DNA from: Lentzea guizhouensis | GTDB taxonomy: Bacteria > Actinomycetota > Actinomycetes > Mycobacteriales > Pseudonocardiaceae | Assembly: GCF_001701025.1 (NCBI RefSeq) | Contig: NZ_CP016793.1 | Span: 7,316,001-7,380,000 of the forward strand | Length of the DNA stretch: 64,000 bases | Reading direction: 5' to 3' | Part shown: one piece after another, positions 1 to 64,000 of the stretch | Numbering within the stretch: the first letter of the stretch is position 1 | Layout of the letters: each line of letters starts with the position of its first letter | The notes under the pieces: generated by a model | Databases searched by the model: none | Told to the model about the DNA's origin: nothing | The model's input: only the letters and a program-made list of their open reading frames with translations | Translations under genes and position numbers: made by a program

Positions 1-165
1 GCCTACGACACCGTCTCCGGTCTCGTGCTGCACCGGCTCGGCCGGATCGCCGAGGTGGGCGACGAGATCCAGGTCGACGACGTCGTGCTGCTCGTCGGCG
101 CGGTGACGCGCAACGTGCCGGACACCGTCGTGCTGACCGTCAGGGTGCCGGAGGAGGCTCGATGA
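1..165 (+). CDS. CNNM/HlyC-type hemolysin family protein, 3' end only
   Basis: Only the last 54 codons are in the window, and the 5' end lies off the left edge. The visible residues (GRIAEVGDEIQVDDVVL and a following beta-rich tail) resemble the CorC_HlyC C-terminal domain found after CBS domains in CNNM-type membrane proteins, which are linked to divalent-cation transport. The stop overlaps the start of the next CNNM-type gene by four bases (ATGA). The two form the usual actinobacterial tandem of paralogous membrane proteins, probably translated together. Confidence 0.7.
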   Translation, partial: AYDTVSGLVLHRLGRIAEVGDEIQVDDVVLLVGAVTRNVPDTVVLTVRVPEEAR

Positions 166-1214
166 GCATCGGAATGGCTCTGGGCATCTCCCTGGTCCTG
201 TTGGCGCTCAACGCCTTCTTCGTCGCCGCCGAGTTCGCGTTGATCGCGTCCAAGCGGCACCGCCTGGAGCAGGAGGCGGAGAGCTCACGGGCGGCCCGTG
301 CCGCCGTCGCGGGTGTGCGCGAGCTGTCGTTGATGCTCGCGGGCGCCCAGCTCGGCATCACGCTGTGCACCCTGGGACTCGGTGCGCTGGCCAAGCCCGC
401 CGTGGCCGACCTGCTCGACCCGCTGCTGCAGCTGACCGGACTGCCGGACGCGGTGGCGTACGGCATCGCGTTCACGATCAGCCTGGTGCTGGTGGTGTTC
501 CTGCACATGGTCGTGGGCGAGATGGCGCCGAAGTCGTGGGCGATCTCGCACCCCGAACGCTCGGCGATGCTGCTGGCGCTGCCGTTCCGGGCGTTCGCGC
601 ACTCGGTCCGCTGGCTCCTCAGCGGACTGAACTCGACGACGAACGGCTTGCTGCGCTTGATGAAGGTCGAGCCGCAGGACGAGCTGGCGCAGGCGCACCG
701 GCCGGACGACCTGCGCATGCTCGTGCGCCAGTCCGGTGAGCACGGCCTCATCCCCGAGGGCCAGCAACGCCTGCTGACCCGCATGCTCCAGCTGCAGAAG
801 ACGACCCTGCGCGAGGTCATGGTGGGGATCGAGGAAACCTCGACGGTCACCGAGGACACGACCGCCCGCGCGATCGAGCACAGCAGTCTGCGGTGCGGAC
901 GCTCGCGGTTCCCGGTGAAGGACCTGAGCGGCGAGTTCGTCGGCCTGGTGCACATCCGCGAAGCGATGCGGGCGACGGCCGCGGGCAACGACCCGGAGGC
1001 TCGGGAACTCATGGCACCGGTGCTGACGTTGTCCGCTTCGATGCCGGTCGCCGCCGCGGTCACCGCGATGAAGGCGGACCGGGCGCAGCTCGCGCTCGTG
1101 TCCGACGACGACCGCGTGATCGGCATCGCCGCGCTGGAAGACCTGCTCGAAGAACTCATCGGTGACTTCGACGACGAGACCGACGCACCGCGCGTTGCGG
1201 TGCGCCAGAAGTAA
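162..1214 (+). CDS. CNNM domain-containing protein with CBS pair (hemolysin family)
   Basis: A 350-residue protein. Residues 1-180 carry the CNNM (DUF21) membrane domain, with hydrophobic helices near residues 5-25, 60-80 and 105-130 and the family motif HMVVGEMAPKSWAI near residue 115. Residues about 210-340 form a CBS-domain pair. Unlike its upstream partner it ends soon after the CBS pair and lacks an evident CorC_HlyC domain. The family is associated with Mg/Co ion efflux or sensing, but the substrate cannot be read from sequence. The ATG overlaps the upstream stop, so the two are translationally coupled. Confidence 0.82.
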   Translation: MSIGMALGISLVLLALNAFFVAAEFALIASKRHRLEQEAESSRAARAAVAGVRELSLMLAGAQLGITLCTLGLGALAKPAVADLLDPLLQLTGLPDAVAYGIAFTISLVLVVFLHMVVGEMAPKSWAISHPERSAMLLALPFRAFAHSVRWLLSGLNSTTNGLLRLMKVEPQDELAQAHRPDDLRMLVRQSGEHGLIPEGQQRLLTRMLQLQKTTLREVMVGIEETSTVTEDTTARAIEHSSLRCGRSRFPVKDLSGEFVGLVHIREAMRATAAGNDPEARELMAPVLTLSASMPVAAAVTAMKADRAQLALVSDDDRVIGIAALEDLLEELIGDFDDETDAPRVAVRQK

Positions 1215-1241
1215 CTCCACCCAGTCCCCTCAGGAGGAGAC

Positions 1242-2246
1242 TTGTTCAAGCGGATGCTCAGCGCGTTCGGCGTCGGCGGCCCGTCCGTCGACACGGTGCT
1301 GGACTCGCCGCACGCGACACCCGGCCAGGTGGTCACCGGCCAGGTGCGCATCCAGGGCGGGACCGCGGACGCTGAGATCGGCCAGGTCGTGCTGTCGCTG
1401 GTCACGCGCGTCGAGGTCGAGCACGGCGACCACGAGTACGGCGGTGTCTCCGAGTTCTTCCGGATGGTCGTGCAGCAGGGCGTGCGGGTGCCGGCCGGCC
1501 AGCTGGTCGCGGTCCCGTTCCAGCTGCCGATCCCCTGGGAGACCCCGATCACCGCGGTCGGCGGCGCACCGCTGCCGCGCATGACCGTCGGCGTGCGCAC
1601 GGAGCTCGTCATCGCGGGCGCCCCGGACAAGGGCGACCTCGACCCGGTCCAGGTGCACCCGCTGCCCGCGCAGGACGCCGTGCTGAACGCGTTCGGCCAG
1701 CTCGGGTTCTCGTTCCGCAGCGCGGACGTCGAAGCGGGCCGGCTGCACGGCGTGCCGCAGGAGCTCGGCTTCTACCAGGAGATCGAGTTCTTCCCGCCGG
1801 CCCAGTTCGCGGGTGCGGTCAGCCAGGTCGAGCTGACCTTCGTGGCCAACCCGCACGAGCTGTACGTGATCCTGGAAGCCGACAAGCGCGGCGGCATGTT
1901 CTCCTCCGGCGGTGACGCGTTCGGCCACTTCCGCGCGTCGCACCAGGAGGCGCAGGGCACGGACTGGGCGTCGGCGATCAACGGCTGGCTGGCCCAGGTC
2001 GCCCAGCGCGGCCACACCCCGGCGTTCGGCGGCCACAACCCGGCATTCGGCGGGCACAACCCGGCCTTCGGCGGGCAGCCCGGCTACGGCGGCCACCACG
2101 GCCACCACGGCCACCGCAGTGGTCCTGGCATCGGCGGTGTGGTCGCCGCGGGTGCGGCCGGTGTGGTCGGCGGCATGGTGCTCGGCGAGGTCGTGGAAGA
2201 GGTCTTCGAGGACGGCGGCGAGGACTTCGCGTTCGGCGAGGAGTGA
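1242..2246 (+). CDS. Spo0M-like sporulation-control protein
   Basis: 334 residues starting at TTG, seven bases after a strong AGGAGG. Residues 1-240 match the arrestin-like Spo0M fold: the MFKRMLSAFGVGGPSVDTVL opening, the GQVVTGQVRIQGG strand, and VPFQLPIPWETPIT. The family controls entry into sporulation in Bacillus; its role in actinomycetes is less clear. The C-terminus is unusual. It holds three near-identical 8-residue repeats (GHTPAFGG, GHNPAFGG, GHNPAFGG), then a His/Gly-rich stretch, a Gly/Ala/Val hydrophobic segment and an acidic end. A long hairpin follows the stop directly. Confidence 0.8.
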   Translation: MFKRMLSAFGVGGPSVDTVLDSPHATPGQVVTGQVRIQGGTADAEIGQVVLSLVTRVEVEHGDHEYGGVSEFFRMVVQQGVRVPAGQLVAVPFQLPIPWETPITAVGGAPLPRMTVGVRTELVIAGAPDKGDLDPVQVHPLPAQDAVLNAFGQLGFSFRSADVEAGRLHGVPQELGFYQEIEFFPPAQFAGAVSQVELTFVANPHELYVILEADKRGGMFSSGGDAFGHFRASHQEAQGTDWASAINGWLAQVAQRGHTPAFGGHNPAFGGHNPAFGGQPGYGGHHGHHGHRSGPGIGGVVAAGAAGVVGGMVLGEVVEEVFEDGGEDFAFGEE

Positions 2247-2250
2247 TCGA

Positions 2251-2298
2251 CCGTTCCGGTTCCCGGCGTCTGGCACAAGGCGCCGGGAACCGGAACGG
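2251..2298 (+). terminator. Perfect 18-bp inverted repeat after the Spo0M-like gene
   Basis: The arm at 2251-2268 (CCGTTCCGGTTCCCGGCG) is perfectly complementary to 2281-2298, around a 12-base loop, and starts four bases after the stop codon. There is no T-tract, as is common for actinobacterial terminators. It sits before the downstream DUF3040 gene, so it should at least reduce read-through. Confidence 0.8.
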
Positions 2299-2332
2299 CA
2301 CCAACGAAACACCGCAGACCGGGAGGCCCGCA

Positions 2333-2629
2333 ATGGCGCTGGCAGATCATGAGAAGCGCGAGCTCGAGGAGATCGAGCGGCGCTTGTCGGGAGAAGACCC
2401 GAAGTTCGCCGCGAAGCTCGCCCGGCCTTCGCTGTTCGCGTTCCTGTCCCGCAACGCGATCCGCGTGCTCGGCGGGTTCGCCGTGTTCCTGTGCGGGCTG
2501 CTGGTCGTGATCGCCGGCGTGACGTGGTCGCTGGTGCCGCTGGTCGTGGCCGGTGCCGTCGTGTGCGCGATCGTGTTCGTCGGCCTGCTCGTGGCGGCCT
2601 GGCGAGGTTCGACCACCTCGACCGCATGA
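2333..2629 (+). CDS. DUF3040 domain membrane protein
   Basis: 98 residues. The N-terminus (LADHEKRELEEIERRL) is the typical DUF3040 opening helix: short, charged and coiled. Two hydrophobic segments follow near residues 45-65 and 68-90. The function of the family is unknown; it is a small actinobacterial membrane protein. The ATG was chosen because the family motif starts there and it follows GGGAGG. Longer in-frame versions would run back into the hairpin. Confidence 0.85.
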   Translation: MALADHEKRELEEIERRLSGEDPKFAAKLARPSLFAFLSRNAIRVLGGFAVFLCGLLVVIAGVTWSLVPLVVAGAVVCAIVFVGLLVAAWRGSTTSTA

Positions 2630-2725
2630 GCACCTGACTGCGGAAACTGGACATTTCCTGGCCACTACCTCAAGGGTTGGCTAAGTCTGCTGTGCCCGCC
2701 GTCACACGGCCCCTAGCCTCGTTTC

Positions 2726-2845
2726 ATGAAGCTGCTGCTGTGGTTCGCCCTGGCGTGCATGTGCGCGCTCAGCGGCGGCCAGGTGCTCGCGGCCGTCACG
2801 ATGGTGCTGCTCGTGGGCTGCGCAACGGACCGCGTGCGTCACTGA
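2726..2845 (+). CDS. Small hydrophobic membrane peptide (39 aa)
   Basis: A 39-residue reading frame, mostly hydrophobic (MKLLLWFALACMCALSGGQV then a second apolar stretch to VLLVGC), ending in a short charged tail. A -10-like TAGCCT (2714-2719) lies seven bases upstream of the ATG, the spacing expected for a leaderless actinobacterial transcript. No ribosome binding site is visible. I do not recognise a family. It could be a small membrane peptide or chance. Confidence 0.4.
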   Translation: MKLLLWFALACMCALSGGQVLAAVTMVLLVGCATDRVRH

Positions 2846-2915
2846 ATCGGATCTGCGCGAGTTCGCCCAGTCGAGGGCAGACTCTGCCTGACCGCCCCGC
2901 GGAAGCTGCCCGGCC

Positions 2916-4265
2916 TCAGCGGAGCCGCTGCAGCGCGGCCAGGGCCTCTGCACGGGTGGTGTCCCCCAGAGCCGGGACGTCGACGCCGTCCCACTCCGCT
3001 GAGCCGGCTTCCGACCGGAGTTTCAGGAACAGGCACAGGTTGTCGTCGCGCAGACCGAGCGAGTACACGTGCGCCGTGCGTCCGGCGTGGGTGCGGGAGC
3101 CCTGCTCGAACTCCGCCGAGTCGCCGAGACCGTCCAGGGGTCCGCGCCGGGGTGCCTCTCCGTCGGTGCCGAGCAGGTCCCGAGCCTTCTGGGCGTCGTA
3201 GAACGCCCGTGCGGCGTCGGCGGACTCGGCCACGGCGACGACGAGGTTGAGGTTCGCTACGCGGCCGGTGGACTCGTTGCCGCGGGCGCCGCAGTGACCC
3301 CACTCGTGGTCGGGCAGCGTCTTCCGGCGGGGAAGGCTGATGATCTCCGGGGCGGTCGACCAGTTCCTCAGCACCTGCACGTCGACCACCGCGCACGGGT
3401 TGTCGATGGCCGTCGCGCTGTACCGCACCTCGGGTGGGGGCGGCGCCGCCACCGGGCGTCCGGCGATGTCGGCGGTCCCGGTCAACGTGACCGCGCCGCC
3501 GACCAGGACGACGGCGAGCACGACCACGCCTGCCGGCCACCGGCGTACGCGTCCGGTCGGCTTTGTTCCGGCAGGAGGTGGCAGAACCGCCGGCGGCACC
3601 GTGTCGAGTGGGTCCGGTTCCCGCACGACGATCGGAATGGCCGGGCTGCCGAACGTGTCGACGGCCCAGCGGACTCGTTCCCGCCGGGCGGCCACAGCGG
3701 GGACCGTCGTGCGGACCGGGACGGTCCCGTCTGGCACGGGTTGCACCCCGATCTCCACCTGACCAGGTGCGGCACCGGCCAGTTCAAGCCGCGCCACGGA
3801 GGGCCACGGCACGTGAGCCTGTCCCACCTCCACACCGGTGGCGTCGATCTGGAGCAGCGTCCAGCGCGCCGCGTGGGTGTTCATGACGCCCAGAACCGCG
3901 CCGACGAGGGCGAACACGACCAAGCTGCGAGGCAGTGGCGGGACGCCGAGGGCCCAGGCGAGGGAGACGGCGACGGCCCCGCCCACCAGCACAGCGGCGA
4001 TCTTGCCCGCCAGCCACGCGGTCGAGTTCGGCCGGTCCACGCGGTACCGCACCTTCCGCCGCACCCGCCGGGCCGTGAACGAGGCGGTCACCAGCAACGC
4101 CAGCCCGCTCGCAGCCGCCAGCGACGCCCCGGGCCCGACCTCCTCGACCAGGTAGCCGCCCGCGACCACGGTCGTGACCGCGCCCACGGCCGCCAGCACC
4201 TCCACCAACCGCACCAGCCGCAGCCTGCGGTCCCGCGCCACCAGCGCGGGAGTGGCCGTCGCCAT
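2916..4265 (-). CDS. Membrane protein with PH-like and DUF3558-like C-terminal region
   Basis: 449 residues from the ATG at 4265, which follows a GGAAGGGGAAGG ribosome binding site. The N-terminal 140 residues contain about four transmembrane helices. Residues around 145-235 look like a PH-type or TIGR-type membrane-associated domain (WTLLQIDATGVEVGQAHVPW). One more transmembrane helix lies near residue 255. The extracellular end (residues 280-449) has paired cysteines and a NPCAVVDVQVL motif reminiscent of DUF3558 exported proteins. Function is unknown. The gene is a single unit facing the TetR gene across a short divergent promoter region. Confidence 0.6.
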   Translation of the reverse strand: MATATPALVARDRRLRLVRLVEVLAAVGAVTTVVAGGYLVEEVGPGASLAAASGLALLVTASFTARRVRRKVRYRVDRPNSTAWLAGKIAAVLVGGAVAVSLAWALGVPPLPRSLVVFALVGAVLGVMNTHAARWTLLQIDATGVEVGQAHVPWPSVARLELAGAAPGQVEIGVQPVPDGTVPVRTTVPAVAARRERVRWAVDTFGSPAIPIVVREPDPLDTVPPAVLPPPAGTKPTGRVRRWPAGVVVLAVVLVGGAVTLTGTADIAGRPVAAPPPPEVRYSATAIDNPCAVVDVQVLRNWSTAPEIISLPRRKTLPDHEWGHCGARGNESTGRVANLNLVVAVAESADAARAFYDAQKARDLLGTDGEAPRRGPLDGLGDSAEFEQGSRTHAGRTAHVYSLGLRDDNLCLFLKLRSEAGSAEWDGVDVPALGDTTRAEALAALQRLR

Positions 4266-4374
4266 GCCTTCCCCTTCCCACGACCCGTTGTCCGGTGTGA
4301 TCACAGGTCACGCCGTGGCGCGGGGCCAGGCCACCGGACCGGCCATGTGTGACCGGTCCGGTGACCAGTGCCAC

Positions 4375-4389
4375 TAGACGACCGGTCTA
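4375..4389. promoter_or_regulatory. Likely TetR operator, copy 1
   Basis: TAGACGACCGGTCTA has TAGAC...GTCTA as inverted half-sites and lies 21 bases before the TetR gene start. An identical 15-mer precedes the DJ-1-type gene at 5042. Two exact copies in front of the regulator and its neighbour are strong evidence for a shared operator and autoregulation. Confidence 0.78.
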
Positions 4390-4409
4390 ATTCAAGGTAA
4401 GTTGGTGTC

Positions 4410-5000
4410 ATGCCAGCAGCCGGAAGCACCGACACCCGTCGGAGCATCCTCGAGACCGCCCAGCGGATCATGTCCCGCAAGGGGTACGCCGCGGTCGGCA
4501 TCAACGAGGTGCTCGCCGAGGCGAAGGTGCCGAAGGGGTCCTTCTACCACTACTTCGCCTCGAAGGACGCGTTCGGCGAGGCCATGATGAAGAGCTACTT
4601 CCACGAGTACCTCGCCGACATGGACCGGGTCCTGGACCGACGCGGTCCGTCGGCGGCCGAGCGGCTGATGGCGTACTGGCAGCAGTGGTACGAGACGCAG
4701 AGCCTCGACGACTGCCACGGCCGGTGCCTCGCCGTGAAGCTGGGTGCCGAGGTCGCGGACCTGTCGGAGTCCATGCGCCTCGCCCTCAAGGACGGCACCA
4801 CGGCCATCATCGACCGCCTCGAACGCGTCATCGGTGAGGGGCTGCAGGACGGTTCCCTCGCGATCGCCGGAGACGCCCGGTCGCTGGCCGAGGTCCTGTA
4901 CGACATGTGGCTCGGTGCCAGCGTGCTGGCCAAGATCCATCGTGACCGCGGGCGCCTCGACACCACCGTGGTGGCCACTCGCCGGCTGCTCGGTCTGTAA
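4410..5000 (+). CDS. TetR family regulator (NemR/AcuR-like)
   Basis: 196 residues. The N-terminal helix-turn-helix is clear (VGINEVLAEAKVPKGSFYHY, residues 31-50). The C-terminal ligand domain contains DCHGRCLAVKLGAEVADLSE, with two Cys residues close together, like redox- or electrophile-sensing NemR/AcuR relatives. It probably represses itself and the downstream DJ-1/PfpI protein through the two identical operators. Response to reactive carbonyls or electrophiles is inference from the partner gene and the cysteines. Confidence 0.85.
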   Translation: MPAAGSTDTRRSILETAQRIMSRKGYAAVGINEVLAEAKVPKGSFYHYFASKDAFGEAMMKSYFHEYLADMDRVLDRRGPSAAERLMAYWQQWYETQSLDDCHGRCLAVKLGAEVADLSESMRLALKDGTTAIIDRLERVIGEGLQDGSLAIAGDARSLAEVLYDMWLGASVLAKIHRDRGRLDTTVVATRRLLGL

Positions 5001-5041
5001 CTCGGCAAGGTCCGTCGCCGGTCCAGTCGCACACGCATCGC

Positions 5042-5056
5042 TAGACGACCGGTCTA
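5042..5056. promoter_or_regulatory. Likely TetR operator, copy 2
   Basis: Exact repeat of the 15-base palindromic element at 4375, located 16 bases upstream of the DJ-1-type start codon. It implies that the two genes have separate promoters under the same repressor. Confidence 0.78.
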
Positions 5057-5072
5057 ATATAAGGAGAAAGCA

Positions 5073-5762
5073 GTGCAGGTCCTCGTTGTTCTCACCTCAC
5101 ACGACCAGCTCGGAGACACCGGGCGCAAGACGGGTTTCTGGCTCGAAGAGCTGGCGGCCCCGTACTACCGCTTCAAGAACGCCGGCTGGGACGTCGTGCT
5201 CTCTTCGCCGTCGGGTGGCCAGCCGCCGCTGGACCCGGTCAGCAACGAGCCGAGCGCGCAGACCGACGACACCCGCCGCTTCGAGGCCGACGAGGAGGCC
5301 ACCACGGCGCTCGCGAACACCGTGCGGCTCGACTCGGTCGACGCCGGTGCCTTCGACGCGGTCTTCTACCCCGGCGGCCACGGACCGCTGTGGGACCTGG
5401 CCGAGGACGAGAACTCGGTCCGGCTGATCGAGACGACGCTGCGGTCGGGCAAGCCGGTCGCGCTCGTCTGCCACGCTCCCGGCGTGCTGCGCCACGCCAC
5501 CGCCGAGGACGGTGCGCCGCTGGTGCGGGGCAAGGAGGTCACGGGCTTCGCCAACACCGAGGAAGCCGGGGTGCAGCTCACCGACGTCGTCCCGTTCCTG
5601 GTGGAGGACGAGCTGGAGAAGCTGGGCGGAACCTACTCCAGGGCCGACGACTGGCAGCCCCACGTGGTCCGGGACGGGCTGCTGATCACCGGCCAGAACC
5701 CGGCGTCGTCCGCGCCCGCCGCGGACGCTCTCATCGAGCTGCTCGAGAAGCGCACCGGCTGA
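5073..5762 (+). CDS. DJ-1/PfpI (Hsp31-like) type 1 glutamine amidotransferase domain protein
   Basis: 229 residues starting at GTG after AAGGAG. The TGFWLEELAAPYYRF motif near residues 20-34 and the nucleophile elbow ALVCHAPG (Cys133) are typical of the DJ-1/Hsp31 superfamily, whose members act as glyoxalase III or protein-repair/deglycase enzymes. The length fits the single-domain cytosolic class. The shared operator with the upstream TetR gene suggests induction by reactive aldehydes or similar stress (inference). Confidence 0.85.
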   Translation: MQVLVVLTSHDQLGDTGRKTGFWLEELAAPYYRFKNAGWDVVLSSPSGGQPPLDPVSNEPSAQTDDTRRFEADEEATTALANTVRLDSVDAGAFDAVFYPGGHGPLWDLAEDENSVRLIETTLRSGKPVALVCHAPGVLRHATAEDGAPLVRGKEVTGFANTEEAGVQLTDVVPFLVEDELEKLGGTYSRADDWQPHVVRDGLLITGQNPASSAPAADALIELLEKRTG

Positions 5763-5915
5763 GGTTCCGCGTCGGCAGCTTGGCGGACCTGCCGCCAGGT
5801 CGCCGACGGGACCACGGACCGTCCACATGCGTCCACACTGGATGAGAAGATCGAGAATTGACTTGGAAAGCGATGACGCCCGTCGAGGCATGTCCCCCGA
5901 GCTCGGCCTCGGCCG

Positions 5916-6284
5916 TCAGGCTGCGGGCTCTTCCTGCAGGGCGCGCACCTCGATCTTGGACCGCAGTGCCTTCGAGGCCTGCTTGGTCCACTCGATCGCG
6001 ACGTCGTCGTTCTCGGCCTCGATGATCCAGAAGCCACCGAGGTACTCGGCGGCCTCGGCGAACGGGCCCGGTGTGAGCACGGGGCTGTCGCCGGAGTAGT
6101 CCACGGTGGTCGCGCTCGACGGTGGCTGCAGGCCCCCGGCGGTCACGAACGCGCCCGCCTCGACGAGGGCGGTGTTGAACGCCCCGACCGCGGCGATGAC
6201 CTCCTGCAGCTCCGCGGGGTCCATGTTCTCCATCGTCGGCTCCTCGGCGGAGTCGTGCGGCAGGCTCAGGAAGTACTTCGTCAT
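5916..6284 (-). CDS. YciI family protein
   Basis: 122 residues. The opening MTKYFLSLPHD and the segment DSPVLTPGPFAEAAEYLGGFWIIEAENDDVAI are diagnostic for the YCII/DGPF family of small alpha-beta proteins. In actinobacteria these often sit next to ECF sigma factors, but this copy is alone. The catalytic role is uncertain. The start follows GGAGACGACG and fits the family N-terminus. Confidence 0.82.
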   Translation of the reverse strand: MTKYFLSLPHDSAEEPTMENMDPAELQEVIAAVGAFNTALVEAGAFVTAGGLQPPSSATTVDYSGDSPVLTPGPFAEAAEYLGGFWIIEAENDDVAIEWTKQASKALRSKIEVRALQEEPAA

Positions 6285-6405
6285 CGTCGTCTCCTCGTCG
6301 TGCGGCCGTCGGCCGTTGCGGTGATGCCCGAAACGCTAAACGGGGCTCGGCACCGGCGAATCAGTCATCGTGACTGGTGTCCGGGGAACCGACGACCGAT
6401 GCCGG

Positions 6406-9129
6406 TCACCGGTCGAGGTGAGCCAGCTCGGCACGGCCGGTGACGCCGAGCTTCGGGTACGCCTTGTAGAGGTGGTGGCCGACGGTGCGCGGGCTGAGGA
6501 AGAGCTGGGCGGCGATCTCCTTGTTGGTGCGGCCGTCGGCCGCGAGCCGGACGACCTGCAGCTCCTGGGGGGTCAGCAGGGTGAGCGGGCCGCTGCGCTG
6601 GGGCTCGTCGCCCCGTTCGCCGAAGGCGGCCAGCTCGCCGCGTGCCCGTTCGGCCCAGAGCCGCGCGCCGAGGCGTTCGAACGCGGACACCGCGTCGCGA
6701 GGTGGCCGCGGGCTTCGGCGCGGCGGCGACGGCGCCGCAGCCACTCGCCGTAGACCAGCTGGGTGCGGGCGCGCTCGTAGGGGCCGCCGTGCCGCTCGTG
6801 CAGGCGCAGCGCCTCGGCGTACAGCGCGTCGGCGTCACCGTCGTCCGCCAGCAAGGCCTGGCACCGCAACAGGAGCCCGGTGGCGACCGGGCGGTCGACG
6901 TGCTCGGCCCAGTGCCGGAAAGCCACCAACGGTTCGTGGGCGCGGTCCGGCACACCGCCGCGCACGGCTGCCTCCACCAGGTCCGGCACCGCGCGCACCA
7001 GGAGGTCGCGGCTCGCGGGTCCCCGGTACACCTGGTCGAGCCGGTCGGCCGCGTCGCCGAACCGCCGGGCGGAGAGGTCGAGCATCCCGAGCCCCCAGGC
7101 CGCGATCTCGGCGTTGACGCGGTGCCGGGTTCGGGCGCGGGGGAGCACCTCCCCGGCGAGCGCCCGGCAGCGTTCCTCGTCCCCCGCCACGGCGTGCAGC
7201 CACACCTCCACCGACCGGTGGGCCAGGCTCTCGGTCGTGTTGCCGAGCTCGTCGCTCACGGCAACGCCTTCCGCCACACACGCGAGGGCGTCCGCGAACT
7301 CGCCGCGCAACAGCCGCGCCACGGCGAGCACGTTCAAGGTGTACGGGACCCACCCCAGCGCCCCGGTGGCCCGCACCACGGCCAGCATGTCCTCGGTCTC
7401 GGCGATGACGCCGTTCTCGTCGGCGATCATGAGCCCGCCGAACCCGGTGGTGATGCGGTGCATCAGGTCGTGCCCGTCACCGCGGGAGGCGGTGTGGAGG
7501 TCGCGCATCGGGCCGACGGCCAGCTCCGGACGTCCGGCGAAGAGCTCGGCCCAGCCGAGGAGGGCGGCGACGACGGGTGCCCAGTGCCGCGGTGGGGTGA
7601 ACCCGCGCAGCAACTCGGCCGCGCGCTGCAGGAGGTCGTGTGCCGCACCGTGCCGGGCGGCGTGCGCGGCCTCGTAGAGCGTGAGGGCGGTGCGCTCCGG
7701 GTCGGTGTCGCGCACCAGCGCGGCCGCCTCGAGCGTCAGCTCCGCGTCGGCCCGCGGCGAGGTGCGTTCGTACTCCACGGCGCCACGGGTGTAGATGGCG
7801 TCGGCCCGGACGCCGGTGTCGGTGGTGAGCGCGAGTGCTTCGGCCGCCAGCCGGCGGCGCGTCGGCCTTGCCCGCGTCGAACGAGGCCTGGCTCGCCCTG
7901 GCGATGCGCCGTGCCTTCAGCTCCCGGTCGGCGCTGAGCCGGCCGGCGCGTTCGTACGCCGCGCACACCGCCATCGCGCCGGCCCGGTGCCAGGCCCGCT
8001 CCGCCACGCCTTCGAGCTCGGCGGCCACCGCCTCGTCGGCCCGGTGGAGGCGGCGGCCAGGTGCCAGGCCCGCCGGTCGGCGTCGGCGTCCGTGCAGCGC
8101 CTCGGCGTACGCGCGGTGCACCTCGATCCGGCGGTGCAGCGGCGCGTCCTGGTAGGCGGCCGCCCGCACCAGGGGGTGGCGGAACGTGATCCGGCTGTCG
8201 ATCCGGACCAGCCGGTCGCGCTCGGCGGGCGCCAGGTCACCGGCGGCGCCACCGAGGGACTCGATCACGTGCAGGATCGTCGACAGCGGCGCCGCCGTGT
8301 CGGCCGCCGCCACCAGGAGCGCGCGCTGGGTGGACTCGGGGAGCTCCACGATCTGGTGGCGGAACGTCTCCTGCACGCGGCGGGTCACCGGCAGCGGTCC
8401 GACCTGCTCGGCCGGGTCGGACTCGTCGACGTCGTGGACCGCGGACCGGGCCGACCCGAGCTCGATGATCGCCAGGGGGTTGCCACCGGACTCGGCCAGC
8501 ACCCTGGACCGCACCCGGTCGGCGAGCTCCGGTGCGTGGCCGTCGAGCAGCCGGGCGGCCTCGGGCGCTGCGAGGCCGGGCAGGTCCACGACCTCGACGC
8601 CCGCGATCCCGAACGGCACCGCCGTCTCGCGCACCGCGAACAGCACCGCGATCGGGTCCGCCACGAACCGGCGGGCCGCGAACAACAACGCCTCCACCGA
8701 ACCCTGGTCGAGCCACTGCATGTCGTCGACCACACACAGCAGCGGGGCGTCCTCGGCCAGATCGGCGAGCAACGACAACGTGCCCGCGGAGATCAGGAAC
8801 CGGTTGGCCTCATCCCCTTCGGACAGACCGAAAGCACACCGCAGCGCCCTGGCCTGGGGTGCGGGCAGGGCGTCCACCCGGTCCAGGTGGGGGAACAACA
8901 GCTGGTGCAGCCCGCCGTACGCCAGCTCGGAGTCGGACTCGACCCCCGCGCCGCGGACCACGCGCATGCCGTGCTCGGCTTCGGCGACCGACACGGCGTG
9001 GTCGAGGAGGACCGACTTCCCCATGCCCGCCGCGCCCCGCAACCCCAGCGCCCCACTGCGTTCCTTGCGCGCGTTCGCCAGCAGGCGCTCGATCCGGGCT
9101 TGCTCGACTTCCCTGCCCACCAGCGACAT
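6406..9129 (-). pseudogene. Large LuxR-type ATPase regulator, interrupted by two frameshifts
   Basis: The full-length homologue would be about 910 residues: an N-terminal AAA-type ATPase (Walker A GAAGMGKS and Walker B LLCVVDDMQWLD), a TPR-like middle, and a C-terminal LuxR helix-turn-helix (LTPQELQVVRLAADGRTNKE). The reading frame breaks twice: near 7860 after the residues FDAGKAD, and near 6700 after EARGHL. Both breaks lie in CG-rich runs, and the two losses together restore the original frame (-2 then -1). Sequence on both sides of each break stays homologous to the family, so the lesions are recent or are sequencing errors. LAL regulators usually activate catabolic or secondary-metabolite operons. 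Confidence 0.78.
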
Positions 9130-9445
9130 GCGGTCACCCTAATACGGCGGTGGCAGACCGTGATCTTCGCCGGAGGGGCACCTCGTGTTCAACGCGGTCG
9201 GCAACTGTTCCGAGCCACGCCGGGGGTTCGAGCATTTCTCGGGGCGAATTCCCACGTTCGCGGAACCGATGAGTGCCCGATTGGAATATCGGGTGAGCGT
9301 CTCTCCTTCAGACCCCCTGTCGTAACAACAGATGCGGGTTGTGCGAATGTGGCGGTAGAGCTTGAGCGGCAACGCGGGACAACCTGACTCGGTTTGTGCT
9401 TGTCCACGCTCAGCGAAGTCGTCCGTGAGCAGTGAGGTAAAACCG
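9130..9445. other. Intergenic region without a supported gene
   Basis: 316 bases between the divergent LuxR-type gene and the small hypothetical gene. It is less GC-rich than its surroundings, which fits promoters for both genes. I see no convincing paired -10/-35 and no strong repeat. Confidence 0.5.
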
Positions 9446-10030
9446 ATGACCATGGCGCCGTTGCCGGCGAACCCCGAGTGGACGGCGTCCTGGAACGCGG
9501 CGGTCCACCTGTACCGGCACCTCGTGGCGGGCGGTGTACCAGGCGAGGTCCCCACGTCGTTGTTGCTCGCGTCCGGCGAGGCGGCGTACTGCGACCTCTC
9601 GCTCGGTTATGCCCGCTTCTACGGCATGGACGTCACCTACCAGCGGTCCGATGGTTTTTTCTTCGGGTCGCCGCTGTTCGTCGCAGCAGGCCTGGCGGCC
9701 AACGCGGTGTCCAACAACCGAGCCAGACAACGTGCGCAGAACCAAGCCGTACCCCAATGGCGAGAGCACTGCCTGGCGCGCGTTGTCGTGACGAACTACT
9801 GCACCATGTGCTTCGTGCACGGCAGGTGGCTGCGATTCGCATACCCGCACGTCGTGGACTTCAACGCCGACATGCTCAACGGCGTCTGCTACCTGATATT
9901 CGACGAAGCGGAGCCGCTGCAACTGGCCGGCCCCCAGGTTCCCTGGCTGGCCGTCCTGCTGTCGAGCTTCCTCTACGGCCCGGACCGGCTCTCGACGCTG
10001 CCCTTCCTCCAGTCGATCGCACAGGCCTGA
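9446..10030 (+). CDS. Conserved-looking hypothetical protein (194 aa)
   Basis: The likely start is the ATG at 9446, after GTGAGGT; a second ATG lies two codons on. The protein is rich in aromatic residues with an alpha-beta look. It has a short hydrophobic stretch (FFFGSPLFVAAGLAANAV) followed by a basic segment (NNRARQRAQNQ). Pairs of cysteines (NYCTMCF) sit mid-protein. The pattern resembles small PH-like or membrane-associated actinobacterial proteins, but I do not recognise the family and give no function. Confidence 0.6.
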   Translation: MTMAPLPANPEWTASWNAAVHLYRHLVAGGVPGEVPTSLLLASGEAAYCDLSLGYARFYGMDVTYQRSDGFFFGSPLFVAAGLAANAVSNNRARQRAQNQAVPQWREHCLARVVVTNYCTMCFVHGRWLRFAYPHVVDFNADMLNGVCYLIFDEAEPLQLAGPQVPWLAVLLSSFLYGPDRLSTLPFLQSIAQA

Positions 10031-10038
10031 GCAGCCGG

Positions 10039-10230
10039 TCAGCCTCGGAAGTTCTTGACGGAGACCAGGCACAGCACCGCCGCCACGGGAAAGACCGCAC
10101 CGGCGACCGCGAACGGCACCCGGTGGCCCGGACTCGAAGCGAGCACCGAAGCGGCCATCACGTTCCACACCACGGCGTGCCCGATGGTCGCAGCGGCGGT
10201 TCCCCGGCCTGTGGCAAGATCGACGTGATG
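10039..10230 (-). pseudogene. Possible C-terminal remnant of a membrane transporter
   Basis: The minus strand reads about 60 in-frame residues of transporter-like sequence ([20 protein letters not shown], then [19 protein letters not shown] and a basic tail) ending in TGA at 10041-10039. Two hydrophobic helices are evident. No ATG or GTG with a ribosome binding site starts it, and an in-frame stop lies just upstream. It therefore looks like the last two helices of a decayed MFS-type protein rather than a whole gene. Confidence 0.35.
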
Positions 10231-10268
10231 GGCTGATTCGATTCAGTGCTCAGATCTGGGGGAGATGC

Positions 10269-11549
10269 ATGACTGCCGTTGTTCGTATCGCGGGCCGACA
10301 GGTGCTGGACAGCCGCGGGAACCCGACCGTCGAGGTCGACGTGGTGCTCGAAGACGGGTCGCTGGGGCGGGCTGCGGTGCCGTCCGGGGCGTCCACCGGC
10401 ACGAACGAGGCCGTGGAGCTGCGGGACGGGGACCCGAAGGCGTTCCACGGCAAGGGGGTCCGCGCTGCTGTCGGTGCGGTGAACGGCGAGATCGCCGCGG
10501 CGGTCGTCGGCATGGACGCGGAGGCGCAGTCCGAGATCGACCGCGTGATGATCGAGCTCGACGGCACGGCGAACAAGGGGCGGCTCGGCGCCAACGCGAC
10601 GCTCGGGGTGTCGCTCGCCGTGGCGAAGGCCGCGGCGCAGGCGCACGGGCAGCCGCTGTACCGGTACGTCGGTGGTGTGTTCGCGCACCGGTTGCCGATG
10701 CCGATGATGAACATCATCAACGGTGGCGCGCACGCGGACAACGCGATCGACTTCCAGGAGTTCATGATCGCTCCGGTCGGTGCGGCCACGTTCGCGGACG
10801 CCGTGCAGGTCGGGTCCGAGGTGTTCCACACGTTGCGCGGCCAGCTCAAGAAAGCCGGGCACAACACGAACGTCGGTGACGAGGGCGGCTTCGCGCCGGA
10901 CCTCGCGACGGCGGACGAGGCGCTGGAGTTCGTGGTCGGCGCGATCGAGAAGGCCGGCTACCGGCCGGGGGAGGACGTCGCGCTGCTGCTGGACCCGGCG
11001 GCGTCGGAGTTCTTCCACGACGGCGTGTACGACTACCGCGGCGAGGGGCGGAAGCGGTCGGTCGAGGAGCACGTCGCGTACCTGGCCGAGCTCGTGGCCA
11101 AGTTCCCGGTCGTGTCCATCGAGGACGCGATGGCGCAGGACGACCTCGACGGCTGGAAGCTGGTCACCTCGACCATCGGCGACCGGGTCCAGCTGGTCGG
11201 TGACGACGTGTTCTGCACCAACGTCGACCTGCTGGCCGCGGGCATCGAGCAGGGGATCGCGAACTCGATCCTGGTGAAGGTGAACCAGATCGGCACGCTG
11301 ACCGAGACGCTCACGACGACGGAGCGGGCCTTCAAGGCCGGCTACTCGGTCGTGATGTCGCACCGCTCGGGCGAGACCGAGGACACGACGATCGCCGACC
11401 TCGCCGTGGCGATCAACTGCGGCCAGATCAAGACCGGTTCGTTGTCGCGGTCGGACCGCACGGCGAAGTACAACCAGCTGATCCGGATCGAGGAGGAACT
11501 GGGCGCCCAGGCCCGGTACGCGGGCCGCACGTCGCTCAGCCGGGGCTGA
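10269..11549 (+). CDS. eno: Enolase (phosphopyruvate hydratase)
   Basis: 426 residues, full length for the family. It converts 2-phosphoglycerate to phosphoenolpyruvate in glycolysis. The opening [18 protein letters not shown], the loop [18 protein letters not shown], the Mg ligands in [10 protein letters not shown] and [10 protein letters not shown], and [17 protein letters not shown] are all present. The start follows GGGGGAG. The genomic setting is unusual: the housekeeping actinobacterial eno normally lies beside septum-formation and mazG genes, whereas this copy is flanked by regulators. It is probably a second, differently controlled paralogue (inference). Its 3' end overlaps the convergent sigma gene by 14 bases. 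Confidence 0.93.
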
Positions 11550-12796
11550 CCGACCCGCCGGGCGGGTCCAGGCGGCGGATCCGGGCGTTGAGGTAGCGCT
11601 GCTCGGGCTGGCTCGCCGTGAGCCGGGCCGCCTGGCGATAACTGTCGAGCGCACCCGGCAGGTCGCCGGTCATCTCCAGCAGATGCGCGCGTACGGCGTG
11701 CGTTCGGTGGTGGCGTCGCATCGCGGGATCGTCGAGCAACGGGCCGACGAGGGCCAGGCCGTGCTCGGGACCGAACGCCATCCCGAGCGCGACCGCCTGG
11801 TTGAGTGTCACGACAGGACTCGGCGCCACTCGCGCGAGCATGGCGTAGAGCAGCGAGATCTGCCGCCAGTCGGTCCCGTCCCAGCTCTCGGCCTCGGCGT
11901 GCACGGCGGCGATCGCGGCCTGCAGCTGGAACCTGCCGACGTGCCCGCGCGGCAGCACCCGTTCCAGGATCCGCACGCCCTCCGCGATCCGCGTGCGGTC
12001 CCACCGGGACCGGTCCTGCTCGGCCAGCGGCACGAGGTTGCCGTTCTCGGTCCTGGCGGTCGCGCGCGCGTGCGTGAGCAGCATCAACGCCAGCGCACCG
12101 GCGACCTCGTCGTGGTCGGGGACGACCGCGTGCAGCTGCCGGGTGAGCCGGACGGCCTCCTCTGCCAGCGGGGAGTCGACGAGCGCGTCACCGGTGGAAC
12201 GGGTGTGTCCCTCGGTGAACATGAGGTGGCACACGTCGAGCACGGCGGCGACGCGCGCGGGCAGGTCGCCCGGCGCCGGCAGCTCGAACACCGCACCCGC
12301 CGCCCGCAACGTCGACCGCGCCCTGGTGAGGCGTTGCGTCATCGTGCGCTCGGGCACCAGGTACGCGGCGGCGATCTGCGCGGTGCTCAGTCCGCCGACG
12401 GCGTGCAGCGTCAACGCGACCTGCGAGGACCGGCTCAGACTCGGGTGGCAGCACAGCAGCAACAGCCGCAGGGTGTCGTCGCCTTCGTCGTGAGGTGACC
12501 GGTCGGCGTCCGGAGCGAGGTGGGCGTCGGCGGGCAGTGCGGCGCTGAGGGCGTTCTCCCGCCCGGCCCGCGCGCCGTCGGCCCGCACCTGGTCGATCAG
12601 CCGCCGCGACGCGACCCGGATCAGCCAGCCGCGGGGTTGCCGGGCACGCCGTCGCGTTCCCACTGCGCGCCGCCGCCTCGGCCGCCTCCTGCGCCGCGTC
12701 CTCGCAGTCGCCCAGGTCGCCGTACCGGTGCAGCAGGGCGGCGAGGACGTGCGATGCCTCGCGCCGCCACACGTCCTCCACCACCCGCGCGGTCAC
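11536..12796 (-). pseudogene. ECF-type RNA polymerase sigma factor (DUF6596 type), interrupted by two frameshifts
   Basis: Read through two breaks, this is a roughly 420-residue sigma factor of the large ECF class with a long C-terminal helical domain. Region 2 starts VTARVVEDVWRREASHVLAA. The frame then changes after DAAQEAAEAA (near 12668), runs through WERDGVPGNP, and changes again near 12640 into RGWLIRVASRRLIDQVRADG. Each break is explained by one missing C or G in a run. The rest (region 4 with TLHAVGGLSTAQIAAAYLVP, and the C-terminal domain) is intact. The GTG start overlaps the upstream YciI-type stop by four bases, the standard arrangement for this sigma/YCII pair. Confidence 0.78.
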
Positions 12797-13188
12797 TGGT
12801 CGGAACCGCCCGGCCACATCGCGGGCCGCAACTCGACCGTCTCGCCCGGACCCGCGAACTGCGCCGCGATCTCCTCCGCACGCGCCTGGCTGTCCACGTC
12901 GATGAGGAAGAACCCGGCCAGGTGCTCCTTGGCCTCCGAGTACGGGCCGTCGCTGACCAGCGGCTTCCCGTCGCTCCACCGGTAGAGCCGCGACGACTCG
13001 GGCGCTCCCAGCGCCTCACCCCCGAGCAGCTCGCCCTTCTCCTGCAGCTCCCCGAGCAGCGTTTCGAACTCGGCGTTCAACCGCTCCAGCTGCTCCTTCG
13101 GCATGTTCTGGTACTCGGGCAGGTAGTCGGGCGTCGGGTGCCCCCACGGCTGCGGGTTGGAGTGGATCAAGATCACGTACTTCACCAT
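12793..13188 (-). CDS. YciI family protein paired with the ECF sigma factor
   Basis: 131 residues. The opening MVKYVILIHSNPQPWGHPT and the LVSDGPYSEAKEHLAGFFLI block are typical of the DGPF-type YCII proteins that occur beside large ECF sigma factors. Its stop overlaps the sigma start (GTGA), so the two are co-translated. A role as a sensor or modifier for the sigma factor is commonly proposed but is not shown by sequence. The start was placed at the family N-terminus; longer starts give low-complexity sequence. Confidence 0.82.
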   Translation of the reverse strand: MVKYVILIHSNPQPWGHPTPDYLPEYQNMPKEQLERLNAEFETLLGELQEKGELLGGEALGAPESSRLYRWSDGKPLVSDGPYSEAKEHLAGFFLIDVDSQARAEEIAAQFAGPGETVELRPAMWPGGSDQ

Positions 13189-13265
13189 CGGCCCCTTGGT
13201 CTTCGTCCTGGACGCAACCGGTCGGCCCGTCCTCGCCTGAGACGTCGGAGCCGGGCGCGTCACGT

Positions 13266-13536
13266 CTACATCCCGCCGGGAAGAACTGTCCACGAGTGGT
13301 TGATGTCCAGGTTGGCGAAGCCTTTGGACTCGAACAGCGCTTTGCCGTCCTTCTTGAAGGTGTCACGTCCTCAGGCCGCGGCTTGCCCTTCCACGGAATC
13401 CGGACGGCACCGTCCTCGGAGTAGTGGTCGCACCCGTCGGCGTTGCCGACGCAGAAGACCCGTCACCGCCGAACGGCCCGAGGTACCGTTCGCGGCTCGC
13501 ACCGAAGAGGTCGACACCCGTCATGCCGGGCATCAT
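13266..13536 (-). pseudogene. Short unknown protein broken by two single-base losses
   Basis: Three overlapping frames read on from one another: MMPGMTGVDLFGASRERYLG, then FFCVGNADGCDHYSEDGAVR, then FKKDGKALFESKGFANLDIN and the end SWTVLPGGM at a TAG stop (13268-13266). Joining them needs one extra base near 13463 (TTCTTC for TCTTC) and one near 13366. The result is a roughly 90-residue protein with two closely spaced Cys. I do not recognise the family. The 5' end abuts the divergent gene at 13619, so the N-terminus may also be incomplete. Confidence 0.5.
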
Positions 13537-13618
13537 CCAGCCTCCCTCCACCGCCTCCGGCACCGGGCACGACGACTTCCCGGACGGCGGTGTCACCACG
13601 GCGTATACGGTTCGGCCC

Positions 13619-14035
13619 ATGAGCCAGCCGATCCCGTTCACCGACACCAACTTCAAGCTCGCCGTCGTCCAGGAGCTGATGTACAACCAGAACCTCCTGC
13701 CGAGGTTCACCCTGCGCGAGTACGCCGCCGAGCAGGGCTTCACCTACGACGACGGGAGCTTCGCGGCGGTGCCGGAGGCCCTGGCGTACTTCGCGGCGCT
13801 GGAGATCCCCGGCGAGCTCGCGGAGAAGATCACCGAGATCTACATGGACGGCGGCAACGAGATCTACCTCGAGATCGCGCCGAACTGGGACGGCGAGGAC
13901 GGCCTGTTCGACGTCGACGAGTTCGCCGACGCGCGGCATTTTCCCAACCTGAAGTCGATGACGCTGTTCTACACGGGCAACGAGAACGCGCTGGAGACTC
14001 TCCGTGCTCGCGGCATCGAGGCGGACTGGCTCTGA
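13619..14035 (+). CDS. DUF6892-like protein (138 aa)
   Basis: The family opening is recognisable (FTDTNFKLAVVQELMYNQNL), followed by an acidic middle and a leucine-rich-repeat-like end (FPNLKSMTLFYTGNENALET). I recall this pattern from DUF6892 proteins of unknown function, often found in polymorphic-toxin or immunity-type neighbourhoods, but that assignment is from memory. TACGGT lies seven bases before the ATG with no ribosome binding site, suggesting a leaderless transcript. Confidence 0.68.
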   Translation: MSQPIPFTDTNFKLAVVQELMYNQNLLPRFTLREYAAEQGFTYDDGSFAAVPEALAYFAALEIPGELAEKITEIYMDGGNEIYLEIAPNWDGEDGLFDVDEFADARHFPNLKSMTLFYTGNENALETLRARGIEADWL

Positions 14036-14047
14036 ATCACGAAGTCG

Positions 14048-15224
14048 TCACCGCGTCAGCAGACCGCGGCTTGCGAGGTTGTTCATCAGCGCGCTGATGC
14101 CGAACGTCCAGTCCTCCGCGTCCTCGGCCGTGTTCACGACGTTCGTCAACGCGCCCAACCGGGGCGAGGAGATCCGAACGACGTCCCCGACCTTGTGGGT
14201 GAACCCCTCGCCGGGCTGGTCCCGGTCCTCGGTCGGGGCGAACATCGTGCCGGTGAACAGCACGAAGCCGTCGGGATAGCGGTGGTGGGCACCGAAGGCG
14301 TGCGACACGAGGTCCTCGAGCTCCCGGCTGATCTCGGAGACCGGGTTCACGCCGTGCAGCTCGAACCCGTCGGTGCCGGTGATGTCCAAGGCGATCTCGG
14401 TGGCCTTGGCGTCCGCCAGGGTGAACCCGTCGTCGAACAGCCGCAGGAACGGCCCGATGGCGCAGGAAGCGTTGTTGTCCTTCGCCTCGGTGAGCAGCAG
14501 CGCACTGCGCCCCTCGAAGTCGCGCAGGTTGACGTCGTTGCCGAGCGTCGCGCCGACCCGGGTTCCCGCGCGAGTCCACCACCAGGACGAGCTCGGGCTC
14601 GGGGTTGTTCCACGCGGAGCGGGCCAGAACGCCGACGTCGGCCCCCAGCCCCACCGCCGACAGCACCGGCGCCTTGGTGAAGATCTCCGGGTCCGGGCCG
14701 ATCCCGACCTCCAGGTACTGCGACCACAGCCCTTCGGCCTGCAGCACCCTCTTCACCTCCGCGGCCTCCGCGGACCCCGGCCTCAGGTGGGAGATGTGCC
14801 CCTGGACGACCGCCCCGACCTTCTGCCGCACTTCCTCGGCCCGCGTGGGATCCCCGTCGGCACGCTCCTCGATGACCCGTTCGAGCATGCTGCGGACGAA
14901 CGTCACACCGGCGGCCTTGAGCACCTGCAGGTCGACCGGCGCCAGAAACCGGGGGCCGGCACCCGTCCGGTCCGTCGTGGCGGCCAGGACCTCCGCAAGT
15001 GACCACGACGTGCCGCCCGGGTGGTTCTTGACGACCTCCAGCGCGTCGGGCCGTTCGAGCAGCGCCGAAACGGTCGGTGCCAGCGGCGACAGGTCAACTA
15101 CCTCGTCGCCGCGGATCGTCACGACCGAAGGGCCGCCCGCTGACGGGTCGAAGACCCTCGCGACAAGGGCGGCGTCCGCCGCGTCCTGCGGAAGGACGTC
15201 GGCTGCGTCGAGTGAGATCCCCAT
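14048..15224 (-). pseudogene. Fumarylacetoacetate hydrolase family protein with one frameshift
   Basis: Across one break this is a roughly 390-residue FAH-fold protein. The N-terminal part runs from MGISLDAADVLPQDAADAAL to ELVLVVDSRGNP. The frame then changes near 14568, where GGG probably stands for GG. The catalytic half follows, with VGATLGNDVNLRDFEGRSAL, metal-site residues and FVLFTGTMFAPTEDRDQPGE. Homologues hydrolyse or hydrate 2-keto-acid derivatives; the substrate here is unknown. It is otherwise full length, and the single homopolymer insertion may be a sequencing error. Confidence 0.8.
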
Positions 15225-15294
15225 GGAAACCCTTCCTGCTCCGCGCACCGATCAGCTCGAAGTCTCGCCGAGCTTCGTGCACTCCGTTGCAGTT

Positions 15295-15867
15295 CTACAA
15301 CCCCGCCGGGTGCGCGGACAGCCAGTCGCTGTGCCGCGCGCGAAGCCGGTCCCGTTCGGCGCTGGTGGCGAGGATGACGTCGGCCCCGCCGTCGTACGGG
15401 TGGTGGATCCGTCGCAGGCCGACGTCGGTGATCAGCACCCCCGCGGTGGCGTCGTCGGCGACGGCACGCAGCAGTGTGTCGATGCAGCCGCGTTCCCACG
15501 GCATCCGGCTGACGTACACGTGCGTGTAGACCGGATCGCCGGGTTCCGGGTCCGTGAGGACCGAGGTCCAGTGATGGGCTCCTGGATGCCACCGCGTCTG
15601 TTCGTGCGGGCGCTCGGGCGGCACCGGGGTGCCGGACCAGTCCATCGTGGCGACGTGGACGTCCAGCCCCGCGAACAGCTCGTCGAGGACCGTGTTGTAC
15701 CGGCCCAGCACGATCGCCCACTCGTCCTCGGTGTCGGGGTAGCGCTTGGACTCCGGCAGGCTGTGGAAACGCACCCACCGGTCCTCGTGGAAGCGCAGCT
15801 CGTGGCCGATGGGCGGGCAGTCCGGCCAGCGTTCTTCCCACCGGCGCATCAGTTCCTCGTCGGGCAC
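15295..15867 (-). CDS. DUF3885 domain protein
   Basis: 190 residues. The motif WVRFHSLPESKRYPDTEDEW and the later DEWAIVLGRYNTVLDEL match DUF3885, a family of small soluble proteins of unknown function, sometimes seen with immunity-protein clusters. No signal peptide or membrane helix is present. It is likely a single-gene unit. Confidence 0.75.
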   Translation of the reverse strand: MPDEELMRRWEERWPDCPPIGHELRFHEDRWVRFHSLPESKRYPDTEDEWAIVLGRYNTVLDELFAGLDVHVATMDWSGTPVPPERPHEQTRWHPGAHHWTSVLTDPEPGDPVYTHVYVSRMPWERGCIDTLLRAVADDATAGVLITDVGLRRIHHPYDGGADVILATSAERDRLRARHSDWLSAHPAGL

Positions 15868-16076
15868 CGGGACACGTTAACCGGCCGCCGCCGCTGACTC
15901 ACCAGTTCTGAGCGGTTCAGGTGTTCCACTGAACTCCCGGTTCCTCGAAAAGCTCATTGTGACGACGAGCGCTCTGGCCGACATCCGGGCAGCCTTGTTC
16001 TCGCGGGCGTGACCTCGGCCGACAACTCGACGGGGACCTCGGGAGCACCCCGGGCACCGCCTGACACAATGGACGA

Positions 16077-16937
16077 ATGGCTCTGGGTTACCTCTTCGCC
16101 GTGCTGGCGACTCTGGCGTCAGGCAGTGGTTCGATCCTGGAGTCCATGGGTGTCCGGCGTGCGGGTGCGTACGGCGGCAGGTCTCTCGACCTCATCGCTC
16201 TGCGGCGTCAGTGGCTGTACTTCCTCGGTCTCGGGGTGAACCTGCTGGGGTTCGGCTTCGCCTCCGCGGCCCTGCACCGGCTGCCGTTGTTCCTCGTCCA
16301 GTCGATGCTCGCGTTCAGCATCGGTGTGACTGCCACCATCAGCGCCTTCCTGGGCCACCGCCTGCGGGCGCCGGGATGGGGCGCGCTGTTCGTCGGCGCG
16401 ACCGGCCTGGTCCTGCTGGGCGTGTCCGCGGAGCCGGGCCGCGCACAGGCCCTGCCGCCGCACTGGCGGTGGATCCTCGTGGGCATGGCGGTTCCGGTGG
16501 CGGCGATCGCCGTCTACGCCCGGCGCCACCACCACGTCTGGGCCACGGTGGCACTGGCAGCCGGCTCCGGTGTCGCCTACAGCGTCGTCGGCATCTCGGC
16601 GCGCACCCTCCACCTCCCGGACACCGCGTGGCGCCTCGTCCTGGAACCGGCGGCCTGGGCCATCGTCCTCAACGGACTCACCGCGGCGGTGCTGTTCGCG
16701 ATGGCGCTGCAGAAGGGCGGCCCGACCGGGGTCAGCGCGATCATGTTCACGACCAACACGGCGCTTTCGTCTTTCGTCGGGCTGGTCTACCTCGACGACC
16801 GCGTCCGCGACGGTTACGTGACCGCCGCGACCATCGGGTTCGTCCTCGCGATCGCTGGAGCGGTCGCGGTCGCCCACTACGCGGCCGACACCCGGGAAAA
16901 AGACCGCACGGCGACGCCGGCGGGCATGCGGGCGTGA
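16077..16937 (+). CDS. DMT-like multi-helix membrane transporter
   Basis: 286 residues with about nine transmembrane helices, arranged like EamA/DMT exporters in two halves (LGYLFAVLATLASGSGSILE at the start, and a second half from residue 150). The conserved VQSMLAFSIGVTATISAFLG helix and a basic cytoplasmic tail are seen. The substrate is unknown. CACAAT lies six bases upstream of another ATG (16071, different frame). The chosen start gives the hydrophobic N-terminus expected of the family. Confidence 0.75.
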   Translation: MALGYLFAVLATLASGSGSILESMGVRRAGAYGGRSLDLIALRRQWLYFLGLGVNLLGFGFASAALHRLPLFLVQSMLAFSIGVTATISAFLGHRLRAPGWGALFVGATGLVLLGVSAEPGRAQALPPHWRWILVGMAVPVAAIAVYARRHHHVWATVALAAGSGVAYSVVGISARTLHLPDTAWRLVLEPAAWAIVLNGLTAAVLFAMALQKGGPTGVSAIMFTTNTALSSFVGLVYLDDRVRDGYVTAATIGFVLAIAGAVAVAHYAADTREKDRTATPAGMRA

Positions 16938-17055
16938 AGCGTCGAACCGGATCCTCCGGGGCACCGCATCCCTGACCACCCGTAGGCACCCTGACACCAC
17001 CCTCGACGGAGTCCGGCTGGGCCTAGGCCCGATCGACCGGACACCCGGCGCCGCG

Positions 17056-17977
17056 GTGGTGACGGTCGAGGGACGTGCGGTGCTGGTGCTGCCGGCCTCG
17101 AGCGGCGACGGCGGTTTGGTCAGAGCGGTCGACCTGGACACCGGCACGCTGTTGCCGGACCGCTCGCTGCTGCGCTCCGAGCGGCACGAGGTCCTGGCGC
17201 TCGGCGCCGGCCGTCTGCTGGCGACGCTGGGCCCGCGTCGCGACACGGTCGTCGTGCGCGACGCGGTCACGGGCTCGCCGGTCGGCGTGCCGATCCGGGA
17301 GGAGCAGCAGACCAGGTCGCTGACACTCGGCATGGCCGACGGCCGGCCGGTGGTGGTCACGACGGGTGCGGGCATGGCGATCCGGTACGTGGAAACCGGT
17401 GCGCTGGTCAGCCGCCACGCCCGCATCCGCGGCCGGTACCTGGTGACGTTCCAGGACCGCCTGCTGCTGGTGGCGGAGGAGTCGGCCGACTCGCTGCGGC
17501 TGCACGACGTGCTGACCGGCGAACCGTTCGGGCACCCGCTGCCCTGCGACTTCTGCATGAGCGTCCACCGGCTGTCGGCTGTCGAACACGAGGGCCGGCT
17601 GCTCGTCGCGTTCCTCGACTCCCACGCCGACACCGGCGTCTCGCTGCGAGACGTGACCGTCGGCGTCGAGCTGCCGACGGTCCCGCCCTTCGACGACGTC
17701 CGGGGGATCAGCTCCGCGGTGGTGAACGGTCGGCCGCTGCTGCTCGTCGGCCGATCCGGGCGGTCCGGGCCGCTGGTGCTGTGGGATCCGCTCACCGGGC
17801 GAGAGGTGCTGCCGGCCTGTTTCGCCGAGTGCGGCGACTGGGCGGGGCTGGAGCTGGGCGGCCTCGACGACGGGTTCTTCGCGGTCACGGTGTCCGGCAG
17901 TGCGGCCGAGTACGCCGGGCACGACGCGGTCGTGACCGGGCCTCGAAGTCGACGAGCGCGTCCGATCGGGCGGGTGA
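17056..17977 (+). pseudogene. Beta-propeller (WD40-like) protein fragment with a 3' frameshift
   Basis: About 300 residues of repeating blocks of the form G.p/V.V....T....L.D..TG, as in the C-terminal propeller of actinobacterial WD40 proteins. The sequence before the first GTG also reads as propeller (TLDGVRLGLGPIDRTPGAAV), so the 5' part of a larger gene seems to be lost. Near 17940 the frame changes. The other frame gives a natural end (LEVDERVRSGG, stop at 17975-17977) 16 bases before the convergent GntR stop, while the uninterrupted frame would run far into that gene. Function is not assigned. Confidence 0.6.
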
Positions 17978-17993
17978 CACAGTGGCCTGCCCG

Positions 17994-18671
17994 TCAGGGA
18001 GAATCCGGCTGGGAAAGTCGCCAGGCCGACTTCGCACCCAGACTGGTGCGGATGTGTGCGCGCATCACGTCCGCGGCGGTCTCGGCGTCGCCCTCGACGA
18101 TCGCCTGGAACAGCAGGGTGTGCTCGTGGGCCTTCAAAGCGCGTTCTTCTTCGCTCGGCTCGACTTTCAGGCCGTGTCGGCGATAGCGGTCACCGGTGTC
18201 CCACAGTCCGTCGAGCATCTCGATGAGCATCGTGTTGTGCGAGGCGCGGTAGATCGCGGTGTGAAACCGCCGATGTGCGATGAGCTGCGCCAGGGTGGCG
18301 TTGCCAGCCAGTGGTTCAAGGCCTTCCAGGCTGGCTCGGATCTCGGCGATGTCCTGCTTCGTGCGCCGTTCCGCGGCCAGTGAGGCGGCCATCGGGTCCA
18401 GCGATCGGCGCACCTCCAGCAGGTCACGCGCCTCCTCGGCGTTGAGCGAGGTCACCCGTGCGTCGCGGTGGGCGTCGAGCTCGACCAAGCCCTGCTGCCG
18501 CAGCCGGCGCAGGGCCTCGCGCAGGGGAGTGGTGCTGATGCCGATCTGTTTCGCGAGCAACGCCTGGTTGATGACGGCACCAGGCTCGAGGTCGCCGGAC
18601 AGGATGAGCTCGCGCACGCGGTCGTACGCGAAGTCGCTCTTGGTCGAGTAGGGCACCGTCGGCTGCGTCAT
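17994..18671 (-). CDS. GntR/FadR family transcriptional regulator
   Basis: 225 residues. The winged helix (DRVRELILSGDLEPGAVINQ and GISTTPLREALRRLRQQGLV) is canonical GntR. The all-helical FCD effector domain follows, with metal-binding histidines in HRRFHTAIYRASHN and KAHEHTLLFQAIVEGD, as in FadR-type sensors of small acids. It starts at ATG after AGGAGG. Its target is unclear because neighbouring genes are unrelated or broken. Confidence 0.88.
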   Translation of the reverse strand: MTQPTVPYSTKSDFAYDRVRELILSGDLEPGAVINQALLAKQIGISTTPLREALRRLRQQGLVELDAHRDARVTSLNAEEARDLLEVRRSLDPMAASLAAERRTKQDIAEIRASLEGLEPLAGNATLAQLIAHRRFHTAIYRASHNTMLIEMLDGLWDTGDRYRRHGLKVEPSEEERALKAHEHTLLFQAIVEGDAETAADVMRAHIRTSLGAKSAWRLSQPDSP

Positions 18672-19020
18672 GTGGCCTCCTGCCGCCTCCTCATAGGTTA
18701 TAACGCATCGCGTACAGCCCTGGTCCTGCCCGGGGACGCCGGTTTGTCCAGGAGCGCGAACTCGGTCACCGACACCACCGCACTCTGGGCCGAGCTGCAC
18801 GGACTGGCCGAACCTCGTCCGGTCTCACCCATGTTCCCGTGCGCTGGCAACGCCTGATGTGGCAGCAGCGCGGTACGTGGGAGCTGTGTTCGTCCGCAAG
18901 ATCGCAATCACGGTGTTCGCCATTGCCGCAGGGAACAGAAAGACGTGCGGTAGGGCGAAGTGAAACCGTGCGACTGAGGTGTCCAGCGGCGCGGACGACC
19001 ACCGAACCGCCCCTCGGGCA
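18672..19020. other. Intergenic region, mostly featureless
   Basis: Upstream of the GntR start, 18696-18702 carries GGTTATAACG, a TTATAA core that could be part of the GntR promoter or operator. The rest has only weak coding-like stretches on the minus strand (a hydrophobic FLFPAAMANTVIAILR run near 18910-18960) without a start or stop that makes a sensible gene. Confidence 0.4.
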
Positions 19021-19368
19021 TCAATCGGCGAGGCCGGGCAGGTGGTACCCGGTGTGGCCGTCCCACTCGATCTCGTAGTCGTCGAGCGTGAAGGTCCAGT
19101 CCGCGACCGGCACCGCACTGCGCAGCGCGGTGACCGCGGCCAGCCAGTGCACCAGCGACGGAACCGCCCGGTCGTCCGCACCGGGCAGCTTCGTCGACCC
19201 GTCGAGCACCGTTCCCGGCTCCAGCCGGTCGTAGAGGTACAGGCCCTCCTCCTCCGACGAGAACGGCGCGTTCGCGTTGTAGGTGTCGACGACCTGGCCG
19301 ACCGCCGTGAGCTCGGCGTCGGTCAGCGGAGTCGCGCGACGAGCCGTGTAGTAGAGGGAGACGCCCAT
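19021..19368 (-). CDS. Hypothetical protein (115 aa)
   Basis: A short acidic protein starting MGVSLYYTARRATPLTDAEL, with aromatic residues clustered at both ends (SSEEEGLYLYDR and YEIEWDGHTGYHLPG). The codon usage and composition look genuinely coding. I do not recognise the family. It resembles small cytosolic actinobacterial proteins of unknown function. The start was chosen at the internal ATG that gives the cleanest N-terminus. Confidence 0.6.
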   Translation of the reverse strand: MGVSLYYTARRATPLTDAELTAVGQVVDTYNANAPFSSEEEGLYLYDRLEPGTVLDGSTKLPGADDRAVPSLVHWLAAVTALRSAVPVADWTFTLDDYEIEWDGHTGYHLPGLAD

Positions 19369-19545
19369 GCGGCCACAGTAGTCGGCTCCGTTCAGCACGG
19401 GTGCGAAGGGACAGACCCGCGCGCCAGCCGGTCCAGCAACCGCGCGGCCTCCAGACGTGCCCGGCTCAGGACGAGCTACACCGTCCAGCGAGGACTGTGG
19501 AGCGATCTGTGTGTCTGAGCCTGGCCCACAGAGGACGATCGGCGG

Positions 19546-22221
19546 TCACACCGGAGGCATGCGCAGACAGGACTCCGGCAAGCCCAGCCGAGCCAGAACC
19601 GCCTGGTGCTCGTCGCCCGCCGCGCCGAGGTGGTGAAGCCGTGCGAGGACGCGGGCGATCTGCAGGTCGTCGCCGATGGAACGCCAGGTGGCCAGAGCGC
19701 GCCGCAGGTACCGGATCGCGTCCGCCTCGCGGCCCGTCACGATGGCCAGGTCAGCCTGGCTGCGCAGGACCTCGCCCATGCCGTCGGTGCACGAGTTGCG
19801 CTCGTGCTCGGCGAGAGCGGCGTCGAGGCGGAACGCCGCCTGGACGTAGCGGCCCGCACGGATGTCGGCGTCCGCCCACGCCTGGTCGAGGTAGGCGAGT
19901 CCGGCAGTCTCGCCGCCCTCGTCGGCGATCTTGCGCGCCTTGGTGAAGGCGCGGTCCGCGTCGTCGATCCGGCCGAGGTGGGTGAGCGCGATGCCGTGGT
20001 GGTAGTGGGCGAGTGCGCCGGTGGCCGAGTCGTCGAACAGCGTCACCGCGCGTTCTGGTTCCCCTGCCTCGGTGAGTGTCCAAGCGAGGCTGTCCAGGCA
20101 CGTCTGCACCAGGCTGGGGCAGCCGGTGCGGGCGGCGGCCACCGCACGGGTGTGCCAGGTGGCCGCCTCGTGCAGCAGGCCGTGGCGCATCGACGCCTGG
20201 CCGCGCCTGCGCAGCGCCCGCACCTCCCACTCCGGGGTGCTCGCGGCGGCCAGCAGCCGGTCAGCGAGGGCGGGCAGACTGGCGTAGTCGTTGCGCTGCA
20301 ACCGGATCTCGAAGAGCACGTCGATGAGCCGGATGTCGTCGTGGGTTGGCATGAGGTGTTCCAGCTCGTCGCCGAGCGAGCGCAACCACCAGTAGCCGGC
20401 CATGCGCACCAGCAGTTCGGTGGCCAGGTCACCGAGTCCGAGATCGTTCGCCTGCGCGACTGCCGCCAGCAGGTTCGGCCACTCCACGTCGAACCACTCG
20501 AGCGGGTGGCGCCGGGCCGCGGTGGTCGGTACCACCGCGGGCAGCGGAGACGGTCGCGGCAGGTCGTGATCGAGCTGCGCGTCCGCCTCCGACACGAGGG
20601 CGAGCCACCCCGCCAGGATCGCGCGCACGTCTTCCTCCCGCTCCCGTGCGAATGCCAGCACGAGCTCATGCATGCGGAACCGCTCCTGGCCGGCGGCGTC
20701 CCGGCCGAGGCGGTTCACCAGGTGCGCGTCCACGAGCACGTCGACCGCCGGTGTGGCGACCCAGGCGGGCCAGTCGGGCCCGCTGAGGTTGCCCAGGGTG
20801 TGGAAGAGCTTGCGCGCGGGCGGATCGAGCGCCTCACAGCTCAGCTCGATGCTCGCCCGCACGTCCACGTCGCCGACGCGCAGGGCGCTGAGCCGCAGGC
20901 GTTCGTCGGTGAGCCTGACCCGCAGGTCTTCGAGCCGCCACGTCTCCTCGATCGCGAGCCTGCCCGCCGCCACGGACAGCGCGAGCGGCAGATGCCCGCA
21001 CAGCTCTGCGATCGCGGCGGCCGCTTCTCGTTCCGCCGCAACGCGTTCAGCGCCGATGACGCTCGTCATCAGCTCGACCGACGACGCGGGTGACAACAGC
21101 GGCAACGTCCAGCGCCGCACGCCCAGCAACCCGCCGAGCCGATGCCGTGAGGTGATCAGCGTCGTCGCGTTCAGCAACGGGCGGACCTGTTCCTCGTCAC
21201 GGGCGTCGTCGAGCACCACGAGCACCCGGCGGTCGGCGAGATGGCTGCGGTAGAGGGCGACCCGCTCCGCACTGTCCGCGGGCGGCTCGGCCCCGAGCGC
21301 TCGCAGGAACCTGCCGAGCACCTCGTGCGCCGTGGGAGTGGCTCGCAGGTCCGCGTACAGCTGCCCGTCGGGGAACTCGGCCGCCATCCGGTGCGCGACC
21401 GTGAGCGCCAGCACGGACTTGCCCACGCCGCCAGGTCCGAGGAGCAGGACGACACCGTGCGCCGCGCTGATCTCCTGCACCAGTTCGTCCCGCCCGGCCA
21501 GCGGGACGACGTGCGCGGGCAGTTGCCGCGGGCGCACCGCCATCCCGTGCAAGGCCTGCTGTTCCAGGCGCCGCAGGCCTTCTCCGGGCTTGATGCCGAG
21601 CTCGTCGGCGAACACCCGGTGCGTCCGGCGGTACACCTCCAACGCCTCCGCGCGCCGCCCCGCCTTGAGCAGCGCCCGCATGTGCTGTTCCCGCAACGCT
21701 TCCCGGTACGGATGCTCGCGGATCAGCTCGCGCAACTCGCGCAGCACGTCCTCGCTCCGGCCGGCGTCGAGCTCGGCCGCCAGCCGCGTCTCGATCACCG
21801 CGAGCCGCTCGTCGTGCAGCGCCTGGCGCAACCCGGCAGCCAGCTCGTCAGGCACGTTCGCCAGCGCGGGCCCACGCCACAGCGCCAGCGCGTCGTCCAG
21901 CGCTCCGGTGGCGGCGAGCGAGCGGAACTCGTGCAGGTCCAGCCGGTGTCCGTCGAGGCGCAGCTCGTACCCGGCGATCCCTGAGGTGATCACCTCCGCG
22001 CCGAGGCGCCCGCGCAGCCGGCTGACGAGGTTGTGCAGCTGGGCCTTCGCCGTCGGCGGCGGGTCGTCCGGCCACAGCGCGTCGATCAGCGCCTCCGCCC
22101 GCACCGCCGCGGGAGCAGCCAGGAGCAGCGTCGCGAGCACGAACCTCTCCCGCCCGCTGCCGGGCGGCACAGCTTCCCCGTCGCGCGAGACCTCGACCGG
22201 ACCGAGCACAGCAAACCGCAC
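19546..22221 (-). CDS. SARP/AfsR-type pathway regulator (OmpR-BTAD-NB-ARC-TPR)
   Basis: 891 residues starting at GTG after GGGGAGG. Domains in order: winged helix of OmpR type (residues 1-90, RFAVLGPVEVSRDGEAVPPG), bacterial transcriptional activation domain (about 95-240, ending VFADELGIKPGEGLRRLEQQ), NB-ARC ATPase with Walker A GPGGVGKS and LVVLDDARDEEQV, and C-terminal TPR-like repeats. AfsR/SARP proteins switch on antibiotic clusters by binding heptamer direct repeats. Such repeats are present in the divergent promoter at 22254-22271. It is the likely activator of the adjoining NRPS operon. Confidence 0.92.
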   Translation of the reverse strand: MRFAVLGPVEVSRDGEAVPPGSGRERFVLATLLLAAPAAVRAEALIDALWPDDPPPTAKAQLHNLVSRLRGRLGAEVITSGIAGYELRLDGHRLDLHEFRSLAATGALDDALALWRGPALANVPDELAAGLRQALHDERLAVIETRLAAELDAGRSEDVLRELRELIREHPYREALREQHMRALLKAGRRAEALEVYRRTHRVFADELGIKPGEGLRRLEQQALHGMAVRPRQLPAHVVPLAGRDELVQEISAAHGVVLLLGPGGVGKSVLALTVAHRMAAEFPDGQLYADLRATPTAHEVLGRFLRALGAEPPADSAERVALYRSHLADRRVLVVLDDARDEEQVRPLLNATTLITSRHRLGGLLGVRRWTLPLLSPASSVELMTSVIGAERVAAEREAAAAIAELCGHLPLALSVAAGRLAIEETWRLEDLRVRLTDERLRLSALRVGDVDVRASIELSCEALDPPARKLFHTLGNLSGPDWPAWVATPAVDVLVDAHLVNRLGRDAAGQERFRMHELVLAFAREREEDVRAILAGWLALVSEADAQLDHDLPRPSPLPAVVPTTAARRHPLEWFDVEWPNLLAAVAQANDLGLGDLATELLVRMAGYWWLRSLGDELEHLMPTHDDIRLIDVLFEIRLQRNDYASLPALADRLLAAASTPEWEVRALRRRGQASMRHGLLHEAATWHTRAVAAARTGCPSLVQTCLDSLAWTLTEAGEPERAVTLFDDSATGALAHYHHGIALTHLGRIDDADRAFTKARKIADEGGETAGLAYLDQAWADADIRAGRYVQAAFRLDAALAEHERNSCTDGMGEVLRSQADLAIVTGREADAIRYLRRALATWRSIGDDLQIARVLARLHHLGAAGDEHQAVLARLGLPESCLRMPPV

Positions 22222-22253
22222 AGCACTTCCTCCCCGGCACTCAGGGTAGTGGC

Positions 22254-22271
22254 TTGTTAGCGGGTTGTTAG
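22254..22271 (+). promoter_or_regulatory. SARP-type heptamer direct repeats
   Basis: TTGTTAG at 22254-22260 is repeated exactly at 22265-22271, an 11-base period with a 4-base spacer, which is the geometry bound by SARP regulators. It lies in the 108-base region between the SARP gene and the first biosynthetic gene. The repeats probably drive the operon at 22330, and perhaps the regulator itself. Confidence 0.7.
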
Positions 22272-22329
22272 AGCTTTTCGCCAAAGTCGGCCGCGTTGGA
22301 ACGGGTTCACCTACAGGGGGAAAGCACAG

Positions 22330-23979
22330 GTGGAGGAACACCTCGGCGACCGGCTCACATCCGTTGCCGCAGAACGCGTCTTCGCGCTCAACCACGCACA
22401 ACGCAGGGTGCTCCGGAACTGGTCGGTGGAGGAACGCCCCGGCAAGGTCGTCGAGATCATCGTCGCGCCGCCCGGCGGGTGTTCCGCGGATGCCGCGCAC
22501 ACGGCACTGCATCGCTTGATCGCCGCGCACGAAGCGTTGCGCAGCAGGCTCGCACACGACTCGAACGGAACATTGGTGCAGCAGGTCGTGGACGCGACAA
22601 CCGCGGCGCGAACCCTGGGCCACCACCACGAGGAGCTCGACGACTCTCTCGATCCGGGGGAGGTCGCCGCACGGCTGCGTCCGCACCCCGTCGATCCGGA
22701 GAAGGCAGCCTCCCACTGCACGCTGTACACCGTCCGTGGCCGCGTCCGCGTGGTCATGCTGTCGGTGTCGCACGTCTTCGCCGACGGCGTGAGCCAGCAG
22801 CTCCTGGTGCGCACGCTGGAAGCGCTGTTGACCGGAGTGATCACCGAGGTTCCCGCCGCGCTCCAGGCCGGCGCGTTCAGCGACGAGCGCGTCGCGGCGG
22901 TGCTGGAGGCGAACACCGCGCACTGGCGGAAGGTTCTCCTGCGGGCACCGCGAGCGTGCACGTACTCCGGCGGCGACCGAGGCCTGACGGAGGTCGTCAG
23001 GTCAGCCGGCGTGGTGGTGGAATCCGCGCTGCAGCAAGAGGTCCGGGCCGCGGCGGGCCGGTTGCGGACCAGTCCGTTCGTCATCTGGACGACCGCGGCG
23101 CAGTTGCTCACCTCGGCGTTGTGCGGCAGGCACGACCTCGTTTTCCGCTGCACCACGGCGAACCGCACCCGCGCCGCGGAGTTCGGTGTCGTCGCCCAGC
23201 TCGCACAGGCCGTCTACCCGCGGGTTGACGGAGGATCCGCGGACACCGTCGGGGAACGGGTCCGGCAGGTGCACACCGCTGTGCTCGCGGCGCAGCACCA
23301 CGGTGTCCACGACGCGGCCGCACTCCTGGACTGGCTCGACTCGCCCGGCGTGCGCGCGGGTGCCGTCTTCAAACCCGCCTTCGAGATCAACCACGCGGCG
23401 GCGCTGCGCGCCGATCTCAGCACGTCGCTGGTGAGCACGACGCCGGTCGAGGAGGAGAGCAGCGTCCGGGTGGACCCGCCTGCCGCGAACGCGGACCTCG
23501 CCGTCTCGATCTGGGAGGAACAGACGGGTGCGGCGGTGGTCCTGTCCGCGAGGCCCCCGGCGTGGCGGCAGCGGGAACCGGCCCGGCTGCTGGCCGATCT
23601 GCTGGCGACGGCACGGCATCTCTGCCAGGCGCCGCAGGACAAGGTCACCGACGTGGCCGTGGAGCCGCTGCCCGCCGTCGCCGGGCTGCTGCACGGGCAC
23701 CACAGCGGCGTCTCGCTCGACGTCGCCACCACGCGCGATCTTCTGCTGAGCCACCCGGCGGTCGTGGCGTGCGACTTCAGCCTGCACGTCGGTGACGCAG
23801 GACGACGCCTGCTGCGCGCCGAGGTCCGCCTCGACGTTCCAACGCCCGAACACCGGTTGCGGGAGTGGTACGCCGGCCGGCAGCGGCGTCTGTCCGGTGC
23901 GGTCGTCCCGGACGAGCTCGTTCTCATCGCCGCCGACGAACTCCGGCGGTTTTCAGGGCAGGGAGGACACCCAGCATGA
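22330..23979 (+). CDS. Free-standing NRPS condensation-domain protein
   Basis: 549 residues with the fold of a condensation domain and no A or T domain. The catalytic motif reads SHVFADG (residues 147-153), so the second His and the Asp of HHxxxDG are kept and the first His is Ser. It would join an aminoacyl- or peptidyl-carrier protein to an amine or second carrier in trans. The GTG start follows GGGGG. Its stop overlaps the SDR gene by four bases. It is the first gene of the operon and is divergent from the SARP activator. Confidence 0.82.
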   Translation: MEEHLGDRLTSVAAERVFALNHAQRRVLRNWSVEERPGKVVEIIVAPPGGCSADAAHTALHRLIAAHEALRSRLAHDSNGTLVQQVVDATTAARTLGHHHEELDDSLDPGEVAARLRPHPVDPEKAASHCTLYTVRGRVRVVMLSVSHVFADGVSQQLLVRTLEALLTGVITEVPAALQAGAFSDERVAAVLEANTAHWRKVLLRAPRACTYSGGDRGLTEVVRSAGVVVESALQQEVRAAAGRLRTSPFVIWTTAAQLLTSALCGRHDLVFRCTTANRTRAAEFGVVAQLAQAVYPRVDGGSADTVGERVRQVHTAVLAAQHHGVHDAAALLDWLDSPGVRAGAVFKPAFEINHAAALRADLSTSLVSTTPVEEESSVRVDPPAANADLAVSIWEEQTGAAVVLSARPPAWRQREPARLLADLLATARHLCQAPQDKVTDVAVEPLPAVAGLLHGHHSGVSLDVATTRDLLLSHPAVVACDFSLHVGDAGRRLLRAEVRLDVPTPEHRLREWYAGRQRRLSGAVVPDELVLIAADELRRFSGQGGHPA

Positions 23980-25022
23980 CGAAGTTGAACGTCCTGGTCA
24001 CAGGGGCGTCGGGCTATCTCGGTTCGGTGCTGGTCACCGAGTTGGACAGGCGCGGCCACCGGGTGATCGGCATCGACAACGGGCTCGTCGCCCGGCCGAG
24101 CGCACCCCTCGTCAACGGCGAGCACCTCGACGCCGACCTGCGTGACGTGAGCGAGTGGGCGTCGGTGCTGGACGGTGTGGACGCCGTGATCCACCTGGCC
24201 GCGATCGTGGGTGATCCCGCCTGCGGCCTCGACGAGAACCTGACCTGGGAGACCAACTACCTGGGCACCGTGCGGCTCGCAGAGGCCTGCCGGCGGCACG
24301 GTGTGTCGAAGTTCGTGTTCGCTTCCACGTGCAGCAACTACGGCATGTCCGTCGAGGACGCCGTGGAGGCGGGCACGCCGTTGCACCCGCATTCGGTCTA
24401 CGCGGAGAGCAAGGTCCACTCCGAACACCACCTGCTGGCCAACGCCGACGGCGAGTTCAGCCCGCGGATCCTGCGCCTGTCCACTTTGTACGGTGTGTCG
24501 TCGCGGATGCGCTTCGACCTCGCGGTCAACGTGATGACCGCGCACGCCGTGCGGGACAGGAGGATCACGGTGTTCGGCGGCGAGCAGTGGCGCCCGTTCC
24601 TGCACATCGCCGATGCGGCGGACGCGTTGATCCGGGCGGCGGAGCTCGACCGGGTCGACGGGATGCGGATCTGGAACTGCGGGTCGGAGGAGCAGACCTA
24701 CCCGATCGCCGAGCTGGCCAGGATGATCGCCGGGGTCGTGCCCGGCACCGAGGTGCACGTCGAGACGGACTCCGCGGACCTGCGCAACTACCGGGTCAAC
24801 TTCAGCCGGATGCGCACCACCCTCGCCTTCACCCCGCGTCGTGACCTCGTCGACGCCGTGCGGTCGATCGCGGACAGGCTGCTCGCGGGTCAGTGGGCCG
24901 ACCCGGCCGCGGCCGAGTACGTGAACGTCGAGCTGGTGCGCACCGCCCTGCGCGACGCCCACCCGGCCGCCGGGACCACGGGCGGTCACCGCTGGCCGCA
25001 GCTCAGCTTCGACGCGGCGTGA
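23976..25022 (+). CDS. NAD(P)-dependent epimerase/dehydratase (extended SDR)
   Basis: 348 residues. The Rossmann motif TGASGYLG is at the N-terminus. The catalytic Ser/Thr...YxxxK is seen as STCSNYG and YAESK. The C-terminal half is typical of sugar-nucleotide SDRs (FGGEQWRPFLHIADAADALI). It probably oxidises, epimerises or dehydrates a sugar- or polyol-type intermediate. Next to a DegT aminotransferase in the same operon this suggests making an amino group on a keto intermediate. The ATG overlaps the upstream stop. Confidence 0.86.
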   Translation: MTKLNVLVTGASGYLGSVLVTELDRRGHRVIGIDNGLVARPSAPLVNGEHLDADLRDVSEWASVLDGVDAVIHLAAIVGDPACGLDENLTWETNYLGTVRLAEACRRHGVSKFVFASTCSNYGMSVEDAVEAGTPLHPHSVYAESKVHSEHHLLANADGEFSPRILRLSTLYGVSSRMRFDLAVNVMTAHAVRDRRITVFGGEQWRPFLHIADAADALIRAAELDRVDGMRIWNCGSEEQTYPIAELARMIAGVVPGTEVHVETDSADLRNYRVNFSRMRTTLAFTPRRDLVDAVRSIADRLLAGQWADPAAAEYVNVELVRTALRDAHPAAGTTGGHRWPQLSFDAA

Positions 25023-25065
25023 ACCGCCGCCACCCACCCACACCCACGTCGAGGAGCGTGAGCTG

Positions 25066-25278
25066 GTGAGCAATCCCTTCGAAGACCCCGAGGGCAAGTT
25101 CGTCGTCCTGGTGAACGACGAGGACCAGCACTCGCTGTGGCCCGCGTTCGCCGCCGTGCCGCGGGGCTGGCGGCAGGTGCTGCCGGAGACCAGGCGGAGC
25201 GTGGCGCTGGAGTTCATCACGCAGAGCTGGCCCGACATCCGGCCCGCCGGTGTCCGAACGAGCGGAGCGCCGTCGTGA
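25066..25278 (+). CDS. MbtH-like protein
   Basis: 70 residues. The family signature is intact: NPFEDPEGKFVVLVNDEDQH, then LWPAFAAVPRGWRQV and SWPDIRP with the conserved tryptophans. MbtH proteins bind A domains and allow their folding and activity. The GTG start follows GAGGAG. The last base pairs overlap the GTG of the adenylation gene, implying that they are made in equal amounts and act together. Confidence 0.95.
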   Translation: MSNPFEDPEGKFVVLVNDEDQHSLWPAFAAVPRGWRQVLPETRRSVALEFITQSWPDIRPAGVRTSGAPS

Positions 25279-27026
25279 AGGTGCTGATCGAGCGGTTCGA
25301 GCAGACGGCGGCCGCGTGGCCGGACAAGCTCGCGGTCCTGGACGGGCCGGAGGAGCTGTCCTACGGGGAACTGGACCGCCGGGCGGACGGGCTGGCCGCT
25401 CGCCTGGCCGGGCGCGGCATCCGCGCGGGTGACCTGGTCGCCATCGCACTGCCGCGGTCGGCGGCGCAGTTCGTGGCGATGTTCGCGGTGGTGAAGGCGG
25501 GCGCGGCGTTCCTCCCGCTGGACCTCGACCACCCGGCCCTGCGGCTGGCGCAGATGGTTCGGGACGCCGCGCCGAGGTGCGTCATCACCTCGGCCGCGGC
25601 CGGTGCCGCCGACTGGCTGGCGAGCGTGCCGCGCGTGGACGTCGACGAGATCGGCGAGGCGAACGCGGAGCCACCGCGGCAGGCGGGCGAGGTGAGCCTC
25701 GACCACCCGGCGTACGTCCTGTACACCTCCGGCTCCACCGGCGAACCGAAGGGCGTGATCACCTCCCAGCGCGCACTGGCCAACCGCCTGAGCTGGATGC
25801 AGGAGCGCTACCCGCTCGCGGAGACGGACCGGGTCGTGCTGAAGACCCCCTGCGGGTTCGACGTGTCGATCTGGGAGTACCTGTGGGCGCTCAACGCTCG
25901 CGCCGCGGTGGTGGTCTGCAAGCCAGGCGGGCATCGCGATCCCGGGTACCTGGCCCGGCTGATGGCCGACAGCCGGGTGACCGTCGCGCACTTCGTCCCG
26001 TCGATGCTCAGGGTCTTCGTCGACCGGGGCGGGTTCGCCGGCCTGACGGCGCTGCGGCGGGTGTTCTGCAGCGGGGAGGTGTTGCCCGCCGATCTGGTCA
26101 AACGCCTGCGTGCGGACACGGACGTGCCGGTGCACAACCTGTACGGCCCGACCGAGGCGGCCATCGACGTCACGGCGTTCGACTGCCCCGGCGAACCGCC
26201 TGGCGCGGTGGTGCCGATCGGGACCGCGGTGCCGGGGTGCCGCACCTACGTGCTGGACGACCGGCTCGGCCACGTCACGGGGGAGTCCGAGGGCGAGCTG
26301 TACCTGGCGGGCGTTCAACTCGCGCACGGCTACCTCGGGCGGCCGGACCTCACCGCGGAGCGCTTCGTCGCCGACCCCTTCGGCGGGCCCGGTGAGCGCA
26401 TGTACCGGACCGGCGACCTGGTCCGGCGGGACGGCGACGGCCTGCTCGTGTTCGTCGGCCGCGTCGACGGGCAGGTCAAGATCCGCGGCCAGCGGATCGA
26501 GCTCGGGGAGATCGAGAACACGCTGGAGGCCTGTCCCGGTGTGGCCCAGGCCGCCGTGGCGGTCGCGGACACCCCGGCGGCGGGACCGCGTCTGGTGGCC
26601 TGCTGGGTCGCGGAGTCCTGCGCTGCGCTCGTGGATCAGGACCTGCGGGCGCACCTGGCCGAACGGCTGCCAGAGGCCATGGTGCCGGCGGTCTTCGTCC
26701 AGCTGGACGCCCTGCCGGTCACGGCGAGCGGCAAGCTGGACCGGCGGGCGGTGGCGGAGTCGGCGGCGGCGGTGGGAGACGTCGCCGGCTCCGCGCCGCA
26801 GGGCCCGGTCGAGAACGCGGTGGCGTCGATCTGGTCGTCGTTGCTCGGGGTCGACCGGGTCGGCGCGACCGACAACTTCTTCGCGCTGGGCGGTCACTCC
26901 CTGCTGGTCCCGGAGCTCGTCGACCAGGTGTGGCGGGAGCTCGGTGTCGACCTGCCGATCGCCGTGCTGTTCGAGGCCCCGACCGTGGCGGAGTTCGCCA
27001 GGGCGATCGAGGGCAGCGACCCGTGA
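25275..27026 (+). CDS. NRPS A-T didomain, predicted L-serine activating
   Basis: 583 residues: adenylation domain (about 1-490) with [20 protein letters not shown] and the A10 lysine in ASGKLDRR, then a carrier domain with the phosphopantetheine Ser in LGGHSLL. Aligning core motifs by eye to GrsA gives the specificity code D-V-W-H-F-S-L-I-D-K, almost identical to the EntF serine code. It loads Ser on a free carrier that the free C domain or the terminal C domain of the large NRPS can use. The GTG overlaps the MbtH stop. Confidence 0.9.
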
Positions 27027-27037
27027 GGGCAGATGTG

Positions 27038-27832
27038 ATGTCCGAACCGGGTGACGCGGGCGTGCCGAACGACGACTTCGTGGTGCTGTCACCGGAGGTG
27101 TGCGTTCTGCTCGACGGCGTCACCCCGCAGGCCGACGACGACGGGTGCGCTCACGGCGTCGGATGGTTCGTCCGGACGCTCGGTTCGGCGCTCATGCGGA
27201 GGCTGTCCGGCAGCCCCGGCGCGCCACTGGGCGACTGCGTGGCCGCGGCCATCACCGAGACGGCTCGCGAGCACCGGCGCGACGGCGGGCGGTGCGACCT
27301 CGGCAACCGGGCGACGCCGCAAGCGACCTTGCTGGTGGTGAGGTGCGGGCCCACCTCCGTCGACTACTTCGTCCTGGGCGACGTGACGCTGCTCGTGGAC
27401 CGGCCCGCGGGTCTGCTCGTCATCACCGACGACCGCGGTGAGCGGCTCGCCCAGGAGTTCCTGCACCGCTACGGCCACCTGCCCGCCGGGTCGGGCGAGG
27501 CGCGCGAAGCCTGGGACCGCTACCGCGCCCTGCGCAACGCGCCAGGCGGGTACTGGACGGCGGCGGCGGACCCGCACGCGGCCCGCCAAGGGGTGACGGG
27601 TGCGGTGGCGAGGGACTCGGCCCGCGGCCTGCTGGCCATGACCGACGGCGCCACGCGGTACGCCGACCTGTTCGGACTGACCGACTGGGCGGGCGTTCAT
27701 CGACTTGTGACGGAGCACGGCGTCGACGAGCTGATCACCAGGCTGCGCACGCACGAGCGGGCCCACCCGGAACCCGGCCGGCGCCGCACGAAGATCAGCG
27801 ACGACGCGACCGTCGTGCGGATCCAGCTGTAG
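27038..27832 (+). CDS. PP2C-like protein phosphatase domain protein
   Basis: 264 residues from ATG 27038 (GAGGG nine bases upstream); GTG 27023, overlapping the previous stop, is an alternative giving 269. The PP2C-type motifs are partly retained: LLDGVTPQADDD in place of DGMGG near the N-terminus, LLAMTDGATRYADLFG in the middle, and SDDATVVRI at the end. Metal-binding Asp residues are present, but the classic first motif is divergent. A serine/threonine phosphatase inside an NRPS operon is unusual, and it may act on a phosphorylated pathway intermediate (inference). Confidence 0.72.
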   Translation: MSEPGDAGVPNDDFVVLSPEVCVLLDGVTPQADDDGCAHGVGWFVRTLGSALMRRLSGSPGAPLGDCVAAAITETAREHRRDGGRCDLGNRATPQATLLVVRCGPTSVDYFVLGDVTLLVDRPAGLLVITDDRGERLAQEFLHRYGHLPAGSGEAREAWDRYRALRNAPGGYWTAAADPHAARQGVTGAVARDSARGLLAMTDGATRYADLFGLTDWAGVHRLVTEHGVDELITRLRTHERAHPEPGRRRTKISDDATVVRIQL

Positions 27833-27858
27833 CCACCTCGACGACGGAAGCGGGAACC

Positions 27859-29313
27859 ATGGCGGAACTGCACGACCTCACCGCGCTCGAACAGGCCGCG
27901 GCCGTCCGCACGGGGGAGGTGGGCGTGGTCGAGCTCGTCGACCACTGCCTGCAACGGATCCGGCAGCACAACCCGGCGCTCGGTGCGTTCGTCACCGTGA
28001 CCGCCGACCTGGCGCGCGGCCAGGCCGTGGCCGCCGAGGCGCTGTTGCGCCACGGCGGGCAGTTCCCGCCTCTCTTCGGGGTACCGACCGCGATCAAGGA
28101 CCTGAACAACGTGGCGGGCGTGCCCATGTCGTCGGGGTCCCGTGCGGTCGCGGGCGTCGTGTCCGAGCACGACGACCACGTGGTGACGCTGCTGCGGGAC
28201 GCCGGAACCATCAGCCTCGGCAAGACCAACGTCCCCGAGTTCGGCGTGCCGTTCTACACCGAGAGCGGGGTCGCGCCACCCGCACGCACTCCGTGGAACC
28301 TGACCTGCTCGGCGGGAGGCTCCAGCGGTGGCGCGGCGGCCGCCGTGGCCGCGGGCCTGGTGCCGATCGCGCAGGGCAACGACGGCGGAGGCTCCATCCG
28401 GGTGCCGGGCAGCGTGTGCGGCGTCGTGGGCCTCAAGGCGTCGCGCGGCAGGATCGCCAACGGTCCTGGTGGCGGCGAGACGACAGGAATGGTGGCCAAC
28501 GGCCCGATCGCGCGGACCGTCGCGGACGCCGCCGCGATGCTGGACGCGATGGCCGTGCCGATGCCGGGCGAACTGTTCACCGCACCACCGCTGCCGCCGG
28601 GGGAGACCTACCTCGGCCATGCCCGCCGGCCACCGGGCAAGCTCCGCATCGGCAGGTACCGCACCCCTGCCGACCCGGCCCTGCCCGTCCACGAGGAGTG
28701 CCTGACGGCGTGGGACGACGCCACCGCGCTGCTCACCGGGCTCGGGCACGAGGTCGAGGACGTCGAGTCGCCGTTCCCGGCGGAGATCGTGCACCACTTC
28801 GAGACGGTCCTCTGCGTCGGCCCGGCCGCCCTCGCGCTCGACGATCGGCAGACCGCCGAGCTGACGCCGCTCACGCGGTGGTTGCGAGAGCGGGGGACGG
28901 AGGTCTCGGCCGTCGAGTTCGTCACCTCGTTGCGGGCGCTGCGGAAGCTGGCGCGCACAGCGGTGGTCCGGGCCGGCGGCTACGACGCGTTGCTCACCCC
29001 GACGCTGGCCCAGCCGCCGCGGCCGGTCGGCTGGTTCACCTCGGCCGGCGACCCGGCGGCGAACCTGCGACGCCAGATCGAGTTCTCCCCGTTCACCTTC
29101 CCCCACAACGTGTCCGGACAGCCCGCGATCACCCTGCCGCTGCGGTGGACGGCACAGGGCCTGCCGATCGGCGTGATGCTGGCCGGTCGCCCGGCGGCCG
29201 AGCACGTGCTGGTCGCGCTGGCCGCGCAACTGGAGTCGGCCCGGCCGTGGCGTGACCGCCACCCGCCGATCTGGACGCAATCCCCGCTGCACACCCAAGG
29301 AGGCCCGCGGTGA
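27859..29313 (+). CDS. Amidase-signature enzyme
   Basis: 484 residues, full length for the amidase-signature family. The Ser-cisSer-Lys triad is readable: Lys80 in TAIKDLNN, Ser155 in SAGGSSGG and the nucleophile Ser179 in GNDGGGSIRVPGS. It hydrolyses or transfers amides. In this operon it may release a product, trim a protecting group or deamidate an Asn-derived unit. No signal peptide is present, so it is cytosolic. Its stop overlaps the start of the large NRPS (ATGA-like GTGA), so it is made with it. Confidence 0.88.
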   Translation: MAELHDLTALEQAAAVRTGEVGVVELVDHCLQRIRQHNPALGAFVTVTADLARGQAVAAEALLRHGGQFPPLFGVPTAIKDLNNVAGVPMSSGSRAVAGVVSEHDDHVVTLLRDAGTISLGKTNVPEFGVPFYTESGVAPPARTPWNLTCSAGGSSGGAAAAVAAGLVPIAQGNDGGGSIRVPGSVCGVVGLKASRGRIANGPGGGETTGMVANGPIARTVADAAAMLDAMAVPMPGELFTAPPLPPGETYLGHARRPPGKLRIGRYRTPADPALPVHEECLTAWDDATALLTGLGHEVEDVESPFPAEIVHHFETVLCVGPAALALDDRQTAELTPLTRWLRERGTEVSAVEFVTSLRALRKLARTAVVRAGGYDALLTPTLAQPPRPVGWFTSAGDPAANLRRQIEFSPFTFPHNVSGQPAITLPLRWTAQGLPIGVMLAGRPAAEHVLVALAAQLESARPWRDRHPPIWTQSPLHTQGGPR

Positions 29314-32300
29314 CCCTCGACCTGACCTCGGCGCAGCTGGAGATCTGGCTCGCCCAGCAGCTGAACCCGGACAGTCCTCAGTACAACCTCGCCGACTACC
29401 ACGAGATCCGCGGGCCGCTGGTGCCGGAGCTGCTCGAACGAGCCGCACGGCAGGCCGCGGCCGAAGCCGACACGGTGAACATGCGGTTCGTGACCGACCT
29501 GGACGGTGTGCCGCGCCAGACGCGCTGCACCGCGCCCTGGGTGTTCCACCACGTCGACCTCACCGAGGCGGCTGATCCGCGAGCGGAAGCCGACCGGTGG
29601 ATGGCGGACGACCTGAGCCGGACGTTCGACCTGCGGCACGGCCCGCTGCAGACCAGTGCGCTGCTGACGCTCTCGCGGGACCACCACCTCTGGTACCGCC
29701 GCTACCACCACATCGTGGTGGACGCGTTCTCCGGTCACTTCATCGGCCGCCGCATCGCGGAGGTCTACACCGCCCTGGTGCGCGGCGAGCCGATCGGCGA
29801 CACACCGTTCGCTCCGGTGCAACGGGCGCTGGAGGACGACCGGCGGTACGCCATCGGCGGCCGTGCCGCCGACGACGAACACTGGCGGGCCCGGCTCGCG
29901 AACTGGCCGGAATGCACCCGGTTCCGCTCGGCGGCCACGACGCTGCCCCCCGTCCGGCGTGCTCATCGCCTGCCGGAAGCTGCGGTGGCCGTGCTGCGCC
30001 GGCACGGCACACCGTTCGGGCTGTCCGTGCCGCAGCTGCTCACCACGGCGGTGGCGGCGTACCAGCACGCGGTGACCGGAGCGGACGACATCGGGCTGAG
30101 CTTCGTGCTGTCGGCCCGCGCCACCACGGCGTTGCGCGCGGTCACCGCACCCATGTCGAACATCCTGCCGGTCCGGCTGACGGTGAACGCCGGGACCACG
30201 ATTCTCGGGCTCGCCGAGCAGGTGCGCACTGAGACGTCCCAGGCACAACGCCGCCACCGCTACCGCGACAGCCACCGGCACCTGGCGTCCGGGGGAGCAC
30301 GACCCCACTTCGGCTCGATGGTGAACGTTCTCCGGTTCGACGCCGGCTTCTCCTTCGACGGGCACCGGTCCGTCGGCAGGAACCTCGCCCTGGGACCGAT
30401 CGAGGGGCTGGCGTTCTCGTTCGACGACAGGATGGACGGCAACGGCATCGAGGTGGAGCTGAGCGCCAACCCCGTCGTGCACAGCGAGGAGGAGGTCGCC
30501 ACGCACCTCAGGCGGTTCCTGAGGTGGCTCGCGGTGCTGCCCTCGATCACCCCCGACACCCCGGTCGGCGAAGCCGACGTGTTCGGTGACGGCGAGCGGG
30601 CGGCCGCGTTGGCCGAGCTGTGCCAGGGCCCGATCCGCCCGGTGACACCGCGCCGCGTGCACGACCTGATCTCGGACCAGACCGCCCGCACCCCTTGCGC
30701 GATCGCGGTCAGCCACGGCGAACGCACGATGACCTACCGCGAGCTGGACCGGGCCTCCGACGGGATGGCCGTGCTGCTGCGACGACGCGGAGTCCGCGCC
30801 GGGGACCTGGTCGCCGTGGCCATGCACCGGGAGCCCGAACTGCTCGTCGCGCTGCTCGGGATCTGGAAGGCCGGAGCCGCCTACCTGCCGGTGGACGTGG
30901 ACCTCCCGGCCGAACGGATCCGGCAGGTTCTGACCGACTCGGGAGTCGCGGTCGCGGTGACCGGGGACGGTGTGCCCACGCCGGTTTCCGAGGCGTTGCG
31001 GGGTGTTCCGGAGCTGCTCCTGCTCGATCCGGGTGTCGTGGACGCGCTTCCGGCCTTCTCCGGTGAGCTGCTCGGGTCGTCCGCGAGCCCGGCAGACCTC
31101 GCCTACGTCATCTACACCTCGGGGTCCACCGGCCGTCCGAAGGGCGTCGCCGTGGAACACCGGTCCGTGTGCGCGTACCTCGACTACGCGACGACCGCCT
31201 ACCCCGGCACTCGCGGCACCGCCACCGCGCACTCGCCGGTCGGGTTCGACCTGACCGTCACCGCGCTGCTCGCCCCGCTGACCTGCGGTGGCCGCGTGCA
31301 CCTGGGAGCGCTGGACGAGCCGCGGCCCGCACCGGAGTTCCTCAAGATCACACCGGCGCACCTGACCCTGCTCACCGAGCTGCCGGCGTCCGCGTCACCC
31401 ACGCGGGATCTGGTGATCGGCGGCGAGCAACTGCTCGGCGCGGCTCTGAAGTCGTGGCGCGACGGCAACCCGGACGCCGTGGTCACGAACGAGTACGGAC
31501 CGACCGAGGCCACTGTCGGCTGCTGCACCTTCCAGCTGAGGCCGGGCGACCCGGTGCCCGACGGCGCGCTGCCGGTCGGCAGGCCGATTCCCTCCACCCG
31601 GCTCTACGTGCTCGACGCCAGGCTGCGCGTCCTGCCGGCGGGCTGCGTCGGCGAGCTGTACATCGCGGGCGCCGGTCTCGCACGGGGCTACCTCGGGCGG
31701 CCCGCCGAAACCGCGCACCGCTTCGTCGCCGACCCCTTCGGACCCGACGGCAGCCGGATGTACCGGACCGGTGACCTCGCGGTGTTCCGGCTGGACGGCG
31801 AGCTGGAGTTCCTGGGGCGGGCCGACGGTCAGGTGAAGGTGCGCGGCCACCGGATCGAACTGTCCGAGGTGGACGCCGTGCTGACCGCGCACCCGGCTGT
31901 CCGGCAAGCCGCCACGACCGTCGACTCGTCGGGCGAGCCGCGCCTCGTCGGCTACCTGGTTCCCGTCGGCGAGGACCTTCCGGATCTGGACGACGTCACC
32001 GCCCACGTGGCCCGCTCACTGCCGCGCTACATGGTTCCCGCGGTCCTGGTCGTCGTCGACGCCCTGCCGCTCACCCCCAACGGCAAGCTGGACCGCCGTG
32101 CGCTGCCGGCACCGCACTCCTCCGCACCGGCCGCCGGTTCCGCTGGTCGCTCGGTGCCGGAACAGCTGCTCTGCGAGTTCATGGCCGAACTGCTCGACGT
32201 GCCGCGGGTGCGCCCGGACGACGATCTCATCGCGCTCGGCGGCTCCTCGCTCACCGCGCAGCTGCTGGTGTACCGCGTGCGGACGGTCCTCGGTCTCACG

Positions 32301-33713
32301 ATCTCGCTCGGGGACGTGCTGCGGTGCGGTACGGCGGCGAAGCTGGCCCGGCGGCTCAGTCCCGCCACCGACCTGCCGGCGCTGCGGCCGAGACCACGCC
32401 CGGCCGGTCCAGAGGTGTCGCACGCGCAACACCGGCTCTGGTACCTGACGCGGCTGCACGGGCTGAACGCTGCGTACAACCTCGCGGACGCACACAGAGT
32501 GAGCGGGCCGCTCGACCGCGCCGCACTGGGCCTCGCGCTGGGGGACCTGACCCGTCGGCACGAGGTGCTGCGCACCGCCTTCACCGGCCGCGCGCGACCC
32601 GAACCGCTGGTGCTCGACCCGGTGGAGCGGTGGCCGGTGGAGGAGGTCGAGTCCACGGAAGACAGCGTTGCCGAGGACATCGCCCGTGCCGCTGCCCAGC
32701 CGTTCCGCCTCGACGCCGACGCACCGTTCCGCGCCACGCTGTTCCGGCTCGGGCCGGACGACCACGTGCTGCTCCTGGCCCTGCACCACATCGCGGGCGA
32801 CGGCTGGTCCTACCGGCCACTGCACCGCGAGCTCGCGCAGGCCTACGCCGCCAGGACCGCGGGCCGCACCCCGGACTGGAGTCCTCTGGCGGTCGACTAC
32901 GGCGACTACGCGGTGTGGCAGCGGGAGGTCCTCGACGCCGGGCTGGCGGAGCGGCAGGCGGACTACTGGGCCACCGCACTGGCGGGTGCGCCCGACCAGC
33001 TCTCGCTGCCGGCCGATCGCCGCCGCCCGGACGTCCCGTCACAGCTCGGCGGATACGTCCCGGTCACGTTCACGCGTGAGCAGCGCGCCGGGCTGACGGC
33101 GCTGGCGCGGCAGACGAACACCACGCTGTTCATGGTGCTCCAGGCGGGGCTGGGAATCGCGCTGCGCCGGCTGGGCGCCGGTGACGACATCCCGATCGGC
33201 ACCCCGGTTTCCGGGCGGCCGGACGGGGTGACCGCGGATCTGGTCGGCTGCTTCGTCAACACGGTCGTGCTGCGCACCCGTGTCGACGGCTCCGCGTCGG
33301 TGCGCGACCTCCTGGCGTCCGTCCGAGAGGTGGACCTCGCTGCCTTCGCTCACCAAGACCTGCCGTTCGACCGGGTGGTGGCCGCTGTCGGACCGCGACG
33401 GTCCGCCGCGCGCAACCCGTTGTTCCAGGTGATGCTCACGTTCGACGGCGCACCGGCCGCACCGCTCGAGCTGGCCGGCACCGACGTGGCACCGCTGCGG
33501 ATCGAGGCACGACCGGCGAAGTTCGACCTGACCCTCGACCTCACCGACGCCGGTGGCGTGATCACCGGCGTCCTCGACTACGCGACCGATCTGTTCGACG
33601 CGGACACGGCCGAGCGGATCGCCTCGTGCGTGACACAGGTGCTCGACGGGATGGCCGCCGCGCCGGAACTGCCCGTCGACCGGATCGCCGCGAGCCCGGA
33701 GCTGGTCGCGTGA
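29310..33713 (+). CDS. NRPS, domains C-A-T-C, predicted Asn activating
   Basis: 1467 residues. Domain order: C1 (1-430; motif HHIVVDA at 133-139, so the usual Gly of HHxxxDG is Ala), A (about 445-930; YTSGSTGRPKG, EYGPTEATVG, A10 lysine in PNGKLDRR), T (Ser in LGGSSLT), C2 (about 1030-1460; HHIAGDG intact). The A-domain code read by eye is D-L-T-K-V-G-E-V-G-K, closest to asparagine codes. There is no thioesterase or reductase, and the chain ends in a C domain that could use a free amine or the Ser-carrier protein as acceptor. Confidence 0.93.
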   Translation: MTLDLTSAQLEIWLAQQLNPDSPQYNLADYHEIRGPLVPELLERAARQAAAEADTVNMRFVTDLDGVPRQTRCTAPWVFHHVDLTEAADPRAEADRWMADDLSRTFDLRHGPLQTSALLTLSRDHHLWYRRYHHIVVDAFSGHFIGRRIAEVYTALVRGEPIGDTPFAPVQRALEDDRRYAIGGRAADDEHWRARLANWPECTRFRSAATTLPPVRRAHRLPEAAVAVLRRHGTPFGLSVPQLLTTAVAAYQHAVTGADDIGLSFVLSARATTALRAVTAPMSNILPVRLTVNAGTTILGLAEQVRTETSQAQRRHRYRDSHRHLASGGARPHFGSMVNVLRFDAGFSFDGHRSVGRNLALGPIEGLAFSFDDRMDGNGIEVELSANPVVHSEEEVATHLRRFLRWLAVLPSITPDTPVGEADVFGDGERAAALAELCQGPIRPVTPRRVHDLISDQTARTPCAIAVSHGERTMTYRELDRASDGMAVLLRRRGVRAGDLVAVAMHREPELLVALLGIWKAGAAYLPVDVDLPAERIRQVLTDSGVAVAVTGDGVPTPVSEALRGVPELLLLDPGVVDALPAFSGELLGSSASPADLAYVIYTSGSTGRPKGVAVEHRSVCAYLDYATTAYPGTRGTATAHSPVGFDLTVTALLAPLTCGGRVHLGALDEPRPAPEFLKITPAHLTLLTELPASASPTRDLVIGGEQLLGAALKSWRDGNPDAVVTNEYGPTEATVGCCTFQLRPGDPVPDGALPVGRPIPSTRLYVLDARLRVLPAGCVGELYIAGAGLARGYLGRPAETAHRFVADPFGPDGSRMYRTGDLAVFRLDGELEFLGRADGQVKVRGHRIELSEVDAVLTAHPAVRQAATTVDSSGEPRLVGYLVPVGEDLPDLDDVTAHVARSLPRYMVPAVLVVVDALPLTPNGKLDRRALPAPHSSAPAAGSAGRSVPEQLLCEFMAELLDVPRVRPDDDLIALGGSSLTAQLLVYRVRTVLGLTISLGDVLRCGTAAKLARRLSPATDLPALRPRPRPAGPEVSHAQHRLWYLTRLHGLNAAYNLADAHRVSGPLDRAALGLALGDLTRRHEVLRTAFTGRARPEPLVLDPVERWPVEEVESTEDSVAEDIARAAAQPFRLDADAPFRATLFRLGPDDHVLLLALHHIAGDGWSYRPLHRELAQAYAARTAGRTPDWSPLAVDYGDYAVWQREVLDAGLAERQADYWATALAGAPDQLSLPADRRRPDVPSQLGGYVPVTFTREQRAGLTALARQTNTTLFMVLQAGLGIALRRLGAGDDIPIGTPVSGRPDGVTADLVGCFVNTVVLRTRVDGSASVRDLLASVREVDLAAFAHQDLPFDRVVAAVGPRRSAARNPLFQVMLTFDGAPAAPLELAGTDVAPLRIEARPAKFDLTLDLTDAGGVITGVLDYATDLFDADTAERIASCVTQVLDGMAAAPELPVDRIAASPELVA

Positions 33714-34750
33714 GCCTGGTGTTGCACGCCGAGACGGACCGTGCCCGCTGGCTGGAGGCCTGGCGCGCGCTGCCCACGCGGGAACCGTTCGCCCACCCCG
33801 ACTTCGTCGCGATGTTCGCGGCGAGGGGAGTGCGTCCGCTGGCCGCCGTGGACTCGGGGGCGATCTTCCCGTTCCTGCTCAGGGACCTGGAGGCGGAGCA
33901 CTGGACCGAGCCGGGCGAGAACCGGCGCGACGTGGCAGTGCCCTACGGCTACGGCGGGGCGTTCGTCACCGGGCCGGGAGTCGACCCCGATCTCTTCTGG
34001 AAGAGGTTCGACAGCTGGGCGCACGACCACCGCGTGGTGTGCGCCGACGCCCGGATCTTCTTGCAGCGTGACGAGGTGCTGCCGATGAGCGGCTGGTCCG
34101 AGCAGCCCGCGTGTGACAGCGCCGTGGTCGACCTGGCTCGTTACCGCGCGCTCCGCGACCAGTCGTTCAGCAGCAGCGTCCGGCGCAACATCCGCCAGGC
34201 CGGGCGAGCAGGGCTGACCGTGGCGGTCGAGCACGACGAGGCGGCGTGGCAGGCGTTCCGGGAGATCTACCGCGCCACGATGGATCGGCGGCGGGCCACC
34301 GGGAGCTACTACTTCACCGATGCGTTCTTCGTCCGGCTGCACGGTCTGCTGGGCAACTTGGCGAGGCTGTTCGTGGTGCGCGACGCCTCCGGTGAACCAC
34401 TGTCCGGCGAGGTGGTCCTGCTCGGTACCACCAGGGCCTACTCCTATCTCGCCGGCTCCACCGGCCCGGGCAGGCGCTCGCACGCGAACGAGCTCTGCAA
34501 GGGGGCTGTCTGCGACTGGCTGGTCCGCGGCCCCTGGCAGGAGTTCGTCCTGGGAGGCGGCAACCGGCCCGACGACGCGCTGCTGGAGTACAAGCTCCGG
34601 TTCGCGCCAGGGGGCCGCCGGTCCTACTCGACCGGTTCCAAGGTCTACGACGAGGCCGCCTACGCCGAGCTCGTCCGGCTTCGCCACGCCTTTCACGAGC
34701 GGGAGCGGCTCGAGGCGCACGTGCCGCGCCGCTTTCCCGCCTACCGCTGA
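33710..34750 (+). CDS. FemAB/GNAT-type acyltransferase
   Basis: 346 residues. The GNAT-like double domain of FemAB proteins is suggested by QSFSSSVRRNIRQAGRAGLT and EIYRATMDRRRATGSYYFTD in the first half, and by LSGEVVLLGTTRAYSYLAGS and ANELCKGAVCDWL in the second. FemX relatives in antibiotic clusters use aminoacyl-tRNA to form peptide bonds, and others acylate amines. It probably adds an amino acid or acyl group without an NRPS module. The GTG overlaps the NRPS stop. Confidence 0.78.
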   Translation: MSLVLHAETDRARWLEAWRALPTREPFAHPDFVAMFAARGVRPLAAVDSGAIFPFLLRDLEAEHWTEPGENRRDVAVPYGYGGAFVTGPGVDPDLFWKRFDSWAHDHRVVCADARIFLQRDEVLPMSGWSEQPACDSAVVDLARYRALRDQSFSSSVRRNIRQAGRAGLTVAVEHDEAAWQAFREIYRATMDRRRATGSYYFTDAFFVRLHGLLGNLARLFVVRDASGEPLSGEVVLLGTTRAYSYLAGSTGPGRRSHANELCKGAVCDWLVRGPWQEFVLGGGNRPDDALLEYKLRFAPGGRRSYSTGSKVYDEAAYAELVRLRHAFHERERLEAHVPRRFPAYR

Positions 34751-34775
34751 CAACCCCGCAGAAGGAGCCACCACC

Positions 34776-35945
34776 GTGCCAGACCTCCCCGCCATCCTGG
34801 GCGGCGTCCCCGTCCGTTCCCGCGAGCTGCCGATCACCAGGGCCACGGTGTCCGCCGACGCGCGGCTGCACGCCGATCTCGCGGAGATCGTGGCCTCCGG
34901 ATCGCTGACCAACGGCCGCCACGTCAGCGCTTTCGAACGCGAGGCGGCCGCGTTCCTCGGCGTCGAGCACGCGGTGGCCACGTCAAGCTGCACCAGCGGA
35001 CTCATGCTCGTGCTGCGGTGTCTCGGCCTGCGCGGCGAGGTCGTCCTGCCCTCGTTCACCTTCATGGCCAGCGCGCACGCCGTGGCGTGGAACGGGCTCG
35101 CCCCGGTGTTCGTGGACATCGATCCCGACACCTTCACCCTCGACCCGGCCGCCGTGGCAGCCGCGATGGGCGAGCGCACGGCGGCGATCATGGCCGTGCA
35201 CACGTTCGGTGCTCCCTGCGACATGGAGGCGTTGTCCGCTCTGGCCTCCTCGCGCGGTGTTCCGCTCGTCGCCGACGCGGCGCACGGCTTCGGCGGCGCC
35301 TACCCGGACAGCACGATGATCGGGTCGAAGGGACTCGCCGAGGTGTTCAGCCTCAGCCCGACCAAGCTGCTCACCGCCGGAGAGGGCGGCCTGGTGACGA
35401 CCGACGACGACGAGCTCGCACGGGAGCTGCGGATCGGGCGTGAGTACGCCAACCCCGGCGACTACGACAGCCGGTTCGCCGGCCTGAGCGCGCGGCTGCC
35501 GGAGATGTCCGCGGCCCTGGCCCGGCACAACCTGCCGCACGTGCCGGCCAGGGTGATCCGGCGGCGCGAGCTGGCAGAGCGTTACCTGAAGGGGCTCGCA
35601 GGTGTCGGCGGGGTCGGGTTCCAGCGGATTCCCGGCCGCAGCCGCAGCACCTACAAGGACTTCTGCGTGACCATCGACGAGCAGGCGTTCGGGGTGGATC
35701 GCGACGGGCTCGTGAAGGCGTTGCACAGCGAGAACATCTCCACGCGCACCTACTTCGACCCGCCCGTGCACCGTCAGCGCGCCTACCGGTCGGATGCCGT
35801 CCTGCCCCGCACCGACTCGCTCGCGTCCCGGATCGTCGCTCTTCCGCTGTCCTCGCACCTCGACGACGAGTCGGTGGACGAGGTCTGCTCGGCGATCCGC
35901 CGCGTCCACGCGCACGGCCCGGCGGTCGCCGCCCTGACCGCGTGA
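34776..35945 (+). CDS. DegT/DnrJ/EryC1/StrS aminotransferase
   Basis: 389 residues from GTG after AAGGAG. PLP-dependent fold: [20 protein letters not shown] at the N-terminus, DAAH with Asp167, and the Schiff-base Lys198 in [14 protein letters not shown]. The family makes amino sugars, or amino groups on cyclitols and other keto compounds, using Gln or Glu. With the SDR gene upstream it could oxidise and then aminate one intermediate. It overlaps the MFS start by one base (TGATG). Confidence 0.9.
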
Positions 35946-37159
35946 TGCGCACGTCCGCCCGCGGCAACGCGCTGAGATGGGCAGCCGCGTACGCCTCGTC
36001 CGTCACCGGCGACAGCGTGTTCTTCCTGGCACTGTCGTGGACGGCGGCACGTGCCGGAGGACCAGAGGCCGTCGGGATCGTCACCGCGGCCGGCGCACTG
36101 CCGCGGGCCGTGCTGCTGCTCGGTGGTGGTGTGCTGGCCGACCGCCTAGGCGCACACCGCGTGGCGATCGGCATGGACATGAGCCGCGGTGTCCTCGTCC
36201 TCGCCGCCGCCGCGATCATGACGATCACGGCCCCGCAACTGTGGCTGCTGGTGCCGCTGGCTTTCGTCTTCGGTGTGCTCGACGCCCTCTACCTGCCTGC
36301 GGTCAGCGCGTTGCCCGCCCTGATCACCACTCCGGACGGGCTCGATCGCATCCAGGGACTGCGCGGACTGGCACTGCGCGCGGGCAACCTGGCCGGGCCG
36401 TTGGTGGGCGGCATTGCCCTGGCGCACAACGGCGAGGCAGCAGCGTTCGGTGGTGCCGGGGCGCTGTTCCTGGTGTCGTTGGCGCTGTTGCTGGTCGTGC
36501 GCACGCACCCTCGGGTGGTGACCCGGCCGGAGAGGTCGCACTGGCGCGACCTCCGCGCCGGCGTTCGCTATCTGCGCGGACATCGCGTGCTCGCACCGCT
36601 CACGCTCGTGATCGGGATCAGCGAGCTGAGCTTCGCCGGCCCGCTGGTGATCGGCGTGGTGCTGCTGGTGGAGCAACGAGGCTGGGGGCCCACCGGCATG
36701 GGGTGGATCGTCGGCGGGTTCGCCGCCGGAGGAGGGCTGGCCGCGCTGGCCTTGGCCGCGGGCTTGCGCCCACCCCGACCAGGACTGGTCATGCCCGCGT
36801 TGCTGACCGCCGGCGGCATCGCGATCATCGGCATGGTGTGCGTGGCAGACCTCGTGACCGTGACAGCGCTGGCGGCCGCCGTCGGAGCGGTGGTCGGCGT
36901 CGCGAGCACTCTCGCCGCCACTCTCGGTCAAGCCCACTGCGACCCGGCCTACCTGGGCCGGACGGCGTCGGTGCTGGCACTGGCCACCGTCGGCCTCACA
37001 CCGTTGCTCTACCCGTTGACCGGCGCGGCCGCGGCCGCACTGGGTGTCACCGCGGTGTTCGTCGGCTGCGGCACGCTGGTCCTGACCGCGGCGTTCACCG
37101 CTTTCAGCTCCGCCGCCCTGCGTGGCGCCGAGCTGGACCACGAGGAGAGTTCACGATGA
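35945..37159 (+). CDS. MFS exporter of cluster 1
   Basis: 404 residues with about twelve hydrophobic helices and the MFS-type loop [20 protein letters not shown] between helices 2 and 3. The sequence resembles the enterobactin-exporter-like and drug-efflux MFS branch. It is the probable export and self-protection pump for the product of the operon. ATG 35945 was chosen; the GTG one codon before it is also possible. The stop overlaps the NUDIX gene. Confidence 0.85.
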
Positions 37160-37662
37160 TCGACTACATCGCGAAGCTGCGCGCACTCGTCGGAACCATG
37201 CCGCTGCTCCTCCCCGGCACCTCGGTCCTGGTGAGCGACGAGGAAGGCAGGCTGCTCCTGGTGAGGCGCGCGGAGTGCGGGACCTGGGGCCTCCCGGGCG
37301 GCTTCATGGAACCGGGGGAGACGCTCGCGGAGACGGGCGTCCGCGAGGTCCGCGAGGAGACCGGTCTGGAAGTGGGTTCGATGGCGTTGCTCGACGTGTT
37401 CTCGGGCCCGGAGTACTTCGCCGTGTGTCCGAACGGAGACGAGGTGCACAACGTGACCGCGGCCTACACGGCGGTGGTGTCCAGCGGCGAGCTGCACATC
37501 GACCAGGTGGAGGTGAGCACGGCGGAGTTCTTCCCGCTCGATTCGCTGCCCGAGGACTTGTTCGTGCCCGAGAGGCCGATCATCGAACGCTACTTGGCGG
37601 ACTCGGCTCGACAGAGGGCTGGAACTCACCTTGCGGCCACCCGTGCCAGGCCCGCCAGGTAG
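37156..37662 (+). CDS. NUDIX hydrolase
   Basis: 168 residues with a perfect Nudix box ([20 protein letters not shown] followed by ETGL, pattern GX5EX7REUXEEXGU) near residues 48-70. It hydrolyses nucleoside diphosphates linked to another group. As last gene of the operon it could clean up a nucleotide-activated intermediate such as a sugar nucleotide, or act in self-protection (inference). The ATG overlaps the exporter stop, and a strong hairpin lies 63 bases after its own stop. Confidence 0.92.
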
Positions 37663-37725
37663 GTCGTCACGACAAGCCGGGTCCGTCGTTCGCACCGGCG
37701 ACCGGTGTTCGACGACCCGTGCCGT

Positions 37726-37761
37726 CGACGTGCGGGCGGCTGTGGGCCCGCCCGCACGTCG
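37726..37761. terminator. 14-bp hairpin between NRPS operon and pectate lyases
   Basis: Arms CGACGTGCGGGCGG (37726-37739) and its exact complement at 37748-37761 enclose an 8-base loop. It lies between two convergent transcription units and is symmetrical, so it can stop transcription from both sides. It marks the right end of the first biosynthetic operon. Confidence 0.85.
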
Positions 37762-37767
37762 GCGGGC

Positions 37768-38760
37768 TCAGATCTTGCCGGTTCCCGCACCCTGGGTCAC
37801 CAGCGCTTTGACGTTCGCCGGCGTGTCCAGCGTGTAGGGGTAGTAGCCGCGCGGGTCCTCCACGCTGCCGCCCACCACCGGTTTGCCGCTGTTGACGTAG
37901 ACGTTGTTCCGCTCGACGATGCTGCCCTTCGGGCCCGAGTAGCTGTTCGTCATCGGCTCCTCGACGTTCTCGAAGTAGTTGCCCTCGACCCAGCAGCCGG
38001 ACTTGTTCTGGCAGGCGACGCCTGTGTCGCTGTTGGCGACGAAGTAGTTGTTGAACACGTGCACCGGGTTGCCGAAACGGGTGCGCGGGTTGCGCTGCGG
38101 CGTCCGGTCGAAGAAGTTGTGGTGGTAGGTCACCTTGAGGTACCCGGTGTCCTGTGCGGCGTTGCTGTCGTCGTGACCGAGCAGCATGTTCTTGGTGTGG
38201 TGGTGGGTGTGGTTCCACGACACGGTCACGTAGCTGGACCCGCGCTTGATGTCGATCAGGCCGTCCTTGCCCGCGGACAGGTCGTTGTGGTCGATCCAGA
38301 CGTGGTGGGAGAACATCTGCACGTTGATCGAGTCGTCGCTGGCGTTGCGGAACACCAGGTTGCGGATGATCACGTTGTGCACGGCGTTCGCCGGGGGAGC
38401 GGTCACCGAGCTGACCGGCAGGCCGATGTTCAGGCCGCCGCCGGTGATGCCGGAGCTCGCGCCGACGCCGATGACCGTCTTGTCCGAGGAGACGTCGTAC
38501 ATGCCCGGCGCCAACGTGATCATGCCCTGCACGCGGACCACGCGCGGTCCGTCGGCCTTGATGGCGGCGGTGAAGTCGGCCGCAGTCGAAACCGTGACCT
38601 CCGGCCCTCCGGCGCCGCCGGTGGTCCCGTTCTGGCCGAGCGCCGTCACCGAGGCGAACCCGACGGGTGCTGCCTCGGCGGCGGACGCGGGCGCGCCGGC
38701 CACCGACGTGGCACCGCCGACGAGCACCGCGGCGAGCGCGAGAGCGCTTGTCCTCCTCAT
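37768..38760 (-). CDS. Secreted pectate lyase, family PL1 (copy A)
   Basis: 330 residues. A Sec signal peptide (MRRTSALALAAVLVGGATSV, cleavage near ASA) precedes the mature start GFASVTALGQNGTTGGAGG. The parallel beta-helix repeats, the Ca site VWIDHNDLS and the RNPRTRFG catalytic-arginine motif are all present. It cleaves polygalacturonate by beta-elimination outside the cell. It is the last gene of a three-gene operon, and its ATG overlaps the upstream stop by four bases. Two extra Cys (CQNKSGC) may form a disulfide. Confidence 0.93.
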   Translation of the reverse strand: MRRTSALALAAVLVGGATSVAGAPASAAEAAPVGFASVTALGQNGTTGGAGGPEVTVSTAADFTAAIKADGPRVVRVQGMITLAPGMYDVSSDKTVIGVGASSGITGGGLNIGLPVSSVTAPPANAVHNVIIRNLVFRNASDDSINVQMFSHHVWIDHNDLSAGKDGLIDIKRGSSYVTVSWNHTHHHTKNMLLGHDDSNAAQDTGYLKVTYHHNFFDRTPQRNPRTRFGNPVHVFNNYFVANSDTGVACQNKSGCWVEGNYFENVEEPMTNSYSGPKGSIVERNNVYVNSGKPVVGGSVEDPRGYYPYTLDTPANVKALVTQGAGTGKI

Positions 38761-39749
38761 GAAGTCCTCCGTTGGACTCGGCCGACGCCCGCGCCCGCGG
38801 TGACGAGCGCTGGTACGTCGGCGGCGTTGTCGAGCGAGTAGGCGTAGTAGGTGCGGGGTTCGACGACGGTGCCGAGGGTCTGCGGGACACCGGAGCCGAC
38901 GTAGACGTTGCCGCGCTCCACCACGCGGCCGGGTCCGCTCTTGTCGTAGCCGGACAGGACCGGGCGGGCGACGTTCTCGAAGTAGTTGGCCTCGACCAGC
39001 ACCCCGGCGTCCTCTGTGGACGCGACGCCGTAGAGGGAGTTGCCGCGGTAGTAGTTGTTGTAGACGTGCACGGGCTCGCCGAACCGCACGCGCGGGTGCC
39101 GCTGGTCGGTGCGGTCGAAGAAGTTGTGGTGGTAGGTGACGCGCAGCTTGCCGCGGTCGGCGGTGTAGGTGTCGGAGTGGCCCAGCAGCGCGGCCTTGCT
39201 GTGGTCGTGGAAGTGGTTCCACGACACCGTGACGTAGTCGGACTGCCGCTTGATGTCGAGCAGGCCGTCGAAGCCGCGCGACAGGTCGCAGTGGTCGATC
39301 CACACGTGGTGCGCGGAGTTGGTGACGCTGATGGAGTCGTCCGAGGCGCCGGTGAAGCGCAGGTTGCGGATGATCACGTTGTTGCCGGGGCGGGTGGTCG
39401 AGCCCAGCTGCAGCCCGCCGCCGGTGATCTCGGCGGTGGAGCCGATCCCGAGGATCGTCTTGTTCGCGACGACGGTCAGCATGTCGTCGACCTCGATGCG
39501 GCCGGACACCGAGATGACGCAGGGCTCCTTGCGCCCGACGTAGTCCCGCAGCGCCTCCGCGGTCGTCACGGTGACGGCTTGGCCGCCCGCGCCGCCGGTC
39601 GTCCCGTTCTGGCCCAGCGCGGTCACGCCCGCGAAGCCGTCGGCCACGGCGTCGGCGGCCAGGTCGGCCCACGCGGCGCGTGACGCGGTGGCGGCGAAGG
39701 CGGTCAGCGCCGCGCCCGCGAGCAGCCGACGTCGGTTGATGGGGCTCAT
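38757..39749 (-). CDS. Secreted pectate lyase, family PL1 (copy B)
   Basis: 330 residues. The signal peptide begins MSPINRRRLLAGAALTAFAA, with a twin-arginine motif, so unlike copies A and C this enzyme probably leaves by the Tat pathway. The mature part repeats GFAGVTALGQNGTTGGAGG, with VWIDHCDLS at the Ca site and RHPRVRFG at the catalytic arginine. It is the middle gene of the operon, separated by 13 bases from copy C and overlapping copy A. Confidence 0.93.
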   Translation of the reverse strand: MSPINRRRLLAGAALTAFAATASRAAWADLAADAVADGFAGVTALGQNGTTGGAGGQAVTVTTAEALRDYVGRKEPCVISVSGRIEVDDMLTVVANKTILGIGSTAEITGGGLQLGSTTRPGNNVIIRNLRFTGASDDSISVTNSAHHVWIDHCDLSRGFDGLLDIKRQSDYVTVSWNHFHDHSKAALLGHSDTYTADRGKLRVTYHHNFFDRTDQRHPRVRFGEPVHVYNNYYRGNSLYGVASTEDAGVLVEANYFENVARPVLSGYDKSGPGRVVERGNVYVGSGVPQTLGTVVEPRTYYAYSLDNAADVPALVTAGAGVGRVQRRTS

Positions 39750-39762
39750 GTGCCCGTCCTCC

Positions 39763-40785
39763 TCAGACTCGGCCGACACCCGCACCGGCGGGCACGACAG
39801 TCGGGACCTCGGCGGCCCGGTGCGGTGTGTAGGCGTAGTAGGTGCGCGGCTCGACGACGGTCCCGCGCACCTCGATCTCGTGGTTGCACTCGACGAGCAC
39901 GTTGTCCCTGGCGACCATCCGGCCGAGATCACCGCTGAAGTCGACCCGGCCGGGGTTGTTGACGCTGAAGAAGTAGTTGCCCTCCAGCACCACGCCCGCG
40001 TTCATCGCCGACGCGACGCCGTAACTGTTGTCCCGGTAGTAGTTGTTGTAGACGTGCACCGACTCGCCGAAGCGGACTCGCGGGTTGCGTTGATCGGAAC
40101 CGTCGAAGTAGTTGTGGTGGTAGGTCACCCTGAGACGCCCCACGTCCTGCGCCGAGTTGTCGTCGTCGTGCCCGAGCAACAACGTCTTGTCGTGGTCGTG
40201 GAACCTGTTCCAGGAAACGGTGATGAAATCGGACCCGCGTTTGATGTCGACGGCGCCGTCGTCACCGTTGGAGAAGTCGTTGTGGTCGATCCAGATGTGG
40301 TGGCTGAACATCTGCACGTTGATCAGGTCATCGGTGGCGCCGGTGATCGACAGGTTCCGGATGATCACGTTGTGCACCGCGTTCGCGGGCGGCGAGACCA
40401 CGTCGTCGTCCACCGGGAGCCCGATGTTCAGCCCGCCGCCGACCAGCCGGGCGTCCGCGCCGAGGCCGACGATCGTCTTGTCGGAAGCGACGTCGTGCAT
40501 CCCGTCGCTGGTGCCGGTGGACAGCGTGATCGTGCCGCGGACCTGCACCACCAGTGGCTCTGGCCGAGCGATGTAGTCCAGGAACTGCGCGGTCGTCGTC
40601 GCCGTGACCACCGCGCCCCCCGCCCCGCCGGTGGTTCCGACCTGGCCCAGCGCGGTCACCCCGGCGAACCCGTCGGCGGCAGGCCCGGCCGCGGTGGCGG
40701 GCGGTGCCGCGATCGTGGCGGCCACGACGGCCACCACCACCGCGACCCGTGCGAGGGCGCGTTCGTACCCGACGTGCGTCCGCAT
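39763..40785 (-). CDS. Secreted pectate lyase, family PL1 (copy C)
   Basis: 340 residues from ATG 40785 after AAAGGA. A long signal peptide (ERALARVAVVVAVVAATIAA) is followed by GFAGVTALGQVGTTGGAGG, the Ca-site motif IWIDHNDFS and RNPRVRFG. It is the first gene of the three-gene pectate-lyase operon. Its own promoter and a palindromic operator are visible upstream. It shares most motifs with copies A and B, so the set arose by tandem duplication. Confidence 0.93.
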   Translation of the reverse strand: MRTHVGYERALARVAVVVAVVAATIAAPPATAAGPAADGFAGVTALGQVGTTGGAGGAVVTATTTAQFLDYIARPEPLVVQVRGTITLSTGTSDGMHDVASDKTIVGLGADARLVGGGLNIGLPVDDDVVSPPANAVHNVIIRNLSITGATDDLINVQMFSHHIWIDHNDFSNGDDGAVDIKRGSDFITVSWNRFHDHDKTLLLGHDDDNSAQDVGRLRVTYHHNYFDGSDQRNPRVRFGESVHVYNNYYRDNSYGVASAMNAGVVLEGNYFFSVNNPGRVDFSGDLGRMVARDNVLVECNHEIEVRGTVVEPRTYYAYTPHRAAEVPTVVPAGAGVGRV

Positions 40786-40852
40786 TTGGGTGGTCCTTTC
40801 GCGAATACGGCCTGCGTGGCGGCGGCGTTGGAAAACCGCTTTCCTGATTCGG

Positions 40853-40882
40853 ACCATAAGACCTGTGTTTCCGGCGTGTCAA
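40853..40882 (-). promoter_or_regulatory. Sigma-70-type promoter of the pectate lyase operon
   Basis: On the minus strand TTGACA (40882-40877) and TATGGT (40858-40853) are spaced by 18 bases, a near-consensus promoter, about 70 bases before the copy C start codon. An imperfect GGAAA...TTTCC repeat (40830-40844) lies near the expected start of transcription. Confidence 0.75.
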
Positions 40883-40890
40883 CGTCGCAT

Positions 40891-40918
40891 CACGTATGCG
40901 AACCGGTTCACATACGTG
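40891..40918. promoter_or_regulatory. 28-base palindromic operator of the pectate lyase operon
   Basis: CACGTATG at 40891-40898 and CATACGTG at 40911-40918 are exact inverted repeats, and the centre GAACCGGTTC (40900-40909) is a perfect palindrome. Only one symmetric base pair mismatches in the whole 28 bases. A central CCGG flanked by AA/TT is typical of LacI-family sites. It lies 8 bases upstream of the -35 hexamer. Confidence 0.72.
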
Positions 40919-41057
40919 GCCTTTTCGATCGCTTTCCGGCGCTGATCGGATGGTCCTTTCGGTCGATCAATTCGAGGTTGTGGAGAATAGCGTCGAATGT
41001 GTTCGACTGGAGCGGGTGACACCTTAGGCCCGGTGATGGCCCTGTTGATCAATGGCA

Positions 41058-41114
41058 AAGCCCTTGGCTTGATCATCCCTCGTGCGACAGAGAGGAAGAT
41101 CAGGCCAAGGGCTT
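41058..41114 (-). terminator. Hairpin downstream of pectate lyase D
   Basis: AAGCCCTTGGC (41058-41068) pairs exactly with GCCAAGGGCTT (41104-41114), and the arms extend inward as TTGATC/GATCAG around a 23-base loop. It starts about 37 bases past the stop of the minus-strand lyase gene. A terminator is the simplest reading, although the long loop is unusual. Confidence 0.6.
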
Positions 41115-41150
41115 CAGTTGATCGGTGTGTTCACCGCACCTCTGGGACTC

Positions 41151-42254
41151 CTAGCAGCTGCCGTCCGACTCCTTCAGGCCCGTGTTGGCGCCCGCAGTGC
41201 GGCTCACGACGTTCGGCACGCAGGCGGCCTGGTCGAGGGTGAAGCTGTAGGGCACGGAGACTGAGGTGGTGGACTTGACGTCGGGACCGGCGGGCTTGTG
41301 ATCGCTGCTCGGCGCGGACCACGTCACGTTGTCGAAGACGTTGCCGCTGACCTGCCAGTAGCCGGCCTCGGTGGTGTAGAAGGTGCCCAGGACGTCACGG
41401 GAGTTCTTGAAGTAGTTGTTGTCCACTTTGGCCTTGGCGCCTGCCCGCGAGTTGATGCCGGACTCGTTCAGGCTCACATAGTGGTTGTTGTACATGTGGG
41501 CGATGCCGCCTCGCAGCAACGGCGCCCGGGAGTCGATGTTCTCGTACAGGTTGTGGTGGTAGGTGATGAACCCGTTCGAGCGGTCGCTCTCGCTGGACCC
41601 GACCAGCCCGCCGCGACCGGAGTTGCGCAGGGTGCTGTAGGACAGGGTCACGTACTGGGTGTTGTTCTTCATGTCGAACAGGCCGTCATAGCCTTCCGGC
41701 TCACCGCCCGACGCCAGGAGGTTGACGTGGTCGACCCAGACGTTGCGGACGTTGCTCTCCATCCCGATGGCGTCGCCGCCGTTCGACGTGGGAGAGCCCG
41801 ACTTCTTGACGTTCCGCACGGTCACGTTCCGGATGATGATGTTGCGGGACTCGCGGATGTGGATGCCCAACTGGTCGAAGACGGCCCCGCCGCCGACACC
41901 GATGATGGTGACGTTGCTGATCCGCTTGAGCTCGATCACGCCGGCCGCGGTCTCACAGCTGTTGCCCGAGACCTTGGCGGTGTTGCCGTGGTTGATCGTG
42001 CCCGACACCTCGATGATGATCGGCGTGCTGCTGCTCGCCCGGCCGCACAGGGCCTGGTGGATCTGAGTTCCCGTGGTGGCCCGGACCGTCGCCCCGCCCT
42101 GGCCGCCGGTGGTCCCGCCGTTCTGGGACGCGTAGCCGGTCGCGACGCCGGCCGCCGCCGACGCCGGTGACACCGCCAGCACCGCGCTGGTCGAAGTCGT
42201 GACGGCCAACGCGGCCACGATCGCGGGGATCCGCCACGCGACTGATCGTTTCAT
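41151..42254 (-). CDS. Secreted pectate lyase, family PL1 (copy D)
   Basis: 367 residues with a Sec signal peptide (AIVAALAVTTSTSAVLAVSP). It is more distant from the other three. The mature start is GYASQNGGTTGGQGG, the Ca-site motif is VWVDHVNLL, the catalytic motif is RAPLLRGG, and four Cys likely form disulfides. The start follows AGGAG. It is monocistronic, with its own promoter and a LacI-type operator over the start site, so it is controlled separately from the A-C operon but probably by the same type of sugar signal. Confidence 0.93.
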   Translation of the reverse strand: MKRSVAWRIPAIVAALAVTTSTSAVLAVSPASAAAGVATGYASQNGGTTGGQGGATVRATTGTQIHQALCGRASSSTPIIIEVSGTINHGNTAKVSGNSCETAAGVIELKRISNVTIIGVGGGAVFDQLGIHIRESRNIIIRNVTVRNVKKSGSPTSNGGDAIGMESNVRNVWVDHVNLLASGGEPEGYDGLFDMKNNTQYVTLSYSTLRNSGRGGLVGSSESDRSNGFITYHHNLYENIDSRAPLLRGGIAHMYNNHYVSLNESGINSRAGAKAKVDNNYFKNSRDVLGTFYTTEAGYWQVSGNVFDNVTWSAPSSDHKPAGPDVKSTTSVSVPYSFTLDQAACVPNVVSRTAGANTGLKESDGSC

Positions 42255-42416
42255 TTCATCTCCTGCGTCCTTGAAGGTTGAACGGGTGGCCCTGCTCGTC
42301 GGCAGCGTGGTGAGCCGGCGCTTTCGAAGCAGGCCGACGCCCGTGCCGCACCGGTTGATTGCACCGGTGATGTCATTCCGACAAGCTGATCGTGGTGGCG
42401 GCCGGAATCAGCCTTA

Positions 42417-42463
42417 CTGGGAACGCTCCCAGCGAGTATTGCGCAACATTGCGTGACAGGCAA
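42417..42463 (-). promoter_or_regulatory. Promoter with LacI/CebR-like operator for pectate lyase D
   Basis: On the minus strand TTGCCT (42463-42458) and AATACT (42440-42435) have an ideal 17-base spacer. Two bases further lies CTGGGAACGCTCCCAG (42417-42432), a palindrome with one mismatched pair that closely resembles the TGGGAGCGCTCCCA boxes of CebR-type LacI repressors. Its position just after the -10 would block transcription start. Confidence 0.75.
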
Positions 42464-42864
42464 TAAAATTCACGTGCGTGAACACCGGGCGCCGTGATTG
42501 CGCGAGGACGATGCGCCTTCCGGTTACCGACCGGCTGATTCATGGACATGAATAACGGGTGGATGCCCGCGGTTTCGAGTATTCGAATCGAACGAGCCGC
42601 ACCGTTCGACTGGAAAGGCACACCGGGGTCCCGCGCACGGTGGAGGCACTGCGCGCGGCGGCAGCCCACCGCGGAGCCTGATCCGGCCGCGCGCCGGGCG
42701 GGTGCGGTGTCGAGCGCTCCGCTCCTGGCGGGTGCGGACCTGGTCGAGTGCATGGACTACCACGCCCCTGAAGCCGCACCCCGGCTGCCCGAGATTTCGC
42801 GGCAAATGGTAGATCGTGATTTTGCGGCACAAGAACTCATTTTGCTGATCACGCAGAAATGGTG
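42464..42864. other. Intergenic region without a supported gene
   Basis: About 400 bases between the divergent promoters of pectate lyase D and the DUF5994 gene. It alternates AT-rich patches (42540-42600, 42800-42860) with GC-rich sequence. Open frames exist on both strands, but none has a credible start, ribosome binding site or recognisable protein. Confidence 0.45.
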
Positions 42865-42970
42865 TAGTCTCAATTTTGTCGAGAGCATCTCGCACGCGGG
42901 CACTCAAGCTCACGTCGCACTTGGCGAAACCTGAACCGGTCCTCTTCGGGCCGGAGACGGGAGTCCCGGC
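42865..42970 (+). promoter_or_regulatory. Conserved DUF5994 leader, copy 1
   Basis: From the -10 box TAGTCT (42865) to the ATG, this 106-base stretch aligns without gaps to the leader of the DUF5994-like gene at 52496-52601 on the opposite strand, with 84 of 106 bases identical by hand count. A TTGCTG -35 lies 17 bases before the -10. The leader holds a 32-codon frame from TTG (42876) whose TGA overlaps the DUF5994 ATG. It also holds a CCGGTCC...GGGCCGG stem and GGGAG near the start codon. Confidence 0.7.
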
Positions 42971-43504
42971 ATGACGTCGGCTCCTCACCTTTCCATCGCC
43001 CCTCCGGCCGTCACGGCCAGCGAGCAGCCTCGGTGTCCGCTGCGATTGCGGTTGCGGCCGAAGGCGCTCACCACGGGGTATGTCGACGGTGCCTGGTGGC
43101 CGCGTTCCCGGGACCTCGCCGCCGAACTGCCCGCGCTGCTCGCGGTGCTGGCAGTTCGGCTGGGCGAGATCCCGCGGGTGAGCTACAACCTGACCGAGTG
43201 GGACACCGCGCCCAGGCAGATCGCAGTGGACGGCCTCCGGGTGCGGCTCAGCGGGTTCTGGTCCAGGCCGGCGCACACCGTGGACGTCGTCGCGGGGGAC
43301 CGGCGCCGCCTGACGTTGCTCCTCGTCCCGCCGGACACCGAACCTTCCACCGCCCACCACGCCATGATGTGCGCTGCCGAGAGGGAGAACGTCGACGCTG
43401 TCGAGGTCCTGCTCCGCGGCACCACGACGAGTGAGTCCACAGTGGATTCAGCGGGTGCGGGCAGCAGCTGCGTACCCGAACAGACGTTTCAAGGAGCTCG
43501 ATGA
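42971..43504 (+). CDS. DUF5994 family protein
   Basis: 177 residues. The core RLRLRPKALTTGYVDGAWWP, then RVSYNLTEWDTAPRQIAVDG and RRLTLLLVPPDTEPSTA, match DUF5994, a soluble actinobacterial family of unknown role that often lies among stress and ANTAR-type genes. It is the first gene of a three-gene operon (stop overlapping the next ATG) and is preceded by the conserved leader. A shorter relative with the same leader lies at 52202. Confidence 0.82.
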   Translation: MTSAPHLSIAPPAVTASEQPRCPLRLRLRPKALTTGYVDGAWWPRSRDLAAELPALLAVLAVRLGEIPRVSYNLTEWDTAPRQIAVDGLRVRLSGFWSRPAHTVDVVAGDRRRLTLLLVPPDTEPSTAHHAMMCAAERENVDAVEVLLRGTTTSESTVDSAGAGSSCVPEQTFQGAR

Positions 43505-43662
43505 CCACGACGACGCACACGCACACGTCCGCGTATGAGCGCAGGCTCAAGATGGTGCAGGACGTGCTGACCGACCGGACCGAGCTCGCAGGCGAGCCCG
43601 CACGGGATCTCGCGGTGCGCGTGCTGAGCGCGCTGGACCACATACCCGAGCGAGTGCGGTGA
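43501..43662 (+). CDS. Small helical protein (DUF6307-like, 53 aa)
   Basis: 53 residues: a Thr/His-rich start (TTTTHTHTSAYERRLKMVQD), then one amphipathic helical region ending in VRVLSALDHIPERVR. It resembles the short DUF6307-type actinobacterial proteins; this assignment is from memory. Both ends overlap neighbours by four bases, so it is the middle gene of a translationally coupled operon with the DUF5994 and transglutaminase-fold genes. Confidence 0.65.
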   Translation: MTTTTHTHTSAYERRLKMVQDVLTDRTELAGEPARDLAVRVLSALDHIPERVR

Positions 43663-44528
43663 ACTCGCGCCACTACGGCACTGGCGCGGCACAGCTGACG
43701 TGGGGCACCCGACTGCTCCGCGTCGGTTGTGCGTTCACGTATCGAGCCGAGGTTCCCACACCTGCGGTGTTCCTCGTGCGGCCGCTGCGGAGTGCGGACG
43801 TCCGGGTGAGCCAGGAGAACCTGGACGTGAAGCCGGACGTCCCGATGCGGCACCACCTCGACCTGTACGGCAACCGCAACACCCGTGTCGTGCTTCCGGT
43901 CGGTTTGTCCACAGTGCACTTCAGCGCGTGGGTGGACGTGCCGGACAGGGCGGAGGACGTGGACGAGACCGTGCCGGAGACGCCGCCCGACGGACTTCCG
44001 GACGACGTGTTGCTGTACACGTTGCCCAGCCGGTACTGCGTGTCCGACGTGCTGGGCGACGAGGCGTGGTCGCGGTTCGGTGCCCATCCACCCGGCTACG
44101 GCCGGGTGCGGGAGATCTGCCGGCACGTCCACGAGTCGCTGAACCTCGGGTACGGCACGTCCACCGCGTTGTCCACGCCGGCCGGCGTCGACGCCGCGGG
44201 TTTCGGGTCGGACCGCGACTTCGCGCACCTGGCGATCTCCTTCTGCCGCGCGCTCAACATTCCCGCTCGGTACGTCGTCGGCTACCTGCCGGACCTGGAC
44301 GTGCCGCCCGGTGACGCGGTGATGGACTTCGCGGCGTGGGTGGAGGTCTGGCTGGGCGACCGCTGGTGGACCTTCGACCCGCGCAACAACGAGCTGCGCA
44401 AGGGACGCGTTGTCATCGGCAGGGGTCGCGATGCCGCCGACGTCGCCGTGGTGACCACGTTCGGCGGTCCGAGGTTGGAGTCGGTGGTCGTGCAGGCGGA
44501 AGAGGACCTGGCCCCGTCGTGGCGCTGA
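43659..44528 (+). CDS. Transglutaminase-fold protein lacking the catalytic Cys and His
   Basis: 289 residues with an N-terminal beta domain and a C-terminal transglutaminase core. The core is recognisable as GSDRDFAHLAISFCRALNIP ARYVVGYL and DFAAWVEVWLGDRWWTFDPR. In active members the first motif reads xVCxDFAH and the second DFHAWxEV. Here Asp185 replaces the Cys and Ala225 the His, while Asp240 remains. It is therefore unlikely to be a cysteine protease or cross-linker and may be a binding protein. The GTG overlaps the preceding stop. Confidence 0.8.
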   Translation: MNSRHYGTGAAQLTWGTRLLRVGCAFTYRAEVPTPAVFLVRPLRSADVRVSQENLDVKPDVPMRHHLDLYGNRNTRVVLPVGLSTVHFSAWVDVPDRAEDVDETVPETPPDGLPDDVLLYTLPSRYCVSDVLGDEAWSRFGAHPPGYGRVREICRHVHESLNLGYGTSTALSTPAGVDAAGFGSDRDFAHLAISFCRALNIPARYVVGYLPDLDVPPGDAVMDFAAWVEVWLGDRWWTFDPRNNELRKGRVVIGRGRDAADVAVVTTFGGPRLESVVVQAEEDLAPSWR

Positions 44529-44554
44529 GCGGGAGGTGCCCGCCGAGGAGTAGG

Positions 44555-44845
44555 ATGGAGCTACCGAGGGTACGTCGTGCAGCAGCGCTCAAGCTGGTGC
44601 CGCCTTGGGCGCATCAGGAAGCCCGGTCGTGTTCGGCTGGAGGCGGGAGCGCCGAGATGAACTCGGATCAGCTCTGCACCACTGCGTCATCGCCCACCGC
44701 ATCATCGCCCACCGCGTCTTTCCCCGCCTCACGCGGCGAAAGACTGACCGACGGCCCTCATTTCGCCGGGAGCTGGCGGCCGTTGTCGCCCGGCCCGGCC
44801 GTCATCGGGCCGATGCCCGGCTCACCGATCAGGCGCAAGCGCTGA
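44555..44845 (+). CDS. Doubtful 96-aa reading frame with leader-like start
   Basis: Starts MELPRVRRAAALKLVPPWAH. Its first 32 codons line up with the frame in the conserved DUF5994 leaders (shared L..R..R..ALKL....A..E). The following part contains a short direct repeat (CATCGCCCACCGC twice, 44692-44720) and is Ser/Pro-rich, without a known fold. There is no ribosome binding site. It may be a degenerate third copy of the leader rather than a true gene. Confidence 0.3.
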   Translation: MELPRVRRAAALKLVPPWAHQEARSCSAGGGSAEMNSDQLCTTASSPTASSPTASFPASRGERLTDGPHFAGSWRPLSPGPAVIGPMPGSPIRRKR

Positions 44846-44889
44846 CGGTCTCGTTCTTCCCTTCCCGCAACGACCATCGGAGTGTCCGC

Positions 44890-45033
44890 ATGCCCGAGTC
44901 ACGAACCGCCCCCGACGACAAAGCGAGCTGTGCGGTGTGTCCTCACGCATGGCATGAACACGACCCGCTCGGCGAGCGGTACTGCACGGCGACCACGGCG
45001 TCGGCGCTCACGCGAGGATGCATCTGCGCATGA
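44890..45033 (+). CDS. Small Cys-rich RGCVC-like protein (47 aa)
   Basis: 47 residues with the pattern CAVCPHAWHEHDPLGERYC and the end TRGCICA. Five Cys and three His in such a short chain suggest a zinc-bound knuckle. Short actinobacterial proteins ending RGCVC show the same spacing; the name is from memory and the function is unknown. Its TGA overlaps the ATG of the acetyltransferase gene, so the two are coupled. Confidence 0.65.
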   Translation: MPESRTAPDDKASCAVCPHAWHEHDPLGERYCTATTASALTRGCICA

Positions 45034-45608
45034 CCGTGATGACGAACGTGTTGGCCACCAACCGGTTGACGCTGCGCGATTGGCGTGCCGAGGACGCCGC
45101 GGCCGCGCTGGAGGTCTACGGCCACGCCGAAGTCACCCGCTGGCTCAGCCCGGAGATGGACCAGGTCCCGGACGCGGCGGCCATGAGGTTGTTGCTGCAG
45201 CAGTGGATCGCTGAGAGCGCGCGCGTTCCGGCTCCGGCCGGCCGCTGGGCGGTCGAGCGCAACGCCGACGGTCAGGTGATCGGCGGCGCGCACCTGCTCC
45301 CGCTGCCACCCGGCCGGGAGGACCTGGAGGTCGGCTGGCAGCTGAGGCCTGACGTGTGGGGCCACGGCTACGCCGCCGAGGCCACCCACGCCCTCGCCGG
45401 GTGGGCGTTCGGCCATGACGTGTACGAGGTGTTCGCCGTCGTCCGGCCGGGCGACACGCGCGCCTCGTCGGCCGTCCGGAAGAACGGGATGCACTGGGTC
45501 GGTGAAACCGGGAAGTACTTCGGCCTCGACCTGCAGGTGTTCCGGCTCCGCGTGGCGGACCTCGACGCGAACGCGGCTTCGTCGGCCGGGCGACCCGGCC
45601 GCGACTGA
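45030..45608 (+). CDS. GNAT family N-acetyltransferase
   Basis: 192 residues in the RimJ/RimL-like branch: TNRLTLRDWRAEDAAAALEV at the start, the GWQLRPDVWGHGYAAEATHA acetyl-CoA loop, and VRKNGMHWVGETGKYFGLDL at the end. It acetylates an amine on a protein or small molecule; the substrate is unknown. ATG 45030, overlapping the upstream stop, was preferred over the in-frame ATG at 45018, which would sit inside the previous gene. Confidence 0.86.
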   Translation: MTVMTNVLATNRLTLRDWRAEDAAAALEVYGHAEVTRWLSPEMDQVPDAAAMRLLLQQWIAESARVPAPAGRWAVERNADGQVIGGAHLLPLPPGREDLEVGWQLRPDVWGHGYAAEATHALAGWAFGHDVYEVFAVVRPGDTRASSAVRKNGMHWVGETGKYFGLDLQVFRLRVADLDANAASSAGRPGRD

Positions 45609-45707
45609 CCGGAACGGCGGCAGGCTTTCCGCGTCGGTGCGTTGAGCGGTTCGACGACGGGAAGTGGCCACCCGGTCTGCCGAGCGCGATGAGCCCGGTG
45701 TACTGGT

Positions 45708-45737
45708 CCTGCTCACGACCGTTGGGTCGTGAGCAGG
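45708..45737. terminator. Perfect 13-bp hairpin with GTTG loop
   Basis: CCTGCTCACGACC (45708-45720) is exactly complementary to 45725-45737 with a 4-base loop. It lies between the convergent acetyltransferase and GAF-ANTAR units and is symmetrical, so it can terminate both. Confidence 0.82.
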
Positions 45738-45896
45738 TCTGCGAGTCGCTGCACCCTGCTGGCCTCGTCGACGGTCCTGGAGGCACCGATCGTGAGATGG
45801 CGGGCGGTCTCCTCGCGTGCCTTCAGCCATTCGGACAGCGTGGGCTTGAGGACAGGGCCGCCTTGTTCTCCCCGACGCGGTTGGTGGGCGGGTCAC
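45713..45896 (-). pseudogene. Possible small gene after the ANTAR gene, with a probable frameshift
   Basis: GTG 45896 overlaps the ANTAR stop by four bases and reads VTRPPTASGRTRRP. One base further on (near 45853) another frame continues LKPTLSEWLKAREETARHLT and ends VQRLADLLTTQRS at TGA (45715). The second part has the composition of a real helical protein. Removing one T joins both into about 60 residues. The family is not recognised, and the stop lies inside the terminator hairpin. Confidence 0.4.
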
Positions 45897-46660
45897 ACGT
45901 CAGCAGGACGAGGCCGCAGCGCGAGCAGGTCCTCCGGGCGCAGCTCTCCGACGACGAGTTCACGAGCTACTTCGGCCAGGCGACGACGACCGTTGCGGGC
46001 GTAGTTCCGCAGTACGTGGAACGCCTGTTCCATCTCCAGATTTCCGGCGAACGCCAGCACACCTTTGGCCTGTTCGATGACGACCCGGCTGTTCAACGCC
46101 GTCTGCAGCTGCTCTGTGACGACCTCGCTGCGCCGGATGGCACGTTCCTGCAGGATTCCGATCGTCGCCGTGTCCGCCAGGGCCCGCACGAGCAGGAGGT
46201 CCTCGTCGCTGAGCAGACCGGTTTCACGGCGGAACAGGTTCAACGTGCCGATGGTCTCGCGCCGCAGTCTCATCGGCACCGCGTGCACGGAGGCGAAACC
46301 CTCCGCGATGGCGAGTGGCGCGAACCGCGGCCAGCGCTGGATCTCCGTCGACAGGTCCGCGACCAGCACCGCCTCACCACTGTGCACGCAGTCCAGGCAC
46401 GGGCCTTCGCTCGCCTGGAGCTGGAACAGTTCGAGCATCTGCGTCTGATCCGACGAGTAAGCCACCACTCTCAGACCACCGTGCTGGTCGGACAGCATCA
46501 ACCCGGCCGCCGTCGCGTCCAGCAACTGGACGCAGTGCTCGACCAGCCCGTGCAGCACGTCCACCACGTCGTAGTCGTCCACGAGCGTGTCCGCCAACTC
46601 GACGAACGCGTGGAGCAACCGGGATTCCCGCTCTGCCCTGGACGGTGCGCTACCGCTCAT
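45893..46660 (-). CDS. GAF-ANTAR antiterminator regulator (1)
   Basis: 255 residues. GAF sensor domain (about 20-170, with LLHAFVELADTLVDDYDVVD and ASEGPCLDCVHSGEAVLVAD) and C-terminal ANTAR RNA-binding domain (TALNSRVVIEQAKGVLAFAG to LLALRPRP). ANTAR proteins bind paired RNA hairpins and prevent termination. The GAF Cys pair (CLDC) may sense a ligand or redox state. The start was placed at MSGSAPSRAERES. A relic of a close paralogue lies at 54913-55237. Confidence 0.88.
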   Translation of the reverse strand: MSGSAPSRAERESRLLHAFVELADTLVDDYDVVDVLHGLVEHCVQLLDATAAGLMLSDQHGGLRVVAYSSDQTQMLELFQLQASEGPCLDCVHSGEAVLVADLSTEIQRWPRFAPLAIAEGFASVHAVPMRLRRETIGTLNLFRRETGLLSDEDLLLVRALADTATIGILQERAIRRSEVVTEQLQTALNSRVVIEQAKGVLAFAGNLEMEQAFHVLRNYARNGRRRLAEVARELVVGELRPEDLLALRPRPADV

Positions 46661-46734
46661 CACCAGCTCCTGTTTCCTCTTCTTCCGACGGTAGTGCTGC
46701 CAAGGCCGGGTCGCCATCCACGTCTCGCACGCGT

Positions 46735-47466
46735 TCACCTGCCCAGTTCCAGCGGGGACAGCCGGCGGCTGACGATGTCCTCGGCCACCTCGTCCAGCGA
46801 CCTGTCGACGACGAAGGCGTAGCCCCGCAGCCTGGACAGTGCCTCCTCCGCGGAAACGCCCAAGGCGGCGAGGACCATTCCGGTCGCTTGGTGCACCTGC
46901 TCCCGCCCTGGTGACAGCACCCCGCGCAAGCCGTCAGTGCCGTTCGCCTCACCCAGAAGCACCCCGAGCAGCACCGCGGTCACGACGTCGACCACCTCCA
47001 GCGCCACGGCGAGCTCCTCGGCCGACAACCACCCGGGCCGCCTCCGGTAGAGGTCGATCGCGCCGATGCCGATCGCGCCCGCCTGCAGGGGAAACGCGAA
47101 GATCGCGCCGACGGGCAGCGGGTTGACGGTCGCCGCGAACATCGGCCACTCCTGGACCGATGCCTGAGGCAGGTCGGGAACCAGCACGGGCCTGCGGGAC
47201 GCGAACGCCTCGAAGCACGGGCCCTCACCCAAGCTGAACTGGATGTCCTCGATCCGTGCCGCGATCTTGTCGCTGGCGTACAACGTCTCCCGCTCCCGCG
47301 GACCGCTCATCGCCGAGACGGAGGCGCCGTCCACCGGCAGTACGTCCACGCACGCGCGAATGACCCGCGCCAGCGCGTCGAGTTCGTTCTCGTTGTCGTG
47401 AAGCGCGGCTCTCAGCGTTGCTCGCGCGTCTCTCAGGGACAAATGGGGTCGATCAGGTTCGTGCAC
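46735..47466 (-). CDS. GAF-ANTAR antiterminator regulator (2)
   Basis: 243 residues starting at GTG. GAF domain with DGASVSAMSGPRERETLYAS and LGEGPCFEAFASRRPVLVPD, and ANTAR domain from VHQATGMVLAALGVSAEEAL to DIVSRRLSPLEL. It lies 74 bases upstream of the first ANTAR gene in the same direction and may be co-transcribed. The start has only a weak ribosome binding site, and a shorter start is possible. Confidence 0.85.
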   Translation of the reverse strand: MHEPDRPHLSLRDARATLRAALHDNENELDALARVIRACVDVLPVDGASVSAMSGPRERETLYASDKIAARIEDIQFSLGEGPCFEAFASRRPVLVPDLPQASVQEWPMFAATVNPLPVGAIFAFPLQAGAIGIGAIDLYRRRPGWLSAEELAVALEVVDVVTAVLLGVLLGEANGTDGLRGVLSPGREQVHQATGMVLAALGVSAEEALSRLRGYAFVVDRSLDEVAEDIVSRRLSPLELGR

Positions 47467-47758
47467 CTTTGGTCACACCGCCGAACAACGGCGGGTTCAT
47501 CGACATCTGGCACCGGATTCCTCCACCACGTGGAATGCTTCCAGCCGCTCCTGGAACGTGGCGAGGTCAAGGCCATCGTCTTGCGTGATCGCATCAGGAT
47601 CAACACGACCAGCCTACGGTGTGCTTGCGCCGGCTGCCGTTCAGGCTCCACCGGCGGATCCGGCAACCACCGCATCCGTCGACTTCGCCGACCGGCAACT
47701 GCTGACCGCTCTAGAAGCCGACGGCATCGTCGGCCGGCGTCACCGCACTGCCAGGAGG
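47467..47758. other. Intergenic region with one uncertain coding fragment
   Basis: About 290 bases. On the minus strand near 47505-47600 a short frame reads GLDLATFQERLEAFHVVEES and stops, which looks like the end of a helical protein, but no start codon or upstream part fits. I see no other structure. Confidence 0.35.
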
Positions 47759-47986
47759 TCAGCGGGGGAGGGTGTGCGGGTCGCGGCCACGAGGGTAGAC
47801 CTCGTGCTCGCTGATCGTGCCGTCCCGGTCGCGGACGATGTGGTCCACCGCGTGCGCGATGGCCATCTCGCGGCCGTTCGTGCGGGCGTCGTCCTTGGTC
47901 AGGTGCGAGCTGGAGGCGAGGTCGTTCCCCTCCACCTTGTTCTTCCACCGGCCGCCTTCGAAGTAGGTCTCAACATCTCCACGCAT
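47759..47986 (-). CDS. DUF2188 domain protein
   Basis: 75 residues: KNKVEGNDLASSSHLTKDDA, then EMAIAHAVDHIVRDRDGTIS and EHEVYPRGRDPH. This matches DUF2188, short proteins made of one beta-hairpin repeat that often accompany stress and hibernation genes. The N-terminus was set at MRGDVETYFEGGRW; longer starts add low-complexity sequence. Confidence 0.72.
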   Translation of the reverse strand: MRGDVETYFEGGRWKNKVEGNDLASSSHLTKDDARTNGREMAIAHAVDHIVRDRDGTISEHEVYPRGRDPHTLPR

Positions 47987-48158
47987 GGTGTCGCTCCCGT
48001 CGGGTCGTCCGGATCGAATACCCCGGACTCCGACCGGCACACCACCTTGAGTCCGCGCGTTCGGAGTCTGACCAGGCGACACGCCGTCGCCGAAGTCCTC
48101 CGAGCGGCCGTCACCGTGAGGCTGTTCCACCTGCGGTCCGCCGCACACGGGACCGGCC

Positions 48159-48563
48159 TCAGTCCTGGGAACGCCGAGGCTGATCGTGCTCAGACAGTGC
48201 GGGGACGGACCTCAGCGCGCGGTTGCTGCGCGGTTCGGTCCGCGTCTTGGCCTCGTCGACCTGCCGGACCAGCTCGTTGCGGACCTCGTTGAGCGCGGCC
48301 GGCAGATCCGCCTCGGACGAGGTGGCGACGAGGTGCAGACGGGGAGTGCGGTTGATCCAGCACTCCAAGGTGACGTGTTGCTCGACACCGCCGCGGTCCT
48401 TCACGCTGATCTCGAGGTCGACCTGGTCGTCGCGGAACGAGCGCAGTCGCGAGCCGAGTGCGGCCAGGCGTTCCACGACCCAGCCGCGTTCGTTCGCGAG
48501 GAACCCGGTGGCGAGGTTCAGCCGGTTGGTGATCACCGCGGCGTCCTCTGACACTTTGCTCAT
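48159..48563 (-). CDS. HPF/RaiA-like ribosome-associated protein
   Basis: 134 residues with the beta-alpha-beta-beta pattern of the ribosome hibernation S30AE domain: ERLAALGSRLRSFRDDQVDL, then DRGGVEQHVTLECWINRTPR and LPAALNEVRNELVRQVDEAK. It lacks the C-terminal dimerisation domain of long HPF. It would bind stalled or stationary-phase ribosomes. The DUF2188 and ANTAR neighbours fit a general stress region. Confidence 0.75.
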   Translation of the reverse strand: MSKVSEDAAVITNRLNLATGFLANERGWVVERLAALGSRLRSFRDDQVDLEISVKDRGGVEQHVTLECWINRTPRLHLVATSSEADLPAALNEVRNELVRQVDEAKTRTEPRSNRALRSVPALSEHDQPRRSQD

Positions 48564-48651
48564 CTTCTTCTCACTTGTCCTTTGTAGAGTGGTGAACCGA
48601 GATCGCGCTACGAGGTGAGTGCGCTCGGCGAACGCATCGGCCTGCTGCGGC

Positions 48652-50121
48652 TCACTTTCCCTCGGTCAGGTCCGCTATCAGGCCGCGCAGAGACACGGTG
48701 GCCAGCCCGATGGAGGCGTCGCTCGCACCGTAGGGAATCACCAGCGTGTCCCCGTGCAGCAAGGCGCCGCAGGAGTAGACGACGTTGGGCACGTAGCCGT
48801 CGCGTTCGCCGGCGGAGGGCAGCAGCACCGGTTCGGGCAGGGATGCCAGCACCCGTTCGGGGTGGTCGAGGTCGAGCAGGATCGCGCCCATCGTGTAGAC
48901 CCGCATGGGGCCGACGCCGTGGGTCAGCACGAGCCAGCCTTCGGGGGTCTCGATGGGTGAACCGCAGTTGCCGACCTGGACGAGGTCCCAGTCCCTGCCG
49001 GGAACCTGCACGGACTGGGGCCCGTTCCAGGTCCTGATGTCGTCGGACGTGACGACGGCGGAGCTCTCGCCGTCCCCGCGCGTCAACGCGGCGAACCGGC
49101 CTCCGATCTTCCTGGGGAACAGGGCCATGCCTTTGTTGCGTGCGGCCGAACCGGTCGTCTGTGTGACGTAAAAGGTGCGGAAGTCATTGGTCTGCAACAG
49201 TTGCGGCGCGACGTCGACACCGTCATAGGCTGTGTAGGTGGCGTAGTAGGTCTGCTCGCCGTCATCGTCGGTGAAGCGCACGAACCTGGCGTCCTCCATG
49301 CCGTGGCGTTCGGACGGGCCGGTGGGCCAGAGCACCCGTCCGCTGAGGACGGTGTCTTCGGGGAACTCGGAGGTGTAGTTGCACGCGGCGATCCATCGGA
49401 CCAGCTCCACAGTCCGGTGTGCCTCTTGGCGGGCGACCAGGCTCGGGTGCAGGTCGGCCAGCACTCGATCCAGTTCGGCGCGGGTGAACCGCGCGGGCAG
49501 CCACCGGTTCAGCACGGCGGAGACCTCGTCGTCGTGGCCGAACTCCGCGAGTTTGCCCTGGAAAAGACTCTTCTCGTACGTCGACTCGCGGTGCAGACCC
49601 GTGGTCACGACGGTCGGCGGTGCGTCGACGCTGAGCGCGGCATCGGGACCGATCACACCCGTGCGGAAGCCGATGGAGGACAGATGGCCCTCACCGATGC
49701 CCCGCACGCTGAGCGCGAATCTCAACTGCCCCGCTGCCATCCCGCTCTGATCGGGGTGCGCGACCATGGAGGGGTTGCACAACGCGGCGCCTTCGACGGA
49801 GTACTCGTGGGTGAAGTACGCGCCGATCAGCAGTCTGCGGGACTCGGACAGTTCGACATCCGGGGTCAACCGGTGGCTGACGCTCGCGAAGTGGTCGGAG
49901 AAGGTCGCCTGAACGTCCCGATGCCGGCCCGCGAACATGCGGATCGTGCGATCCAGCGCTGCGCACACGGTCGCCTCGTCCAGTGCCATCACCCGCCGGA
50001 TCACGGCCGCTGACCGGGACTCGTGTTCTGGCCGTTCCTCTCCTGGCACGAACAACTTGGTGATGACGCGGCTCGGGTCCGGCCGCAGCCGCAGCGAGGA
50101 GCGCGTGACGTCGGCGTTCAT
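48652..50121 (-). CDS. GH130 family beta-mannoside phosphorylase/hydrolase
   Basis: 489 residues with a five-bladed propeller typical of GH130: HGMEDARFVRFTDDDGEQTY, then VGNCGSPIETPEGWLVLTHG and DGYVPNVVYSCGALLHGDTL. The family acts on beta-mannosides. It is the last gene of a three-gene operon in which consecutive genes overlap by four bases. Glycosyltransferase, (alpha/alpha)6 protein and GH130 is a recurrent actinobacterial set, probably making or remodelling a mannoside. Confidence 0.85.
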   Translation of the reverse strand: MNADVTRSSLRLRPDPSRVITKLFVPGEERPEHESRSAAVIRRVMALDEATVCAALDRTIRMFAGRHRDVQATFSDHFASVSHRLTPDVELSESRRLLIGAYFTHEYSVEGAALCNPSMVAHPDQSGMAAGQLRFALSVRGIGEGHLSSIGFRTGVIGPDAALSVDAPPTVVTTGLHRESTYEKSLFQGKLAEFGHDDEVSAVLNRWLPARFTRAELDRVLADLHPSLVARQEAHRTVELVRWIAACNYTSEFPEDTVLSGRVLWPTGPSERHGMEDARFVRFTDDDGEQTYYATYTAYDGVDVAPQLLQTNDFRTFYVTQTTGSAARNKGMALFPRKIGGRFAALTRGDGESSAVVTSDDIRTWNGPQSVQVPGRDWDLVQVGNCGSPIETPEGWLVLTHGVGPMRVYTMGAILLDLDHPERVLASLPEPVLLPSAGERDGYVPNVVYSCGALLHGDTLVIPYGASDASIGLATVSLRGLIADLTEGK

Positions 50122-51128
50122 CCGGTGCCCCCCAGCGAAGTGCGGCCGTGCTGCAGAGTGGAGATCAGCGCCAGCGTCGACTCGGCGCCCTGGTTGCGGT
50201 TGACACCGTCGCGCACCAGTCCGTCGTAGCCGCCCCCGGTCTCCTTGTCGCGCATGGGCACGCCGAGGTCGTTGTCACCGTCGAACCACGCGACCGTGCG
50301 GCGAAGACCGTTGAGCCACTTCAGGTTGCCTGTGGCCTGGTAGGCGCGAGCACAGGCGTCGGCGAGCGCGGCGACCTCGACGGGTTGCTGGTCGAACGCC
50401 GGGCGGGGTTCTCCGACGTGCCAGCCACCTGCCGGGGTGGGCGAGAGGTGGGCTTCGCGGGACTCGACGGTCAGCAGCCAGTCCAGCAGCCGCAGACCGT
50501 CGTCGCGGACCTGGGGGGCGTCGAGGAGCTGGCCCGCGGCGATCAGCGCTTCGGGCAGCGCGGCGTTGGCGTAGAAGAGCCGGTGTTCAGGCCACGGCCA
50601 GTCCGGTGTCTCGCCCGGTTCCCCGACGTACGAGGAGATGTCACCGAGCAGCTTGGCCGCGAGGGCGTGACCGGGATCGACACCCAGCACCTCGGCGGCA
50701 CCGAGCGCGGCGAAGGCCATCGAGCGCACCGACGGTGGCCGGTGATGGGCGCTCTTCTCGAAGCAGTCCAGCGCAGCCGTGCGGATCCAGGCCGCCGGGC
50801 CACGTGCGGCCGCGGTGCCCAGCCCCCACAACGCGCGTCCCCACCAGTCACCCAGCCCCGGCTCGTCCTGCCAGCGGCGGTCGAAGCCGAGCCGGTTGTG
50901 GAACCGCCCGTCGTCGGCCTGTGCGTGCGCGGTGAAGGCGAGATAGCGCTCCACCAGAACGACCAGATCGGTGGGCAGCTCCGGTTCGCGGGACAGGACG
51001 ACCAGGCCGCGGGCGACGTCGTCGAGGCAGTACCCGTGTTCGCGACGGGGGAGCGGACCGTCGGCGTGCTCGTGCAGACCCGTGTCGTCGCTGAGCCGGA
51101 TCAGGTGGGCGAAACTCGGGCCGGTCAC
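50118..51128 (-). CDS. (alpha/alpha)6-barrel glycosidase-like protein
   Basis: 336 residues of repeating helical hairpins (EHGYCLDDVARGLVVLSREP, FDRRWQDEPGLGDWWGRALW, SVRSMAFAALGAAEVLGVDP). This is the usual middle protein of the GH130 operon, commonly labelled a glycosyltransferase although the fold resembles an (alpha/alpha)6 glycosidase. It overlaps both neighbours by four bases. Substrate unknown; a mannose-containing oligosaccharide is inferred from context. Confidence 0.75.
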   Translation of the reverse strand: MTGPSFAHLIRLSDDTGLHEHADGPLPRREHGYCLDDVARGLVVLSREPELPTDLVVLVERYLAFTAHAQADDGRFHNRLGFDRRWQDEPGLGDWWGRALWGLGTAAARGPAAWIRTAALDCFEKSAHHRPPSVRSMAFAALGAAEVLGVDPGHALAAKLLGDISSYVGEPGETPDWPWPEHRLFYANAALPEALIAAGQLLDAPQVRDDGLRLLDWLLTVESREAHLSPTPAGGWHVGEPRPAFDQQPVEVAALADACARAYQATGNLKWLNGLRRTVAWFDGDNDLGVPMRDKETGGGYDGLVRDGVNRNQGAESTLALISTLQHGRTSLGGTG

Positions 51129-52140
51129 GTGGTCACGACGACTCGGCCGGCGAGGAGGCGCTCAGCCAGGCGGCGATACCGGTTGGCGACGGCGGACCAG
51201 TTCAGCGTCGGGGCGAGACTGGCCGAGCGGTCGCTCATCCCGGCCACGAGCCCCGGTTCGGTCAGCACCCGCCGCAACGCCGCGGCGATGGCGTCCGGAT
51301 CGCGGTGGGGCACCAGCAGCCCGGCCCCGTCGGCCAGCAGTTCGACGGCGTGCGGGAACTCGGTCGCGACCACCGGTTTGCCGGCGGCCAGGGCCTCGAT
51401 CAGCACGCCGGAAGTGACCTGCTCCGACGAGTCGTAGGGCAGCAGCACGACATCGGCTTGGCCGACGAGCTCCGCCAGCGCCTCGATCTCGCGGTAGGCC
51501 GGGTCGAACTCGACCAGGTCCGCGACACCGAGCGCGGCCGCGCGGTTGCGCAGGTTGCCGCGGTAGAGCTCGCCCTCGTGCGCCAGCACCTTGGGATGGG
51601 TCTGGCCCGCCACGAGATAACGGGGCTTCAGATCGCGCAGCGCGCCCAACGCGGAGATACCCCACTCGATGCCCTTGCCGCGCCCCAGCAGACCCCAGGT
51701 GAGGATCATCGGCCGGTCGGCGGACGGCATGAGGGCGGGAGGGTTGACGGGGAGCGCGCCGTGCGGGATGACGACGACCTCATCGGGCCGCTCGACGGCG
51801 TAGCCGTCCACGAGCCGCTGCCGCGCGGCCTCGGACATGGTCACCACGGCGTCGGCATGGCCGACGACCTCTTCGAGCACCTGCCGTTGGCCAGGCGTGG
51901 GCGTGGTGAGCACGGTGTGCAGGACGATGATCACCGGGACCCGCAGCCGGGCCAGCACGCCGAACACGGGGTCCCCGCGATCGCGACCGGCTCGTGATCC
52001 GGCTCCGTGAGAACGCGGACCACCTGGCCCGTGCTTCCCGGCGTCACCGCGGTCAGATGGCGCAGGAGCGACGCGGTGAACGTGGCGAGACCACACTGCG
52101 TGGGCGGATATGTGCTCAGAAAACCGTAAGTGCGGGCCAC
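51125..52140 (-). pseudogene. GT4-type glycosyltransferase with an internal deletion and frame change
   Basis: The N-terminus (VARTYGFLSTYPPTQCGLAT, GTG 52140) and the C-terminal two thirds (VPVIIVLHTVLTTPTPGQRQ, TWGLLGRGKGIEWGISALGA, VLIEALAAGKPVVATEFPHA) are typical of the glycosyltransferase in this operon. Between about 51990 and 51965 the frame changes and roughly 55-65 residues seen in relatives, including the HEYGIYGG-type loop, are missing. The join falls at a repeated GCGATCGCG-like stretch. It is either a real deletion that kills the enzyme or an assembly collapse. Confidence 0.65.
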
Positions 52141-52201
52141 GAAGAGGGCCTTTCGGGTCGGCGGAAGTGGTCGCTCCACTGTGGAGGGTCTGAGCGAATG
52201 A

Positions 52202-52495
52202 TCAACGCGACCGGTGCGGGAGGGGACCGCGCAAACTCAGCACGTGCACCTCTGCCTGGTCGGTGCACACGGGGACGCTGCGGTGACGTCCGTCCAGCGC
52301 GGTCAGGTCGATGGTGTGCACAGGCCGTGAGACGTGCCCGTCGAGGCGGATCCGCCGCCAGCGTTCGACGAGGTGGTGGTAGCCCAGCCACAGGACGTCG
52401 TCCAGTCCGGCGAGCACTGCGCGTGGCGAACGCCGAGGCCGCTCGGAGGCGAAGCCGGACGGTGGCGCCACGGGAAGGTGGGATGCCGACATCAT
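52202..52495 (-). CDS. Short DUF5994-like protein with conserved leader
   Basis: 97 residues. The middle and end (RAVLAGLDDVLWLGYHHLVE, then HVSRPVHTIDLTALDGRHRS VPVCTD) line up with the second half of the DUF5994 protein at 42971, but the N-terminal RLKP...GYVDGAWWP block is absent. It is therefore a shortened or decayed paralogue. Two ATG codons are adjacent at the start. It carries the same 106-base leader, which argues that its control has been kept. Confidence 0.6.
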   Translation of the reverse strand: MMSASHLPVAPPSGFASERPRRSPRAVLAGLDDVLWLGYHHLVERWRRIRLDGHVSRPVHTIDLTALDGRHRSVPVCTDQAEVHVLSLRGPLPHRSR

Positions 52496-52601
52496 GCCGG
52501 GCCTCCCGTTCCTGGCCGGAAAATGGCCGTTTCAGTTGTCGCCGAGTACGACGTGAGCTTGACTGCCCACGTGCGAGGTGTTCCCGGCAAAATCAACACT
52601 A
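52496..52601 (-). promoter_or_regulatory. Conserved DUF5994 leader, copy 2
   Basis: On the minus strand the -10 box TAGTGT (52601-52596) is exactly 106 bases before the ATG, as in copy 1, and the alignment needs no gap. Shared blocks include CTCGCACG, GTCAAGCTCACGTCG/ACTCAAGCTCACGTCG, CTCGGCGA/TTGGCGA and the 3' end ACGGGAGxCCCGGCATGA. The 32-codon frame from TTG (52590) again ends with a TGA overlapping the start codon. Confidence 0.7.
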
Positions 52602-53083
52602 CACCAGTTCAGATTTGATCAGCCGAATGTCCGGTGCGGTGCGGGTCAACATCATCCGCAGGTGGAAGCTCTCTTGGAAATCCGGCAAATGCCAATGGTG
52701 AAAATGTCGTGCGCGTGTCGGACAGTCGTGCACCGCCGATCAAGAGTTATGACGAAGGCTCGATTCGACTCGTGGAAGACTGCAATACCGCCCGCCCGCG
52801 TACGCGGGCGGGACGGAGCAACCGGTACGAGCGCGCTGACGTCTTCGCCGGCAACCCCAGCCGGCGGCACCCGTCACCGTGGCCGCATCCGCTCACCCGT
52901 CTGCTCCCGACCCGTCGGTGGCAGCGGTCACGACTGTGCTCGGCTATGTTCGAGTGGTCGAGTTTTGTCGACGCACGTCCTTCCGCTCCCGGCTTTGTGG
53001 CTGATCTGCCGCCGGCTGGGGCGGCCACCGCCCTGGACCCCGGCGGCGCCTGCTTCTCCGGTTCCGCTGTCAGGAGTGCGCCC
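52602..53083. other. Divergent intergenic region with a GC-rich palindrome
   Basis: About 480 bases between the DUF5994-like gene and the TPR gene. At 52791-52812 a palindrome (CCCGCCCGCG, TA, CGCGGGCGGG) could form a tight hairpin or be a protein site. TATGTT near 52945 is a possible -10 for the TPR gene. The open frame running through the region reads as low-complexity sequence, so no gene is called. Confidence 0.45.
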
Positions 53084-54061
53084 ATGGCGATCCCGGATTC
53101 TTCTCCTGGTGCCGATCGTGCGCCGCGCACGATCGGTCTGCCCGACGTGGAGACGTTGGAAGCGGACACGGATGCCTTGCGCCTGATGGACTACCGCCAG
53201 GGCGGGGACGCCTGTCTCGGCGCGGTCCGAAGCCGGATCGAGGACGGGCGACTGATGCTCGATGCGTCGGCCGCGGAGCACGTGCGACGACGGTTGCACG
53301 CGGCGCTGGGAGATCTGCACAACCTCGCCGGTTGGATCTGCTTCGACGTCGGCCTGGCCGGAAAGGCGCGCGTGCACTTCGCTCGAGCGCTGGTGCTCGC
53401 GGGATGGGGCCGGCACAGCGGCCTGGTCGCCAACATCTGTTATCGGCTCGGACGTGTGTGCCTGCACCACGAGAGTCTTGACGAGGCCTTGGACTACTTC
53501 GAGCTGGGCATGATCGCGGCAGCCGGGCCGGGCGACGAGCTCGCGGCCAGCATCCTGTCGATGAACTCGGCGTGGACCCACGCCAAGAAGGGTGACGAAG
53601 ACCGGGCACTCGCCGAGCTCGAACGCGGCCAGGCCCAGTTCGCGGCCGCCGACCACACCGACGTGCCCACCTGGGCCAGGTTCTTCACCGGGACCGACCG
53701 GTCGGCCGTGATCGGCGCCGTCCACACCGACCTGGCCCACACCGCGGGTCTTCGCCACACCCGGACCGCGATTCCGCTGCTCACCGAAGCGGTCGACGAC
53801 TACGGCGACGACATGGCCCGCAGCCGCGCGTTCAGCCTGATCCTGCTGTCGATGAACCACCTGCTCGCCGGGGACCTCGACCACGGCGTCGCCGTCGGGT
53901 TCCGCGCACTGGCATCCGCCGAGGCCCTGGCCTCGGCACGCGTGCGTGACCGCATCCGCCCACTCGGCAAGCAAGCGGAGCACCACCACTCTCATGCCGG
54001 CGCGCGGGAACTCGCCGCGCGCATCGCGGTCTACGCTGGCACACCGCTGCGGCCACACTGA
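53084..54061 (+). CDS. TPR-type regulatory protein without a DNA-binding domain
   Basis: 325 residues of helical repeats (LHNLAGWICFDVGLAGKARV, LGRVCLHHESLDEALDYFEL, AWTHAKKGDEDRALAELERG), matching the C-terminal TPR region of XRE-type actinobacterial regulators. The N-terminal helix-turn-helix is absent. The ATG after CAGGAG gives a short acidic start. It probably binds a peptide or partner rather than DNA. A lost N-terminal domain cannot be excluded, but no HTH-like sequence is seen upstream. Confidence 0.72.
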   Translation: MAIPDSSPGADRAPRTIGLPDVETLEADTDALRLMDYRQGGDACLGAVRSRIEDGRLMLDASAAEHVRRRLHAALGDLHNLAGWICFDVGLAGKARVHFARALVLAGWGRHSGLVANICYRLGRVCLHHESLDEALDYFELGMIAAAGPGDELAASILSMNSAWTHAKKGDEDRALAELERGQAQFAAADHTDVPTWARFFTGTDRSAVIGAVHTDLAHTAGLRHTRTAIPLLTEAVDDYGDDMARSRAFSLILLSMNHLLAGDLDHGVAVGFRALASAEALASARVRDRIRPLGKQAEHHHSHAGARELAARIAVYAGTPLRPH

Positions 54062-54200
54062 CATGGTTCCCGGGCCGGATCTGCGCGCTCGACCGCTTTC
54101 ACCACCTGGGTCGGTTCGTGTGGTCCGACGGGCGATCGGTGGCGGTGGTGTGTGAAGAGCCAGGTCCCGTCCGAGATGACAATGGCGAGGAGTGACCGAC

Positions 54201-54929
54201 GTGGGCACGAATCGGCACCTCGACGTACTCATGGGGATCAACGAGATCGCCAGGGCCGACCAGAAGCCCGTCGACGTCCGCCACGTCTGCCTTGCCTGCC
54301 GGATCGGCCTGAACGCGGTCGGAGTGGGGATCTACCTCGCCGGTACCGCGCAACCGGTCGAGGTGGTCGGAACCACGGGCGACGAGATGGCCGAGCTGCA
54401 GGTGACGTTGGGTGAGGGGCCCGTGCCTGAGGCTTTGCGGCAGAACCGGCCGGTGTTCGTGTCCGACCTGACAGGCGGGTTGAGTGCGAGGCGGTGGCCC
54501 GTGTTCGCTCCTGCCGCGGTCGCCGCAGGAGTGGCAGCGGTCTTCGTGATCCCCTTGACGCTCGGGGCGATCGCGTTGGGCGCCTTGGAGATCTGCCGGG
54601 ACGTCGACGGCCCGTTGTCAGCGGACGAGCTCGCGGACGCGCTGCTGTTCGCGGACGCGGTGACAATGCTGTTGCTCGGCCGATCTCCGATGTCGGCGGC
54701 ACTGGACGTCGCCGACCTGCCGCATTCCGGGCCGGATGGCCGCTGGGCGGTGGTGCATCAGGCCACCGGGATGGCGTCGGTGCAGCTGGGCGCCGATCTC
54801 GGTGAGGCGTTTCTGAGGCTGCGCGCGCACGCGTATCTCACCGGTGTCCGTCTGTCGGAGGTGGCGGCCGACGTGGTCGCGCTCAGACTGAGGTTCACCC
54901 CGGACACCGACCATGAGAAGCAGACGTGA
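54201..54929 (+). CDS. GAF-ANTAR antiterminator regulator (3)
   Basis: 242 residues from GTG 54201, nine bases after GAGGA; GTG 54192 is too close to the ribosome binding site. GAF domain with NAVGVGIYLAGTAQPVEVVG and LGEGPVPEALRQNRPVFVSD, and ANTAR domain VHQATGMASVQLGADLGEAF to ADVVALRLRF. It is closest in layout to regulator (2). The next frame, a broken GAF relic, overlaps its 3' end by 17 bases. Confidence 0.85.
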   Translation: MGTNRHLDVLMGINEIARADQKPVDVRHVCLACRIGLNAVGVGIYLAGTAQPVEVVGTTGDEMAELQVTLGEGPVPEALRQNRPVFVSDLTGGLSARRWPVFAPAAVAAGVAAVFVIPLTLGAIALGALEICRDVDGPLSADELADALLFADAVTMLLLGRSPMSAALDVADLPHSGPDGRWAVVHQATGMASVQLGADLGEAFLRLRAHAYLTGVRLSEVAADVVALRLRFTPDTDHEKQT

Positions 54930-55237
54930 GTCACGTGTTGGACCGGCGGATCGCTCGAACTTCGTTGAACTGGCGGACACGCTCGTGCTGGGGTTCGACG
55001 CCATCGACTTCCTGCACACCCTGACCGAACGCTGCGTCGACGGACTGCTACCACACCGGACAGCCCGTCGAGTGCGCTGACCTGGCACAGAAGCCGCAGC
55101 GCTGGCCCAGGTTCACCGAGGCCGCGCGTCAGCAGGGGTTCGCGGCTGTCCACGCGGTGCCGATGCGGAATCCGAACCGGGCCAGCGCACCTGCACGGTT
55201 CCTGTGCGGGCAGTTGAGTGCCATGTTCACCTGCTGA
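54913..55237 (+). pseudogene. Relic of a GAF-ANTAR gene
   Basis: From ATG 54913 one frame reads NFVELADTLVLGFDAIDFLH then TLTERCVDG and stops at 55080. A second frame (from about 55051) continues [20 protein letters not shown] and [12 protein letters not shown] and stops at 55237. Both parts match the GAF domain of the regulator at 45893 (FVELADTLVDDYDVVD...; EIQRWPRFAPLAIAEGFASV). About 55 residues between them and the whole ANTAR domain are gone. Confidence 0.8.
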
Positions 55238-55739
55238 CGTCAACGTGCGTTGTGCCCGGCGAGGAGCGAACTCGAACCGCCCGGAACTGAGAGTGGTCCC
55301 CGGCGACTCGCTCGCACTGCCGGGCGGATCGGTCGACACGCTGCCGGCGCCCGGGCGGGCGTTCAACATCCACGAGAGCCAGGTGAACGAACGCGGGCGC
55401 GGGAGCATCGGCGGCTGGTACTCCAAGGCACCGGCTACCGCGCACTGGTGTCGCCGCTACGAGCACTGTTGGCGGTAGCTGGAGCGATCAGAAAGCGTTT
55501 TCATCGGCCGTTTTCCACACCCGACTTGTCGCACTGTGACCACCGGTGTCGAGCTTCGAACGAAGTCCGAATCGCTCCTCCCGCGAACCTGACAAAGCAC
55601 TGCCAGGGCTCGCCGGCCCGACGAACAGGCCGTCATGCGCGCGGAGCCGCGCCTGAGCCCTGACGTTCGTCAGGATGACTGACCCCCTCCGCTGTGGTCC
55701 GATCGAACTCGAATGGCTGTTGAGGGGTGGGGGAGAGCC
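55238..55739. other. Intergenic region before the second NRPS operon
   Basis: About 500 bases. The first part (to about 55480) has open sequence ending WYSKAPATAHWCRRYEHCW, possibly a gene remnant I cannot name. The part 55490-55700 is less GC-rich and should hold the NRPS operon promoter. A GGGGGAG ribosome binding site precedes the NRPS ATG. No SARP-type direct repeats were found here. Confidence 0.4.
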
Positions 55740-58700
55740 ATGGCCCGTACGAGGTTGTTGCACGGCACGGTGCTCGACGAGGCGCTGTCGGCACCGGACG
55801 CCACGGCGTGGATCGGCGCCGGCGAGACGATGCCGTACGCCCGGCTGGACGAGCGGTCCGCCCATCTGGCCGCGCGGCTCGCCGACCTGGGGGTGCGGGC
55901 CGGCGACCTCGTGGCGCTCTTCCTCGAACGCGGGCCGGACATGGCCGTCGCGATCCTCGGGGTGCTGCGGGCCGGTGCCGCGTTCGTGCCGCTCGGACTG
56001 GACGAGCCGGCGGTGCGGCGCGCGCGGATTCTCGCCGACTGCGGGCCGGTCGTGGTGGTCGTGCACGAGGCGACCGCGGGACGGTTCTCGCACGACGGCT
56101 TCCGCCTCGTCGGGATCGAGGGCGACGCGGGGCGACTGGCGCAGCCGGAGATCGGCGCGGACGCCGCCGCGTACGTCATCTACACGTCCGGGTCGTCGGG
56201 CGCGCCCAAAGGGGTCGTGGTCGAGCACCGCAACCTCGTGCCCCATCTCGACTGGCTCGCCGAACACCTGCCGCTCGGGCGCGGTGATCGGCTGCTCCAG
56301 GTGGCGCCGTACACGTTCGACGCCGCCATGACGGACTTCTTCTGGCCGCTCGGCGGCGGTGCCGCCGTGGTGTCACTCGCGGAAGGGGAGCACCTGGACC
56401 CGTACGCGATCGCCACGGCACTCGTCGACCACGAGATCACGGCGGTCAGGTTGCCGCCGGCCATCATGCCGCTCCTGCTCGACGAGCCGGTGTTTCACCG
56501 CGCCATCGGACTGCGCTACCTCATCTGCGGTGGTGACCGGCTGCCCGTGCCGGTGGCCCGCCGCATCACCGAGGCGTTGCCACAGGTCCGGTTGTTCAAC
56601 CGGTACGGGCCGACCGAGGCCGCGGTCGCGGTCAGCTACCACGAGTTCGACGCCGCGGGCGACACCGGCGGGGACGTGCCGATCGGATCTGCCGTCACGG
56701 GCGCGGAACTGCACCTCGCGGACGGCACGCCGGCCGTGCCCGGTGCGGAGGGTGAGCTGCTGATCGGCGGGGCGGTCGTCGCGCGGGGATACCTCGGCGA
56801 CCCGGAGCTCACGGCCGCGCGGTTCGTCGAGGTTCCGGGCGCGGGGCGGGTGTTCCGGTCCGGTGATCGCGTCCGGGTCGGCGCCGCGGGTGCGTTCGTG
56901 TTCCTGGGCCGGGACGACGGGCAGGTCCAGGTCGCCGGTCACCGGGTCGAGACGGCCGAGGTGCGGGCCGCGCTGTGCGAGCACCCCGGTGTCGACGACT
57001 GCGTGATCACGCCGCGTGCCGACGCCCCCGACACGCTCGCCGCGTACGTGGTGGGGAGGGCGGTCCAGCCGTCCGCCGACGAGGTCCGCGCGTATCTGCG
57101 GGCCAGGTTGCCCCGTCACATGGTGCCGAGCGCCGTCGCGTTCGTGGACCGGCTGCCGATGACAGAGCGCGGCAAGGTGGATCTCGCCGCGCTGCACGCT
57201 CTGCCGTTCACGGCCACGGGAACGCCACCGGCACCACCGGCGCCGGCCACGAGGAGCGCCGTGCGGGACGCCTGGCTGGAGGTGCTCGGGAGCGCCGGAC
57301 CGGCCGGGTTCCTCGCGGCGGGTGGCACGTCGCTGCAGGCCGCGAGGCTGGCGAACCGGCTGCGGTCCCGGTGCGGTGTCAGCGTGTCCACGGCCGACAT
57401 CCTGCGGCACGAGAGCCTGGCCGGCTTCGAGGCCTGGTTCGCCACACAGGACCGAACGGTCGCTCCCGCGCCTCCCGCGGACCGCCAGGACAGCGGCGAC
57501 GCCCCGCTGACGCACCTGCAGGAGCGGCTGTGGTTCATGCACGAGTTCGCGCCGGACGAGCCGGTGTACAACTTCCAGGCGATCTACCACTTCACCGGCG
57601 ATCTCGACGAGACCGCGCTCCGCGCCGCGCTCACCGGGATCATCGACCGGCACGAGGTCCTGCGCTCCACCTTCGTCGCCCGCGACGGCGTGCCGCGGCA
57701 GGTGGTCCATCCGGACAACCGGCCGTCGGTGACCCTCGTCGACCTGCGCGACACGGGCATGACCGCGGAAGGCGTCGAGGCCACGGCCCGCGAGCTCGCC
57801 GAGGAGTTCGTGCGCAGGCCTTTCGACGTCACGACGGCGCCGCTGGTCCGCTGGTGCCTGATCCGGCTGGACGACCAGCGGCGGTGGCTCGTGCACAGCC
57901 AGCACCACCTCACCCACGACGGCTGGTCGTTCTCCGTCTTCCTGAACGAGCTGCTCGTGCGCTACCGCGCCGAGGTCACGGGCGGCGAGGTCGAGCTGCC
58001 GGAGCCGGTGTTGCAGTGCGGCGACTTCGCCCGCCGCCAGCGGCAGCTGTGGGACGAGCACGGGCTTCGCGAAGACCTGCCGTACTGGCTGGACCAGCTG
58101 CGCGGGGTGCCACCGCTCGCGCTGACCCCGCGGCCGGACGTGCCGGTCGACCAGTCCGGCACCCAGGTGCGCCGCCGGGTGTCCGCCGAGCTGGTCGGGA
58201 AGATCAAGGAGCAGAGCGCCTCCGCGGCCGTCACGCCGTTCATGTTCTGCTTCGCCGCCTGGCAGACGTTCGTGTGGCTCCTGACCGGGCAGCGCGACTT
58301 CGCCGTCGGGACGGCGGTCGTGAACAGGCGGTGGGAGGAGGCCGAGCACATGCTCGGCTGCGTGTTGAACAACCTCGCGATCCGCACGACGATCGCGCCG
58401 GAACTCGACTTTCTCACGTTCGTGCGGCGAACGGCCGACGAGCTGCTGGCCGCCTACGCGCACGACACCGCGCCGTTGCACGCGATCGTCGAGCAGCTCC
58501 GGCTGCCGAGGAACCTGGAGAACCCGCTCTTCCAGACGACGTTCAACTTCCACGACGCGCCGTTCCCCGACCTCACCCTGCCCGGCACGCGGCTGGTGCT
58601 GGAGGAGGCGATCGCCAACGGCACCGCGAAGTTCCCGATCGACGTCATCTTCATCACCGGCGCGCAACGCCGGACGGGCGGAACCGGCGCGGAGGAGTAC

Positions 58701-59138
58701 GACGTGGTGTGGCACGCGTCGGCACGTCATTTCGACGCCGCCCAGGCCAATGCCTGCGCTGACGCCTTCCTCGCCCTTCTCGCGCGGGTGGCCGACGTGC
58801 CCCGATCGCGGTTGTCGGACCTGCCCGCGCCGAGGATCCCGGTGGCCGGCGTCGAGCCGGCGGACATCCCGACCACACGGGAGGAAGACCAGAGCACGGC
58901 ACGGGTGCGCGACATCGTCCGCACCGTGTGGACGGAGCTGCTGGGTGTCGAGGTGCGTGAGCACGACAACTTCTTCGACCGTGGCGGCCATTCACTGCTG
59001 GCGGTGCGGGTGATGAGCCGTCTGCGGGCCCGGACCGGTCAGCGGATGCCGGTCCGCCTGATCTTCGAGGCGCAGACCTTCCGCGATTTCGTCAACGAGG
59101 TCGCGCGCACCCTGCTGGCCGCGGGAGTCGCGTCGTGA
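55740..59138 (+). CDS. NRPS, domains A-T-C-T
   Basis: 1132 residues. A domain (about 1-480; YTSGSSGAPKG, RYGPTEAAVA, A10 lysine in ERGKVDLA), a carrier with Ser in AAGGTSLQAARL, C domain (about 590-1020; intact HHLTHDG), and a second carrier (LGVEVREHDNFF, GGHSLLAV). The specificity code read by eye is D-A-T-R-I-G-R-V-A-K, with two Arg lining the pocket, which I cannot match to a known substrate. There is no release domain, so the product leaves the last carrier by other means. It is the first gene of the compact second operon. Confidence 0.92.
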   Translation: MARTRLLHGTVLDEALSAPDATAWIGAGETMPYARLDERSAHLAARLADLGVRAGDLVALFLERGPDMAVAILGVLRAGAAFVPLGLDEPAVRRARILADCGPVVVVVHEATAGRFSHDGFRLVGIEGDAGRLAQPEIGADAAAYVIYTSGSSGAPKGVVVEHRNLVPHLDWLAEHLPLGRGDRLLQVAPYTFDAAMTDFFWPLGGGAAVVSLAEGEHLDPYAIATALVDHEITAVRLPPAIMPLLLDEPVFHRAIGLRYLICGGDRLPVPVARRITEALPQVRLFNRYGPTEAAVAVSYHEFDAAGDTGGDVPIGSAVTGAELHLADGTPAVPGAEGELLIGGAVVARGYLGDPELTAARFVEVPGAGRVFRSGDRVRVGAAGAFVFLGRDDGQVQVAGHRVETAEVRAALCEHPGVDDCVITPRADAPDTLAAYVVGRAVQPSADEVRAYLRARLPRHMVPSAVAFVDRLPMTERGKVDLAALHALPFTATGTPPAPPAPATRSAVRDAWLEVLGSAGPAGFLAAGGTSLQAARLANRLRSRCGVSVSTADILRHESLAGFEAWFATQDRTVAPAPPADRQDSGDAPLTHLQERLWFMHEFAPDEPVYNFQAIYHFTGDLDETALRAALTGIIDRHEVLRSTFVARDGVPRQVVHPDNRPSVTLVDLRDTGMTAEGVEATARELAEEFVRRPFDVTTAPLVRWCLIRLDDQRRWLVHSQHHLTHDGWSFSVFLNELLVRYRAEVTGGEVELPEPVLQCGDFARRQRQLWDEHGLREDLPYWLDQLRGVPPLALTPRPDVPVDQSGTQVRRRVSAELVGKIKEQSASAAVTPFMFCFAAWQTFVWLLTGQRDFAVGTAVVNRRWEEAEHMLGCVLNNLAIRTTIAPELDFLTFVRRTADELLAAYAHDTAPLHAIVEQLRLPRNLENPLFQTTFNFHDAPFPDLTLPGTRLVLEEAIANGTAKFPIDVIFITGAQRRTGGTGAEEYDVVWHASARHFDAAQANACADAFLALLARVADVPRSRLSDLPAPRIPVAGVEPADIPTTREEDQSTARVRDIVRTVWTELLGVEVREHDNFFDRGGHSLLAVRVMSRLRARTGQRMPVRLIFEAQTFRDFVNEVARTLLAAGVAS

Positions 59139-60445
59139 CCGACGACCGGACACCACGAGGCCAGGTGCGAGTCCGCCCGGACCTCATGCCGCCCGAAGCA
59201 TTTCCCCGTCTGCAGGACGCGTTGGCCCACGCCTACGAGAACACCGGACTGGCCGGCCGGAAGCTGGACGAGGCCGGGGTGCGTCCCGGGGACGTGCGGC
59301 ATCCGGACGACCTCCGGCTCGTTCCGGTGACGAGCCGGGCGGAGTACCGGCAAGCGTTCCCCGCAGGTGTGCTCGTGCGCGGTGCGACGCTGAGCGATCC
59401 CATGGTGGTGCGCAGCCGCAGTTCCGGCACCGCGCACGAGCGCTTGATCAGCGCCGACTACTCCTACACGCTCGCGGAGCGGAGGTTCGGCGCGCTGGAC
59501 GTCAACCCGCCCCTGCTGCGCGTGCTCGCGGACCCGGCGACGCGCCACAGCGTCCGCTACGCCGCGCCGAACTGCTCCGACGTGGAGTGCTCCCTGCCGA
59601 CCACGAAGTTCGAGGACCGCGTGCTGCCCAACGGCATGCTCGTGCTGCCGTCCGCGCACGACGTGTACGCGACCCCGGACACCATGTTGCGCGCCGCACG
59701 GGAGGAGATCGACAGGTGGGAACCGGACTACCTGTCCTGTGACGCGACGAGACTCGCGCATCTGGTGCGGTGGTGCCAGGACGACGGGGCGCTGCCCGGC
59801 CGCGCGTTGATCCTGACGTACAACTTCGCGCCCGCCTTCGCGGTTGCCCACCTGCGGGACCGGATGCCCGCCACGATGCTGCTGGCGAACTCGGTGACGA
59901 TGTCGGAGTGCGGGTGGATCGCCGCGACCTGCGAGCACGGCACCACACACCTGAACGTGGCCGAGCTGTGGCTCGAACTGCTCGACGCCGACCGGCACCC
60001 GGTCGGCCAGGGGGCGGTCGGCGAGCTCGTGGTGACGACCCTCGGTGAGCCGCTCGCGCCTCGCGTCCGCTACCTGACGGGGGATCTCTACCGGTTGCTC
60101 GGCGGTTGCCCGTGCGGACACCCGCACCCGGCGGTGCGGTTCGAAGGCCGCTGGCGGGACGCACCCGTCTGCGCGGACGGGACGCGGATGACCACCGTCG
60201 CCGTCGACGATCTCGTCGGTGCTCCGGAACACCTGGTGAGCTACCGCTTCCACCAGCACGCACCGGAACGCGCGGAGCTGCGCTACATGTCCGACCGGGG
60301 AGCCGTGCCCCGGTGGGAGGAAGAGCTGGTCGAGCGGCTCGCGGAACGACTGGGGCCGCGGTGCCGCGTCGAGGTCGGTGTCGCGCCGTACCTGCCCTCC
60401 GAACGCTCGGGCAAGTTCCTCACCTGCACGACCGCGATCTCCTAG
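59135..60445 (+). CDS. PaaK-like phenylacetate-CoA ligase family protein
   Basis: 436 residues of the ANL superfamily, PaaK branch: SRSSGTAHERLISADYSYTL as phosphate loop, TMSECGWIAATCEHGTTHLN, LTGDLYRLLGGCPCGHPHPA with a CPCG metal-type knot, and a C-terminal lysine in ERSGKFLTC. It should adenylate a carboxylic acid and pass it to CoA or a carrier protein. The GTG overlaps the NRPS stop. It may supply the starter acid for the A-T-C-T enzyme. Confidence 0.82.
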   Translation: MTDDRTPRGQVRVRPDLMPPEAFPRLQDALAHAYENTGLAGRKLDEAGVRPGDVRHPDDLRLVPVTSRAEYRQAFPAGVLVRGATLSDPMVVRSRSSGTAHERLISADYSYTLAERRFGALDVNPPLLRVLADPATRHSVRYAAPNCSDVECSLPTTKFEDRVLPNGMLVLPSAHDVYATPDTMLRAAREEIDRWEPDYLSCDATRLAHLVRWCQDDGALPGRALILTYNFAPAFAVAHLRDRMPATMLLANSVTMSECGWIAATCEHGTTHLNVAELWLELLDADRHPVGQGAVGELVVTTLGEPLAPRVRYLTGDLYRLLGGCPCGHPHPAVRFEGRWRDAPVCADGTRMTTVAVDDLVGAPEHLVSYRFHQHAPERAELRYMSDRGAVPRWEEELVERLAERLGPRCRVEVGVAPYLPSERSGKFLTCTTAIS

Positions 60446-60463
60446 ACCGAGAAGAGAACCGTC

Positions 60464-61684
60464 ATGCTCCGCACCGGCATCGCCGAGGTCCTGCGTGCCG
60501 ACCTCCCCATCGTCCGGACGGCGTCGCCCGGCGGGAGGCCGTTGATCTACCTGGACAGCGCCGCGACCACACTCACACCGGAACCGGTGATCGCCGCGAT
60601 CGCCGGTTACTACCGCGAGGTCAGCGCGAGTGTCCACCGCGGCAAGCACATGCTGTCGGACATCGCTTCCACGCGGTTCGAACAGGTGAGGGCGGAGACC
60701 GCCACCGAGCTCGGTGCCGCCGCGAGGGAGATCGCGTTCGTGCCCAACACCACTGCGGCGCTCAACGTGGTCGCCTCCGGGTTGCGACTCCGCCCGGACG
60801 ACGTGGTGCTGGTGCCGCTGGACGTCCACCACTCGAACCTGCTGCCGTGGCGGCGAACCGCCCGCGTCCGGCACATCCGGCTCAACGACGACGCGACCGT
60901 CGACCTGGACCACTACGGCGAACTGCTCCGCGGCGGTCCGAAGGTCGTGGCGGTGAGCCACTGCTCCAACGTCACCGGCCGGTACGCGCCGGTGCGGGAG
61001 ATGGCGCGGATGGCACACGAGGCCGGCGCCCTGTTCGTGCTCGACGCCGCGCAGTCCGTGCCGCACGGGGAGATCCGGCTCGCGGAGACCGGTGCCGACT
61101 ACGCCGCCTTCTCCGCGCACAAGATGCTGGGACCCACCGGGATCGGTGTCCTCTACGGACGGCTGGACGAGCTCGACCCGCTGCTGACCGGTGGTGGCAC
61201 CGTGGACTGGGTCGACCTCGACGGTGCCCGGTTGCGCGACGAACCGCACCACCTCGAGGCGGGCACCCCGCACATCGCGGGCGTGTACGGGCTCGGTGCC
61301 ACGCTCGACTACCTGCGCGGACTGGGCTGGCGGGAGGTCGCGGCGCACGACCGGGAGCTCGCGGCCGAGTTGTACCGGTGGATCGAGCAGCGGCCGCACC
61401 TCGCCCCGCTCGGCGGCACCGGCGCCGACGGCCGTGCCGCCATCGCCAGCCTGCGGTTGCCCGCCCGCGTGGACGCGGACGAGGTCGCTCGCCTGTTGAG
61501 CGACTCGTACTCGGTGATGTGCCGGTCAGGGAAGCTCTGCGCGCAACCGCTGATCGACACGATCGGCGACGGACGCCCCGTCCTGCGCGTCTCGGCGTAC
61601 CTCTACACCACGCCGGACGAGCTGCGCACGGCCTTCGAGGCCCTGGACGAGGTTCTCTCGATGGTCGGTGTGCCGGTCGGATGA
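60464..61684 (+). CDS. SufS/CsdA-like cysteine desulfurase family enzyme
   Basis: 406 residues of class V PLP fold: YLDSAATTLTPEPVIAAIAG, Asp194 in FVLDAAQSVPHG, and Schiff-base Lys220 in FSAHKMLGPTG. The Cys of the SufS motif is kept (Cys359 in SGKLCAQPL). It can remove sulfur from cysteine, or act as a pathway-specific lyase. In this NRPS operon it suggests a sulfur-containing product or an unusual PLP step (inference). It overlaps the methyltransferase start by four bases. Confidence 0.86.
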   Translation: MLRTGIAEVLRADLPIVRTASPGGRPLIYLDSAATTLTPEPVIAAIAGYYREVSASVHRGKHMLSDIASTRFEQVRAETATELGAAAREIAFVPNTTAALNVVASGLRLRPDDVVLVPLDVHHSNLLPWRRTARVRHIRLNDDATVDLDHYGELLRGGPKVVAVSHCSNVTGRYAPVREMARMAHEAGALFVLDAAQSVPHGEIRLAETGADYAAFSAHKMLGPTGIGVLYGRLDELDPLLTGGGTVDWVDLDGARLRDEPHHLEAGTPHIAGVYGLGATLDYLRGLGWREVAAHDRELAAELYRWIEQRPHLAPLGGTGADGRAAIASLRLPARVDADEVARLLSDSYSVMCRSGKLCAQPLIDTIGDGRPVLRVSAYLYTTPDELRTAFEALDEVLSMVGVPVG

Positions 61685-62376
61685 CCATCGACTTCAACCA
61701 GCACTTCGAGGACCACGCCGTGCACTACGCCGACCGGGTGGCCCCGCTCTTCGACGTGACCTGCCGGCACGTCGGGGCGTGGGCCGCGGCGCTTCCGGCC
61801 GCCACCCGGGTGCTCGACGTCGCGTGCGGTGACGGCCGGGTGGCCGCCACGGTCTCCGCGAGCGGCCACGAGGTGATCGCATGTGACCGGTCCGCGTCGC
61901 TGCTGCGGCGCGCGGCGCACGTCCGCGTGCGGGTGCTCCGCGCTGACGCGCACGCCCTTCCGCTGCAGGACGGCAGTGTGGGGGCGGTCGTGTGCAACCT
62001 CGGGCTGCAGTTCTTCGACCGCCCGGTGGTCGCACTGCGCGAGATGGCCCGCGTGGCGGGCGGCGGAAAGCCGGTGTTGGTCACGGTTCCCGGCACTGCG
62101 TCCGGAGCTCCGCTGCCGGCGCGCCTCCCCGTCACGGATCTGCTCGAATCGGCGGGGCTCGCGCTCGTCGCGGAGCACACCCTCGCCGATCACGCGCGTC
62201 TTCACGACGTCACGACGCTGCTGGCGGTGTGGCGGGTCGAGCTGGGACACCGCCGGGAGCTGGCCGAGGCCTCGGACGAGGAGCTGACCGAGCTCGCGGA
62301 AGTGCTGCTGGAACGGGAAGAAGGAGGAGTCGGCGTGCCGTTGGTGTTTCGGGCCTACCACTGCACGGCCGGGTAG
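61681..62376 (+). CDS. SAM-dependent methyltransferase, class I
   Basis: 231 residues. Motif I is VLDVACGDGRVAA, motif II ADAHALPLQDGSVGAVVCNL and the post-motif FFDRPVVALREMARV. It belongs to the UbiE/small-molecule methyltransferase type. It probably N-, O- or S-methylates the NRPS product. The ATG overlaps the preceding stop, and the exporter follows after three bases. Confidence 0.9.
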   Translation: MTIDFNQHFEDHAVHYADRVAPLFDVTCRHVGAWAAALPAATRVLDVACGDGRVAATVSASGHEVIACDRSASLLRRAAHVRVRVLRADAHALPLQDGSVGAVVCNLGLQFFDRPVVALREMARVAGGGKPVLVTVPGTASGAPLPARLPVTDLLESAGLALVAEHTLADHARLHDVTTLLAVWRVELGHRRELAEASDEELTELAEVLLEREEGGVGVPLVFRAYHCTAG

Positions 62377-62379
62377 TCC

Positions 62380-63621
62380 ATGGCGCGCGGCGCGTTGTGG
62401 CGTTCACCCGACTTCCTGCGGTTGTGGGCCGCCCAGTCGATCAGCGAGACGGGCACGCAGGTCAGCATGCTCGCCATTCCGCTGCTGGCCATCGGCGTGC
62501 TGCAGGTGTCAGCGGCGGAGCTCGGCCTGCTCGGTGCGGCGCGGACGTTGCCGTTCCTGCTGTTCGCGTTGCCGGCGGGCGCGTTGCTCGACCGGATGCG
62601 CCGCAGGCCGGTCATGGTGTTCGCGGACTTCGCACGGGCCGCCCTGCTGGCGACCATTCCCGTCGCTCACGCCTTCGGCGCGCTCACCCTGTGGCACCTG
62701 TTCTGCGTCGTCGCACTGGTCGGCTTGCTCACGGTGTTCTTCGACGTCGCGTACCAGAGCTTCCTGCCCTCCCTGGTCGACCGCGCGCAGCTGACGGAGG
62801 GCAACGCGAAGCTGACCACCACCCGCTCGGCGGCCGAGGTGATCGGTCCTGGCGTGGCGGGCACGCTGGTCGGCGCGATCGGCGCCGCGGTCACGATCGT
62901 GGTCGACGCGGTGAGCTACCTGCTGTCCGGGTTGCTGTGCTGGCGCATCCGGCGGGAGGAACCCGTCAGCACGACGGGTGGTGCGCCGAGATCGCTGCGG
63001 CGCGAGATCGTCGAAGGGCTGGTGTTCGTCGTCCGCCACCCGCTGCTGGGCCGGATCGGGATCTGCGCCGGACTCACCAACTTCGCGTCGTCGATGACGA
63101 CCGTGCTGCTACCGCTGTACATGGTCCGCTCGCTCGGCTACTCGCCGGGCCTGGTCGGTCTCGTGCTGGCGATCGCGGGCCTCGGTCTCGTCGTCGGCGC
63201 GGTGTGCGCGGCCCGGCTGTCCACGCGGTTCGGCGTCGGGCGCACCATCGTGGGGAGCGCCATCGCCTCGGGTGCCGGGCTGGTGCTGATCCCGTTCGCC
63301 GGTCCGGCGTTGTCGTTGCCGTTCCTCATCGCGGGCAAGGTCCTCTTCGGACTGTCCGTGCCGCTGTTCAACATCGCGCAGATCAGCCTGCGCCAGGCGG
63401 TGACGCCGCACCGGCTGCTCGGCAGGATGAACGCGTCGATGCGGTTCCTGGTGTGGAGCACCATCTCACTGGGCAGCCTGGCCGCCGGACTCCTCGGCGA
63501 GGTCTTCGGGATGCGTGCCGCGCTGGTGGTCGCCTCCGTCATCGGTGCTCTGTCCTGGCTGGCGCTGATGTGGTCGCCGGTGCCCCGGCTGCGCGAGCTG
63601 CCGTCGGAGCTGCCGGCATGA
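62380..63621 (+). CDS. MFS exporter of cluster 2
   Basis: 413 residues with about twelve helices. The MFS motif FALPAGALLDRMRRRPVMVF and the loop FFDVAYQSFLPSLVDRAQLT are typical of the enterobactin-exporter-like MFS group often seen in NRPS clusters. It is likely the export and self-resistance pump for the second operon. Its 3' end overlaps the convergent FHA-type gene. Confidence 0.88.
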   Translation: MARGALWRSPDFLRLWAAQSISETGTQVSMLAIPLLAIGVLQVSAAELGLLGAARTLPFLLFALPAGALLDRMRRRPVMVFADFARAALLATIPVAHAFGALTLWHLFCVVALVGLLTVFFDVAYQSFLPSLVDRAQLTEGNAKLTTTRSAAEVIGPGVAGTLVGAIGAAVTIVVDAVSYLLSGLLCWRIRREEPVSTTGGAPRSLRREIVEGLVFVVRHPLLGRIGICAGLTNFASSMTTVLLPLYMVRSLGYSPGLVGLVLAIAGLGLVVGAVCAARLSTRFGVGRTIVGSAIASGAGLVLIPFAGPALSLPFLIAGKVLFGLSVPLFNIAQISLRQAVTPHRLLGRMNASMRFLVWSTISLGSLAAGLLGEVFGMRAALVVASVIGALSWLALMWSPVPRLRELPSELPA

Positions 63622-64000
63622 GGCTCAGGTGCTCCGGCCGCACGAGGTCGAACTTGAGCGCGCTCGCCACCAGCGACTCCCGCTTCGCCGCGCGCGTCAT
63701 CCCGGCGGGTGCCACCGGGCCGAACTTCCCGGCCAGGTAGTCGATGTGGTAGTTCACGGCAGACCTGCCGAGCGCCCGTTCGTCGCCGAAGCGCGACAGC
63801 CGTTGCGACACCTGGGCGGGGGTGGGCACGGCCGCGGCGCCACCACGGCGCAGTCGCGGCTCGCAGAGGCACACGAGCACCATGAAGTACCTGCTCTCCT
63901 CGTCCAGCAACGGGAGCGCGTCGTCGGAGCCGGGCACGACGCCGGTGTCCGGCCGTTCCGGGGCGAAGACGGTGAAGCTGTTGTGCCCGCCGCCGGCCGC
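63539..64000 (-). CDS. FHA-domain-type actinobacterial regulator, 3' part
   Basis: The gene enters from the right edge. The visible 153 residues (HNSFTVFAPERPD, LDEESRYFMVLVCLCEPRLR, RSAVNYHIDYLAGKFGPVAP, ALKFDLVRPEHLSL) match the C-terminal helix-turn-helix half of actinobacterial FHA-domain proteins. After that motif the frame runs 83 bases into the 3' end of the exporter gene before its stop, longer than relatives as I remember them, so the last residues are uncertain or another small indel is present. Confidence 0.7.
   Translation of the reverse strand, partial: AAGGGHNSFTVFAPERPDTGVVPGSDDALPLLDEESRYFMVLVCLCEPRLRRGGAAAVPTPAQVSQRLSRFGDERALGRSAVNYHIDYLAGKFGPVAPAGMTRAAKRESLVASALKFDLVRPEHLSLMPAAPTAARAAGAPATTSAPARTEHR

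Follow-up and report, generated by a model that had tools for sequence, protein, structure and literature searches.

Leaders and genes in the window

The window, that is, the whole 64,000-nucleotide stretch of Lentzea guizhouensis DNA analysed here, contains two related leaders of 106 bases each, one on the plus strand (42865-42970) and one on the minus strand (52601-52496). As stated in the preliminary description, they align without gaps and are identical at 84 of 106 bases, with a TTG five bases after the -10 box. The gene at 42971 is a DUF5994 gene, matching PF19457, but the 97-codon ORF at 52495, taken for a second one, has no Pfam match; and the coding sequences, said to diverge quickly, are still identical at 53 of their first 75 bases, falling to chance level only beyond these. 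In pairwise comparison, the DNA upstream of about -120 is unrelated between the two loci. The features are collected in Table 1.

Table 1. Positions of the leader RNAs, their parts and the surrounding genes in the window.
Feature	Position	Strand	Basis or score
-10 box TAGTCT of RNA copy 1	42865..42870	+	TANNNT position rule
RNA copy 1, entire element up to ATGA	42876..42974	+	84.2 bits, model R2
P1 helix, copy 1, encloses P2	42878-42886 with 42917-42925	+	
P2 helix, copy 1	42894-42901 with 42908-42915	+	
Conserved internal loop A..UCG, copy 1	42887-42893, opposite invariant C42916	+	
P3 hairpin, copy 1	42936..42954 (42936-42941 with 42949-42954)	+	
Shine-Dalgarno-like GGGAG, copy 1	42959-42963, just 3' of P3	+	
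DUF5994 gene after copy 1	42971..43504	+	PF19457, 134.4 bits
-10-like TAGGAT of additional RNA copy	44551..44556	+	sequence; position rule
Additional RNA copy	44561..44660	+	R2 57 bits, E 3.8e-11 in own genome; R3 72 bits
Short 62-aa ORF, MNSDQLCTT type, start inside additional copy	44657..44845	+	
RGCVC family gene downstream of additional copy	44890..45033	+	NF038206, 73.5 bits
Two GAF-ANTAR genes near RNA copies, candidate RNA-binding proteins	45893-46738, 46735-47466	-	
S30AE/HPF-like gene	48159..48563	-	weak match, under curated cut-offs
GH130 gene, apparently transcribed after copy 2	48652-50121	-	
Protein without Pfam match, apparently transcribed after copy 2	50118-51128	-	
Glycosyltransferase, apparently transcribed after copy 2	51125-52096	-	
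97-aa short relative of DUF5994 after copy 2	52202..52495	-	no Pfam match
RNA copy 2, entire element up to ATGA	52492..52590	-	85.8 bits, R2
-10 box TAGTGT of RNA copy 2	52596..52601	-	
Third GAF-ANTAR-like gene, close to copy 2	54192..54929	+	ANTAR 27.1 bits against cut-off of 27.3; 29.7 bits in another search

The genome holds four copies of the RNA. The third lies outside the window, at C1:9226583, and the fourth is the more divergent additional copy at 44561-44660. Three of the copies have the leader and N-terminal codons in common.

Several neighbours of the RNA are met again elsewhere. MNSDQLCTT-type ORFs recur after the same RNA in other genomes, and ORFs resembling the 97-residue one follow the same leader at four loci (L235, L239, L244 and L296); at L239 the short ORF, the glycosyltransferase and a homologue of the 50118-51128 protein stand in matching order. 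At L222, a homologue of the S30AE/HPF-like gene sits immediately after the RNA.

Structure of the leader RNA

Eighty leaders were collected, of which 70 remained after removal of near-identical sequences and 63 were aligned; L071 was left out for an internal deletion, and L094, L097, L120, L127, L130 and L131 as divergent or without the element, while L098 has no usable start. Comparison of the 63 leaders reveals a 99-position RNA that begins just 3' of the -10 box, extends as far as the start codon and contains three helices, P1, P2 and P3, with a conserved internal loop. Its 24 pairs are formed in 89.9% of cells, against 77.9% for column shuffles and at most 44.1% for the slid structure, and 18 of them show two-sided changes (6 of 9 in P1, 7 of 8 in P2 and 5 of 6 in P3). 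Within-clade shuffles did not reach the observed value in any of 1000 trials overall, nor in any of 500 for each of the three helices. The A, U, C and G of the internal loop are kept in 60, 57, 61 and 62 leaders, respectively, and the C facing them in all 63. With 131 copies, in an alignment fitted to the covariance model, 91.1% of cells are paired and 20 pairs have two-sided changes. When 30 copies of a second genus, Streptomyces by inference, were aligned without fitting to the model, the same P1 and P2 fold emerged, and P3 was not recovered. Judged from these alignments, the secondary structure is maintained by compensatory change. The preliminary description had left a functional RNA, a coupled peptide and a bound protein side by side; the three helices and their compensatory changes argue for the RNA and the evidence below speaks against the peptide, while a protein may still bind the RNA. 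Rfam gave no match at gathering score across the window, three copies included, and none at permissive settings for the eight copies searched (copy 1 and seven others).

A peptide encoded in the leader and coupled to the start codon of DUF5994 is very unlikely. The 32-codon frame has a stop that overlaps the ATG in 57 of the 63 leaders, but this overlap is a consequence of the ATGA found there. In 35 leaders the frame is open, a larger share than the 36% seen with mononucleotide shuffles, but a frame unrelated to it is open nearly as often (32 of 63). In the leader pair, the first seven substitutions after the TTG fall in one codon phase, as described, which counts in favour of a peptide; the eighth breaks the pattern. 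A start-like codon is found among the first six codons in only 19 of 63 leaders, the frame is broken in the third copy of the same genome and leader lengths differ modulo 3. A conserved translatable upstream frame, as in a leader-peptide system, is thus not supported by the 63 leaders.

The position of the RNA is likewise constant by comparison: a promoter-like site precedes it, and the start codon of one of several mutually non-homologous genes follows. In 124 of 131 copies, a TANNNT motif has its first base 9-16 nt ahead of the model start, compared with a mean of 6.5 and a maximum of 14 in 200 mononucleotide shuffles. P1 starts at the inferred transcript start, and the terminal stem might need no specific partner and do nothing other than shield the mRNA against nuclease attack; a 5' stabilising hairpin of this kind has reportedly been found in the gyrase mRNA of M. 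smegmatis. We consider this explanation unlikely, since a plain stabiliser needs neither the near-invariant internal-loop bases nor the conserved P3, and does not explain why a narrow set of genes recurs behind the RNA.

RNA thermometers have a hairpin near the Shine-Dalgarno sequence, as does the present leader. Predicted accessibility is nearly flat between 15 and 45 C, changing from 0.44 to 0.48 in the 63 leaders and from 0.40 to 0.42 in the 30 copies of the second genus, and a thermometer was rejected on this prediction. Translation-level riboswitches and autoregulatory leaders of the ribosomal-protein type are structured up to the Shine-Dalgarno sequence and serve several genes. The leader also ends at the Shine-Dalgarno sequence and is common to several genes, but differs in having no Rfam match and in that no conserved helix hiding this sequence was found; the candidate hairpin is without covariation. 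For the second genus, and for that genus only, the unfitted alignment predicts a competing hairpin that covers the Shine-Dalgarno region. Predicted Shine-Dalgarno accessibility in the 63 leaders is middling and scattered, with a mean of 0.46 at 37 C.

Occurrence of the RNA and the genes behind it

The search of related genomes with a covariance model, suggested in the preliminary description, found the RNA in 98 of 200 Pseudonocardiaceae genomes. It also occurs in another genus, inferred to be Streptomyces (45 of 121 genomes), and, with a second covariance model, in 33 of 296 genomes of the class. The model E-values are rough, from a short calibration, and for searches over 40 genomes the filters were stricter, so that weak matches were lost. 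Matches at E of about 1e-4 to 0.008 in one of the searches are probably due to chance.

Absence of the element from DUF5994 homologues elsewhere had been named as a possible refutation, but most of these genes carry it. At loci picked by DUF5994 score alone, some of which share a genome or come from closely similar ones, the RNA adjoins 27 of 29 DUF5994 genes, three of the matches being shortened (62-64 bases) and one weak (23.9 bits). In a larger set it adjoins 75 of 78, one match (L094) scoring 28.3 bits and three loci (L098, L127 and L130) giving none; this count is partly circular, because 60 of the 78 loci also fed the model. By the matches listed for the 200 Pseudonocardiaceae genomes, the RNA and DUF5994 occur together in at least 84 genomes, and 89 have neither; at E 1e-4, 13 of 97 DUF5994-positive genomes lack an RNA match, and DUF5994 is missing from 14 of the 98 genomes with the RNA. 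RGCVC genes lie within 2 kb of an RNA copy in at least 41 of 96 cases among the matches listed; the RNA-gene linkage counts, drawn from 150 RNA entries, are lower bounds.

The same RNA also precedes RGCVC, DUF6292 and AlaDH-like genes, as well as desaturase and WS/DGAT genes, the last two named by eye. In 27 of 133 examined copies, none of ten seed families was found within 2 kb downstream; the category counts for these 133 are not frequencies, since the selection emphasised copies without a DUF5994 gene. Because the desaturase, AlaDH, DUF6292 and WS/DGAT seeds were whole stop-to-stop frames, the offsets are approximate, as are some weak labels. The literature searched made no mention of DUF5994 or RGCVC genes.

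A recent duplication or recombination that moved an otherwise neutral leader along with its genes is hardly credible. The leader and N-terminal codons common to three copies in the genome count in its favour, but identity between the two loci in the window is unequal over the gene rather than equal in coding and upstream DNA, and covariation and recurrence across families argue against duplication as a sufficient cause. Because copies recur before the same few gene families in several groups of Actinobacteria, the leader is better seen as a shared control element than as a chance duplication. Compared across genomes, it looks like a folded leader of about 100 bases, common to several actinobacterial groups and apparently undescribed.

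Proposed mode of action

We regard it as reasonably likely that these leaders form a new family of structured 5' leader RNAs which act in cis, are read by a factor acting in trans and coordinate a small set of genes. Transcription would begin a few bases after the fixed -10 box, and the transcript would open with the P1/P2 domain, followed by hairpin P3. The Shine-Dalgarno sequence and start codon would come right after, leaving no space for a separate expression platform. The leader is probably read through the P1/P2 internal loop (A, then UCG, opposite the invariant C), which would be bound by the trans-acting factor, most likely a protein. Binding would alter ribosome loading at the adjoining start site, or the lifetime of the mRNA, with joint control of the DUF5994, RGCVC, DUF6292, AlaDH-like, S30AE-like, fatty-acid desaturase and WS/DGAT genes as the outcome.

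The internal loop may instead be an aptamer for a small molecule of growth arrest or lipid metabolism, making the RNA a riboswitch. The clustering of the best-kept unpaired bases between two helices is an aptamer-like layout, and one RNA ahead of diverse genes would also fit. We think this improbable, as the strongly kept loop positions are a handful, a low number for an aptamer, the leaders showed no conserved expression platform and the gene set names no common metabolite.

The neighbouring GAF-ANTAR proteins are candidates for the trans-acting factor, on the evidence of gene position. An ANTAR dimer might bind P2 and P3, or the P1/P2 loop, through a non-classical motif, and so block or open the start site. 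All four strong copies in the genome have an ANTAR domain within 5 kb, and of its 29 ANTAR domains, 8 are no more than 7 kb from an RNA copy (block-rotation P 0.0015). GAF-ANTAR-like ORFs, found with an iterated profile built here and possibly including GAF-only proteins, are present at 15 of 35 DUF5994 loci from Pseudonocardiaceae and 14 of 42 from mycobacteria (flanks up to 5 kb; L091, from Lentzea, was grouped accordingly and L098 is in neither group). The linkage is not general, because in the second genus, with flanks no longer than about 1.5 kb, none of 27 loci has such an ORF, and 12 of 77 mixed loci do. ANTAR-target RNAs are defined by a dual hairpin with A1/G4 hexaloops and a linker of 2-25 nt (PMC8164766). 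Like the leaders, some copies of which have ANTAR genes nearby, they are actinobacterial RNAs near the ribosome-binding site, but in the leaders P1 encloses P2 with an internal loop between them, P3 follows, and the dual A1/G4 hexaloop hairpin is present in none of 131 copies (mean 2.24, maximum 7 in 100 mononucleotide shuffles). We consider a GAF-ANTAR target of a non-classical kind rather doubtful.

More tentatively still than the trans-acting factor itself, the RNA class may mark a growth-arrest regulon across Actinomycetes and, at the same time, have a partner with a new mode of recognition, either a divergent GAF-ANTAR protein that binds RNA lacking the classical motif, or a riboswitch ligand of a new kind. 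Such a regulon would contain a ribosome hibernation-like factor, triacylglycerol/wax synthase, desaturases, an alanine-dehydrogenase-like enzyme, the small Cys-rich RGCVC proteins and DUF5994.

The leader RNA is a first handle on the DUF5994 and RGCVC genes, which are now set beside lipid, ribosome-hibernation-like and GAF-ANTAR genes. With the covariance models and specific mutable bases now at hand, a pair of similar leaders has become a testable post-transcriptional regulon that may extend over Pseudonocardiaceae, mycobacteria and further Actinomycetes.

Copies of the leader in the source genome

The two similar leaders in front of DUF5994-type genes (copies 1 and 2) align without gaps and are identical at 84 of 106 positions, as direct comparison bore out; the upstream limit of their similarity is near -120. 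The preliminary description also had the coding sequences diverge quickly, which is correct beyond about 25 codons, where identity is at chance level, but the first 75 bases are still identical at 53 positions. The first gene is indeed DUF5994 (PF19457, 134.4 bits), while the second, of 97 amino acids, has no Pfam match. Because similar ORFs lie behind the same leader in L235, L239, L244 and L296, the latter is a short DUF5994 relative rather than a recently degraded gene. A third copy turned up when the source genome was searched at the DNA level. R2, a covariance model of the leader RNA, gave five matches at E < 1, four of them strong; the DNA search, with 22 matches, had missed the fourth strong copy.

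Coordinates and loci of leader RNA copies and neighbouring features (window positions unless a locus, L, or the source genome, C1, is named)
Feature	Position or locus	Strand	Remarks
Copy 1	42865-42970	+	
Copy 2	52601-52496	-	
Third copy	C1:9226583		5' of DUF5994 frame with internal stop
Fourth copy	44561-44660		57 bits (R2)
Fourth copy, 62-aa ORF, RGCVC gene, GNAT gene	44561-45605		same order in L058, L062, L073, L241
Short DUF5994 relative, glycosyltransferase, protein without Pfam match, GH130	48652-52495	-	behind copy 2, all one direction, possibly one operon; first three in same order in L239
Run of similar secreted ORFs	37768-42254	-	pectate lyase-like by eye
ANTAR-domain cluster around third copy	L005 1-860; C1:9230850-9232777		
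Behind DUF5994-less copies:			
RGCVC genes	L224, L225, L233		
S30AE/HPF-like gene	L222		weak
AlaDH/PNT-type gene	L289		
DUF6292	L249		
Desaturase genes	L228, L239		named by eye, no family search
WS/DGAT genes	L108, L104, L128		mycobacteria; named by eye, no family search

Structure of the leader RNA

A DUF5994 protein scan of named genomes gave 78 loci from Lentzea, other Pseudonocardiaceae and many Mycobacterium sensu lato, most of them with a leader of similar length and recognisable blocks; 63 of the 80 leaders collected were aligned. Helix P1 encloses the P2 hairpin across an asymmetric internal loop, followed by helix P3, the Shine-Dalgarno sequence and the start codon. Conserved in the loop are A (60/63), then U (57/63), C (61/63) and G (62/63), facing an invariant C (63/63). 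Unaided, RNAalifold returned the same helices (18 pairs, 15 with two-sided changes). In the 24-pair model, 89.9% of cells are paired, against at most 44.1% for sliding partners, and two-sided changes occur in 18 pairs (246 cells, shuffle mean 102). As kinship of sequences inflates covariation counts, shuffling was confined to members of the same group (Lentzea, 21; other Pseudonocardiaceae, 10; mycobacteria, 32). Pairing was 0.899 in the real alignment and 0.863 after shuffling; the former value was not reached in any of 1000 shuffles overall (0, 1 and 0 of 1000 in the three groups, respectively), nor in any of 500 for P1, P2 or P3 separately. Aligned to R2, and thus fitted to the model, 131 copies are 91.1% paired, with two-sided changes in 20 pairs. 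A sequence-only alignment of 30 copies from a second genus, read as Streptomyces, gives the same P1 and P2 fold, with two-sided changes in five pairs; four of these belong to P1/P2 and the fifth to a hairpin spanning the Shine-Dalgarno region, which is predicted there in place of P3.

Conservation of a peptide was the other reading. The proposed 32-codon frame is open in 35 of the 63 leaders, the other two frames in 24 and 32 (shuffles, 36–39%). It is interrupted by a stop in the third copy, leader lengths fall into all three classes modulo 3 (30, 17 and 16), and a start-like codon is present among its first six codons in 19/63 leaders.

Distribution and associated genes

A covariance-model search, of the kind that had been proposed, found the leader RNA in other genomes: at E 1e-4, R2 hits 98 of 200 sampled Pseudonocardiaceae and 45 of 121 second-genus genomes. 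In a phylum sample it finds 22/296 at E 0.01, with matches below 1e-5 confined to three families; R3, built from 131 copies, finds 33/296 in a class sample at E 1e-4, including two further families. L275 and L276 carry four and three copies within about 10 kb, some divergent, which suggests gene islands, each unit with its own leader.

DUF5994 homologues elsewhere mostly carry the element. It adjoins 27 of 29 genes picked by protein score (26 matches at ≥41 bits, one at 23.9; three shortened, 62–64 bases) and 75 of 78 from the scan, a partly circular count. Among the 200 Pseudonocardiaceae genomes, 84 have both, 14 the RNA only, 13 DUF5994 only and 89 neither. RGCVC (NF038206) is found in 82, 63 of them also with the RNA, and of the 96 RGCVC genes listed, at least 41 have a listed copy no more than 2 kb away (rough chance estimate for 5 kb, 0.2%). 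For 27 of 133 copies, none of ten seed families is present within 2 kb.

Possible mode of action

Of 131 copies, 124 have a TANNNT that starts 9–16 bases 5' of where the model begins (shuffle mean, 6.5); from this fixed spacing we infer that the leader RNA forms the 5' end of the transcript. Lentzea leaders (e.g., L071 and L072) show, by eye, an imperfect inverted repeat, TTCRG..CTGAA, just 5' of the -10 box, perhaps an operator common to these promoters. Termination is less likely, because P3 leads straight into the ribosome-binding site and the aligned leaders show no U run 3' of P3; the RNA would more probably act on translation start or mRNA stability.

An ANTAR domain lies within 5 kb of all four strong copies in the source genome, and 8 of its 29 ANTAR domains are within 7 kb of a copy (block-rotation P 0.0015). 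The linkage is not general across locus sets: 15/35 Pseudonocardiaceae, 14/42 mycobacterial, 12/77 mixed and 0/27 second-genus loci, the latter short. The ANTAR-target motif, as defined in PMC8164766, occurs in 0/131 copies. ANTAR proteins are kept as a candidate factor, and the leader RNA is not assigned to the ANTAR-target family.

No Rfam family matched the window with its three copies, nor eight copies at permissive settings. The available part of a 2010 list of 104 candidate RNAs names Actino-pnp, Collinsella-1, mraW, msiK, pheA and ykkC-III for Actinobacteria, all except pheA with an Rfam number. DUF5994 and RGCVC were not mentioned in the literature searched, preprints and subscription papers lying outside the search; a prior description there is possible, and we call the leader RNA a new family within the known class of structured 5' leaders.
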